Positions 1-64,000 of a stretch of DNA of 64,000 nt are shown one piece after another. Below the pieces are notes generated by a model. That model saw only the letters and a list, made by a program, of their open reading frames with translations. It was not told the DNA's origin and made no database searches. The stretch is from Halichondria panicea (lineage: Eukaryota > Porifera > Demospongiae > Suberitida > Halichondriidae). Positions within the stretch are counted from its first letter, which is position 1, and every line of letters begins with the position of its first letter. Location of the stretch: NCBI RefSeq assembly GCF_963675165.1, contig NC_087379.1:2236201-2300200 (forward strand), in the 5' to 3' direction. The position numbers and the translations under genes are program-made.

Positions 1-442
1 CCAGTCTCTGACACGCTAAACAAAACGAGCTAGAACTGGGAGTCCCAGCTAGAATTGCTAGCCGGATCTAGACTAATAGAATGACATGGAGGAGTGGTGA
101 GGCCGGATCCACACTAATTGATCGACCTAAAGACGCTCCTGTTCCAGATTTCACGAATGGCAAGGAAAGGGATACAGAGTCATGCAGGCAGGCCAGTTTG
201 TCCATATTGTCATCGAATGTGGTTGATGAGCTTTCTAGACTGGAATCTGACTGAGTCATGCATGCAGCTAGGGTGCCCCCATCTACAACTACCACGCATG
301 CATGCAATGAATTTTAGTTCATACAATAACATGACTTCATTCCAGCATAGATAAAGAGAATCCAGTTGACATATAATACAATCTGGAAGCTAACTACGTG
401 GTGCCATGCAAAGTGCATGCACACGATGCATGTTAGTTCATA
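1..442. other. Intergenic, no gene seen
   Basis: Short open frames occur on both strands here, but none has a recognisable domain, splice context or codon bias. Confidence 0.5.
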
Positions 443-2030
443 ACTAGACTGGCGGCGATAGCCGCCCGAGCGACTGGCAAACTGCCTATCAGTCACTCGT
501 CTCAGCGGAAGTGTAATAGATCGTATGACACTACTAAACATGAATATCGTTATAGATAATGTGGTTAAATTTTGCTATGAGTAGCGATGTCAGACCGATT
601 TTCATTTTTGCTATTTCTAACTCCTATGTATTACTATCTCTTTTGAACACTCTAGGCAAACCAGAAAAACTTTACTGCACTGGATTTGGTCAAGCGAATG
701 CAGAGATACAGCGTTTTGAAGAACACTAGTCAGGGAAAAATTCGTACAAAAATTTACCGCATTTTAATGTACTTGGGCGGGACTTATGAAATTTGTTGTT
801 AACACCGGAAATGATCTTAAAGTTAGCATATCTGCTGAACCGCTTGGTCTATTCTCTTTTAAAAAAGTATGAAATGGACACTCAGGACTCAGGAGTTAAC
901 ATTGTAACCATTTGATATCTATTATGAAGTTTATAATGTTTCTGTAATGTATATCTTTATGATGTCCCTATAATAGTATGATGTCTCCTGCTTCAGAGAG
1001 TTCTTTTGGATTTAAAGTAACCATGCTATCTTTTCTTTCGTACAGTATATTGTATCATGTTTCAGAACTCTCATCAATGTCCACCTTACGCTTGTATCTG
1101 TTTCTTGATCTTTATAAGCAATTTTTCTGTCAATTTCATTTGGTCTAAATAATTCGTTTTTAGTGTGATGTAAATTTAAGGCCATACAACTATAAATCTA
1201 TGATACAACTCTGTTGACAGCTTCTAATTAATACAGTAGATTACTCTTGTCTTTTTTGTGTGCAAATTGAATCAGTTCTTGCAATTTAATAGTTTTGGTA
1301 GATTACATTGTTGTCCCTGGAATTCTCTCCAATCTTTCTTGTTTCTTTTCAACAGAGGCTTTCAGATTGCTTCAATAATTACTTTCAGTAACTTCTAAGA
1401 AATAAATACAGCTATTGGTACACTTGGCTTGATTTTACTGCATTTCTATTCTCAGCTCCACCCATGTATCCATGCAATATGTGATTCCGCAAGAAATAAA
1501 AGCTTATTGTAGCAACTTTTTGCATAATCTGGAGAGAGTTAGAGATGAAAGACATGCTCACTTGTGTTTTTGTTCATTTTCATGTTTGGTTGCCAAAATG
1601 ATGATCACCTTTGAGAAAAAATCACACACAAAACAAGCATCAAATGCTAAAATCATAAAAAACTGTTATAAAAATCAAATTCTACGCTATTTTTTACCCC
1701 TGGGAACAGCTGTTGTTTGCTAGACTCTTCCAGGGCTTGCGGAAAGCCCTTCTTGTTCACTCACTTTCTGGTCCTGTTTTTTACCATTGAATTACTGTAC
1801 GAAAATACGCCCACGCACTACTTCCGGTCTGACATCTCTACTATGAGATTCAGCTACTATGGAATGCACTGAATCCCTTGAAGTGTAAGTGCGGTTACAA
1901 TTACAGGGCTAATATGACGTTGAGCAATCTGATAGGCTGCAATGCTCGTTGCAGCGGAGACGAGTGACTGATAGACAGTTTGCCAGTCCCTCGCGCTACG
2001 CACGCGAGGGGCTGTCGCTGCCAGTCTAGT
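443..2030. mobile_element. 1.59-kb TIR element, no transposase recognised
   Basis: The two ends are inverted copies of about 70-80 bp: ACTAGACTGGC at 443 matches the reverse complement of GCCAGTCTAGT ending at 2030. Both ends also carry an inner block with ACTGGCAAACTG and CTATCAGTCACTCGTCTC. The flanks repeat TCATA directly (438-442 and 2031-2035); shifting the border gives an 8-bp reading, AGTTCATA. The interior is AT-rich. It has an 83-codon open frame (1472-1723) unlike any transposase I know, so the element is probably non-autonomous. The superfamily is not assigned. Confidence 0.75.
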
Positions 2031-2346
2031 TCATATTAAACATGCATGAATGGGCTATTGCCCACAGTCGTACTTATAATAACACTTGTGCATGCCCTCT
2101 CGTGGGATCTCACTATAATAATTATACAGGAATGCAGTGAATATGAAATAACAGGTGGCATTACCATAGTGCTGGACCCAACTGTTAAAGATCGTAAAGA
2201 TTAAGCCCCTAACTAGTTGAAGCATGCAAAGACTATACCAACCCACAATCTTGTTTTCGAACTTTTTGTTACTTCAATGCACATGCTCTTCCAACCCTAC
2301 TCTTCCCCATTTTTCAAAAATGCTTTTTGCACTTGTATAATAAAAA

Positions 2347-2882
2347 GCACCGCAGGTGCTGATGCCTCGGTGGAGATGCCAAAGCTACATAACATAAAGC
2401 TACTAATACATGTAACTGCAATAATACTCAAAGAGTGGGTAATGATCGACCATGATTATTGTTAAAAACGATCGATGCCAAAAGTTCAAGTCTAAAATTA
2501 ATGGCTGCCATCAGCAGAGCCTTGCAGCTCTTTTCTCACTCTTGCAGCTACCAATAGCTAGCGTTCTAGTGCAGAGCTAACTACTAAGTAGGGTAGTAAC
2601 ACTCGGTAAGCAAGTTTGGCTATATGCTCTTCTGAAAAGGCTGCAATGGCATTCCAAGTAAGCAAAACTAGGCATAACTCGAGAACGAAGCATTATTTTG
2701 CAAATCCACGAATTAAAATCCAAGAAAACATGACTAGAAGCTTATAGAAACTCTTACTTGCACTTGATTCATCCTTGAGCAGCTGTAGCAGTCTACACAC
2801 GCAGACAGACAGACAGACAGACACACACACAGACACAACACAATACCGTATACCTCGCTTGCGCATGCGCACCGAGGCATAA
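2347..2882 (+). mobile_element. CCTCGGTG-family MITE, copy A
   Basis: This is a 0.54-kb non-coding repeat whose ends are inverted: TGCCTCGGTG near the left end and CACCGAGGCA at the right end. It contains a CAGA/CACA microsatellite at about 2797-2835 and a palindromic GCGCATGCGC beside the right end. Copies B (4207-4754) and C (12670-13230) align with it over nearly the whole length, with point differences and small indels. It lies just downstream of the 3' end of the mucolipin gene. Confidence 0.8.
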
Positions 2883-2899
2883 ATACAAGGCACAGGATT

Positions 2900-5800
2900 T
2901 TATGATGAAGTAACTGCAGGATGCAACCAAAGAACGACCTTTACCAAAGTATTAACAATAACTATTTTTTCAGCAGTATGATGTAGTTCAGCAATAAATT
3001 AGAGTTCACTCTTGATACAATTCTGCAGTGATAGAAAAAGTAATGATCATATGCAGCTACAACATATACAATGTAAGCAAACTCACATGTATCAGTTGAG
3101 GGGGCGGGTTGCTCTGGAGGCTCACTGCTGCTCGGAACAGTCTCTGGGGGCAGGGCTACTAGCTCAGACTCCACCACCGAGTGAGTTTCCGGGTCATCCA
3201 GAGCTAAGGAGAAGAGAATACGTAGGTTCACTGATATGTACCCCACGTCAGACCAATGAAAGAGCATTCTATTTCCGACTAAAACTAACAAGGACTATAT
3301 TACATTAAGTATTTACTACGTACATGTACATATACAGTATGTGTGAAAGATGCTTTGCAATTTCATGTACTAAGTGACTGCTTTCACATCAAACCAGTGG
3401 CGTAGCCAGGAGGTGGTAACCCCCCCCCCCCTTTTCTGGACATCTACTACTCAGCTCAGATAATGATTATCTAGCCCCCTTTTTTTCCCGAATCTTGCAG
3501 CAGTTAGCTAGATTTAGTCTCTAAACTGTGAAATTTTCTGGTTTAAATCTACAGACTAGTTCTTGTTCTTTGCTAAACTAGCTTCTTAGAAAATCAGGCC
3601 ACACTCAACTAGGTAGAGAAGTTAATTATCGGGGGTGTAGCCAGGGGGGGCTCATGGTGCTCAAGCACCACCCCCTTTCTATCTGAGAATATTTCTTACA
3701 GCCAGTACAGATATGGGTATGGAAGAAGACAATGGCGATTAAAAAATAACGTACTTCTGAGGTACTCATAGGCGGCGGCAACATCATCATCAGCCAGAAT
3801 AGGTTCGATGGCGTGGTGGGAGTCCAGCCTCGTTCGACCACGCCCTAGCTGGTCAGTGGCAAAGTCCTTAAGTAATCCTCGTGCTCTAAACCGCCAGTGG
3901 TCCTGTATAGTGGGTAAAAGAGTACATTTAACAACAGTCATAGTAAACGCCAATCACTACAAGTCATGTCGAATGTACATGTAATAATAATTGCTTCAGC
4001 CTAACACATTTTTAAGCTAGTACAAAGTCAGAGCAAAAAGCATACCGTATAGTAGGTAATTTTTGTGGGCAAGCTGACCTCAACGACATTTTACCCATGA
4101 AAACGTAGTCGTAGCTTACCAAAACACATGCACTGCAGTGCATGTAAAAAAGAAAACAAAGAAAAATCACTACTGATCAAGTCCGACGACTTCTTACGAA
4201 AATGAAAGCACCACAGGTGCTGATGCCTCGGTGGAGATGCCAAAGCTACATAACATAAAGCTACTAATAGCTTTTACACACATGATAAACAATTTAATTT
4301 TGCTGCATGCAAAAAACTCTTAGAGTGGGTAATGATCGACCATGATTGTTGTTAAAAACGATCGATGCCAAAAAGTTCAAGTCTAAAATTAATGGCTACA
4401 TTAGCAGAGCCTTGCAGCTCTCTTCTCACTCTTGCAGCTACCTATAGCTAGCGTTCTAGTGCAGAGCTAACTACTGAGTAGAGTAGCAACACTCGATAAA
4501 CAAGTTTGACTACGTGCTCTTCTAAAAAGGCTGCAATGGCATTCCAAGTAAGCAAAACTAGGCATAACTCGAGAACGAAGCATTATTTTGCAAATCCACG
4601 AATTAAAATCCAAGTAAACATGACTAGAAGCCTATAGAAACTCTTACTTGCACTTGATTCATCCTTGAGCAGCTGTAGCAGTCTACACACACACACACAC
4701 AGACACACAAACACACTACCGTATACCTCGCTTGCGCATGCGCACCGAGGCATAATTACCAGCTATACGGTAGTCAATTCATGCATCACACTCACGTTAA
4801 GTGTCTCATATGTGTCTGAGATGAGAGCGATGAACACAGATAGTACAGTGTAGATGAACAGTGCCACAAAGACATAAAGATATATCTTGGAGAAGACCCA
4901 CACAATGGTAGACACGTCAGACATTTGAGCGTAAGTGTTGAAAACATCGTCTCCATTGATAAGAGCAAATAGGCACTCAGAGGTTACCGTGGGGTTACGA
5001 AACTGGAGAAGAGAAACGTTCATTAGATACGTACATTGTATACACCATAAAAATGTAATGTAACTGGCCAAATGTTGACTATCAGGGGTGCATAAATGTA
5101 TACTGTTGTGACTATTCCTATCACAAGGGAGCTCACTGACGCTGCCCTCAAAAAGGCAAACAAATGAGAGCACCGCAGCCTCGGTGTAGGCAACGAAGCT
5201 ACATATATCATAGATAAAACAGTAAGAGGGATTGGAAACGAAAATTTTGATAAAAATTAAAAGCTCTAAAAAAGGTCGACTAAGCCACTCAGCCACTCAA
5301 TGTAGTGCATGTAGTATGTATCTGAGATGTTTAGCACAGCAACTCATACAGGAGCAACAAAACCGAACCAGACTAGAGGGCATGCTGAAACATTTGAGAA
5401 CAGAGTTTTAGTGGTACATGAGACATATGCACTGTGGATTAGGATCTCAGCAAAGAAGCCTAGAGTCTTAGAGAAGTATGGCTCCTGGTGTTAGGATCTA
5501 GAGAGAGCCAAGAAGCCTCCTGAGACAACAAACCCGTCACAATTCTAGCTTTCTATTGCAGTGACCCTTTTCCATTGTTCCTGGTATGGGATCACTTCAG
5601 TTGCAAATAAGTGCCTCGAATAAAAGCCACATGTGTAGCTAGCTCGTGCTTCTTAGCTTTTGCTCGCTTTTATAGAACACAACGAAGCTTTAACATTGAA
5701 ATCTAACTAATACCTTGTTGGTGAAAGCTATCCATGCTGTAAACGCAGTGCTATGGCATCCAGGTTGACTCACACATTACAAACTAGAGCACTAAAGTGC

Positions 5801-8800
5801 AAACCCTGGGCTTAAAGATATAATGCAGTGCATGTAGTGATGTATGACTGACATGACTGAGCTGTCTAGCACAGCAACTCAGGAGCAATAAACTAAACCA
5901 GACTGGTTTTGAGAACAGAGTTTTAGTGCATGGTACATGAGACATGCACTGTAGACTAGGATCACAGTAATGAAGCCTAGAGTCTTAGAGAAGTATAGCT
6001 CCTGGAGTTAGGATCCAGAGTCAGCAAAGAAGACAACAAACCACAAAATCACAATTCTAGCTTTCTACTTAGTGACCATTTTCCATTATTCCTGGTACGG
6101 GATCACTGCAGCTGCAAGTAAGTGCCTTGAATAAAGGCCGCAGTGTAGTGTAGCTAGCTCAACGTGCAAGTTTAAGCTTCTTAGCTTTTGCTCGCTTTTA
6201 TTTGACAAAGAGCTTTAACATCAAAATCTGCCACTATTATAAAGCTAATAACTGTTGTGTGAAGGCTATCCATGTTGTAATAACATTGCTATGGCATCCA
6301 GGTAAGCAGACTCACTCATTACAAACAAAGCACTAAAGTGCAAACCCTCGGCTGGTGTGATTATAAAGAAACCAGAAGAGTGATATAATACAGTGATGTA
6401 GTGATGTTATTATCATGTATGACTTAACTGTCGAGCAATACTGAAAACTAAACCAGACTGGAGGCATGCTGAAACATTTGAGAACAGGTAGTAGTGCTAT
6501 ATATATACAGTGCATCGAGTAGATTACCACAAATTTGTGAGTAGCTGTACTTAAATGTAAATATCTTTCGATTGGAACGTTTCTAAGAAATTGTGCTGAT
6601 ACCAATGTGTAGGTGAATGACCAAGCTACAACATACTCAAAAATGTTTCCATGGAAACATAAGGTGGTGGGTTTGTGTTGATTAATAGAACAACAACAAA
6701 TTGCTATAGTGGGTAATCGGTTAGAGTAATAAAACAGTAATCTTGTACAGCTAAGGTCTTAGACTTCATCACATAATTGTTCAATGGTTTAGGTATCCTG
6801 ACCATCCCTTTATGGGTCTTACATATTTTCACAGTGTCTATAATTCATGATTTACTGGTTTTTAGGTACACTTTTGGTTAGAGTAATGTCTTCTGAAAAT
6901 TGTATAGCTTAGCTTTATAAGTTCTCTGGTAAGTTTACAAATAAATGGGCTACATTTTGATACCAAAAACATCCTCTATGCTTATTCCATTGTTGAGATA
7001 CATGTACACGGAAAAACGACATATTCTACTATTTTCTACTGTTTTGATGACATCACAAGCTGCTAACCACAAATCGACGACACTCTAATTAACCACATCT
7101 TTTTCCTATTATAGCAAAAAAACCACATAAGTGGGCGTACAATAACTGTACGCCCACTCTTAATTAAGTTTGTAAAACAGCATTGGTTTGTGGTTTGCAG
7201 CTGCTGATGTTTCCACCTTATGTTTCCATGGAAACATTTTTGAGTACAGTGCAACAACCAAAGAGAGTAGAACTTTTGATTTTTTACGTTTTTGTGAATA
7301 TCTTCTAAACTAAACGTGATTGGAACAATTTGAGTGCAGGTACTGAAAGTTCAACTCTTGGCGCTTCCATTGGACCACCACCTGTTACATCATATGACAT
7401 CATTACTCCAAGATGGCTGCTACAATATGTGTACATTGAAAATATGTTAGGCATGAAACTATCTTATATGTTTGAGTTAAGATCTGAAATTTGTTATGCA
7501 AGTACTTCATTACCTTGCGCATCTTTTGAGCTCTTACGAAAGTGCAGGCTACTAGTAAGTTCTGAGATATACAAAGTTTTGTAAATTTATAGTGCCAAAT
7601 GTGTTAGGCATTGATTTTTCGAGTTCATGCTAGTTAAGGTCTGATTTTTGGAGAGCATGTACTCCAATAGTATACTTTTCATTTGTACTAACTTACAGGA
7701 GCTAGACCAGTCTCTTCTTTGCTAGAGCGGCCCTTCTTGTCAAAAATGGTGATTTTCTTGGTTTCTGTTGCGTAGTAGTGTAAATTGCCGCGCCCCTGTG
7801 ACACATTATGACTGATTAACTGGGTGTAGTTGCAGGTTAGACATCACATGAGCTTGGATGTAGCAAATAAAGACAAGATGATTTGTGATGTCACAAATCA
7901 ATGAATATCATTGCTTACGTCAGCAAAAACGGGCAAAGAGCAGCAAAATGGAGCAAAATCACCATTTTTGACAAGAAGGGCCGCTCGAGCCAAGACAGAA
8001 CTCTTTCAGCTACTGTGAGTTAGTACACACGAAAAGTATACTATTGGAGTACATGCTCTCCAAAAATCAGACCTTAACTAGCATGAACTCGAAAAATCAA
8101 TGCCTAACACATTTGGCACTATAAATTTACAAAACTTTGTATATCTCAGAACTTACTAGTAGCCTGCACTTCCGTAAGAGCTCAAAAGATGCGCAAGGTA
8201 ATGAAGTACTTGCATAACAAATTTCAGATCTTAACTCAAACATATAAGATAGTTTCATGCCTAACATATTTTCAATGTACACATATTGTAGCAGCCATCT
8301 TGGAGTGATGATGTCATATGATGTAACAGGTGGTGGTCCAATGGAAGCGCCAAGAGTTGAACTTTCAGTACCTGCACTCAAATTGTTCCAATCACATTTA
8401 GTTTAGAAGATATTCACAAAAACGTAAAAAATCAAAGTTCTACTCTCTTTGGTTGTTGCACTGTATGTTGTAGCTTGGTCATTCACCTACACATTGGCAT
8501 CAACACTATTTCTTAGAAATGTTCCAATCAAATATATTTACATTTAAGTACAGCTACTCACAAATTTATGGTAATCTACTCTCTAAGCTGGATGCACTGT
8601 ATGCACTGTGGATTAAGATTCTCAGAGAAGTATGGCTCCAGATACTGCATGGAGTAGGATCCCAGAATCAGCTAACAGAGACAACATTAAGCAGCAGGAG
8701 CTATAATTCTAGCTTTCTACTTTAGTGACCCTATTCCATTGTTCCTGGTACAGGATCACTTCAGCTGTAAACTAGAGCACTAAAGTGCAAACCCTCGGCT

Positions 8801-9465
8801 GGTGACATGATACTAAAAAAACCAGAGGAATGATATAATGCAGTGCGTGTAGCATGCCTATGACTAGCACAGCAACTCAAGAGCAATAAAACTAAACTAA
8901 CAACGTACATGCATGAGACATGCACTGTGGACTGGGATCACAGCAAAGAAGCCTGGAGTCTTAGACTAAGAGAAGTATGGCTCCACTAATTTCAGAAAAC
9001 GTTACTAAAAGCCTATAGAAACTCTTACTTGCACTTCATTTATCACTGAGCAGCTGTAACAGTCTACACACACTCACAATAAAAAGCCACTCTAACCAAC
9101 CTTAGGATGGTAGGGTCCGAGTACGAGCCAGCCGAGCAGTAGGAATGAGATGTAAAGGATTCCAACACACACTCCAAAACGCAGCACACTAGGCATCGCC
9201 ACTTTGAGTGTGATGAGCAATATGTTGTATGTTTCCATATATCTGAGGAACCTCAAGATTCCACACCACTGGCCAAACACAGCCAGTCCCAGGATGATAC
9301 TTGTGATGTCCACTAAATCTGTCGAGTCGGGGTTCTGTGTGTGTGTGTGCGTGTGTGAGCTGAAAAGTTGTAATTAGAGACACTAGTTTTATCTGCTAGA
9401 CTACGAGTACGAGTTCAACCGCTTCCCTTACAGAGGGGCTGTAAAACCACAATTAAGGAAAGTAT

Positions 9466-9533
<68 letters not shown>

Positions 9534-12500
9534 ACGTGTCTGTGTGCGTGCGTGCATGTGTGGTGTGTGTGCAGAGGGCAAATAAAGTTTGAAAGCAGGT
9601 AAACCAGGTAGTACACCTAAACAAAAACCATATACATGTAGCAACTGATTACCCTCTTGTTCTGTTGCATCACGTCCTAGACCCCGAACAATTATAACTA
9701 TACCATTTATACCCTTTGTCTTACAAGTTTTGCTTACACGTATACTAGTGAAAAAACTTCCGCTCTAGATAAACTCTGCAAAAAAACAAAAAATAAACAT
9801 ACCCACTTGCTAATTATACAACCAGAGCAACCAGTGCAACATTGTATATGCTCAGTAAAATAATGACATCACAACGAACGGATTGAAGGAAGTAGATAGA
9901 AAGTTCAATTGAAGGTTTCTAGCCCATCGGATATAGCATTCTCGATAGCTACCCTTAGCCTGCTATATTAACAAAAGACTCACAGCCTGCAGCAGTGTGG
10001 ATGACAATCGTCTGAACAGAGTGAAAGCTGACAGTATGGACAGGCCATGCCTATTTAACACTAACTGGTGAAAGTCTACTATACTACTGCTACTGAAGAA
10101 AATAGCTGTACAACAAACCTACACAGCTCTGTCTCTAGCTAGCTAGCTAGGCTAGCTACATGCATATAGCTCGATCTGTGTATGACTTTTAGGATGTTTT
10201 CTCAGATGAATTCAGTATTATAGGAAATTTTCTGGGAAAAAATATCCAATAATTTTGCGCATGCGCAAGCAGTCTGTAGCAGGCCTTCTTTTCTCTTGAA
10301 GGCCGGTGAAGGAGGCTACCCATGCATGTACTTCCCATGTAGATCTAATCAACTAGTGTCTAAGGTATGACAGCCCTTGGTATATGACAATCAACAGCAA
10401 TAGACTTCACTTAAAATGCAAACTCACCAGATAAACAATGACTAGTTTCATGATAGAGCCAACAATGACCATCACATTGCTGATGGTGATCATTACCAAC
10501 CAGCCATCAATCAGCGGCCAGAAATGCTTCACTTTCAGTTTCCAATTGAATTTTTGAATGAAGAAAGAGTGAACAGTTTTAGAGAGCAACACAGAAGAAG
10601 TGAGTGAGCGAAGACACAGGATAATGGAAATGACAGTTATAATGATGACAATAGCATCCACAGTCGTTGAGCCAGCATCAGCAAACACAAATGAATCTGT
10701 ATAGGAACAAACAAAGTCAATGGTAGACATTTGTAGTCACTAGTGCATGTAGCTTCAAATTCAATGAAAGCACCACGGGTGCTGATATCACGGTGGATGT
10801 GTCAAAGCTATACATGTTATGGGTAGGTGGCAGGAGTAAAGTGTATCCAAATAGAGAAATGTAATTAAGCCTAAAGTGGGTGTGGTTGTACATTTATGTG
10901 TGTGTTGATTCTGTGCATGCGCAATCTCAAATGTCGTGTGTGTCCTCTGTGTCTGTTGTGTCTGCTGTGTCCGCTGTGTCTGCTGTGTCCTCTGTGTCTG
11001 TTGTGTCCGCTGTGTCTGCTGTGTCCTCTGTGTCTATTGTGTCGGTTGTGTCTGCTGTGTCTGCCGCATGCTGCATGTGTCCTCTGTATCGGTTGTGTCC
11101 TCTGTGTCTGCTGTGTCCTCTGTGTCTGCTGTGTCCTCTGTGTCTGATGTGTCCTCTGTGTCAGTTGTGTCCTCTGTGTCTGATGTGTCTGCTGTGTCCT
11201 CTGTGTCGGTCAGTGTGTCCTCTGTTTCTGCATGCTGTGTCCTCTGTGTCTGTTGTGTCCTCTGTGTCGGTTGTGTCTGTTATGTCCTCTGTGTCTGCTG
11301 TGTCTGTTGTGTCTCTGTGCCTGCTGTGTCTGTTGTGTCCTCTGTGTCTGCTGTGCCTGCTGTGTCCCCTGTGACTGCTGTGTCTGCTGTGTCCCCTGCA
11401 TGTGACTGCTGTGCATGCCTGCTGTGGCTGTTGTGTCCTCTGTGTCCTCTGTGTCTGTTGTGTCCTCTGTGTCTGTTGTGCCTGCTGTGCCTGTTGTGTC
11501 CTCTGCATGTGTGCAGGCACAGAGGACACAACAGACACAGCAGACACAACAAACACAGAGGACACAGCAGACACGGAGGACACAACAGACACAGCGGACA
11601 CAGCAGGCACAGAGGACACAACAGACACAGAGACACAGAGGACACAGCAGACACGACGACACAGCAGGCACAGAGGACACAACAGATCGACACAGCGGAC
11701 ACAATATGCAGACACAGCAGGCACAACAGACACAGCAGACACATGCAGGCGACACAACGAACACAATAGACACAGTGGACACAGCAGACACAGCAGGCAC
11801 AGAGACACAGAGGACACAACAGATACAGCAGGCACAGCAGATACAGAGACACATGCAGTGGACACAGCAGGCACAGCAGACACAGAGAACACAGCAGACA
11901 CAGCGGACACAGCAGGCACAGAGGACACAACGGACACAGTAGGCACAGAGACACAGAGGACACAACAGACACAGCAGCCATGCATGCACAGAGGACACAG
12001 CAGGCACAGCAGACACAGAGGACACAGCAGGCACAGAGGACACAACGGACACAGCAGGCACAGAGACACAGAGGACACAGCAGGGATACAGAGGACACAA
12101 CTGACACAGGAGGCACAGCAGACACAGAGGACACAGAGACACAACAGACACAGAGGACACAGCAGGCACAGCAGACACAGTGGACACAGAGGACACAACA
12201 GACACAGCAGACACAGAGAACACAACAGACACAGAAGACACAACAGATACAGCGAACACAGAGGACACAACAGGCACAGCAGATACAGTGGACATGCACA
12301 GAGGACACAACAGACACAGAGGACACACCAGACACAGAGGACACAACAGACACAGAGGACACACCAGACACAGAGGACACAACATGCAGACACAGAGGAC
12401 ACAACAGACACAGCAGACACAGCAGGCAGACACAGCAGCAAGAGTGAGAAGAGAGCTGCAAGGCTCTGCAGACGGCAGCCATTAATTTTAGACTTAGACT

Positions 12501-15500
12501 TTTGGCATCAATCGTTTTTAACAACAATCATGGTCGATCATTACCCATGCACTCTTTGAGTTTGCATGCATGATTGTAATTATTGGGCTGCTATTAGTAG
12601 CTTTATGTTATGTAGCTTTGGCATGCATCTCCACCGAGGCATCAGCACCTGTCTCCACCGAGGCATCAGCACTGCTGATGCCTCGGTGGAGATGCCAAAG
12701 CTACATAACATAAAGCTATACTAATATACTGAGCTTTTATACACATGATAAACAAATTAATTTTGCTGCATGCAAAAAGTCAGAGAGTGGGTAATAATCG
12801 ACCATGATTGACAGATCTTTGTTAAAAACGATCGATGCCAAAAGTTTAAGTCTAAAATTAATGGCTGCATTAGCAGAGCCTTGCAGCTCTCTTCTCACTC
12901 TTGCAGCTACCAATAGCTAGTGTTCTAGTGCAGAGCTAACTACTGAGTAGAGTAGCAACACTCGGTAAACAAGCTTGGCCACGTGCTCTTCTGAAAAGGC
13001 TGCAATGGCATTCCAAGTAAGCAAAACTAGGCATAACTCGAGAACGAAGCATTATTTTGCAAATCCATGAATTAAAATCCAAGTAAACATGACTAGAAGC
13101 CTATAGAAACTCTTACTTGTACTTGATTCATCCTTAATTGAGCAGCTGTAACAGTCTACACACACACAGACACACAGACACACAAACACACTACCGTATA
13201 CCTCGCTTGCGCATGCACACCGAGGCATAAAAATGAAGAAAAGTCCCCCAAGAGGGAATCAAAGCCACGCCTTATCTATATCATGTGTTCTATACAAAGC
13301 CACTACCCTAACCACTAAGCCATAACAGTCTACACAGATACACACAAACACACTACCATATACCTTGCTTGCACATGCACACCGAGGCATATTAACAGCC
13401 AAACACAATTATAGCACACAAAATGACTTCTCTTTCAATGCATAATTGGACAGTTGCTGTATCTGTGATATTGTGAAAACCTATACATGCACGCATGTAT
13501 GTTTTCATTACCCATATTTGTGATGATTTTCTTTGAGCTATCACATGCTCTTGCTTTAGTGACCACACTCATGTCCACTGGCATGATTCCCTTATCATGA
13601 TTGTTGACGATGTGAAACTATAGGGAGGATAATATGTATAATACAAAGTTGTTACATGCACTATACTCGTAGGCTCAGAGATTTTTAAAGCTATTGCCAA
13701 AGTTAAGGCATCTCAGACTATACATTTCAGACAAGCCCTTACTGAGTTGCAAAGCTAGACTATCAAAGAGTAAACACACGTACGGAGATATTAAACTGGA
13801 AGCACTTTGCCACTTTTTCATGCTCAAGTCGACGGGCAGAAGTTATGACCAGGTCCATGTTGATTTCAGCAACACTGAGCATATATATACATGTATGTGT
13901 ATGAAGGGAGGACAAAAATAATGCCTAATGGGAATGCATGAATGCATCTGAACTCAGATGTATAACTGTTTACAGTAAAGCCTGTCAATTAACCTCAACA
14001 TATTTATGAAAGGAACCCTATAATCCTGGCTTTTTGACACAACTATATAATATACTGTAAAATGCACATATATATATTTGACGTTATATACTATTGGACC
14101 ATTTCACATTTTACCCCCACATATTTATATATATAATAGTTATAGGCTGAGTCCAAGGTCTCTATGGGGTTTTGAGACCCGAAGGCTCGAGGCTGTAGCA
14201 TCTCGAGCGTAGCGAGGGTGCTACTAAGGGCCTAAGGGTCTCAAAACTCCATAGTGACCGTTGGACGAGGCCTATATAACTGATTTAGAATAGTGCTAAG
14301 CAAGCTAAGCTATTATTAACACAAAGAAGACTCTGTTTCTACACCCCTCAAGCAGCATTAAAGCTTTGCTCTGCATGGCTAGTCTAAATAAAAAAAACTC
14401 ACACTGAAGGCAGTTTGTCATGTTTCCGTCTCTTGCATAGCGAAAATGGTTAATAGAAAGTTGCTATTCTACTTAGTAGTTAGCTCTGCACTATAGAGCA
14501 CTAGCTATTGGTAGCTGCAAGAGTGAGATTAAAGCTACAAAGCGGCACTGCAGAACACAAAGACTTTTAAAAATTAATTTTTAATGATGCATTGCATCAT
14601 CGTTACTGTGACTTCAACATAAACTGTGTGTATACTTGTGCATGTATAAAATAGATGTTGCTAAGCATTCCATGTATGATTGTATGTATCATGTAAAAAA
14701 TGTTAAATGCATGTAGTGAACATAATTATAATGGGCCTCCATAGAAGACCTCTGAATGACTGAGAGGTCTCTATGAGAAATAAAGGACCTCCAAGTAACC
14801 AATCAGATTGCACCATTTGTGACAAGTAAATAATAGTTAGATACTGTTTAGGAGGTATCTATGGGAATTATAAGCCCAAAGGCCTGCTGTAGTATCCCGA
14901 GCGAAGCGAAGGTACTACGAGTGCCTGCGGGCTTATAATTCCGATAGATACCTCCTAAACAGTATCTAACGAGTTTAGTTGCTAGGTTCATTTCAAAAAC
15001 TAACCGAAAGAATGGACGCGGACGAAGACCTAGGCCTAGACAAGCTCTTTGCTGAAGAAGTACTCGGCATAATAATGACCGAGCCCATAGACCCCGCCCT
15101 CTACGACATAAATGTGGAGGCGGAGCTGGCTACTAGAACAAAGAAAGGAGGAGGAGCCAACAGAGCCTGCACAATCTTCTCTACCTAACTCAAAGCGAAT
15201 GAAGCAAAGTGTCTGCAGGCCTCTTTGTAGTAATCTGGTTCTTAATATCAACTTCGTTTAATCAAGTAGAATCTTTTTAGAATAGAACGCACATGTGCTT
15301 ACAAAAATTACTGACTAAGATTACTAAAGAATACAACATAGAAAGTTCTAGAACATAATAATTAATCTAAAGTTCAATATCTACAATAACAGAATCAGTC
15401 AGTCTCACAAGCTACTAATTAGCTTCACAACACTCTTATCACGGCAGGTGCAGTGTACAGTTTGGATAGTGATATCTGCATAAGGTGAATAATTAGAATG

Positions 15501-18500
15501 GAAATCCCGGGATTGACCTGTTCAAGGATGCTTGTTTTGCTGACTTTCGAGTGTGCCTAGACTCCGAAATGAAGCGCTTGCAGAGAGCTGGACTAGGGTC
15601 ACAAAAGAAGGCTGAACCTCTAATACATACTCCGTGCAACTGCTGCTACTAGACTCTACAAGGCTGGAGTGGACGAACAAATGATAATGGAAACAACTGG
15701 ACACCGAAGCTTGGAAGGAGTTCGCAGCTACAAGAGAACTTTTGAGTGTCAAAAGAAGTCAGTTTCAGACATCCTCAACATAAAGCCAATTAACATACTG
15801 GCACACACTGATCACTCACAGATGGCAGTGCAACAGAACTCGCAAACCAACTGCTGTCAATTTATGCCTCCAAACTTTAACTTTAGTGCCTGCAACGTTA
15901 TACCATCAATCTCTCTATGCCTACATCCAACAACCAACGTATTAACAGTGACTGAACATTATAATTTTTTGTCATTACCAAAAACAGAACAGTTACAGTG
16001 CCTTCAGCTTTGAGAGTAAATTTAACCACAGAGTGAGTAGTTGTACTTAAATATGTATCTCAAGATTGGAACATTTCTAAAAAATTGTGCTGATACCATT
16101 GTGTAGGTGAATAAATAAGCTACAACCTTATTTGAAAATATTTCCCCAAAAGTTGTTGTAGTGGGAAATCATTTTAGGTAAAAATAGGAGTGATCGTAAA
16201 ATATATGTGTAACATAAAATATCTCCGGAACTAAAGTATTTCTGGACAACTTTTTTGTATCAAAAGATAGAAAATTTATTAACGATTAATGTGCAAAAAC
16301 AATTAGACCTTAGCCGACAAATTTGCTTGAGTTCCATCGCTAAGCGAAAAGGCACCTAAAATATCCCATAATTGAGTATTAATCAGTACGTGTACTTATT
16401 TAAGCTATACGTAACCATGCATATGTTAGCTAAACTATTCAGGAATGTTGTGCCAAAGTTCCATACCTTAGCCGAAAACAATTGGTCTTTTCCATCGCTA
16501 AGCAATTGTCCACTATAGAAAAATGTTGGTGTTTTATAAACCACCACATACCCACCACCTTTGGTTGCCATGGAAATATTTTTGGATATGTTTTAGATAA
16601 TTTGTTCACCAACACAATGGTATCATCATATTTTCTTAGAAATGTTCCAATCTCAAAATATTTACATTTATGTACTAACACGTACCAAATTGCGTTTATT
16701 TACTCTATAGACTAAAGGCACTGTACTTCTCATTGTTTTTATCTACAAAAAACATGTTTGAAAAACACAAAAATTAATAATGAATGGTTGTTGTGAACAT
16801 GAAAATTACAGGTTTATATGAGAATTTACAGGTTAATATGGGAAATATAAACCCTGTACTGACCAATCAGATTGCTGGATTCTGGGCTACTAGTAACTAA
16901 ATATTTGTATATACACATATACACACATTTCCCTCCACGTACACACACAGACACACACACAGCGTACATCCATGGTTCAAAATAATATATCGGTATAAGC
17001 AGTCTCAGCTATAAAATCGTTGCATATTAATTTATGCTCTCATGCAACTTCTATATACACAGCATGCATGTACGTATGTCAATCTATTTAGGCCACCTTT
17101 TTATTAGAGTCACCAGGTGGTCTGCCCTATATAAGATGACGCCACTAAGACAACTACTATTAAACGGCTACGCTACTAAACGAATATCAAAGTAGATTAC
17201 AATCACAAAGACTAAAGTAGTTTACATTATTATTATTATATCGGCACACACACATTTTTCTACTGGAGGTTGAACTAACGAGGACGGTATCAACACAATT
17301 ATAATACGTACCTGAAGAGCTAGTATACTCTCTGTGTCTAACACATCGCAAATAAAAATGCAGCCAAATATTATTACAGCAGGCTTTATTTCAGTGCGGG
17401 TTAGTGAATAATTTTCCTCTCACTTGAAAGTTCTGCCATCCGCCTGGAGCAAGCAATTTCCTTGTCGATCACCAGCTTGATAAAATTATATGCAATCACC
17501 CAAAATATTTGGAACCTTTAGTTTCACCCACTTAAAGCAAAATCCTGAAAGAAACCCCGTTACAGTACTGTAGTCAGTAGCCAGTTATAATGGATGACTT
17601 ACTTTGGCAGATCTAATTGTATTTTCTCCCAGTTCAGGGCATCGTTGATAGGGTCAGAGGTGTTGAGAATATTATACCTATCTGTGTGCAGGGAAAGAGT
17701 GTATATATATATATGACCTTAACTCACGATAGAATCAAAAAGTTATATTATCATCATGGTTACAATTATTATGTACTAACTGTACCTGCACGTATTATAC
17801 ACAATATAATTATAGAGGTTACTGGCTATTGACCACCTGTGATAATATTCAGGGAAACGTTGTACAGTAGAAAGGTGGAGTCAATCACTCCAGACTCGTG
17901 TCTACGAATACTGAGGTGTATATGTGGCATTATCGAGTGGTTGGTAGCATTCAATAGTTCCCATTGGTATCCATAGGTACCCACAGCAACATGCTCCAGG
18001 TGGAAAAACTGCAACAGTTACAGTGCAATACATAACAGTGATCAGCTTATAGTAATTGTAGGGTATGCGCATGGCTAGCCTCGATACCTATTGCAGGGGT
18101 GATAGTGCGCATGCGCTTCAAATTATCCAGAATATGGGTAATCGTACCACGAACGTAAAACCTTAGTAAATTATACCGGAAATTAGTCCGTTTACTAAGA
18201 ATATGTTCCGTAATACTTTATCTTAAGACTGAGTTCTGTGAAGCTGTGGCTTATGCCGGGTATTGCATGCGTTGGTCTAGAAGGCTTAAACACTAGTTTT
18301 AAGACAGAAGAGGCTCTCATATACGTCTAGGATGGTCCTATAGCCGGGTTGTCTTTGCGAGTAGCAGTTTGAGGCACCATACACTTCCCATAGCCTGTAC
18401 AGATCCAAGGTAAGACATCCTGACCATACAACCGTCATAGAGGTAGATGAGAGCCTCTTCTGGCTTCAGACTAATGTGAAAGCCTTCTGGAACAACGCAA

Positions 18501-21100
18501 TAGAGAACTATAAGCTGATGTTACAAAGATAGAAAATGGATGAGAGAAGAAAAAGGGGATTCCCCAGATTCTGATGAATAAACTAACACATGCGCACTAT
18601 CACCCCTGCAATAGGTACCAGGCCGTATTTTAATCAGCCTGGAATCGAGGCTAGCGCATGGCTATCAAATAAAGGGAAGTGATGCGTTTCAGAGGCAATT
18701 GGTCACGATAAATTAAGATTCCTAAGATTCACGTGAGCTTATGTTTTCTAAGTAAAAACTCCAAACTCATCCAAACCGCTGAGTCGGCACTTTTTATCTA
18801 CTTTATCCCATTAGCTCGTTTATTAACATCTCCTGTTAGTTTATGAGTCGTAGTAGTTTAACACCATGATTGCTATACCTGCTACATCAAGAAAGGAGTC
18901 AAAGAACGAAGGAAGTGCAGCAACAACTCAAAGTTTGTGGTTTCTGGCTCATTGCTTCTAGTACGACTATGCTACTCACTTTCTAGTGTCACTGAGCATT
19001 GTTAGCATCATTTACTACTAGTATAGAGAGCTACAATCATTTGCAGTATGTTAGCTTAGCTAGAATAGCTACTTTCTCCGTAAGTTTCCGTATATCTTCA
19101 CCGTGCACGCACATTCCTCCATGAAACATTATGAGTCATGACCAACCTCCTCTGATGCATTTATATGTAACTATAACAGCCATCAATATGTAACCCCTTG
19201 GATAAAGTGCTGTTCTACTACTCAACATCTGAATCGATCTAAGCTGCATGGTTATGAGTAGCCTCGAGACCACGCCGATTAAAATACGGCCTGGTCTCTA
19301 TTGCATGGGTGATAGTGCACATGCGCAAACTGAGTTACCCAGAATCTGGGTAGCTCGTATACTTTATAGTAAACCTTTGTAAAATTATACCGTAAACTAG
19401 TTTCTTTACTACTTTCTTTCCGTACAAATACTTGTCTCCTGTGAAGCTGTGGCTTACGCTCTCTATTGCATTGTCGAGAAGGCTGTGGCCCTCTATGGTG
19501 TTGTCGAGAAAGCTTGCACACTAGTCTGAAGCCAGAAGAAGCTCTCATTTGTACAGAAAACCAAGTTTAAAACATCACGACCATCCAACCATCATAGAGG
19601 TAGATGAGAGCCTCTTCTGGTTTCAGACTAGTGTGCAAGCCTTCTCGACAACACCATAGAGGGCCACAGCTAGCTAGCTAGGCTATAAAGCTTCATATAC
19701 ATAGTAGATAGTACATGGGCGTGTATGGACCACGCCTATGATTAATTAACTATGCAATAGAGACCAGGCCGACTAGGCCGTATTTTAATCGGCCTGGTCT
19801 CGAGGCTAGGTTAAGAGTGACCCCACCTGGAAGGCTGTGTGGTTGAGCTGCTGGAACAGTTCCTCATTGGTATAGAGGACTCTTATTGGACTGGGCAGAG
19901 GGTTGGAAAATGCAGGCTTAGCAGGGTTAATCACAAGCAGCTGTACAAACGTGTTCTTGTTGGCTTGTAGAAAATCCGTTACAGCATATTTTGAGTTTGC
20001 AAACAGGACCAGCTGCACCATAATTATAGATGAGTATAATTTCAAAATTAAATATGCAACTTAACATACCTGCGTTGTCACTAGAATAATACTTAACACC
20101 TGGACTAATAATTTCCCTGGAAACTGCTTTTTTGTTGGATGGTTCCATTTCTCGAAAGGGTTCATGAAGTGGTACTGCAGTTTCTCCTTCATGTGATTAA
20201 TATCCATATCCTCTTCGGAGGAGATTGGTACGTGCTCCCGACCATATTTACAGTCAAAACAGGACCCAAGAGTTAGGTTATACAAGACCTGGAGTGCTGT
20301 GTGCATGTATTAATAACACAGTTGTGTTGAATTTCACATAATAATGGCATTTAATATGCAGTGAGAATTAACTACCCTCTTACTTTTGTCTAGTCTCCTA
20401 TCAGCTAAAAAAAAGTCTGACATAACTCACAGTACTACATCACGTGATAGACAATGATTGGTGGTTTTTTTACTCACATGCTAGCCTGCGGGTAGCCTCT
20501 AGGCTACCCACAGGCATGCAGTCTATTTATGACAAAGCATATCACTAGTGATCCACTAATTTAACCACACACCTACACATGAGGTCACCTACAATGTAGT
20601 CTCGTTCCCAGGCCGATTTTTCTTTAGTTGAAAAATACTAGTTGGCTACATAATTATAGCGACTATACGTACATTACATTGGCCTAGTGTTATTTTAGAG
20701 ACAAACAAGGCTGGGAACGAGGCTAGTGATTACCTAACCTCAACACAGCAACCAGTTATGTCGGGTCTTGCACAATGGTTAGACACAGATACCTCTACCA
20801 GAGGAGGCCAGCACTTAGTATAACAATATTATATTATACACTTTATTTCCTCTGCCTCCACACTAAGGCTGGTGTGTTAAGGGTGCAATTTTAAGACCTA
20901 TTCTTCCAAACACAGATATCAGAAACTTTCTTACTTCTTGTGCAACACTCGGCAAGTGTTAGTTCTTCGTCTGATTCCCTGCTCCTGAGGGTGTCTATGC
21001 TATTTGGGGGGTCCAACATGTCACCCTCCTCGTCAGAGCCAGTAGTGCCATAATTAGTTGAGAACGTAGCACCTTTCCTTTTGGACATCTCAAATGACAT
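2900..21100 (-). CDS. MCOLN: Mucolipin (TRPML) endolysosomal cation channel
   Basis: This is a minus-strand, multi-exon gene for a TRPML channel, a Ca2+/Fe2+-permeable channel of late endosomes and lysosomes. Exons read by splice consensus and phase: 21100-20935 (ATG, acidic N-tail), 20212-20070 (KLQYHFMNPFEKW, the conserved N-terminal block leading into S1), 20012-19827, 18008-17837, 17681-17603 (lumenal domain), 17460-17424 (uncertain), 13617-13512, 10696-10428 (S2-S3), 9334-9101 (S4-S5, ending GWLVLGPYHPK), 5002-4796 (pore NGDDVF and S6 with ALISDTYETLN), 3902-3755 and 3203-3087 (divergent C-tail). The last exon either reads through to a stop at 2962 (about 662 aa) or splices at GTGAGT to a tiny exon at 2913-2900 (about 625 aa); human TRPMLs are near 560-580. 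The family is certain from the pore and S6. The lumenal loop between 17.6 and 13.6 kb may lack an exon. Confidence 0.9.
4043..4118. mobile_element. Fragment of ACCGTATAG-type MITE
   Basis: ACCGTATAGTAGGTAATTTT, followed by GGGCAAGCTGACCTC, matches one end of the intact element at 60570-60763. The other end is missing. Confidence 0.55.
4207..4754 (+). mobile_element. CCTCGGTG-family MITE, copy B
   Basis: This is a near full-length copy of the repeat at 2347-2882, with the same inverted ends and internal CA-rich tract (about 4685-4710). It lies in the intron between the mucolipin pore exon and the first C-tail exon; its right end is 41 bp from the pore-exon donor. Confidence 0.8.
5294..6510. 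repeat. Tandem copies of a ~0.54-kb dispersed repeat
   Basis: Landmarks recur in the same order at a spacing of about 540 bp: GAGCACTAAAGTGCAAACCC, then GTCTAGCACAGCAACTCA, then AATTCTAGCTTTCTA, then GGATCACT, then CTATCCATG. There is one partial unit, one full unit (about 5786-6320) and the start of a third. Related pieces lie at 8690-9060, 31300-31760, 60300-60440 (inverted) and 63870-64000. No coding capacity was seen. Confidence 0.65.
6636..7244. mobile_element. TA-flanked MITE nested in the foldback element
   Basis: The inverted ends are CTCAAAAATGTTTCCATGG at 6636 and its complement ending at 7244. The flanks are TA on both sides. The opposite, uninterrupted arm of the host element at about 8448-8478 shows the same site without the insertion, reading CAACATACAGTGCAACAACC on the complement. 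This gives a precise empty site and TA target duplication, as for Tc1/mariner-type elements. Confidence 0.85.
7724..7987. mobile_element. 264-bp inverted-repeat MITE at the foldback centre
   Basis: AGCGGCCCTTCTTGTCAAAA at the left end is repeated exactly inverted at the right end, and the match continues through ATGGTGATTTT. The spacer between the arms is about 200 bp with no open frame of note. It forms the loop of the larger foldback element. Confidence 0.75.
8690..9060. repeat. Partial copy of the 0.54-kb dispersed repeat
   Basis: The landmarks AATTCTAGCTTTCTAC, GAGCACTAAAGTGCAAACCC and AGCACAGCAACTCAA appear in the same order as at 5294-6510. The copy is truncated. Confidence 0.6.
9472..9530. 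repeat. (TG)n microsatellite
   Basis: An uninterrupted TG run of nearly 30 units lies in a mucolipin intron. It generates meaningless His/Thr-repeat frames on the minus strand. Confidence 0.95.
10768..10830 (+). mobile_element. Diverged start of a CCTCGGTG-family MITE
   Basis: CACCACGGGTGCTGATATCACGG followed by a TCAAAGCTA block resembles the left end of copies A-C. The rest of the element cannot be followed; the sequence soon enters the minisatellite. Confidence 0.4.
10935..12432. repeat. 1.5-kb inverted minisatellite (9-bp units)
   Basis: From 10935 to about 11508 the plus strand is a degenerate run of 9-mers such as TGTGTCTGC and TGTGTCCTC (about 60 units). From about 11516 to 12432 it is the reverse complement type (GCAGACACA, GAGGACACA; about 100 units). 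The switch lies at CTCTGCATGTGTGCAGGCAC, so the array could fold into a very long hairpin. All six frames stay open and give Cys/Leu/Val/Ser- or Thr/Gln/His-rich proteins that are repeat artefacts. It lies in the mucolipin intron between 10696 and 13512. Confidence 0.95.
12440..12660 (-). mobile_element. Reverse half-copy of the CCTCGGTG MITE
   Basis: This is the reverse complement of the left part of copies A-C. It starts at TGCAAGAGTGAGAAG directly against the minisatellite and ends at CCACCGAGGCATCAGCAC. The half that should follow is replaced by the minisatellite. It abuts copy C head to head, forming a palindrome around 12640-12690. Confidence 0.8.
12670..13230 (+). mobile_element. CCTCGGTG-family MITE, copy C
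   Basis: A full-length family member with the same inverted ends and internal CACAGACACA tract. A short second tail copy (about 13322-13392), ending again in CACCGAGGCAT, follows about 90 bp later. Confidence 0.8.
14147..14282. mobile_element. Hairpin MITE with GAGCGTAGCGAG loop
   Basis: AGGTCTCTATGGGGTTTTGAGACCC is mirrored by GGGTCTCAAAACTCCATAGTGACC about 90 bp later. The loop carries ATCTCGAGCGTAGCGAGGGTG. The design is the same as the element at 14838-14970. Confidence 0.6.
14838..14970. mobile_element. 133-bp foldback MITE
   Basis: GTTAGATACTGTTTAGGAGG at 14838 is mirrored exactly by its complement ending at 14970. The arms continue through ATAAGCCC/GGGCTTAT with one mismatch region. 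The loop contains CCCGAGCGAAGCGAAGGT. It has no coding capacity. Confidence 0.8.
15563..16015 (+). pseudogene. Relic of a Crypton-type tyrosine recombinase
   Basis: One frame (from about 15565) reads EMKRLQRAGLGSQKKAEPL, a stretch typical of DUF3504/Crypton-like recombinases. After a frame change near 15625 the sequence continues LRATAATRLYKAGVDEQ and METTGHRSLEGVRSYKR. This second stretch holds the family's R, TGHRS box and tyrosine of the catalytic end. The core between the two blocks is missing, and a stop follows at 16012-16014. Such proteins are normally several hundred residues, so this is a deleted, frameshifted copy. An upstream 59-codon ATG frame (15012-15188) could be an N-terminal remnant, but I do not recognise it. 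Confidence 0.7.
16028..16712. mobile_element. Relative of the foldback element ends
   Basis: The left end (GAGTAGTTGTACTTAAATAT ... GTGTAGGTGAATAAATAAGC) and the right end (TTTCTTAGAAATGTTCCAAT ... CATTTATGTACTAAC) correspond to the outer ends of the element at 6517-8582. The interior instead holds a TGGAAATATTT block related to the TA-flanked MITE, and two CCTTAGCCGA...CCATCGCTAAGC repeats. No gene is present. Confidence 0.6.
18076..18653. mobile_element. TAGCCTCG-end MITE with 9-bp TSD
   Basis: The ends are TAGCCTCGATACC and the complementary GGAATCGAGGCTA. The flanks repeat GCGCATGGC exactly (18067-18075 and 18654-18662). An inner inverted block (GAGGCTCTCAT / ATGAGAGCCTC) is shared with 19259-19808. 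Nine-base duplications are typical of Mutator-like elements. No transposase is encoded. Confidence 0.8.
19259..19808. mobile_element. TAGCCTCG-end MITE beside a mucolipin donor
   Basis: The ends are TAGCCTCGAGACCA and the complementary TGGTCTCGAGGCTA. The flanks are GGTTATGAG (19250-19258) and GGTTAAGAG (19809-19817), a 9-bp duplication with one mismatch. The interior resembles the element at 18076. On the minus strand the duplication begins 9 bases past the 5' splice site of the mucolipin exon ending at 19827. Confidence 0.8.
20597..20725. mobile_element. 129-bp TAGTCTCG-end MITE
   Basis: TAGTCTCGTTCCCAGGC and GCTGGGAACGAGGCTA form inverted ends with an AT-rich centre. The termini match the 18076/19259 family. 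No clear target duplication was found. Confidence 0.6.
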
Positions 21101-21301
21101 GAGTGATGCTCATACAGTACAAGGTTTAATCAGTGTCTGTATTGAAAGATAAAGGTGAAAGACCGTTCGAAATATAAAGTTCCACTTTTATAAATATCTA
21201 CTAGACTGTGCAATGCATTCGTATGATGCTAGATACAGATATGGCCGCCAGGTGGCACATAAACAGAAAATAAGGTCGAACAAAAATTCTAGTTTGGCGC
21301 C

Positions 21302-21738
21302 AGAGGAGGCTGGAGCCACTAGACCTTAGCTATTTCAGGTCACTAATTGGATTTCTCCAAACTTCTCTTCCAGACTACTTCAAGCCTAGTTTTTAGTGTC
21401 TGTAAGTTTAAAACGTTATTTTGCAGAGAGGGGGGGGGGGGGTCAATTTTGCTCAGAAGCAAAGATACAATCAAAAGTCTTGTTCTTGTACTAGCCTCGA
21501 TGTCATCGAGCGGCTTGTTCTCGAGGTTGCCGCACAGCCAGCTTTGATACTTATATCTCTGCTTCTGAGCAAAATTGGCAAAAATAAAATTGACCCCCCC
21601 CCCCCCCCCCCCTGCAAAATAACGTTTTAAACTTACAGACACTAAAAACTAGGCTTGAAGTAGTCTGGAAGAGGAGTTTGGAGAAATCCAATTAGGAACC
21701 TGAAATAGCTAAGGTCAAGAGGTTCCAGCCTCCTCTGG
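21302..21738. mobile_element. 437-bp near-palindromic hAT-like MITE
   Basis: The whole element is one inverted repeat: CAGAGGAGGCTGGA at the left, its complement at the right, then arms of over 140 bp and an inner TTTTGCTCAGAAGC pair. Poly-G and poly-C runs mirror each other (about 21430 and 21595). The flanks share GTTTGGCG, allowing 7-8 bp of target duplication. The CAGAGG terminus and 8-bp duplication fit hAT elements. Confidence 0.75.
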
Positions 21739-22613
21739 TTTGGCGCTTCAATATATTAGAGTGGCACTTAGCAATAGAACGTAGGTATAGTAGATCTAGC
21801 AGTTTCATGAGCCTATAACAGATCAATTGTATGTATAGCCTCGATTTCAGGCAGTGTTACAATAATTACCTATAAGCCCCAGGCCAATTGTGGAGTAATT
21901 TTTGAACTTGGTACTTCTAGTAGGGTGGTGCTGTAATCAAAAGAGATGATAGTAAAGACATTGCGTAAATAGCTATAGATCCACATTATCATTAAAAATA
22001 TTGATATTGTACATGTTTTCACTACACTTGAAATCCATCACAATGCATGAAAGACAATCACAAAGACTATAGATTTAATCATAGATAATAGAGCATAGAT
22101 ATGACAGGTTTAATAGACAGGGCCTACTTAGGGGCTTACGTACAATAAGACCAGAAAAGAGTTTCACCTGCACCACCACAGATATACTGTACTGATATCT
22201 CTGCTTCTACCCGAGGGGCCGGCAACGAGGGAAATCTCGTACAGCCCAACTTGAAATCAATAGAAATCAATAGAAATCAAGCATAGAAATCTGAAATCTT
22301 CTATGAAATCTCGAATGAAATCTTGAGCAAGGCTATAAACCACGCCTTTTTAAGGGTAAGGGGCGTGGGTATGATTGTGACCACACCCTTTTATTGAATA
22401 GCCTAGATCCGGAATTGTCACGTGTACTTCTAGCTCCACGAGGCAAAGGAGAGGCAAAAAGCTACTGAAACTCACCCTGAAGTCCTTCAAGGTGAGCTGG
22501 TCGAGGCTTTGGTAGCCCTCGATGCCATAAAAATGTTGTTATAATGTAGTAAACATTTGTGTAATCATAAATATGAATACTCACAGATCTCAAGCTGCTT
22601 CCACTTCAAGAAG

Positions 22614-23648
22614 ATGTCTGAAGCTCAGTCTGAAGGATTATTGCAGGTATAGCTAGCCTAAACTAGCTAGATTCCTGGCTTTGTCAAGCATACACATTTT
22701 TGTTACTTGTAGGAATCTTCATTTTCCGAAGCTGAAAAGGAGGCACAGCAATTAATGAAGGATGCTCTTCCCCCGTACATAGTAAAGTGCTTTACAACCG
22801 CAGGATTTGATACAATGCAAGTCATTTTGAAAATGGATGTAAGTGATGAGCCGGGAAATTCGATTGAACAAATAGAACAATTTATCTCTGATGAACACCC
22901 TGACCTTTTAACTTCGAAAAGCAAAAAACCACCTGGGCACAGGATTAGAATACAGCAGTTTGTTAGTGAGCTATGTGCTAAGAAACAATCACTTGGAAAG
23001 ATAGGTCACAGTGGACATAAAAATAAAGCATCAAAGAGAACAAGATTAAGTGATACATCAGATACATCAGATAATACTTCAGATTTTAAGGACAGTGATC
23101 AAGTTAGTATTATAGGTATCATTCGACATTGCCATTGGGCAACATTGGCGATTGAAGACAACGATATTAATCTGTACGATTCCGCATACTCTTCTATTAG
23201 CAAAGAGACTATGAAAACGATCGCCAACTTGGCTCAGTGCAAGAATGACTCGTTTACTGTCAACTTAATGAACATTAAAAATCAAACAGGAATCGCGGAT
23301 TGTGCTCTGTACGCAATGGCAGTGGCCACCTGCTTGATTCTTAAGGATGACCCAACTACTGTTGTGTTTCACCAAGATGAGCTAAGAACACACGTTTGTC
23401 AGTGCCTAGAAAAAGGCACGATAACACTGTTCCCTATGAAGAAGAAGAGGAGGCATGTTAGCCGAGTGTGTAGAACAGAGACTTTATCAGTGTACTGTTA
23501 CTGTCGCATGCCAGATCATGGCCAACTAATGGTACATTGCAGCCAATGTGATGACTGGTTTCATCGATGCTTACAAAAGATACCTGATGATGATATAGAT
23601 TTTATTTGTAACATTTGTAGTAGCTATAATTATATTAATTATCAGTAG
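22614..23648 (+). CDS. Ulp1-like cysteine protease with C-terminal PHD finger
   Basis: There are two exons: 22614-22646 (MSEAQSEGLLQ) and 22713-23648, joined in frame at GT-AG borders, giving 322 aa. The C48/Ulp1-like core shows the expected order: His in HCHWATLAI, Asp in INLYDSAYS, Gln in NIKNQTG and the nucleophile Cys in GIADCALYAMA. This fold normally cleaves ubiquitin-like modifiers. The last 60 residues hold a PHD-type zinc finger (CYCRMPDHGQLMVHCSQC, then CDDWFHRC and FICNIC). The catalytic domain is shorter than in SENP enzymes, and the N-terminal 90 residues are unrecognised. It lies inside the TIR element, so it is most likely a transposon-borne gene. Its activity is untested. Confidence 0.75.
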
Positions 23649-23702
23649 TCCATGTATACAAAATAATGTTGTGTATTGAAATCTAACTGAAATCTAACTG
23701 AA

Positions 23703-24668
23703 CTAGTGTTCAAGCTGGCGCTGTGCTAATGCCTCTCGCCATGTTTTTGCTTTCGCTCAAAAGTATAGAAGAGGAAGTATAGAAGAGGAAAAAGTGTATA
23801 AAATAATCTGTCTAAAACTGACTTGCAATTGTATAATTATGGTATCATTGTTGTGTTTTGTGGCTGCTTATACCAGGACCTCAAGGATCTAGGAAGCAAC
23901 AAAGAAGAAGATTTTGTTTTCAATTAATTATAAGCGGAAGTGCATAATTATTTCATAAAGTTAGCTTATCTATATAAAGTCACTGAGAAGAAAAGACTTA
24001 TTACATGCATCTATTGTTGTATTATGTGGCTTTAATACCAGGACCTCAAGAAAGAAGAAAATTGGATCTGTAGTTCATGCAGTGTATAATTATAATATTT
24101 AAGAAGAAAAGACTTGTGTACATACATATTGTTATCTATAGTAGTGTTCTGTGGCTTACCAGGCCCTCAAGAAAAATATGATTCTGCCAGGAGGATCTGG
24201 ATCTGGGGAATGAGCGCGCATGCGCATTACATCCATAGGAATAATTAAAGGGTGTGTCCAAAGAGATCAATTTCACAAATGGCTACTGCTAGCTAGCTGT
24301 TTTAACAGGTATTTTCTGAGTCTTGTAGCTAACAAAAAGCTAGCGCTTTAGTGCAAGGCTAACTCATATGTTGAATAGAAAGTTTGTGCGGACAGATGAT
24401 GCTATGAAAGATTCTGAAGAGACTGCAACAGCCTTCAATGTGAGTCAAACTAGCCATAACTCGAGAAAGAAGCTTTAGTTTGCTAATCCACGAATCAAAA
24501 TCCAAGAGAACGTGGCTAGAAGCCTATAGAAGCTGTTAGTTTTCGTCGCATTGCAACCGTTGAGCAGTTACAGCTGGAACAGACACACAGACACACAGAC
24601 ACACACACACACACACACACACACAGTCAGCTTTACCGTATCCCTCGTGCGGCTACGCCTCGAGGCAT
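23703..24668. repeat. Dispersed repeat, first copy (pair with 26527-27380)
   Basis: It starts ACTAGTGTTCAAGCTGGCGC and ends ACGCCTCGAGGCATAA. The same sequence with indels lies at 26527-27380. It includes GAGCGCGCATGCGCATTACA, a block resembling the CCTCGGTG MITE (GCAAGGCTAACTCA, CATAACTCGAGAA) and a CACAGA microsatellite. It is inserted in the GAAATC-repeat zone of the element at 22213-24900. Confidence 0.75.
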
Positions 24669-24910
24669 AAAAATCAAAAATCTATGTGAAATCTACACTG
24701 AAACCAGAAATCTACTGAAATCTCTATGAAATCCAGAAATCATTGCAGAGAACAAAAGAAATCTATTGAAATCATGAAATCTTAGACGAAACCATGAAAT
24801 CACTTGGAAATCAGGAAATCCAGCTGGAAATCACGAAATCATTTTGAAATCTAGAGATTTCGAAATCTTGTACACTAAAAACACCCGTTGCCGACCCCTC
24901 GCTTCTACCC

Positions 24911-26526
24911 TCACCGACTTCCCCATACAGGCTCTCTAACTCTACGTCTATTTCTTTCTTTATTCCTCCAATTAATACCGTATTTTATCTCATTGAACGA
25001 TTAATACAGTATTTTATCTTATTCAAGTTATTGAACGATTATGGTATAAAGATAGTAAAGGAAAGGATTGGAAGCGCATCACATGTACGATTTTTAATGT
25101 TTTCATTGTTAGTCAAAAGGTCATTTGTTGTTTTTTGAGCTATATTTTTGGACTTCAAGATCATTCTTTCAGCGTTCAACCCAATCAAGTAAGCTGTTTG
25201 GGTACATAAAAACATAAGCTATCCAATGGTATAGTGGTCCCATAAAGTTTGGATGGTGTATTGCACCCCAAAAAGTGTTTTTAAACCTTGAAAGTTAGGG
25301 TGAGTTGTTTACAGAAGCTCTATTGCTCAATGTAAGGTATTATGGATTGGTTACATGAGAGAATCTTGTTCTTACATAATAGAGCTATAGTATGGTATGT
25401 AGCATAAGCCTCATATTGCATGGATTAGTGAGTTACAATCTGCTTTAAGTAAAACATGTTGTACTATAGTGACAATTTGTGGAAGCTATTTCTCAAATAG
25501 ACTTTTGCAGATTAGCTGTATTGTTTTATATTATTGTAGTACTCATGCTAGAATGTAGTATGCAACTGATTTTGGAGTGATCAGGGCATCTATTCGTGAT
25601 TTACACCACTTTTTATATCATGTTTTTTAAAGTGATTAATTAATTGTCTTTTTTTAGGATGTGAAGCAAAGAGCTCGTAAGAAAGGGTGCAAGTCCTCCT
25701 CAATCGTTAACCAGATCCCACTCTCTCTCAACAAAACAAAAGCATCTAGGAAGACATGAATTCAACAATGTCATCCATAAAACATTTAGTAACCTCACCT
25801 GTCACCTCATCATTAAGTATACATAATTATATGCATGTTTATTTTTGCTTGTGTGTATACACTGTAGTTTTGCAATCACTTACTTTAAACATTATATAAT
25901 ATAATTTATTGACATCCCTTAGAGTACAGTATTACACTTATGATTAGTGTCAAGACTCACAAAGGGAGTTTAGTAAGATAATAATACATTGTTGTCGTGT
26001 TTATAATTATGTAACTAAAATAGATCTAGCTTTTTTTACTGATATGGATGCCATCATGAAGCCCCTATCCTTTAACTACACTGTCCACAGTATGAGCTTA
26101 GACATGCTTAGGGCTCCAGCTTGAGATACTCTCATAATTATACCATGTGGCTTCGATTTACGCCGCAATGGAGGGCCTGTAATCGAGGCTACAATCCGTA
26201 AGTAGGATGGTGACATATGACGTAATGCGTTTCCAATCCCTTTCCTTTACTATCTATGGGCTAATAATATGAAGTGGTTAATTTGTTTAAATTTTGTTAA
26301 TACAATTTACAACTGAAAATCGCTTCCATGCATGCATCCATTGTGCCAAATGAAGCTGCCAAACGAATCAAAGCTGCATGCATGCATGTATATATACAAA
26401 CAGAACAGCTATAATATAGGATCCTATATATAATAATTATAATCTACATTTGGTTTCTATAGCCCGGCCAAGAAAAGTGTGTGTCAAGTAGAGGAACCAC
26501 ATTCACTTCAATCACCAACATACTTA
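24911..26526. other. Gene-poor stretch
   Basis: AT-rich sequence with no recognised coding region apart from the doubtful exon at 25658. A short imperfect palindrome with the ATCGAGGCTA motif occurs at about 26152-26192. Confidence 0.45.
25658..25759 (+). other. Possible orphan terminal exon
   Basis: A good 3' splice site (poly-T then TTTAG) precedes a 33-codon open stretch, DVKQRARKKGCKSSSIVNQI and on to SRKT, then a stop. It is basic and of unknown function. I could not find partner exons upstream on the plus strand, so it may be chance. Confidence 0.2.
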
Positions 26527-27285
26527 CTAGTGTTCAAGCTGGCGCTGTGCTAATGCCTCTCGCCATGTTTTTGCTTTCGCTCAAAAGTATTAGAGTGTTA
26601 TCTACAATGAATTTTATATTAAAGTTAGCTTATCTATATAAAGTCACTGAGAAGAAAAGACTTATTTACATGTTCTATTGTTGTTATTTATTGTATTATG
26701 TGGCTTACCAGGACCTCAAGAAAGAAGAAAATTGATTCTTCCAGGATCTGTAGTTCAGTGTATATAATATCTAAGAAGAAAAGACCTGTGTACATGCATA
26801 TTGTTATCTATATTGTTATATGGTAGTGTTTTGTTGCTTGCCAGGCCCGCAAGACAAAGATGATTCTGCCAGGAGAATCTGGATCTGGATCTTGGATATC
26901 ACACATGGGGAATGAGCGCGCATGCGCATTACATCCACAGGAATAATTAAAGGGTGTGTCCAAAGAGATCAAAATGGCTACTGCTAGCTAGCTGTTTTAA
27001 CAGATATTTTCTGAGTATTGTAGCTAACAAAAAGCTAGCGCTTTAGTGCAAGGCTAACTCATATGTTGAATAGAAAGTTTGTGCGGACAGATGATGCTAT
27101 GAAAGATTCTGAAGAGACTGCAACAGCCTTCAATGTGAGTCAAACTAGCCATAACTCGAGAAAGAAGCTTTAGTTTGCTAATCCACGAATCAAAATCCAA
27201 GAAAACGTGGCTAGAAGCCTATAGAAGCTGTTAGTTTTCGTCGCATTGCAACCGTTGAGCAGTTATAGCTGGAATACACACACAC

Positions 27286-27324
<39 letters not shown>

Positions 27325-27380
27325 CACACACAGTCAGCTTTACCGTATCCCTCGTGCGGCTACGCCTCAAGGCATAATAA
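26527..27380. repeat. Dispersed repeat, second copy
   Basis: It matches 23703-24668 from ACTAGTGTTCAAGCTGG to ACGCCTCAAGGCATAA. The microsatellite here has become (CAGA)n (about 27285-27325). The 84-codon frame at 26481-26735 is only part of this repeat. Confidence 0.75.
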
Positions 27381-27639
27381 TAAGTGGCTCAGTCTACTTT
27401 ATACTCACTGCAAATAGTTAGTATTATTATACATGTACATACGTGCCCATTCCAAGAAATTGGTGAAATCGGTAGATACCCAAGTGCATGTGCTTCCTCT
27501 ATATAGATCTATGGAGTGATACTGTATAGTACATGTACGTACATAATTATAATAATTTTACCGCTATAATTATATACTGATTCCAAGAAATTGGTGCTAG
27601 CTATATGCCTAGAGAGTACAGCTTCCTCTGTTGTACCTT

Positions 27640-27765
27640 AATTGGTGGATAGGGTATTTTAGCTTCCTCTATATTGCACTTTAGTAGGGTAATTTAGCTT
27701 CCTCTATTGTACCTTAATAGGGTAATTTAGCTTCCTCTATTGCACCTTGGAGTTAGAGTGATAGG
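27640..27765. repeat. Short tandem repeat, about four units
   Basis: TTTAGCTTCCTCTAT recurs four times between 27657 and 27740, separated by TGYACCTTAATAGGGTAA-like spacers of about 17-20 bp. Confidence 0.7.
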
Positions 27766-28239
27766 ACTATCCCACAATGAATAGGCCAAGCCGGCTCAAT
27801 AAGGTCATCCGTTTTGCCGCTATATATATGCGATGAAGCTCAAACAGCTCAATGCATGGGTGAAATGATTTAAAATTGGTAACAATGTGGGAATTGAGTG
27901 AGCATTGGATTACTTGTTAAAAAGAGCTTCTATATATCTATGTGCTTCATACGTAGGTGATGACCTCCAACCATGCAGCTAAAAGTTAGCATTTTCCATG
28001 CATGTGTAGAAAAAGTTCCAGGCATAATTATACCTGTCAACCACATAAAGCCTATAAGTGAAGCCATAATTGACCACATAACTCCAACTTGAAGGTCCAA
28101 CTCAACTCAAATAGCTAGAGCTATACACTCGGCCAGCCTATCATACCTCCAGGAGTCCTCTGCTTCGAGTCGGTAATAGATTAGCCTCAGTCCCAGGCCG
28201 TTTTTACGCTTATTTATGTTGCACAAATGTGTCACCTCG

Positions 28240-28570
28240 AAGACTGGAAACTTTCTTTTGGGAAGGGACTGGCCAGCTGCCATGTTGAAAGTTGTCCCGT
28301 TGGAATACAATTAGTACAAATCACAAATACGTGTGCATGGGTAATAACTTTTTGCCTTGATAATAGACCGCTATATATATAGTGATGTGCTTATACTCGA
28401 GGTTTATAATACTGTGTGCATGCAGTAATATAGTTAGCGCGTGGTCGAGTATTTTTGAGGTTGGCGTTTTTGTGGGAGCGTGAGATTCTTCACGTACTGC
28501 ACTGGGACAACTCTCAACACGGCAGCTGGCCAGTCCCTTTCTCAAAAGAAAGGGAGTGGTTTCAAGTCTA
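28240..28570. mobile_element. MITE of the GACTGGAAAC family, copy 1
   Basis: AGACTGGAAAC at the left is mirrored by GTTTCAAGTCT at the right, and AAGGGACTGGCCAGCTGCC by its complement. The interior has ACAACTCTCAACACGGC near the right arm. It is homologous to 29579-29899. Confidence 0.65.
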
Positions 28571-28909
28571 TTCATGACCAGGTCCCTTAAAGGAAGGAGC
28601 GGCTAACTTCAACGTATATATACTCGAGGATCAGGTTTCGTAATTGCCGGTGAAACCACATTTCCTTTTATGGAAGTGACTAAGTGCTTGCAAATGTAGT
28701 CTTGTATTGCGTATAACACATGTAGGAATTCAACCACCACTTAGTGACTCTGCATAAATATGGAATTGCGGTCATTACCTCATTTTGGCTCTTCCCCGGC
28801 CAATCCTAGCAATTTTCACGTCAAAGAAATGTTTTTCCGGTAGTAAATAATGATTATAATGTACATGTACATGTACTGTTAAGGGAGAAATGACGGAGTA
28901 TAATATATT

Positions 28910-29966
28910 CTATGATGATATGACCTTTCCAATTAAGAAATAGACCAAAATTAAAAACACAACAACAAATATAGTGAAATAGCACATGAATTTACAGTTT
29001 TGTCCTCTAGTTCGTCGCATTCCCTGGACTCTCTTGTAGCTATTGCCTAGTAACAGAGCCGCACTATCAAACAGTCCACCCTATAAAGAAATAAGCAATA
29101 AGATGATACAAAAACTCACTACATTAAATTGGACAGACGACCAACTCAGTTTCAACTTAAGTTTAATATTATTTTGGTAGTAATCTTGGGCGTTAATTTT
29201 AGGTAGGTAATCGACTCAACCCAGGAATTGTCAATTAATATCACCTAGGCTATATGCATGAACGATTGTACATTGTAGCTAGCATTATACACCCACACTG
29301 TTGCCCAGTATTGTGTTCTGGTCTTTGGCTTCTGATCTCAGATCAACCGCTATCTGAAAGAAGCAGAAATATAAGTATGTAGACCAGATACAGTGGAGTG
29401 TAGTATAAGTAATATGTTCACATTTTTACATACATGTTTGAGAGTGGCGACCTTTGAGGCCACACTGTTCATACGACGATCGTTCTCAGACTCCAACAAC
29501 TCCTCAGAGAAACGTTCTATGGAAAATTGAACATTATATTTGGGTCTTTGATGACTCCTATACTAGCCTAGACCGGAAACCACTCTCTTTCTCTTGTGGA
29601 GAAAGGGACTGGCCAGCTGCCGTGTTGAGAGTTGTCCCGTTGGAGAACAAACCACAAAATACGTACTGCGTGGGTGATATTACTTTAGTCTCGAGAACAA
29701 ACCGCCAGTGATGTACTTATACTCCAAGTCGAAGCCGATAATATTTTGTGCAGTAATAGTTAGCGCATGGACGGGTATTTGTGACATTTGCATTCTTGTG
29801 GGAGCGTGACATTCTTCATGCACGCACGCACTGGGACAACTCTCAACACGGCTGGCCAGTCCCTTTCTCCCCAAGAGAAAGGGAATGGTTTCCAGTCTAA
29901 TATTAGCCACTAACTCAGTGCATTGAACTAGTACATACCTGCTCTGTCTTTGTCACTCCAAGCCAT
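28910..29966 (-). CDS. BET1: BET1-family Qc-SNARE
   Basis: A complete four-exon gene: 29966-29939 (ATG, MAWSDKDRA), 29516-29434, 29353-29297 and 29080-28910 (TAG), all with matching phases, giving 112 aa; human BET1 and BET1L are 118 and 111. The SNARE helix runs from ERFSEELLESENDRR through ASKVATLKHIAVDLRSEAK to DQNTILG. Gln in KDQN sits near the zero layer, as in BET1. A C-terminal membrane anchor (CYFTIFVVVVFLILVYFLIG) ends the protein. BET1 SNAREs drive fusion of ER-to-Golgi and intra-Golgi vesicles. BET1 and BET1L cannot be separated from sequence alone. A MITE occupies intron 1, and the gene is divergent from ACTL6. Confidence 0.9.
29579..29899. mobile_element. 321-bp MITE with 9-bp TSD in BET1 intron 1
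   Basis: TAGACCGGAAACCA and TGGTTTCCAGTCTA form inverted ends, extending into AAGGGACTGGCCAG. The flanks are ATACTAGCC (29570-29578) and ATATTAGCC (29900-29908), 8 of 9 identical. The ends resemble Mutator-type MITEs. It is non-coding. Confidence 0.8.
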
Positions 29967-30128
29967 GACTTAAGTATTTTGTAGTTTCTTCTGACCCAAA
30001 CATACATCAACATAAGGAGAGAAGGGCGTGGTCTCCAGTCTAAAGTCCACACGAGGTCTGCAAAGCTTAAAGATACCCGTACCCGTACCCAGCTCTTCTT
30101 GGACAGTCATCACTTCAGTAGGGACACT
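29967..30128. promoter_or_regulatory. Divergent BET1/ACTL6 promoter region
   Basis: Only 162 bp separate the BET1 start codon (29966, minus) from the ACTL6 start codon (30129, plus), so both promoters and 5' leaders must lie here or overlap the first exons. No TATA box is obvious. A bidirectional promoter is inferred from spacing. Confidence 0.6.
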
Positions 30129-33100
30129 ATGAGCGGTGGAGTGTACGGAGGAGGTGAGCTCGGACCCCCACACACACAAAACTGTACTTTAGTAGATCTG
30201 TACATTGAAAGGTCGCCCCACAACCACCAGGCTGGAAACTTGACTGTTTTGGTAGTAGCTGAAGTCATCGGACCATGAACGATACACAGCTCCATAGCTT
30301 AATTGCTGTTCTAGTCATGCAAGTTTTAACAGTTGTCCGTCCTGTGGCTGTGTAATATAATAATATAGTACGACTGCGAGTTAGGGAAAACCCCTAGTTG
30401 TAGTTATCAACGTATGGGAAAATCCCTTACTGAGGTCCAGTACGTATGGTACAAATCCCTAGCTGAAGTGTGTGTGTACTTGTAAGTGGCACAAACTCTA
30501 GGAAATTCCCTAGCTAAGGTCCAGGTCTCATGTCATTATCGGTCATGTAACTTGCTTTTTACAACCTCTTGAAAATGTCACAAGCTCTTGTAATGTTTCT
30601 AGTTCAAGCAATAATCCAATTAGCACAAAATATGCATATATGAGACGACCACTTGTTACGCATACGTGTTCTATACATGAATGTGTAGTGTGATGATTAA
30701 ATGCTCTCCTCTCATTCAATTCAATGCCCACAGATGAGGTGGGTGCCCTGGTATTCGATGTGGGCTCTTACTCCACTAGAGCTGGCTACGCAGGAGAAGA
30801 CACTCCAAAGGTTATAATAGTTACTGTATAGCAACTGAGTGGTTAAAGTGAAACATCCATACGTACATACATACATACACATAATTTGTTGCAGGCATTA
30901 TTTTGTTTGAATGTTGTTTGCTATTTTCACCTTTCAGACGGACATTCCGACTGCCATGGGGGTGGGTATGCCAGACGAGGTTGCCATGGAAACGGATGGC
31001 GGTGAGCGCCCCCCGGCTACCAATAAGAAGTACTACATTGACTCTACAATGGTGTACAAACCGAGAGAGGGGGTGGATATAACCACGCCCATCAGGGACG
31101 GACAAGGTATGTACATGTAGGGTTCTCTGATGAAGATCCAATCACTACTGACAAGCATTTTTAGTAAGCAGCAATTTTGATCATTAATGCAGCCTGTATA
31201 ATTACTGGTAGAGGCTGTCGCACAATCATAGCAGCTTCAAGTGGGAAGTGTTGCATTGAGATCCCACTGTGTGTTCAGAGGATTTCAGGTTGCTATTTAT
31301 CACTAGAACACTGAAGTGCTAACCCTCGGCTGTTGACATGAATGATTAGAAACCAGAAGAGTGTTATAAAATAAATGCTGTAGTATGTATGAGCATGGAA
31401 GCTGGCTCAGCAGCAAGTAACAGGAGCAATAAAGACTAGAGGATTAGACTAGAGGCATTAGACTAGATTCATGTGGAAACTGATGCATTGAGACATGCAT
31501 GCACTGTGGACTATAAAGTCAGCCAAGACGCCTAGAGTCTTAGATATGTGATAAGAAACAAACCACAATTCTAGCTTTTTACTTTAAGGATTCTTTTCCA
31601 TTGATCCTGGTAAAGGATCACTTCAGCTGTGTACCTCTAATAAAGGAAACAAACCACAATTCTAGCTTTTTACTTTAGGGATCCTTTTCCATTGATCCTG
31701 GTAAGGATCACTTCAGCTGAAAAGATTATGTACCTCTAATAAAGGCCGCGTGTAGCTACATGTAGCCAGCCATGCATGATTGGCTGCACTTAACATTATA
31801 CTGAAGTAGCACATCAAGTTCATACATGCAGCCTTGAGTGACTTTTATCCGCTATGTCTTAGCCTGTACGGATGGCAGGTAGTCGCATTACAGCATGCAT
31901 GTCTGTATGGTAACTGCTACTGTGCATAATTGTCCCCGTAGTGACGGACTGGGACTTGTATGAGCAGCTGTTGGATCATGTGCTAGCCAAGCACGTCAAG
32001 ACAGAGGCCCAGTACCATCCTGTACTCATGTCAGAGTCCCCGGTGAGACACCACCTACACGCACCACACACTTACATACCACCCACACACACCACCCACT
32101 TTCCTAATACCTAGAGAGTTATCGTTCACTTGTAGTAACTGCCACCTCTGTACAGAAATGAGATATCTCTCTACATACATATGTTACTGATGTATCTCAT
32201 AAGAATATTTTCTACTCAGCATATTTCTCTTAATGTTGTGTTTTCAGTTATACTTCTTGCCTCCCTTTATAGGTAAACCCCAAGGCTAAGAGAGAGAAAC
32301 TGACAGAGATCATGTTTGAGAAGTATAACATCCCAGCCTTCTTTCTATGCAAGACTCCAGTGCTCTCAGCGTAAGACCTCTCTCTATTCATGTATACACC
32401 AAGCAAAGCATTAATTATCACATGCTTTGTTGTAAGCTTTGTAGCACTAGTCCCCCTAGTTAAAACCATAGCCACCTTCAACACACCTATACGTACACAA
32501 TCAGTTAGCCTTGGAACAAAAAAGTGTGCAATAAAACTGCTTCTAGTTGTTGCTAAGATTCCTCCCCCTCTCCTCAGGTTTGCAAATGGTCGCTCCACGG
32601 CGCTAGTGATAGACAGTGGAGCCACCCATACCACAGTCACACCTGTACATGATGGGTACGCTCTACAGAGGGCAGTGGTGAGGACCCCACTCGGAGGAGA
32701 TTACGTCACTGCTCAGTGCAGGTGAGAGAATGGGGGGCAAGTGTGGAGTTATTCTGAATGTTTTACTGTAGGTCTTTCCTTGGTGATCTGGGAGCAGAGG
32801 TGGTGCCCCCGTACATGATAGCGAGTAAGGAGGCAGTAAAAGAGGGCATGTCGCCAGTGTGGACCAAGAAGAAGGACCTTCCCAACGTCACAGAGTCGTA
32901 TCAGACGTTCATGGCCAATGTGAGCTAGTCGGTGATCTGTCTAGTCATCTTTGGTTTGTGTTTCTGTGACTAATTTGATTGTATGTGGTGGCTACAATTA
33001 CAAAACAGTACGAGATGTATCTCCCCCTCCCCCTATTGGTTTGTGCTGGTATGTGCGTGTTGTATTAACCATGTCTTTAGTCTAGTTTGTGCCTCTTTGA

Positions 33101-35430
33101 GTTAACCCCCTCAAAAGTTCGTCGTGAAAAAAACCCCCGGACCCCCCTGAATTAAGCATTTCCCCCTCCCAGTTAGAAATCCTGCCTATGTAAATGGCCA
33201 CCTGTCTGTCTCTCTAGTGGGTGCTGGTGGTTACTTGTGTCCAGATTACTATGCATGTGTTCGGTCATGTATTTGGTCATGTGTTTGGTCATATGCTATA
33301 GGAACTGCTCCGAGATTTCCAGGTCAGTGTGGGGCAAGTGTCCGTCACTTCTTTACAGCAAGAGTGAGTACCAATGCAATAGGAGCATGCAGCCACTGTG
33401 TCCATTGTAAAGATTGTCTAACAGTTAATGGTGAAATGAAAAGTGTCCATTTTAGTCATTGTATATACTATAGGTTGTCCTTTATAGGAGGTTTCACCGT
33501 GTCTGCATGAATACATCAGTACCCCTTTGCTAGCTAGCTAACATCACCCATGTCCAAAGACGCCAAGACATGTCCATGTAGTCCCAAGGTGCCCATGTAG
33601 TCCCAAGACATGTCCATGTAGTCCCAAGGTGTCCATGTAGTCCCAAGGTGTCCATGTAGTCCCAAGGTGTCCATGTAGTCCCAAGGTGTCCATGTAGTCC
33701 CAAGGTGTCCATGTAGTCCCAAGGTGTCCATGTAGTCCCAAGGTGTCCATGAGTATGTACAATTATAGTATCCTAACATGCGACCTTTATTCGAGGTAGA
33801 TCTACATATTTGCAGCTGAAGTGGTTATAGCATACACGATCACAAAGCAATTAATGTAATATTTTAGATCTAATCTGCTACACTCGCCCTCTCAGGATTG
33901 AACAGAGCACGAGTATCCCTACCACACAGTACGAGTTCCCCAACGGCTACAACCTCAACCTCACAGTGGAAAAGTTCAAACTGTGCGAGGGACTATTTGA
34001 TTCCTCCTCCCAGCACCTGAGGGGCGTGGCTGGAGGGGACCTGCTGAGCATCCCCAACGTGGCTCTTAACTCTGCCTCCCTCTGTGATGCAGATATCAGA
34101 ACCGTACGTCTATAAAATATTGCCCTGAGTCCCTAGAGTTAAAGCACCTGAATTTCGATCTACTCTTGAACAGATTTTATAGCAATACTGATTTACATGT
34201 AGGCTATATAAATTGTGTTCTTGTTATTTCTGGTTGTGAATATTTTCTTGCTGTGTTGCTTCCTTACAGAGCTTGTACAGCAGTGTGGTGGTTGCCGGGG
34301 GTAACTCGTTGCTGACTGGATTCACTGATCGTCTGCAGAGAGACCTCCAACACAAGACACCCCACGTAAGCATTCTCCATTATCCTTCATACTCTCCACG
34401 TCCAGTAAGGTGTTTCTAGACCTATTTGTTCATTATCATTTAGACCCCGTGTACATGTAAGTGTTGTTCCATTAACATTGTGCATGTACCCCCCCCTCCC
34501 CCCCCCTCCCCCCCCACTAACCTTTAGACCCCTACGTAAGTGTCTGGTAGCTGAGAGTAAGCAATCCTATAATTGCATTCCCCCAGTGATATTGTTACCT
34601 AGTAGTGGTTGTTGTGTTTCGCCCAACTACTACTGGATTCTGTTTCTGTGTACAAAAGCAGTACATGTTAGTTACTGTCATAATTATTACTAGCCGTGTT
34701 GTCACATCACGCTGTGATTTACTTCCACAGACGTATCGTGTGAAGCTTGTGCAGAGCTCCAGTTCAATGGAGAGAAGGTTCAGCTCCTGGATCGGAGGAT
34801 CTATCCTGGCTTCACTGGTAAGTGGGGTGGCTGGCTTGTGTTAGTTAACATAGAGTACTGTGTAAACGAATGTTGCGAGCTGTACTGTGCTACTGAACCC
34901 CTCAACAAAGGCCAGGTTCCAAAGGAATAGTTTATGTATGAAGCAATTTCCGTGTAGCAGGTATATTTCAAGGGTATAAATTTTCATGCAAATGCCTTTA
35001 GAAAGGTTTTCGCGGATTTAAGAATAGCAGCCTTTTGCAGCATGCATGTATGCGATATAAAATTCGCGGTTATAAATTTTCACGGTACATGCTTAATCCA
35101 CTAACATGAAATGTACCTGCTATACGGTACCTCTCAACAAATACCACTTCTGAACTTTGTTCCCAACAAGTGTCTGGTATACCTGTAGGGGGGGGGGGGT
35201 TCCCCTCTGTTGCACTGTGTACATGTATTATGAGGATTATATTAAATATTGTATGCGCACGTAAAATATTAATAATTATGGCAGCTGTTCTAGTTTTGCA
35301 TTTGCACGTACTTGATCATCTTCTCATCGTTTGCTTCCTCCCTTCTCAGGGCACTTTCCAGCAGATGTGGATTTCCAAACAAGAGTACCAAGATGTGGGA
35401 AAGATTGTCGTCGAGAAGAAGTGCCCCTAG
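30129..35430 (+). CDS. ACTL6: Actin-related protein 6A/B (BAF53/Arp4)
   Basis: A complete 12-exon gene of 431 aa (human ACTL6A 429). Exons: 30129-30153, 30734-30810, 30938-31106, 31942-32042, 32273-32370, 32578-32721, 32772-32919, 33302-33363, 33896-34103, 34270-34365, 34731-34817 and 35350-35430; phases agree throughout. Diagnostic blocks are [30 protein letters not shown], the nucleotide-site [63 protein letters not shown] and the C-terminal [16 protein letters not shown]6 is a nuclear actin-fold subunit of BAF/SWI-SNF, INO80 and NuA4/TIP60 complexes. Introns are short, and one holds a 19-bp minisatellite. Confidence 0.95.
31300..31760. repeat. Copy of the 0.54-kb dispersed repeat in an ACTL6 intron
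   Basis: CTAGAACACTGAAGTGCTAA, AACCAGAAGAGTG and AATTCTAGCTTTTTACTTTA match the units at 5294-6510. A sub-block (ATTCTAGC...GGATCACTTCAGCTG...CTCTAATAAAGG) is duplicated in tandem at about 31568-31745. Confidence 0.65.
33553..33752. repeat. 19-bp minisatellite, about 10 units
   Basis: The unit is GTGTCCATGTAGTCCCAAG, nearly perfect across 33600-33752 with degenerate units before that (GACATGTCCATGTAGTCCCAA). It lies in the ACTL6 intron between 33363 and 33896. Because 19 is not a multiple of three, all minus frames look open and mutually similar. Confidence 0.9.
34948..35128. mobile_element. MITE with CCGTGTAGCAGGTA ends
   Basis: CCGTGTAGCAGGTATATTTC is mirrored by GAAATGTACCTGCTATACGG. The ends resemble the element at 60570-60763. 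It lies in the last ACTL6 intron. Confidence 0.65.
35170..35205. repeat. Poly-G tract in last ACTL6 intron
   Basis: A run of about ten G within AGGGGGGGGGGTTCC; several such G or C runs occur in this window. Confidence 0.6.
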
Positions 35431-35911
35431 CAACCGTTTCTCCTTATCGATTACATCTTATCATAAACACAATGTACGTAAACCTGAAGCATTGACCGGT
35501 CATCACCTGACCTGACAATGGTTTCAGCCTTTTTCCTCAGTTTTTTTTCATTTCTAATTCTTATTAATAAGTATGACTTGTACTTTATGACTTATTTGTA
35601 TCTGGGTATAAGAATGTTGTAAGTATTCATATTCGTGTGTACTAATTGGAATTGGAGCATGGGCGTACGTAAGCCTGTAATTATATTCATAATACGATGA
35701 ATTAACTAGTAACTTAGCAACATAAAAACAACACTATACAATAATAAGTTTCAAAGAAGAGTTTGCTTGTTCTAGCGTAGCTATGATAGCAAGTTGCATA
35801 GCTAAAAGCAATTAGATACTATTGTGGTGACAAAAAGTGGGCGTAGCTGGTCTGCTTTGTGCATACTTGTTACCTTGTACAAAACAGGTCAAGCTACACG
35901 ACTTTTACAAG
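35431..35911. promoter_or_regulatory. ACTL6 3' end and cadherin gene promoter interval
   Basis: This 481-bp gap must hold the ACTL6 3'UTR and the start of the giant cadherin gene. It is AT-rich. No clear TATA box or polyadenylation hexamer can be fixed by eye. Confidence 0.4.
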
Positions 35912-35977
35912 ATGTTGTATAATCTACAAGCTATTGTGACTTTGCTGTTGTTCGTAACAAGCTCGATACAAGCTCAA
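35912..35977 (+). other. Signal peptide of the giant cadherin
   Basis: The first 21-22 codons read MLYNLQAIVTLLLFVTSSIQ, then AQ. There is a hydrophobic core and small residues at the likely cleavage point. An upstream in-frame ATG-less extension (from 35837) lacks these properties. Confidence 0.75.
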
Positions 35978-38900
35978 CAAGTACAATTTGATCAAGCATC
36001 GTATTTTGTCGGTTTCGATGAAGAACAATCAAACGGAACAACAGTTACAGAAATCAGAGCTTCGTATTTGAACTCTTTTGGACTGCCCCGAACTGATGGC
36101 ACGTTCTCATTACCCACAACTGGAGATGCACAATTATTCACCATAGAAACCACGTCTGATACGACCATATCCACGGGGATAATCAGATCGAGAGCTGTGT
36201 TTGATCGCGATGCCGTCAATGCACAAACACAATTCAGCTTCATGGCTACCTACACCACACCTGACGACACCAGTGCCTCCGCATCCATCAACGTGTTCAT
36301 ACAAGATGTGAATGATAACAGACCAACGTTTTCGAGCAAAATTAATCTCGTCTTACTCTTAGAAGACACGGTAGCTGGTACCACGTTCGTTACCATCACT
36401 GCTACAGATCCAGACCAGGTGCAGAGCGAAACAAACGTTATTGATATTTCACCTGACGTTCAAGATGAGGTGGAAGTCTTTACGATCACAAACGGACGAA
36501 TTTTATACAATATAACGTCTGGAAATAGCCTAGGGCATTTTGTGATTGGCAGACAAAGTGGAAGTTTGTCTGTGAGTGAAATGGTGGTGCTCGATATTGA
36601 CGCTGTCGATTTTTATAACCTCACTGTTATGGCAACGGATGGCGGCGGGTTAAGCGATGTAACCATTGTGACTATCGAAGTAGTGGATGCCAACGACAAT
36701 GCTCCGCAGATATTGGGCCCTTTAGGGGTTAACCTGACTATTCCAGAAGACACTCAACCTGGCTATGTAATTGTTGACCACATAAATGCAACGGACTTGG
36801 ACCGTGGGGTCAACGCAGAGATACGCTTCTCAATAATATCCGGAGATGTGACTGATAGCTTTTCTATAGATGCCATATCTGGTCATATTGAAGTCTCCGC
36901 CCCCTTGGACCGAGAGGTGGGCAGCACCGTCCAGCTGACTGTACAGGCTCGGGATCTGGGAATACCACAGCCCATGCAAAGCACTGTACAGGTACGTCAT
37001 ACACTTAGTACACATGTAAGAGGGGGGGGGGGTTAATTTGTTAGCACACATGTAAGAGGGGGGGGTTAATTTGTTAGCACACATGTAAGAGGAGGGGGGG
37101 GTTAATTTGTTAGTACACACGTAAGAGGGGGGGGGGGTTAATTTGTTAGCACACATGTAAGAGGAGGGGGGGGGGGTTAATTTGTTCTCTACATGTCCAA
37201 TACCATCTGAATTTCAAGTGACTTAAAATAATTGTATACCTAGCGTTAAATGAGAGCTTTAAAGTGCCATAACTTTAGTTCATTTGTCCAATAACTGAAA
37301 GCTTATGTATTAAATCAAAAGTCTGTTTTTGGTAAAATGCCATGGGGGGCTGTATATACATATATATGTATGTCCATGGTATTTTCCCAAAAATAGGAAA
37401 TTATGGCCCATTCCAAATTTGAGAATTGAGCATACCATCTGAAAGAGCATCAAAATTAATCGGATCGATCATCATGCAGAACTCTAGATACAGAGCGGCT
37501 ATACATACTGTATGACTTGCATATTTTACGTTAACTGTAATACTGATCATAATTATTTCGTCGTGTTTTCTCCAGGTTGTAGTCAAGTTGCTGGACATCA
37601 ACGACTATACGCCCCAGTTCACTCAGACCTCCTACACAGTCTCTGTCAGCGAGAACCTGAGACCCCCTGCATTGGTTACCACACTCGAAGCTATCGACCT
37701 GGACGAGGGTCCAAATGGAACTGTATCATACACCATATTGACAGGGGGTGATGGAAGATTCACGATTGATAACTCGACAGGGGATATTCATGCGGTTGTT
37801 TCTCTAGATCATGAAGAAGTGAATTTTTACGAACTTTTGGTGAGAGCAGTTGATGCTCCTCTGAATGATTCTTACCAACTCTCAGCCGAGGTGAACGTCA
37901 CTATCCTCGTGGGGGACATGAACGATAATGCTCCAGTGTTCCTTAGCCCCGCCTACAACACTAGTATACTGGATGATCAAAAACGTCGCACAGAAATTCT
38001 GCGAGTAATTGCTACAGACGCTGATGGTGGTTCAAACGGACAGATAAGATATCTCATTAGTACTCCCGATCCGACCGATTCTGATGCTTTCCTAGTCAAC
38101 GAAACAAATGGTGTTATTTACCGAGAACGAATGATCATATTTGAAAACCAATCTGTGTATAGCTTCACAGTCCAAGCTCGAGACGGCGGATCCTTTCCTT
38201 TAGCCGATGCAACCACTGTTACGATATACGTACACAATGTTAACAAGAATCCACCTGTGTTCAACCAATCAGAATACAACGTTACAGTCATGGAAACCAC
38301 AAATGTTGGTACAGTAGTATTGAATGTCAGTGCATATGATCCAGATGTTGGCTTAATTGGAGAAATACATTATAGAATTGTGAGTGATTTCGATACAGCT
38401 GGTTCCTTTGTAGTTGACCGATTCTCCGGTGAAATTTCTGTCAGCTCAAGGTTAAATTTTGATGTAAAAGCATACGTTTTCTTTGTTGTTGAAGCTTACG
38501 ACGGTGGATTTCCAGATCCGTTCACAGCTAGGGTCAACGTTACTGTGTACCTCACTGAGGAGAATGATGAGGCCCCTTCAATTACATTTCCCGACGGCTT
38601 TTCCCCAACAGTTCCTGAAAATAACAGCCCCGGTTTTGAGGTGGTGTTTTTGTCACAGTACACCTTTGACCCTGACATTGGTGTCGGGGGCGAATTTACT
38701 TTTCGTTTAGTTGAAATTTTCGATGAATTTTCTCAGAATGATTCATTTTCTTTCAACGAGACCACTGGACTGATTACAAGTTTAAGAACATTTGATCGTG
38801 AGCTACAACCTGGTGGTATTATTATTGCTATAGAAACTATTGATTTCGGTATACCACAGCAATCGAAAATCACCAACATCACGATAGTGATTGGAGATCG

Positions 38901-41900
38901 AAACGATAACCCACCCTATTTTGAATATAATGCAACGGCTGAAGTGTACGAGTTTATGCCCCCAGGCACACAAGTACCGCTCAACTACACTGCCCTCGAT
39001 GATGACATCGGAATAAACGCCAGGTTGGAATATGGAATATTCGATGGAGTTGGAGCTGAAAGATTTACAATTGATTCTGTTTCTGGTATCATTTCCACAA
39101 CTGAAGTGTTGAACAAAACTGAGCAGCTCTTCTATAACCTAACCATCATCGCTATGGACCAGGGCGTCCCACAAATGTTTGGTTTTGGTTTTGTTGTTTT
39201 TGAAGTTATTGACGCAAACGATCAAATTCCGATATTTTCTGAGTCTGTGTACAATGTTAGTCTGCCTGAGAATTTGCCAAATGGTATCTTAGTAACGCAA
39301 GTCAATGCTTCTGATTCTGATGTCGGTACTAATGCCAACTTGGAATATTTCATTTCGGAAAATTCAACCAGTTTTAAACTGTTTGCAATAAACACTACAT
39401 CTGGTGAAATATTTTCAAATGTCGAATTTGATCGCGAGAATGTGAGTGTAATTTATGTCGAGGTAGTTGCTATTGACAACGGCCTTGTTCCCCTTACCGG
39501 AAGTGCAACTGTCCGAGTGTACATACAAGACGTTAATGACAACACCCCATTGTTTAACAGGACTCTCTATTCAGCAAATGTAACTGAAAATGCTCCCAAT
39601 GAAACTGTCATAGCAACTGTACTTGCTCTTGATGCTGATGCAGAGAGCCCGAACAACCAAATCACTTATAGTCTATTCGGAGAAAGAAGTGATATCTTTA
39701 TCGTCGATTCTTCCACTGGTAATGTCCTCGTAGCAGGAGAGGTTGATTGGGAGCTAGGAGAACAATTTACCGTTACTGTCATAGCAACGGACGGGGGATC
39801 TCCGTCACGAACAGACACGGCCGAGTTAACGATACGTATTGAGGATATTAACGATGTAGCCCCGTTATTTGTTCCAGGCTCGCTAAATCTATCGATATTT
39901 GAGAATACTCTGCCTGGAAATACGTCAGTGGTGGGTTATGTGCAAGCAGTGGATGCGGATAGTCCCGGTAATAACTCACTTGTCACTTATTCCATACTAA
40001 TGGATTTCACTAGCGGAAGATTTGAACTTGATTCAGAAACTGGTCTCGTTACATTTGTTCAACACAGTCTGGACAGAGAGGTCCGTGATCTTTACGACAT
40101 TTTAATTCGTGCGAGTGACCATGGCAACCCACGATTGCACACAGATGCTACACTCTTTATTAGTGTGACAGACTCTAATGAATTTAGTCCCGTATTCGAC
40201 AGTGCTGTGTACAGTGGGCAGGTTGCAGAGAGAGCTGTTGTGGGCACATCCATTCTCACAGTACTAGCCACTGATATTGATATCGATCTAAACGGTGAAC
40301 TGCGCTATTCAATTCTTGACTCCACATTCGAGAGCCTGTTTCAAGTTAATGCAACGACTGGTGTTATAACTACGGCGAGTGAAGTATTTGATTTCGAGTC
40401 TGAGACTGACTACAGGTTTCAAGTGGGTGTAACTGATTTAGGTTCCCCTGTGCAGTTAAATGATACTACTCTTGTCCTGATCACAATACTGGACTCCAAT
40501 GACAACAGCCCCATCTTTCAGCAGGATATATACTCGGCTACTATCCGTGAGAATCTTGCCTCAGGCACTACCGTCTTGCAAGTACTTGCTACGGACGTCG
40601 ACTCTACTACTAATGAGGAAATTGAATACACACTCCCGCCAAGAGTCAGTGATTATTTCGGCGTAGACCCCCTCACGGGGGTGCTGTACACCAGACAATT
40701 TATCGATCGTGAGGTTACCCCTGAGTTCAGCTTCTTAGTTACTGCCAATAATTCGAAAGCAGCTGACCCACTGTACTCAACTGTGAATATTTTCATCAAT
40801 GTGTCTGATTTGAACGACATGCATCCCACGTTCGAGCCAGTAATTAACATCTATGTGTTGGAGAACACTACCATCGGCAGTACTGTCTTCATTCTGAATC
40901 CTGAAGATGGAGACCAAGGAAGAAATGGAACAATAACTTTCACTGTTACGCAGGAAAACGCGTTCTTTGGTTTTGATGATACGTCAGGTGACATTTCTCT
41001 TATCAGAGAGCTCGATTTTGAGATACAAGAATTCTACATTCTAACGGTAATGGCTACTGATTCAGGGTCGCCAAGTTTGAGTAACTATACCAACGTGTTG
41101 ATACATGTCCTTGACGTTAATGACAATTTTCCTCAGTTCTTCGCTAATATCTCCACAACAATAAGTTTTGCAGCTGACGTCGGCTCATTTGTGGCAAATT
41201 GTGAAGCGTATGATATTGATAGTTCAACTAATGCAGAACTTGTTTTTACCATCCTAGCTGGCAACGAATTGGGACTTTTTGAACTAGCTTCTGACAGTGA
41301 GGGTATTCTAATTACTGCTGCCTCTCTGTCTAGTTTGACTGAGTCTGATACTGTTGTGCTGGTGTTGGGTGTCTCGAATCCTGGACTAAATGGATACAAT
41401 GCCAGTGTCAGTATTTTCATCGATGAAGGGCAAGTAACTTCACCTCGATTTGCAAGCCAAAATTTCACAGCCTCTCTGCCAGAGAATACCATAGTGGGTG
41501 ATACCGTGTTCGACTTTACAGGGCTATCAAATGTCGATATCTTTTCACTCAGCCCTGAGTTTGCTAGTCGTTTCAGTATTGACACTGCAAGCGGTGTTAT
41601 CACTCTTAGATCTCCATTAGATTACGAATCACAGCGTCTCTACCAGCTGACTGTTGAAGGAACAATAAGCGGACAGACTACCACGGCCTATACAGTACTG
41701 ACTATTGAAGTAACTGATGTAAATGAACACCCTCCACAGTTTATAGCAAGTTCTTTTTTCATTGCTCTTTCTGAAACTGCACCCATTCTAGAGCCGTTTT
41801 TTGTCGCTATAGCAACTGACGAGGACGGAGCGCTCCCTGCCACTGTCATTACGTATTCTATTACAACCCTTGACTCAACTGTGCAATCGCATTTTGGCAT

Positions 41901-44900
41901 CAACCCACAAACTGGTGGTTTGTTTCTCCGGACTAACCTCGATTATGAATTTGGTATACGTGAGTTTAATTTCACAATATCTGCTGCAAATGATTTTTTG
42001 TCAAGTTTTAGTGAAGCTAATGTAAGTATTGCCGTGCTTAATGGAAACACTTTCTCTCCCGTTTTCACCCAAACTCGCTTCGTTTTGACATTTGATGAGA
42101 ACATCGATGCTGGCCTAAACTTTCTCAACGTTAGTGCGACTGATCAAGACGAAGGTTCCCATGGCGATATCACATATGGATTGCATGGTAACCATGACTA
42201 CTTTGACTTCAGAATCGACACATTCACTGGCCAAATATTCATCAACAATCCGCTGGATTATGAGAGACACTCATTCTACACTCTTGAAGTGATTGCCGGG
42301 GATGGAGGAAATCCAGGCAGAACTGGAACCGCAATAGTGCAAGTCTCAATCGGAGACTTAAACGACAACAGTCCAGTGTGGGAATCAGCTCAATACGCTG
42401 TAATTGTATCTGAGAATGTGACTGTGGGTACGGAACTGATTAACGTTATGGCAATGGACGCAGATCAAGTTCAACGAGACGAGAATGGGAACGTGGACGT
42501 TGATAATGGGTTGGTGGCGTACAGTATTGTTGATGGCGATCCGATTGGTAATTTCCACATCACCGTGGATACAGGAGTAGTATCGGTTGCGACTCTACTC
42601 AACCGTGAACAGATACAAGTGTACAACCTAACGCTGAGAGCTACAGACGGTGGAGGGCGATTGGCCGAAGCCTTTCTTCACATAACTCTAACAGATGTGA
42701 ATGATCAGGTACCAGCTTTCACTGAAAGCCCCTACATTGTAGGTTTGCCGGAAAATTCCTCGTATAGTGTGTTTGTACTTACAGTGGTTGCTATAGATAC
42801 AGACCTCAGGGAGAGCTCTGAACTAACGTACCATTTTAACGGCTCCTCTAGTGATGTGTTTGTGGATGGCACTGGCACGTTTTATCTCAACGATACAACT
42901 GGTGATATTTTCCTAATCTCAACCGTTGATCGAGAGGAGCAAGATACATATACACTCATTGTTGAAGCCATAGACATGGGGACCACGCCCCTAACAGGGG
43001 TTGTCGAGGTCATTATTCAAATTATTGACATAAACGAGTTTGCCCCTGCTTTTACATCAGCTAATTACAATGGCAGTGTGTTCGAGAACGAACCGACGGG
43101 TACAAGTGTGTTACAAGTGTTCACTACCGACCAGGACTTTGGCGAAAACAGCACTGTGCTATATTCTATTGTTAGCGGAAATTATAGTGAGTTGTTTAAT
43201 ATCGTACCCGACTCTGGCGTGATTGAAGTGGCTGGTGACATTGATTACGAGTTCGTACAGGAGGTCAGCCTTATTGTTATGGCAACTGACACTGGGCCGA
43301 TTGAAACCAGACTATCCAGTCAAGTGAATGTAACGATTTATATCAAAGATCGCAATGATAATGCACCCCAGCTGCAAGAGAGGTATACCGTATTTATCTC
43401 TGAAGATTCCTTGCTGAGGGACCTAGTACTGGTTGTCATGGCTATTGACGAAGACTCAGGAGTCAACGCTTTATTGAACTATTCCATAGACCCCTTGGGT
43501 GATACTGAAGTCGAGACTACCTTTGTAATTGATTCATCAAACGGTTCGATTGATTTAAGCGGTGCTTTAGATAGAGAAACCATTTCTAGCTATTTCTTTC
43601 TGGTGAATGTTAGTGATGGAGGTGTCCCTACACTGCAAGATAGTTCTCCTGTGACTGTACATGTGATAGACGTCAATGACAACGTACCTCAGTTTACAGC
43701 TGCCTTTTTTGAGGGTTCTCTCCCCGAGAATTTACAAAACAACACCCCAATAGTGACTGTGGAAGCGACAGATATTGACAGTGGAGCAAACGCTGATATA
43801 CGGTTTTCAATTGTCAGCCAAGTTTGGAACCGGTCCGAGTGTATTGAAGTTTGCGGCAGCCAATTATTTTGCAATTCTGTTCTCCCTAGCAATATCTCAT
43901 CTGACATACCATTCTCCATTGATTCCCGAACTGGATTGGTCTTGTCCAATAGATCTCTCGACAGAGAAGAGCGGGCCAACTATGTGCTCATTGTTCAGGC
44001 CAGGGACTCCCCTCTCAACCAAACACAACTGAGCAGCACCACTTGTGTGACTATTGACGTACTTGACCGGAATGATGAGGTGCCTATGTTCTCTCTTGAA
44101 ACATACCAAGTGGGGATATCAGAATCTTCTCCAATGGGAGAGAGTGTCATACAAGTAGCCGTTGAAGATCGAGATGTCGGGAATAATTCTAAGATAACTT
44201 TTGAGTTGCGTACAGAGACTGGAAGTTTCACCATTGATCCCACTACAGGCGTTATCAGAACTCTGATTGGTGGCTTTGATCGAGAGATGAGAGATGAGTA
44301 TCGTTTAATGGTCGTAGCTCGCGATAGAGGCACACCTTCTCTCTCTAGTTCCGCTATTGTTGTGGTTACTATCTTGGACGAAAATGATTCACCACCGGAA
44401 TTTTCACAGACTGTGTACTCGGCAACTGTATTCGAGAATTTACCCTCAGGCAGTTTTGTGTTTCAAGCAGCGGCCTTCGATGCAGATATTGGCAATAATG
44501 CTGAACTGTCTTACTCTATAGTATCAATATCTCCCTCTGTGGGTCATTTTGTGATTGATTCGATCAGTGGTAATTTAACTACCACACAACCACTCGACCG
44601 TGAAAATATTGAGAGTTATAGCATTGCGGTGATGGCTAGAGACAATGGAACAGTGTCACTTAGCGATACTACCATTATAAATATAATGGTGCTTGACGAA
44701 AATGATCTTCCTCCTTTTTTTATCAACCTCCCATTCACTGCTACCATCAACGAAAATATGGTATCACTCTTACAACCATTGTTGATTGTCACGGCAACTG
44801 ATAATGATCTGGGTACTAACGCTAATATCTACTTTACTCTGGAATCTGTAACACCCCCCACTAATGCATTTGAAGTGAACAGAACGAGTGGTGAAATCTT

Positions 44901-47900
44901 TGTTGCCTCTGAACTCGATGCTGAGTATGCACTTAACTATACCATCACTGTTAATGCTAGCAATGGACAAGCACTGCCGTACCAGAGTTCAAAGGTCGCC
45001 ATAGACATACAAGTGACTGATTTGAATGACGAAGCACCATACTTTGAGCAAAGTGACTATGTAACTCCTCTATTGGAAGCCACACCTATCGGTGGTGACG
45101 CCATAGCGCTGAGAGCCTTTGACGATGATGCAACTATCGCTAATTCAGAGCTGAGCTTCGATATTTCCGGTGGTCAAAACAGATCGCTGTTTGGCGTTAA
45201 TGTAACTACTGGTCTAGTATATGTTGCCGGAATCCTGGACAGGGAAACTGAAGCTATTCATGTCCTAGAGATAACAGTATCAGATAATGGATCTCCTAAA
45301 CTGAATGCAACTGCAACCCTGACGATTATCTTACAAGACTTTAATGACAATCCACCTATCTTTGACCAAACCTCCTATTCATTTAGAATCAACGAAAACG
45401 TACCTTTGTCGACGCTAATAGGAAGTGTGAGAGCTACTGATTTGGATATTCAGAATATTTCTTATTCACTCACGAACACTAGCTTCTTTGTAATCAACTC
45501 CACGTCTGGTGAAATATTCTCTTCATTTGTACTGGATAGGGAGGAGCAGGAAGTGTATAGCTTTGTTGCTGTAGCAACTGATGAGGGTGGTGTGCTCCAA
45601 CGCAGTACTGAGGTTATAGTTAACGTTACCCTCTTAGATTTGAATGATGTCGCTCCATTGTTTCAAGAATCTCCATACACAATATCATTGCTCGAAAACA
45701 CGACAGTTGGAACAGTTTTATTAACAGTAGAGGCTGTTGATGCAGATCTGAACGAGAATAGCGTGCTCCAATACACGCTGTTGCCTGGAAACGATTCTTC
45801 GTTCTTTTCCATAAATGCAACTAATGGTGAAGTGTTGCTAGACGCTGGACTCGATAGAGAACGACAAGACAAGTTTGTGATCTACATAACGGCCACTGAT
45901 CGAGGTGTACCGTCGCTAATGGGTATGGCAACAGTTCAAATAAGTATCCTTGACAACAACGATAATGTGCCTGTGCTGAACTCAACCAAATACATAATGA
46001 GCCTACCTGAAGATGCAGCTGTTGGTACGTTGATACTTGTTATCGGAGCAACAGACAGAGACATTGATGAAAATGCAAACATCACTTTCACGATCTCTGA
46101 TAACTTCAATGGTATATTCAGTATTGGAGAGCAAAGTGGAATACTACTATTAATGGGTGCCCTCGACTACGAGCTGGTGAGGAGTTATAGTTTCTTTGTG
46201 ATAGCTACCGATGGCGGACAAGAGCCTCTTTCAAACACGTCTCAAGTGTATGTTGAAGTTCTCGATTTGAACGATAATCCACCGTTATTTGATGCCGAAT
46301 TGTATCGGATTTCCATTCCTGAAAATTCCATTCTCAGTACTTCAGTGTTTCAGATTCCAGCAACTGATGCAGACGCAACCACTAACTCAGAGCTTCGATA
46401 CACCATTCTCTCCGGGAATCTTGGTGGCGTTTTTGCCGTCAATGAAATATTTGGACTGATAACAACTTCTGATTATTTGGATCGCGAGGTTACACCATCT
46501 TATACACTTGGTGTGCGTGTCGTTGATTTGGGAACGCCACAGTTTACGGCAACAGCGGTTGTCGAGGTTACAGTACAAGATGTGAATGATAACCCACCCC
46601 GGTTTGAGTATAGAACATACTCAATTTCAATTCCAGAATCAATCGAAATTGGCTCTGAAATTCTCTCCGTAAGTGCATCAGATTTGGACATTGATCTCAA
46701 CGCAAACCTGACCTATTTAATAGTTGAAGGAAGCACAAACAATGCATTTGATCTCGACCTATTCTCTGGTATCATCACTCCTACACAGGCCCTCGATTTT
46801 GAGGCCATTCCATCTTACACCCTCACGCTAATGGTCTCAGATAATGGCCTCCCCTCCCCCCTCACGGACACTGCTATCGTCCTCATCTCCCTCAGTGATA
46901 TCAATGAGGCTCCACCCACTTTTACTAGCCCCTCGTACTCTGTGGACGTTGCACAGAATGCTGTGGTAGGCACTCCTATTGGATATTTCATTGCCAATGA
47001 CAACGATTCAAACTCTTTGATTGAGTACAGATTGAGTGGCGGTGATGGTTACTTTAATGTGGATGAGCTGGAAGGCACTGTATATGTCAGTAATCCCTTG
47101 GATAATAATGGTAGTGGTATACTGACACTGGAAGCTATCAACGGAGATTATGTGACTAATGTGACTATTCATGTGACTGTGGTGCCATTGTCTGATGCTA
47201 TCACTGTACCACTCTTCAGTCAACCAGCTTTTTTGTTTGAGGTTGCTGAATCAGTTGATATCGGATCGATTGTTGGATTTGTTAGCGATAATAGCTTTGA
47301 AATTGTTGGTGGCTCTGAACTATTTAATGTAAATGAGAATGGAAGCATTATTCTGATTGGTCGCCTGGACTATGAAGCGACACCCATATATGTATTCAAC
47401 ATCGAAACAAGCGTTGCACCATCGATATTTGCAATAGTCACTGTCAGGGTACTGGATGAGAATGACAATGCCCCAGTGTTTGAAAGTGCAGTGTACACCA
47501 TTGTAGTATCTGAGCTTGTTGAGCTAGAGACCACCTTGCTAGTGCTACGAGCTTTTGATAGGGATTCTAATGGAGTGAACAGCCAACTAGAAATATCACT
47601 ACTGGAAATTGGAAATGAAAGAGAGAACTTTGCTATTGATCCGATAACTGATGATTTGGTAGTGGTCAATCTGTTAGATTATGAGGAGCAGAGGTTGCAC
47701 AATCTCACCGTTATAGCAACCAATCACCTAGCAACCCCTACGCTATCTAGTACAGCTCAAATTATTGTACAGGTCACGGACAGCAATGACAACGACCCAA
47801 TTTTTAGTGAGAACTTCTATCGAGTGCAGATATTGGCGTCAACTCCTGTTGGAACTGAAATCTTGATACTGGAAGCTGAAGATGCTGACTCAGGATCCAA

Positions 47901-50900
47901 TGCCGAGCTTGTATTCTCTATCACTCACCTAAGCACTCCGCTGTCGTTTGTCGTAAACACCACTTCAGGCACTCTAGTGACGAACACGACATTCAACCTC
48001 ACTCAGGGCGTTACATCATCATATGTCATCTCGGGTTTAGTCTCGGATAGGGGAAATCCCCAACCACGGAGCGACACTACAACAATATTCATTGATGTGA
48101 CTGCTGATAACATGTTTCCCCCCCTCTTCTCACAGCCTACTGGCTATTACGTTGAGATACCGGAAACCGTTTCCAGTGGTTACAGAGTTGCAGATATCTC
48201 AGCTGTTGATCCTGATGACCCCTCGGCAATGATACAGTTCTGCATTGAGTCTGGAGATACTAGAGAAATGTTTGCAATTGACCCCTCGACAGGCCTGATT
48301 GAGTTGTCTACCTCTCTTGATTTTCTTGAGCAATCTTTTTACTCGCTGACAGTATCAGCTACTGATTTTGGATCACCCCCCAGAAAAAGTTGTGCGGGGG
48401 TTAATATTAGCGTCATTGACATCAATAATCACAACCCCCAGTTTACGGAGTCGTCTTACACAGTTGTTGTGATTGAAAATGTAACGATCGGTTCATTTCT
48501 GATACAGACAGAAGCTACTGACCCGGATACAGTCAATATCACTTATCAGATTACGGTCAACGTGCAAAACAATGGTATCCCGTTATTCAGGATTAATTCT
48601 ACAACTGGTGAGGTATTTACAGCTGCCATCATTGACAGGGAATTTGCTGATGTCATTGAGATTCTCGTCTCTGCCATTGACTCTGGCTACGCTGTTCAGC
48701 GCTCACAAAGCATACCTGTTAGAATTATCGTTCAAGATCTTAACGACAATCCACCTGTTTTTCGCCAGTCCAATTACTCGTTCCCAGTGGTGAGACTCCT
48801 CGGACAAGACCAAACTGTTGGCATGACGATAGCGACAGATGCTGATATTGTAGGCGAAGAAATAATGTATTCTATTGACAGTGACACTAGTGGCGGGCTG
48901 TTTAGTATTGACAGGAACACTAGTCGGATTACAACCGCAGCAGTTACCCCGGAGACGGCCGCACTTCCTGGATACCAGCTTGTGGTGACGGCTTTTGATG
49001 GCATATACAGTACGAATGTGACTGTACTATTGAAAATTGTCGATGACGGTCAGTTTTGTAACAGCGATGGATTCTGTACTGTTGTAAGAGAAGTGAACTG
49101 CACATTTGACATCTTCCCCCACATCGAATGCAATCCCTTCTGCTTGGGACAATATGTAAGTCTGCATTGCAATGCGTTATTGTGAAGCTCGCATAGTAAA
49201 CATGTAAATTGAAAAAGCATCTGTATTTTACTATTTTCAGCATGAACTGCTGTACTTGTGCAATACAGCATGCATGTATTTTACTTGTTTTTTTTTTACA
49301 GGCGCTCTCTCCACAACGTAGAGTCTGTCTCTCTCACTATTGTCTAGATACTGGCCTTGTCCCCTGTGTTGCCATGGAGACCTGCTTACCTACGAACCGA
49401 GCATGTGCAGGAGTTTGCCCTGAAGATATGTCCGTTTGTCCTACCACCGATATATGTCATGTGATATCACTCACCGAGTCATGTGATCAAACCAACGAAA
49501 CGTGCCTAACTGGACAGGCTCTGATTCAAAGAAGTGATAATTCGAGGTACTGTGAGATCGCAAGCAACTTGACTCAAAACTGTACCAGCGAAGGCGTTGT
49601 ATTTTGTGAAGCACTAAATGAATGCCATGTACTAACGGAACCCGATCTTTGTCAAGCGTGTCCCGGTGACCTGGTACTGTGCGCTGATACGAGCGAATGT
49701 GTGAACGACTCTGTCAGGTGTTGTGGTACAGATGGCTACTATTGTGATATACTCGATCGATGCCTGGAGGCTAGTGCAAGGTGTGAGCTTCCGAACATTG
49801 CACCTGTAGCCAATTATCCTCTCATTTACCTCGAAACTGTTGAAGATTTTTCACTGGATAGGACCAACGATGGTTTTGTGGTGTCATTGTTGCTTGGAAA
49901 CTTCACACAACCAGCTGTAGATGCTCAAGGAGAACTGCTTAGTGTGGCCATAGTGCAGACCTCTAGTGTACAAGACTCATACGGAGAATGGCAGTATGCG
50001 CTTTGTGGAGATTTACCATCTGATATTACTGGAGTATGCTCCAATATGTCGACCAGCTGGACACCTATCGATGCTGGAGTGTTGTCGGAGAGTAATGCTC
50101 TTGTGTTACCAAGCAACGCTATAGTGAGGTTTGTGAGGAGAGCTATAGAATTGGACGGTGCTATTTGGTTGAGAGTTAAACTATGGGATGGAAATGTTGA
50201 CGAATTTATCAGTCCCACATCTGATCTTGTACGCTTGCACACTCCTAGTTACGAGAGTACACTGCCTTACACTCCAACCAGTGCCTACAGTGAAAACACT
50301 ACACTCCTTGTAATTGTTATTCTACCACTTATAACAAGACCTGTGTTCAACACACAAGCATCTTTGCAGCTGTCAAGCATCCAAGAAGACGTTGTATTTG
50401 CTGATAACCTTGGCAACCAACTCTTCGATATCGTATTATCAGTAGACATTCCTAACTTTAAACAACTAGCTGAAGACCGAATAGAAGGATTTGAAGACAT
50501 CGTCTCACAAGATTTTTCTGAGGAGTTGTTACCTAGCAGCGTAAGAGAAGCGTACTACGAACAGGTGACTCTCGTTAACCCTACCAGGAGAGAAAGAATA
50601 GAATCTTTGCAGCGTGGACAAAATCCTGGAGTTGCGATTTCTCTGCCTTCTGAAGCCGCTGGTGTATGGCAGGTGTCGAGTACAGGAGATGCAAAAACAT
50701 TTGTTAATTTGAGATCTGTACTGACTAACGCTGACAGTGGAGATATATTGTTGCTAGGGACAATGGCTAGGCTCAGATTTTTGCCAGCTGTAGAGTTTTG
50801 TGGTCCTGAACATATTTTGGCTCGCCCATGGGACGGCTATTGGAATCAATCCTTCCCTCTAGAGAATGGTTTCCTCGTAGTAGCCGCACCTGATGTGAAT

Positions 50901-53900
50901 TCATCTACACCTGCTCTGTCAACTACGAACCTTAACGAGTGGGAGAGGGTGGAAGTCAATGTGATTTGTATGCAAGACAAACCGGTTTTACTGGATGATC
51001 GGGTTCTACTCGACCCAATCCCCTATCACTTAGCGTACCGTTACGAGCGTATCTTCACCTTGGTTGTTGACAGAGAAGTATCCGATATGAGAACTGAGAG
51101 GAATAGATTATCTGATTTCCTGCTACTCACTCTTGAAGTGGCAGTGGATATAAAGAAAATATCACCACTTGTGGAAAACAGGTGAGGAAATGTATTCCCT
51201 ACATGTATCTTATTAACTTAGGCTGTTGATGTTTAGTATATTAGGGGAGAGTTGCTTTCTATTCTGTTTTATCAGTGCATATTCCCCCTCAGGGCGTCTG
51301 TGAGTTTCTCTGTGGAGGGAGATGTACAACCATTTAATGAAGTTACTGCATTGGTTCAGAATGTGAACGCTACTCTCTCTCTATTGGGCTTCCCTGTCTT
51401 AGACATCCTGCAAGGTGAGCAATGAAGTTGTTTGCAGTTGTTGGTTATTGATCTTTACCACTTGTGTTAGAGCATGAGCATAATTCCGTTAGTGATTTGA
51501 GAGCAATAATTCGTTTTTGAGAAACTGATCTTTACCCTTTAGGTTGGAGCATGCTAATCGCTTGTTAAGTTAATGATCTTTACCCATCAATTCCTCAACC
51601 TCTTTCTGTTACATAATTATTTTTCTTTTACAGATGTGTCTTATGGCCCTGGGGCTGGTTGCCATGGAGATCAACCACAGCATTATCACGGTGTTCATGT
51701 TAACACATTTTTCTCTCGTTTCACGTATGATGGAGACAGCAATTTTGTGGGCGTGGCTGTAGTCGCTATGGACACAGATACGCAAGGGGTCTGGCAATAC
51801 CATCGTGGTAACTGGAACAGCAGCGAAAATAATTACGACCCTCTCTCAAATGTTTGGATAGACTTTCCATCTCCTAATCAACTTGAGCTCTCAGACACTC
51901 GAGCACTTCTTCTCCGTAGCAACGATCGATTAAGATACATTTCCTACCCCGGTGTATTCTGGGATAACATGACTGCCCCTTCAATTAGTGTTAGAATATG
52001 GGATGGATCTGTAGAAGGCATAGCCCCCAGCGGTGAAATATTGACGTATAACATTAATACTAACCCCACTGTCGACACTATACAGTCATTGCTGTACCCC
52101 CAGGGAAGATTCAGTGATAATGTTCTTGTTGTCGAGGCTGCTAGATTTGGTTGTGACGGACAAATTAACTCTGGGCTTGTACATGACGCTTGCTGTGTGT
52201 GTGGTGGAGGTGGTGACTCGTGTGACGGTTGTGATGGTGTGACAGGAAGCAACGCAGTCTATGATGCATGTGATGAGTGCGGGACAACAACAGTATCAAC
52301 GGAATCTACCTGTCTAGGATGCGATTACATTCCATTCTCTGAAACTGTATCTGGAGAGTGCACTGAGTGTGTTAGCGCTATCTCTATACCTACAGATACC
52401 CCAAGAGATGGTTTTCTATTCCTGGATCCTGTATTTGTGGACTGCAATGGAGATTGCTATGGCGATGCCGTAATGGACAGCTGTGATGTCTGCTCAGGAG
52501 GGAACACTCAACACCAACCAAACTCTGACATGTAAGTAACTATTGACATTAAGCTTTTGCTAGCTAATTGAGTGCCCATAATCGAAGGCTCTGTGTGCTT
52601 GCAATTGATTGCTATAATTATACCGGTTAGCACCAAACTGAATCTAGCTAAAGCAACCATTCTCCAGCTTGCATCCACCACCTTCCATTATAACTTGAAA
52701 CTGAATGCTTTGCTTTTCCCTTGTACAGTGACTGTGCTGGAGTGTGTTTCGGTGAGGCCGTCATTGACGACTGTGGTGACTGCACTGGCCCGGGAAGTAC
52801 CTTCCAATTCAACCGCAATATGGACTGCACAGGTGTGTGCAATGGACCGTTTATCACTGACAGCTGTGGAGTGTGCCAACTAACCAATGAGAACGGTGTG
52901 ATCGTCGAGAACAGAGACTGCACTGGTGTATGCTATGGTACGGCTACAATGGATTCCTGCGACCTGTGTGTGGGCGGAGGCACTAACCTTACAGCTGGTT
53001 ACTCGATGGACGAATGTGGAGTGTGTGGAGGTGACGACAGCTCGTGTGTGGGGTGTGATGGGGGTGTGGCTAGTGGACAAACGATTGACTCTTGTGGAGA
53101 ATGTGGTGGTAATAACTGCGGCTGTTTCCAACTGGACACCGTTACTCCTAACAGGGGACCTCGGTCTGGCGGTACAGAAGTTATTGTTCGAGGAGCAGGC
53201 TTATTTCTAAACGATACCGAACTATTGCAGTTTGAATTTGACCGAAACTCATCGAACTGTGGAGCTCCGTACACGTTTCATAATGTTGTTGGTCGTTTTG
53301 TACGAATAACTTGTCACTTTCAGTCACCTGACTTAGAGCAACAGCAACCGGTATTTGCAATTCCCATTGACCAGTCGACAGTGCGCTGCATTACAGGACC
53401 GACCATCCAGAACCAAATCTACATCCGGGAATTTTCAGTCCAGGTCCAAATTGAAAATGGTCCTTTCTCAAATCCGATTCCGTTTTTCTACGACGACTAT
53501 AGCGATGTTACCATAGACTCTATAGCACCCCCTCATATTGAGACGAACATTGAGGGTGTGGTGTCCTTTATCGGCTCAAACTTTCTCAACACCACATTTC
53601 AAGAATGCTTTTTTTACAACTTTGAACAGTGCCTTAACAGCCAAAGCTCACAAAACCCGCTGTCTATACCAGCCACCTTCATCAGTGAGTCAGAGATATC
53701 CTGCCAGCTGCCCCCAGCCGATATCCCCTGTCAGGTGACACTGAGGCTCTCATTGGACGGACAGGAGTCTGGGATCATTGATACATCTGCTACGATTTTT
53801 ACCTATCGATACAGCGCTCCAATAGTGAACTCCGTGCATTTTTCCACTGATTTATCCACCCTACTTATTGAGTTTGATAGACAGGTTGAACTAGCACCCA

Positions 53901-56900
53901 TTTTTAGTTTGAGATGCTCGGAGATTCTGACACTTGATACTCTCTCTTTGGTTGGTGGTCGAAATGCTGATTGTAACTGGGCTGATAGTAGCCAACGGCA
54001 ACTTGTTATCTCTCTTCCACGCTCCGCTAGTATAACAGTCAATTCTCCTACTTCATTTGCCGAGAATATTTTACTAAGTAGAGGTCAACTATATTCCTTT
54101 GCAGTTGAGAGTACACCATCTCTTGTTGACCAAGTCCGAAATATAGTTCGCCCTCAAGCCGTATTAAACGGGCCACTTTCCATTCCAGCTTGTGGCCCCG
54201 TCACATTCTCAGGAATCAATTCCCAGTTTCCGGGATATGGTGGTCTAGAATACTACTGGGCTATTCGCGTTCAAGACAGCACACTAACCAACTATTCTGA
54301 TATCGTCACCTCAATTGAATCCTTCGGCATTCGCTCGCCTGCGATCACACTTGATTCTGATCTTTTCCTACCTCAAACAGAATACTATCTGCAGCTGTAT
54401 GTGATTAATTCAATTGGACTTGAAAGTGAAACTGAAAGTGTTCTGCTTCTCAAAGATAACGAGCCAAGCTCGTTTGTGTACATCGATGCAAACAAGATAC
54501 TGAGAGCTGGTGAAGATTTGATTGTGCAAAGCATTGTGACCACACCTCAATGTTCTAATGAACCTCAGGCATTTGATTATGTGTGGACACTGATAAAAAT
54601 TATCGATAAAAGACGTGGTATCACCTCTGAAGTCGACCTCTCGTCTTTGAAAACCTCCTCTCCCATGATTATCATACCAGAAACTTACCTTGAGCAAAAT
54701 ACTAACTACACATTATCAGTACGAGTTATCATCGGTGATAGCTCCGTGTCTGTCCGAGAAGACGTGGGTGTGTCTATTTTACGGCAATTCCTACAAGCTG
54801 GAGTCGAAAGTGGTGATCGAATGGTGTCACAAAGCCGAGATATTGTGCTGAATGGTCGAAACTCTATTCAAGATCCTTCTGTTAGTTTCTCGTGGAGTTG
54901 TCAGGTGGTTGGGTCTTTGGATGCTTGCTATAATCGTTCCCAAACTGGACTCATTCCCATTCCAATATCCCTTCCAAGAACAGAGTTTATTTCATTTCCA
55001 GCGTCTCATTTGGAGGCTAATAGGATTTACACATTCACTCTGGTACTAGAACGAGAAGAAGACAGTTCTCAAGCAAGTGTGACCATCGAAGTTGTCGCTA
55101 ATCGCCCCCCCATTGTCGAGATCAGCCTGCCAAGATCTGTTGTGTCATCTCAGACAATTGTCATGGAGGGATTCGTGTTCTCGTCTGTTCCCGTGGAGAC
55201 TGTCTCCTGGGAGTCACTGGACATTATTGGTGAGTGGATCAGTAATCATACACTAGGAGAGTGTTTATTTACAACCAGCGTTTTCTGATCTTAATATCGT
55301 ACATGCCAGCTTGTTTTGCTTTTGCAATTTGCGCTTTGTAGTGTACATGTACTCAAACAACATGTACTTCTAACAAATATTTTCCAAGCATCAAAATAAT
55401 ATGAATATTTTTAGGCTGAAAATGTTCTGTTGCAGGTATATGTACCACTGCAAACCACAGCAATACAGAAAACTGCGCTTTAGACGTATATATTGAATGT
55501 GTGAGACTACATAGTCTACTTGCCCAGCAATTTTATTCACTTTTTGCTCTGTTTCCTCTTTAGGACAAGGAATGATTGACGTAACAGACCAAGCTATCGT
55601 TCAAAGTCAAGTCACCTACGAAACCCCACCTACTACTGAGACCACCTCCCTCTCCGATTATTCATCCATCCCTCTACCTACTTCCATTGCTCTAAATGTA
55701 ACCAGTCGAGCGAATCTCATTCTTTCTCCAAACACCCTCACCCCTGATCTAAGCTATACGTTCAGGCTGACAGCTCTGACCAATGAGGGAGCAGTGTACA
55801 GTCAGGTGACCATCGTACCATCATCTCCCCCGAAACTCACACAGCTACAAGCCACCCCCACTAGCGGTGTTGCCTTGGAGACTGAATTTACGTTGGAAGC
55901 TATAAACAGTGTTGGTAGCCCAGACGGTAGTCCTTTCCAATTTGCTTTCGGAATTATTGAAGACGATAATATCGATACGAGTGTGACTTCTGTACCTGAT
56001 CACGTGATAAGTTGGATATCTGGCATTCAAGTTTCGAGTAAGCTATCAACTTTTCTTCCTGCAAGCAACAATAAATTGTTGCTACTGGTTCGGGTGTTCG
56101 ATAGAAATGGTGGAAGCTCTGATGCTCTGACAGAAGTAACCGTCAACCCTAACTCTGCTCTGAGCGATGAAGCTAGCTTCACAAATATTATCACAAATCT
56201 TAATGACGTTTTAGTATCAACAAAAGATTGGAACAGAGTCCTATCCAATTTAGTACCAGTGACTCTCGAAATGAACTCACGAAGTGTTGTATATGCAAAC
56301 ACACGAGCGGCAATACTGGATCTTATTGTGAGTGTATTTAATGACTATCTTCCTCCCTCTCAAAATAACTACCAACTTGTGAACACAGTGCTGTCTCATC
56401 TCACAGCTAATGGAGGCATTATCGACACTACCCAACAAAACAGGATCGCCCCTATCATCAAAACTATACTGCAATGGTACGATAGTGAAATTCAATTTGA
56501 GCAGACCACTGAATCGATTCTAACTCAAAATGATGGAGAGCCTTTGTACCTTCAAAACAGCTATACAAAAGTGGCATCGAACTTTCTAACAGATTCTATG
56601 GCGGATGATCTTCTAAAACCTCTGGCTAATATTTTGAGTGCATCATTGAATCCGCAACTATCAAGTGATTATGTGCTAAGTGTGGACCTAGTGAGCAGGC
56701 TTCTGTGTAAGGCTAAGAATGCAGGGCAGCAAGCTAGTGTGATCGATAATGGACTGTCACAACTGTATGTTGATATAGCACAACCGAATGGAGCGTTCGA
56801 TCTCTCTGGTGGCATAGTGGACTTCCAAAATGCCATCAATGATTTATTCGAAGCACAAACCTGTTCCACTACCAACAGACCTTGTGTCGAAACCTGTGTG

Positions 56901-58958
56901 TCTGGAGCAAAGTTTGGATCTGATTTTCTCAACCCTGGCTCAAATGTATTGCCTTTAGACGGTAATTCTAGCAACTCATTGCTATCTCAAATAGAAGGTT
57001 CCAATCCTCAAAGTGTTAGTATCTTCTCTGACATTGTTTCCGCATCAATTTCAATTCCGTCTCAGAACTCATATCTCCAAGTTTCAGATTTGCCATCTCC
57101 TATACGGATTTTGATTCCAATGCGTGCAAGTGTCCCAAGTGACTATCGACCTCTGTGCCTGTACAGGAATGTGGGTGGCGGAAGTGGATTCGCGACTAAC
57201 GAGTGGCGTTTGGATAGTATACAACCCCTCACGATCGTATCCTATTCTGGTCAAGATCACTTTGTATGCGAATTCGATCATTTGACAGAGTTTGTTATTG
57301 GACTTCTCCCACCCCCTGTGATAACCACACAACCTCCCATAACCACGCCACCCCCCACCACTCCGGAACCAACCACACCTACAACCACACCTCCACCTCC
57401 TACAACCCCAGCAACTACCATCCCTCCTCCAACTGTGCCGTCTCCAGCTGGTGCAATTGCTGCGGTGATTATTGTTCTACTAGTAATAGCAGCAGTTATT
57501 GTGACTCTTTTAATCGTGTTTTTTGTGTGGAGAAAGAAACATTCCAAGAAGGTTAAAATCAGTCCAGCTACGGACGAAACAGATGGTGATGAAAAGGTTA
57601 AACTAACTAAAGCTGGTCCTCTCACCCCAGAAGAATCTAAAGTCCCGATGCAAATCATTCTCTGTGCTGACAAGGGGGAAAGAAAGCTGATCGGAAAAAT
57701 GAACGTCCTGCCGTCGATACGCCTTCGTGAACTGAGATACCAGCTGGCTGATAATTTTGAAATGTTCAAGCAAAAACCGTTTTATTTCTTGACCAGACAG
57801 TTGTGTGATATTGAGCCTGCCGCAGAACAACAACAGTTTGTGAGTCTGGTATTCGGCGACAAGCCCATCTTTGTGAGAGAGGTCTCCACCGAGAATGAGT
57901 TAACAAAGAGGCACTTTTGTGTGTGTGGAAATGCAGCTCAGTTTGAATGCTCCAATTGCAGCTCTCAAGGCTATTGCAGTCCTGAGTGCCAACTAGAGAA
58001 TTGGGCGGACCAGCACCAGAGGCAATGTGGTCGACTAAGCGAGAAGAAAAGAAGATCAGATGTGTTAACTGGAATTGGAGGACCATCTGAAATTCAAAGA
58101 CCGTTGAGACGCATCACCCTAGCAACCTCTCCGTCAACTGGAGGTATGGCTACATCTCCAGTTTCACCTACTGACTGGAAAGGATTTATGAGTCTTGGAA
58201 AGTCGTTCAATTCACCAGCAAGCCCTCAGGCACCAGAAAGTTTGGATACACCCAAACCGTCCAACAGTGAAACCGCAAAACCTTTTTTGAGTCGACAAAG
58301 CACTCCTAGAGCTCCACCCACTCTTGGTCCACTAAAGAAAGTATCTATATCCTCTCGTAACCTCCCTCCTCTCTCACGCTCGTCCAGTCTCCAAGGATAC
58401 TCTCAGATTGCCTCCAGACCTTCGTATCAAACATCCACATCTGTTACAAGACCCAACTTCTACAGTACTTCTGCAGGATCTGGAGGTCCCCCACCATCCC
58501 TACGAACCCCCGTTAGGGCTCAACCGGATCTATTTACGAGGGCAAACCCCCAGCAGGCTTCACTCCGTCCACCACCTCCTGCACGTAGGATCTCCATCAC
58601 CTCAGTCGGCTCAGAAGAACTGGGGTACTCTATGAGCATGTCACGTGACGTACGACATGAGCCATTGCTGGAATCAGACGAGGACGATTATGAGAGCTCA
58701 AGCGATGGAAGCAATATTTCTCCATTACCACAAATTCTTAATCCTCCGACTAGCAGCCACACACCCCAAATACAGTCAAGTATACCTCCTCTTGAGACAC
58801 AACCCTCATCCCATGAAACTAATGCACATGTGGGAGATACGCAGCCCTTTCAAACAACCCCTGCAAGCACCCCCACAGAATCTAAAGCTCTGGAAAAATT
58901 GTCGGAAGTTTTAGCTCACGATACAAGTATGTCCGAAGCAACTAAAGAAAGCAACTAA
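35912..58958 (+). CDS. Giant cadherin receptor with GPS-like site and MYND finger
   Basis: Seven exons: 35912-36991, 37576-49155, 49302-51181, 51293-51414, 51634-52531, 52729-55229 and 55564-58958. Phases agree and give about 7,151 aa. The start is chosen at MLYNLQ because a signal peptide (LLLFVTSSIQA) follows. Residues about 23-4190 form about 39 cadherin repeats, each ending in a DxNDNxP-like Ca2+ motif. Then come Cys-rich segments, three copies of a GxWQ...LRF.P...WDG module, CGVCGGDDSSC repeats, two IPT/TIG domains, a REJ-like region and a GPS-like site with HLT at 6593-6595. A Pro/Thr linker, one membrane helix (6651-6676) and a 475-residue tail with a MYND finger (6806-6842) complete it. 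No EGF, LamG or catenin-binding motif was seen, so it is neither classical nor Fat-type. An adhesion and signalling role is inferred. Confidence 0.85.
37010..37180. repeat. ~35-bp minisatellite with G-runs
   Basis: The unit TTAATTTGTTAGCACACATG, then TAAGAG and 7-11 G, is repeated about five times. It starts about 20 bp past the first cadherin donor (36991). The G-run length varies between units. Confidence 0.9.
37576..49155 (+). other. Single 11.58-kb exon of about 36 cadherin repeats
   Basis: The frame is open without interruption for 3,860 codons between a CTCCAG acceptor and a TAT-GTAAGT donor. I counted linkers such as DMNDNAP, DRNDNPP, DVNDNTP, DINDVAP, DSNDNSP and DLNDNPP. Repeats are about 100-110 residues with LDRE and A.D.D..N motifs. 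Several linkers are degenerate (DEGQVTSP, LNGNTFSP, VPLSDAITVP), so not all repeat junctions would bind three Ca2+ ions. The first repeat in the exon is split by the intron. Confidence 0.9.
49302..52531 (+). other. Cys-rich and WQ/WDG-module region of the giant cadherin
   Basis: After a Cys-rich stretch (about 49330-49790), a module recurs three times: SYGEWQYALC...LRVKLWDGNVDE (about 49800-50230), AAGVWQVSS...RLRFLP...RPWDG (about 50640-50840) and TQGVWQYHRG...RLRYIS...VRIWDGSVEG (about 51650-52020). The last is followed by CCVCGGGGDSCDGCDG-type repeats. The same W-G-WQ and RF.P/WDG pattern is known to me from bacterial and eukaryotic adhesin-like proteins, but I cannot name the family safely. 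Confidence 0.55.
53115..53812 (+). other. Two IPT/TIG-like domains
   Basis: TVTPNRGPRSGGTEVIVRGA is the typical opening of an IPT/TIG immunoglobulin-like domain (as in plexins and PKHD1). A second, weaker copy opens at VTIDSIAPPHIETNIEGVVS, then FIGSNF. Confidence 0.7.
53813..56170 (+). other. REJ-like region (polycystin-1 type)
   Basis: ARF-like openings (VNSVHFSTDLSTLLIEFDR), a conserved Cys pair (LRCSEIL, NADCNW), ACGPVTFSGINSQFPGYGGL with YYWAI and the later GVALETEFTLEAINSVGSPD with PFQFAFGI resemble REJ modules of polycystin-1 family proteins. The call rests on pattern only. Confidence 0.55.
57129..57299 (+). other. GPS-like motif with HLT site
   Basis: CLYRNVGG...SGFATNEWR, then HFVCEFDHLTEFVIGL, matches the layout of a GPS (C..W...C.C.HLT.F). 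The autoproteolytic H-L-T tripeptide is at 57279-57287. One of the usual cysteines is Phe (CEF for CxC). It lies about 55 residues before the membrane helix, across a Pro/Thr linker. Self-cleavage is inferred. Confidence 0.6.
57453..57530 (+). other. Single transmembrane helix of the giant cadherin
   Basis: AIAAVIIVLLVIAAVIVTLL, then IVFFVW, is followed by WRKKHSKKVK. This is a clear stop-transfer anchor and the only one after the ectodomain, unlike the 7 or 11 helices of other GPS proteins. Confidence 0.9.
57645..58028 (+). other. Cytoplasmic beta-grasp-like domain and MYND zinc finger
   Basis: About 80 residues from MQIILCADKGERKLIGKMNV through LRELRYQLADNF to KPIFVREVS look like a small ubiquitin-fold or related domain (weak). 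The MYND finger (57918-58028) is clear: CVCGN, FECSNC, GYCSPECQLENW, HQRQC, with all eight zinc ligands. MYND fingers bind Pro-rich partners such as PxLxP. Confidence 0.8.
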
Positions 58959-58978
58959 AGAAATTGCTGCCTTGTCAG

Positions 58979-58984
58979 AATAAA
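58979..58984 (+). terminator. Polyadenylation signal of the giant cadherin gene
   Basis: AATAAA lies 20 bp after the stop codon; a short 3'UTR is implied. Confidence 0.6.
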
Positions 58985-59189
58985 CATTCAGTGTGTTTTA
59001 ATTAACCATTAATTGTTAGATACAGCTAGTTTTCAATGTTTTAATTAATTATTATTATTCATGACTTTAAATTATTGCTAACGTGTCTAAAGTAATTAAT
59101 ATTAGGGGAAGGTCCAGGGAAATCCCCAGGGGGCGTTCCATTGCGTATATACCTCTAGCTGGTATAGGATACCCCTAGTAAAGCGTATA

Positions 59190-61650
59190 ATGGCTAACAA
59201 AGCTGCATTACAGTGGAACAAGCAAAGAGCTACTTTGCATGCAAACCATGGACTCCAAATAACCCTATCAACAAGTTGCTCAGTTGCAACAAGAGCAACT
59301 GAAGATGCTGGACAGAAGGTGGATGGTCATGGTGTAGTGTTCACTAATCCGGTACCAGAGGGTGGCATGCTGAGAGTTGCAGTGCTAGAACATAATGAAC
59401 TTTTCAAAGGAGGGCCGGTAAGATTTCACTAGAATGGAAGTTAATTTATTTAATATCAGTGTCTATAGATCATCGAGCTACCGTGCATGTACGTACGTAT
59501 ATATAACTTATTTCGAGGATTGACCTCAACCTTGAAAATTGGCTTACTTCCTCAAAAGACCTCTATTGTAGGGGTGTGACCTCTATCCCATCGACTTCTA
59601 TCCTCGAAAAGAAAATCTGTAGTTTGAGCAATCTGCAAAACTTTATAGTGCCTTCGTATTTACGGTATATATAGAACGCGCCTGATAGATATAATTTTGC
59701 AGGAACAATTAACGTTGCTCAGTAACTCTCTGAAATGTTGCTGTCGGCTGCATGTGTTGCATTAAAATTATGTGATCCATTAATTTTGTTGAGTCTCTAA
59801 TAATAATAATTTTATAACGCTATTTTTCAGGGTGTCTTCCTTACCACTGAAAATCCGAAAACCTCGAGCCTCACTAAGGCATGGATGGCCACTACCTTGG
59901 ATGCACCTGGACAGTCACAGCTCATTGGAGTTTTCAATAATAAAATATTTTATGGAGGCAGGCCACTGGGTGCAAGAAAAAACTTGTCAAAATCTACCGA
60001 ATCTCTAAAGAGTGGTGACTCTGTTGGTATCAGGCTAGTCCAAGGAAACAAGCTGGAGCTGTACTATAATGACAGGTTGTTCAACACATTTTCACTGGAG
60101 AATGGATACCCACAGAAGACGCCAATGTGGGGAGTGGTGGATGTGTACGGAAGCTGCGTCAAAGTGAAAGCTGATGTTTGGACTCAGTTTCATGCACCAA
60201 GCACAGGTAGATGTATAGTCTAGTATATAGCTGCTAGCAGTAAGTTAATTCATCAGGCTTTTTTGCTGTGATCCACACTGACAGGTCATAATACAATCTA
60301 TGTAGCCACTAAAACTCAGTTATTGCTCTTGAGTTGCTGTATACGTGCATGCTAGACAGCTCAGTCAGTCATACATCACTACATGTATACATGCACTGCA
60401 CTCATGTCATCACCAGCCGAGGGTTTGCACTTTAGTGCTCTAGTTTATCTTTTAATTTAACAAATGAATGTACTGCTTATAATTATGCGTTTTAGTATCA
60501 TAATTACGAAACTTTAGTGCAGTTTTGCCTCATGGCTGCATGGCTATAAGTCGTGCTTTGTATAATACCATATAGCGGGTAATTTTTGTGGGGTAAAATA
60601 TTCGTTATTTTCCTGGGCAAGCTGACCTCTACGAAATTTTAACGTAGGCGTGGCTTACCGGAACGTAGTGCAGCCACGAGACTAAACAACATTTTTACTC
60701 ACGAATACCACCGTTTTCGAGTTGAACAAATTTTTTACCCCACAAAAATTACCCGCTATACGGTACACTATACAGTTTACACAACAACAAAAGGTTTTTG
60801 AATTATCTATCAAACTGATATCACAATGGTTTTCACATGAGTATAAGACTTAGGGTATAAGAGCTATAAATACCATTCACAGTAGAGTATTAATTTGTAA
60901 ACCGTTATTCTAATATAGTTTACTATTCCTGACGACATGTCTGTACATATAATTATGTACACACATGCACGTATACACACATGCAAATGCACACATGCAC
61001 ACACACACACACACACAGACACTCCACAGCGTCTGAAGAAAGGTGCTTCCCTGAACAGTTCTCCAACACAGCAAATTAAACAGCTACAAAAGCAGCTTGA
61101 CAACGAACGAGCAACTTTTGCGGTCGAGAAAGTGAGGCTTATGAAAGAGCTGAGTGAATCTGCTATAGTACAAGAGCGACAAGAGCACCAGATCCTTTTA
61201 CAAGAAGTTGAGACTGATCTTAAGAGCAAAACACAATTGCTTGAAAAGCAACTTGAGCAAGAACGCGAAAAGACACAGTTGCAGGAAAAGCAACTTGAGC
61301 AAGAACGCGAAAAGACACAGTTGCAGCTAGAGGCAATGGAGGCTAAACTTAGTCATACTAAACGGGAGGTGGATGAGCTAAGAAGACAACTATCAGAAGC
61401 TGCAGAGAGATCGAGAGACGTCAAAAAAGAACATACACACAATCACAAGCTGCAAGAACTTGAAACTGAAAATGCACGCCTCAAGAAGGACCTACAAGAG
61501 CTTCAAGAAAGCAACATACTAATGAGAAATCCGAGTGTATTAAGAATGGCAGCACGTCGACCCAGCAATAGGAGATCAGAAGCCATCCAGCCTGAGCTCA
61601 GGAGAATTTCAGGACAAGACATATGGCTACGAGCTCAAGGCACACAGTAA
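59190..61650 (+). CDS. NHR (Neuralized repeat) coiled-coil protein
   Basis: Three exons: 59190-59417, 59831-60206 and 61019-61650, phases agreeing, giving 411 aa. Residues 1-200 form a Neuralized homology repeat: LHANHGLQITLSTSC, GHGVVFTNPVPEGGMLRVAV, GVFLTTENP, then GDSVGIRLVQGNKLELYYND and PMWGVVDVYGSCVKV. NHR domains bind peptides and lipids in Neuralized-type regulators. The C-terminal half is a charged coiled coil from about 210 (QIKQLQKQLDNERATF) to about 365, with a near-exact 15-residue duplication (EKQLEQEREKTQLQ). No RING finger is present in this frame, so it is unlikely to be a classical Neuralized E3 ligase. The acceptor of exon 3 sits in a CA repeat. It starts 231 bp after the cadherin stop. 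Confidence 0.8.
60300..60440 (-). repeat. Inverted piece of the 0.54-kb dispersed repeat
   Basis: AGCCGAGGGTTTGCACTTTA (about 60416-60435), GTGCTCTAGT and GACAGCTCAGTCAGTCATACA are the reverse complement of landmarks at 5786-5880. Confidence 0.6.
60570..60763. mobile_element. ~194-bp MITE with CCRTATAGCGGGTA ends
   Basis: CCATATAGCGGGTAATTTTT is mirrored by AAAAATTACCCGCTATACGG, and the match extends into GTGGGGTAAAA. It sits in the second intron of the NHR gene. A fragment of the same family is at 4043-4118. Confidence 0.8.
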
Positions 61651-61892
61651 ATTTTTTTCTGTGAAGTAGATCTATAGAGTCGCAGTAAATGTACTTTTTT
61701 CACCAGTCAACATTTATATAGACATACTTTTTGTACATGATTAATTTACTAAAGCACTTGGTTTAATATACCCATGGCCACTTGGTTGTCAAGTACACTT
61801 GTAACAAATCTTTATGAGACATTGTCTCAAAATCTAATCCACAAAAGAAAACAAAACTACATGTATGTACTACAGAGTTAGTCAGTTGAGTT

Positions 61893-63434
61893 CTAGACAA
61901 TGGCCTTGATCTCATCCAGGAGGTTGGACACCAGTTGGGGGTCGCTGCCCTTGGCGTTGATACTTATACCAGTCTCTCCCTGTGTGTGTGTGTGGGGGGG
62001 GGAAGGGAGGGTAAATAGTTAAGATTTTGTACACTTTTCTCTGCACAAATTGTGCCTAAATTGTATACTAGAGTATGCTTTAGTATACATACTATAATTA
62101 TGAAGCTTATGTTCATATAACATAAAAGTGAACTATTACTTTACTACAACTAGGTTGCTACGTGTACATGTACATGTATGACACAAATGTCTATTTGGGT
62201 TGAGTTCGGCCCAGGAAGTTATGTGGTCAATAATGTTTATTTATGCTTTATGTGGTGGACGAGTAAGCCAGGTGCTTCTATATGGGAGATGCTAACTTTT
62301 AGCTGGTTGGAGCTAATCAGCTCTACAGCATTTAAATAGAAGCGCTATTTAACAAGGAAACCAATGGTATATAAAACTTTACACTTCAGTGAAGTATGAC
62401 AAAGTTATGACAACTTTATTTATGACAACTTTATGAAGGTCGAACTCAACACAAATGACTTTAACAGTGTGCAAGAGTCCAGTCAGCGCTATATATATAC
62501 CACATGTCACTGTACTTAATCACATGCATGTCACGTGTACCAGCTACCAAGTGTCAGTGTGTACTTACCTGAGCCTTGAGCAGTATGCAGATGTGGTGGT
62601 TGGCAATAGAGGAGCCGTACAAAGAGGCACTCTCATCAATCTTCTCCACTACCATAAGATGGAGGGTCCCTGCAATGGCCGTCAGGGCACTGCTGAAGTC
62701 AGGAGTCTGGGAGAACTTGACCTGTGTCAAGTGTGTGTATATGTGTGGTGAGGGGGTATGTGATTGTGTCTACAAAATGAAACCCCTTTTACCGTGCAGT
62801 GCTAATTAAGAATCTCCACAAAACTTCTTCTAGACCTCAATTGCTAACATTTTAACCAAAGCATCTGAAATATCTAGTGGTAAACCTCAAAATGCACAAC
62901 ACAGTCAACTGTCTCCAACCTGTCTCTATGACCTCGTTAGGTACATTGTACCAACTTACGCTAATAAGAACGCAAAGCAAAGTGTGTGTGTGTGTGTGTG
63001 CTCACCTTAATGGCCTGGGTGTCACAGAGACTGCCCCCTCCCAACCAGTTGGCCAACTGTTGCCTGAGAGATTTCAAAGTAATGATAATGATATTCATGC
63101 TAGAATCACCAGCAATGCTACTGTGCTGTACAACACATCCGGTAGCAATTGTAGTACACACCTGTAGTGAAACCTAGCCCTACAAGTGTCACCCTTTATA
63201 ATAATTATACTGCCAGGTTTATGGGTCCCAAGCCTCCGTGTTTGGACCGGTGTTAGCAGGCCACCTATTTATATATAGCCGCTACTGGTATGCCCAAGGG
63301 CTCTACCCTACAGACAGGTTTCACTGTTTACTGAGTGTGAGGACTCACTGGGAACAAGGCACTGGGCAGATGAATGCTGAGCAGGGGAGCATGATCTTGA
63401 AGTCCAGCTTCTCTCCAGTCGTACCAGTCTCAGA
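61893..63434 (-). CDS. AP3D1: AP-3 complex delta-adaptin, C-terminal exons
   Basis: Four consecutive minus-strand exons with matching phases: 63434-63349, 63063-63006, 62721-62569 and 61979-61893 (TAG). They encode 128 residues including FKIMLPCSAFICPVP, QQLANWLGGGSLCDTQAIK, LHLMVVEKIDESASLYGSS, IANHHICILLKAQGETGISI and SDPQLVSNLLDEIKAIV. The HHxCxLLK...SD..L.SNLL(D/E)E(I/M)KA ending is the characteristic end of AP-3 delta as I know it. AP-3 sorts cargo to lysosomes and related organelles. The 5' part lies beyond the last exon seen and off the window. Confidence is moderate because only the tail is present. Confidence 0.65.
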
Positions 63435-63500
63435 CTACAGGGGGGAGGGGGTGATACAATATGTACACTGATAGTGTGATCGAAACACTGTACACCACAC

Positions 63501-63679
63501 CAGAGGAGGTACGACAACATCACGTGCATGCGTGGACAATGGAATGTCAATTAACATGCAGCAAAGATGCATGCTGATGATGGGAGGGGCCGTATCTTTA
63601 AACCACACCCACACAACTTTTTGCTGCTATTGATTGACATTCCATTATCTACGCACGTGATGTTGTCGTACCTCCTCTG
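63501..63679. mobile_element. 179-bp CAGAGGAGG-end MITE
   Basis: CAGAGGAGGTACGACAACAT is mirrored by its complement ending at 63679. The arms continue through CACGTGC and AATGGAATGTCAAT (about 52 bp). The termini match the hAT-like palindrome at 21302-21738. Confidence 0.75.
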
Positions 63680-63869
63680 GTACATGTACCACACACTCAG
63701 TATACTATATAACAATGCCTATGATCTTAGGAAGTTGGAATACACTACTTAGAGCTAAAAATAAATGAGAGCATAAAATATGTGTTTTGGTCAATTTTAA
63801 AGCTGCAAAAACCTTATGCGATTTACTTGTTAAATGCCGCAATTTCAATGGGATTGTAAATAAAGCCAA

Positions 63870-64000
63870 CTAGAGCACTGAAGTGCTAACTCTCGACTGT
63901 TTACTTCAATCAATAAATAGTAGTATGTATGAAGCACGGAAGCTTACTAAGTAGCAAGGCTGACTAAGGAGAAGTAACACGAAATTTCATTGTTCCTGAT
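63870..64000. repeat. Left part of the 0.54-kb dispersed repeat, cut by the window edge
   Basis: AACTAGAGCACTGAAGTGCT and AGTAGTATGTATGAAGCA match 31302-31390. Confidence 0.6.

Follow-up and report, generated by a model that had tools for sequence, protein, structure and literature searches.

Classical cadherins and Dachsous carry a catenin-binding cytoplasmic region (PF01049), Fat and Fat-like cadherins place EGF and LamG domains ahead of their membrane segment, and CELSR/Flamingo receptors combine seven membrane helices with a GAIN domain. Polycystin-1 has a PLAT domain and many membrane helices. BS69/ZMYND11, ETO and DEAF-1, which carry MYND fingers, are nuclear and have no membrane helix; MYND fingers occur in cytosolic proteins too. 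For lefftyrin, coherin and hedgling, cohesin and BIG-type domains have been described that follow the TMEM132 order (PMC6030884). The closest described protein is that of Amphimedon queenslandica, XP_003386184.1, which was drawn with cadherins, VSP, IPT, REJ and MYND and named dachsous (PMC3620549, BMC Evol Biol 2013, Fig. 3A). Its MYND is mentioned once in the main text of that paper, in the figure legend. According to the same source, residues 4900-6300 of the Amphimedon protein are also present in two Monosiga proteins and the VSP-IPT-REJ part in an amphioxus protein.

In this study, we analysed a stretch of 64,000 nucleotides of the Halichondria panicea genome (the window), which contains what looks, from its sequence, like a single gene for a giant single-pass adhesion receptor with a MYND-finger tail. 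A sequence-only reading had taken the domain combination to be unknown. That view has to be given up: PMC3620549 lists VSP, IPT, REJ and MYND on an Amphimedon cadherin, and because its 2013 figure already shows the combination, this is not new to print. The distinction from Fat, Dachsous, classical cadherins and Flamingo made in the same reading holds by the features tested here.

Gene structure and extracellular modules

Conceptual splicing of seven exons (35912-58958, plus strand) gives a single frame of 7,151 aa. The joins keep phase, and all six introns, 111-584 nt in length, run GT..AG, so that the seven phase-consistent exons and the length of the sequence-only reading were reproduced. 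Exon 1 (35912..36991, +) encodes a signal peptide, placed by eye at aa 1-23, and the first three cadherin stretches. Exon 2 (37576..49155, +; 11.6 kb) encodes 36 more, after which a Cys-rich region begins. Its 3,860 open codons have a chance of about 10^-100 from base composition, and stops interrupt the two remaining forward frames 227 and 397 times. Exon 3 (49302..51181, +) continues the Cys-rich region and contains the first two of three WQ...WDG modules that are spread across aa 4450-5010 (module 1, aa 4450-4515; module 2, aa 4676-4730). Exon 4 (51293..51414, +) measures 122 nt (41 aa). The third module (aa 4941-5010) lies in exon 5 (51634..52531, +), where Cys-rich CxGxC repeats begin. 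These repeats extend into exon 6 (52729..55229, +), which further encodes TIG and the first part of REJ. The remainder of REJ, the GAIN domain, the stalk, the membrane helix, the entire cytoplasmic tail and the stop are all encoded by exon 7 (55564..58958, +).

Pfam was scanned exon by exon (exons 1, 2, 3, 5, 6 and 7, each on its own) and recovered cadherin, TIG, REJ and MYND. The 39 cadherin stretches (PF00028; 3 from exon 1, 36 from exon 2) agree with the roughly 39 repeats counted by the sequence-only reading and, as tandem EC repeats, place the protein in the cadherin superfamily. The IPT/TIG and REJ-like modules of that reading both exceed the Pfam cut-offs. TIG reaches 26.1 bits over two stretches (cut-off 20.9; best stretch 53510-53773, +, exon 6), and REJ, split across the intron, reaches 70.7 bits in exon 6 (best stretch 54548-55129, +) and 63.0 bits in exon 7 (cut-off 25). 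The WQ/WDG and Cys-rich modules it had named were located as well, although exon 3 has no Pfam family above its cut-off and NCBIfam gave no match in exons 3, 5 and the tail, WQ/WDG modules included.

A search of predicted proteins with the tail found one relative among 34 candidates, P0001 (6,207 aa), and a search seeded with P0001 yielded four of 892 scored proteins: P0002 (7,093 aa), P0003 (6,368 aa), P0001 itself and P0004, a Phytophthora GAIN/REJ protein that was excluded from every count. P0001-P0003 hold cadherin repeats through MYND, in the same module order, within one predicted protein, the pairing for which a proteome search had been proposed. P0001 and P0003 begin within the cadherin array, and P0002 starts from a signal-like N-terminus. 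P0002 is annotated 'protocadherin Fat 4'; the other two are without a name. The C-termini of P0001 (TESVV) and P0002 (TESAV) are PDZ-ligand-like, a feature absent in the query protein and P0003. Among mid-length proteins the tail was present in 26 of 179 candidates. These relatives are 90% clusters, several of which may come from one genus. One of them, P0005 (1,511 aa), holds the GAIN-to-MYND stretch in two copies, probably an assembly or prediction fault, and was counted once. In a set of 22 of the 30 sequences (without P0001-P0003, P0005, P0009, P0012, P0021 and P0025), MYND passes E 0.01 in all 22 and REJ in 21.

None of the 26 shorter relatives shows a cadherin domain in the precomputed Pfam lists. 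This would be expected if a neighbouring cadherin gene and a REJ-MYND receptor gene had been wrongly joined into one model, and it appears to set the MYND part apart as a gene of its own. The points at which homology begins speak against such an artefact. In 11 of the 26 homology begins at aa 5188, whose codon intron 5 interrupts, and in 11 further relatives it begins with the very first residues of the relative, which correspond to aa 5192-5302; only P0014 and P0017 (further into exon 6) and P0005 and P0026 (in exon 7) begin later. Clustering at or near intron 5 is the pattern expected of single-exon ORF calls, and the 11 onsets at aa 5188 give independent support for the intron 5 splice site. 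Moreover, the introns are short, phase is kept across the joins, and P0001-P0003 extend without a break from cadherins into MYND. Two merged genes are thus largely refuted, and we regard such an error as hardly credible. The claim of one receptor made from sequence is supported by the phase-keeping joins together with these three cadherin-to-MYND relatives.

A predicted GAIN domain beside a single membrane helix

The module beside the membrane that had been called GPS-like finds no match to Pfam GPS, either in exon 7 (E<=10) or in 22 family members (E<=0.01), and none of the 68 matches of a genome-wide Pfam GPS search lies within the window. Structure prediction instead gives a GAIN domain at 56166..57314 (+; aa 6222-6604), so that the earlier naming survives as a predicted fold. 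In VIA-align, the predicted domain matches both CELSR1 and adhesion GPCRs. In Foldseek the exon-7 model has 17 matches below 0.001, headed by the GAIN domain of Gpr126 (2.7e-06), while the remaining ones are mostly complement and Ig-type chains. The GAIN assignment therefore leans on VIA-align. With REJ identified by Pfam and GAIN by predicted fold, the description of the juxtamembrane modules as polycystin-like is borne out.

The predicted autocleavage site is the GPS triad H-L-T (57279..57287, +; aa 6593-6595), which the exon-7 structure model places between its final two strands. HL[ST] is present in 25/30 sequences, as HLT in the query protein. It is missing by pattern in P0001 (HNS), P0008 (HLG), P0030 (HLA), and P0003 and P0026 (no match), and cleavage therefore cannot be universal in the family. 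A Pro/Thr-rich stalk of about 51 aa (57288..57440, +) leads from the cleavage site to the membrane. The transmembrane helix (57441..57533, +; aa 6647-6677) was assigned by hydropathy and is also helical in the model. Over the whole protein, hydropathy passes the threshold at aa 6643-6679 only, in agreement with the single membrane helix proposed before.

The cytoplasmic tail and how it may signal

The tail contains a predicted ubiquitin-like (Ubl, beta-grasp) domain at 57645..57884 (+; aa 6715-6794) followed by the MYND zinc finger at 57918..58028 (+; aa 6806-6842). The finger, C-x-C-x7-C-x2-C-x5-C-x3-C-x8-H-x3-C, scores 26.6-27.1 bits (Pfam cut-off 22.7), and by sequence the top PDB match is the MYND finger of DEAF-1 (5.4e-05). 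Its eight zinc ligands occur in MYND order in 30/30 sequences, as do the equivalents of Y540, Q546 and W550 of BS69, which according to PMC4742278 contact proline motifs. The zinc ligands and the Y/Q/W peptide-binding triad are thus shared with BS69/ZMYND11, ETO and DEAF-1, from which the query MYND differs in its C-x8-H spacing and in its first cysteine pair, C-x-C rather than the usual C-x2-C. The cytoplasmic MYND finger of the sequence-only reading is confirmed by a score above the cut-off and by intact ligands and triad, and its sequence predicts that the site binds proline motifs. The MYND structure itself is of low confidence (mostly pLDDT <50) in both the tail and the exon-7 models. The ubiquitin-like domain is assigned less surely than GAIN: its blocks reach pLDDT 55-84 in the small tail model and 36-79 in the larger exon-7 model with weak structural matches, Foldseek gave no match for the small tail model at E <= 0.001, and a PDB sequence search with the Ubl part found nothing significant (TRF2 0.073, SUMO-2 0.74).

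Within the terminal exon of the 22 sequences, conservation is higher in Ubl (0.72) and MYND (0.75) than in REJ/GAIN (0.32-0.43) or the helix (0.38). That the Ubl-MYND pair is the best kept of the terminal-exon parts measured suggests selection on the tail and not on adhesion alone. Among the four long sequences, the query protein and P0001-P0003, identity to the query protein is highest in MYND (55-60%), but Ubl (46-50%) is only on a par with the Cys-rich repeats (47%) and stalk (48-55%). The unusually strong conservation of the intracellular part across relatives may mean that the receptor signals through it. An acidic motif, EPLLESDE (58659..58682, +), is conserved in the tail, EPLxESDE being found in 23/30 tails and in none of 200 shuffles.

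We propose, with a probability of about one half, a two-piece adhesion receptor that signals by recruiting proline-motif partners through its Ubl-MYND tail. The GAIN domain would cut itself at HL|T, as its predicted fold suggests, and on the cell surface a long fibre of cadherins would stay attached, non-covalently, to a short piece of stalk, helix and tail. Adhesion or pull on the fibre would cluster or separate the two pieces. Inside the cell, Ubl-MYND would dock short proline motifs of partners and hold them at the contact site, so that the signal would consist in recruitment through the tail, with neither catenin binding nor a seven-helix domain. The proposal builds on the GAIN fold, HL[ST] in 25/30, the conserved Ubl-MYND with intact ligands and triad, and the lack of a catenin profile match at the locus. 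Against it count the five sequences without HL[ST], the low-confidence MYND and Ubl models, the C-x-C start of the finger, the level of Ubl identity in the long sequences, and PxLxP, which is rarer in the tails (6/30) than in shuffles (mean 11.7); PPL is found in 12/30 (shuffled mean 7.1). The outside-to-transcription or scaffold route imagined by the sequence-only reading would fit this anatomy, but binding of proline motifs need not be nuclear.

The tail might also act as a released messenger. GAIN dissociation followed by a gamma-secretase-type cut would send Ubl-MYND to the nucleus and to corepressor-type partners. The short stub with its stalk of about 51 aa has a suitable geometry, the MYND fingers of BS69, ETO and DEAF-1 function in transcription according to PMC4742278, and a basic segment follows the finger (58032..58073, +; aa 6844-6857; 0.61 mean pairwise identity). 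A basic run at this place (K[KR].[KR] or four basic residues) is present in 28/30 tails against a shuffled mean of 6.1. Such a run beside a zinc finger is a weak sign of import, though, that at most allows nuclear release, and MYND fingers are found in cytosolic proteins as well, with ZMYND10, ZMYND12 and SMYD chains among the PDB matches. We consider a released tail unlikely. Improbable, too, is a homotypic scaffold in which the Ubl-MYND tail dimerises or binds motifs in tails of its own family and so clusters the cadherin with no signalling partners. A MYND-containing ZMYND8 construct described in PMC13196413 dimerises, and LPP[LI] is found in 13/30 tails (shuffled mean 0.9), yet the motif is missing in 17/30 tails though MYND is intact in 30/30.

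Relation to known receptors and to the rest of the genome

PF01049 has no match in exon 7 (E<=10) or, in the genome search, at the locus, while the same profile matches C9:961606. For EGF and LamG, scanning exons 1, 2, 3, 5, 6 and 7 singly gave no match at E<=1, and PLAT had none in exon 7 at E<=10 (Pfam). With one helix in addition, we find in this protein neither the classical/Dachsous tail nor the Fat modules nor the helices that mark CELSR and polycystin-1. It has a predicted GAIN domain in common with CELSR/Flamingo, from which it differs by its one helix, its lack of an EGF/LamG match and its MYND tail. With polycystin-1 and REJ receptors it shares REJ and GAIN beside the membrane, but it differs from polycystin-1 in having no PLAT match, one helix, a cadherin fibre and a MYND tail. 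The cohesin and BIG-type domains of lefftyrin, coherin and hedgling found no Pfam match in the scanned exons, a comparison made without those cadherins' own profiles.

XP_003386184.1 is probably an orthologue, a likely twin, as judged by its published description. According to the legend in PMC3620549 it has EC, IPT, REJ and MYND in one protein, as Pfam finds in the query. Its VSP-IPT-REJ part (aa 5114-6215) is close to the Cys-rich/TIG/REJ part here (about aa 5090-6250), with the Cys-rich repeats at the position that corresponds to the Amphimedon VSP, where Pfam gave no VSP family at E<=1. Section 6 of PMC3620549 reports no GAIN or Ubl for it. The name dachsous was chosen by the authors after BLAST with the Trichoplax protein, and this, with the large cadherin ectodomain, could suggest a sponge orthologue of Dachsous or Fat working in planar polarity or Hippo signalling. 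The authors' own tree, however, did not convincingly cluster the Amphimedon protein with either, their legend gives VSP, IPT, REJ and MYND solely in Amphimedon 'dachsous', and our locus has no catenin-type profile and no EGF or LamG match. That the receptor is an orthologue of either with such a role is very doubtful. Tentatively, and at less than even odds, it may represent a distinct, undescribed class: a force-gated, GAIN-cleaved two-piece cadherin with no seven-helix domain or catenin site, whose Ubl-MYND, membrane-held or releasable, docks proline motifs.

Searching the genome with the tail returned the locus itself plus three weak matches across the MYND part. There are 14 other MYND places, none near another listed cadherin match (at least 151 matches, a lower bound from 150 of 570 candidates scored), and the other long cadherin frames, on C16, C7, C11, C9 and C4, are likewise not near a listed MYND match. 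Of three MYND places inspected as a possible second MYND cadherin, those on C2 and at C9:6358267 read, from their translations, as a tudor-type ORF and as PDCD2-like, and one ORF on C17 (L014:415-4740) carries DUF4470 and four MYND fingers. In viral contigs searched for related loci, 80 stretches fit the pattern and none was confirmed. Directly 3' of the gene (59106-60220, +), two ORFs match a Neuralized domain, each covering one half of it, one just under (22.8 bits) and one over (26.8 bits) the Pfam cut-off of 23.3. On the minus strand, two ORFs at 4766-9373 are matches to the polycystin cation channel family (above cut-off for 9095-9373, below it for 4766-5296) and read as a TRPML/mucolipin-like channel. 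Between them lies an inverted repeat (7275-7771 / 7940-8436) whose 497-nt arms are 95% complementary and separated by 168 nt; it may be a mobile or duplicated piece of recent origin. An ORF at 22713-23645 (+), with a Ulp1-type peptidase (C48) above and PHD below cut-off, is possibly of transposon origin, and 10865-12559 is low-complexity, minisatellite-like and open in several frames on both strands.

The best-ranked papers of the open-licence literature yielded no description of the family as such, of its GAIN and ubiquitin-like domains or of the conservation of its tail. The one published mention found there appears to file the likely twin under a family name, dachsous, whose tail profile is not found here. 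The receptor bears on how early-branching animals convert contact between cells into signals outside the catenin complex, its GAIN domain offering a switch, and its MYND site a class of ligands, that can be put to the test.
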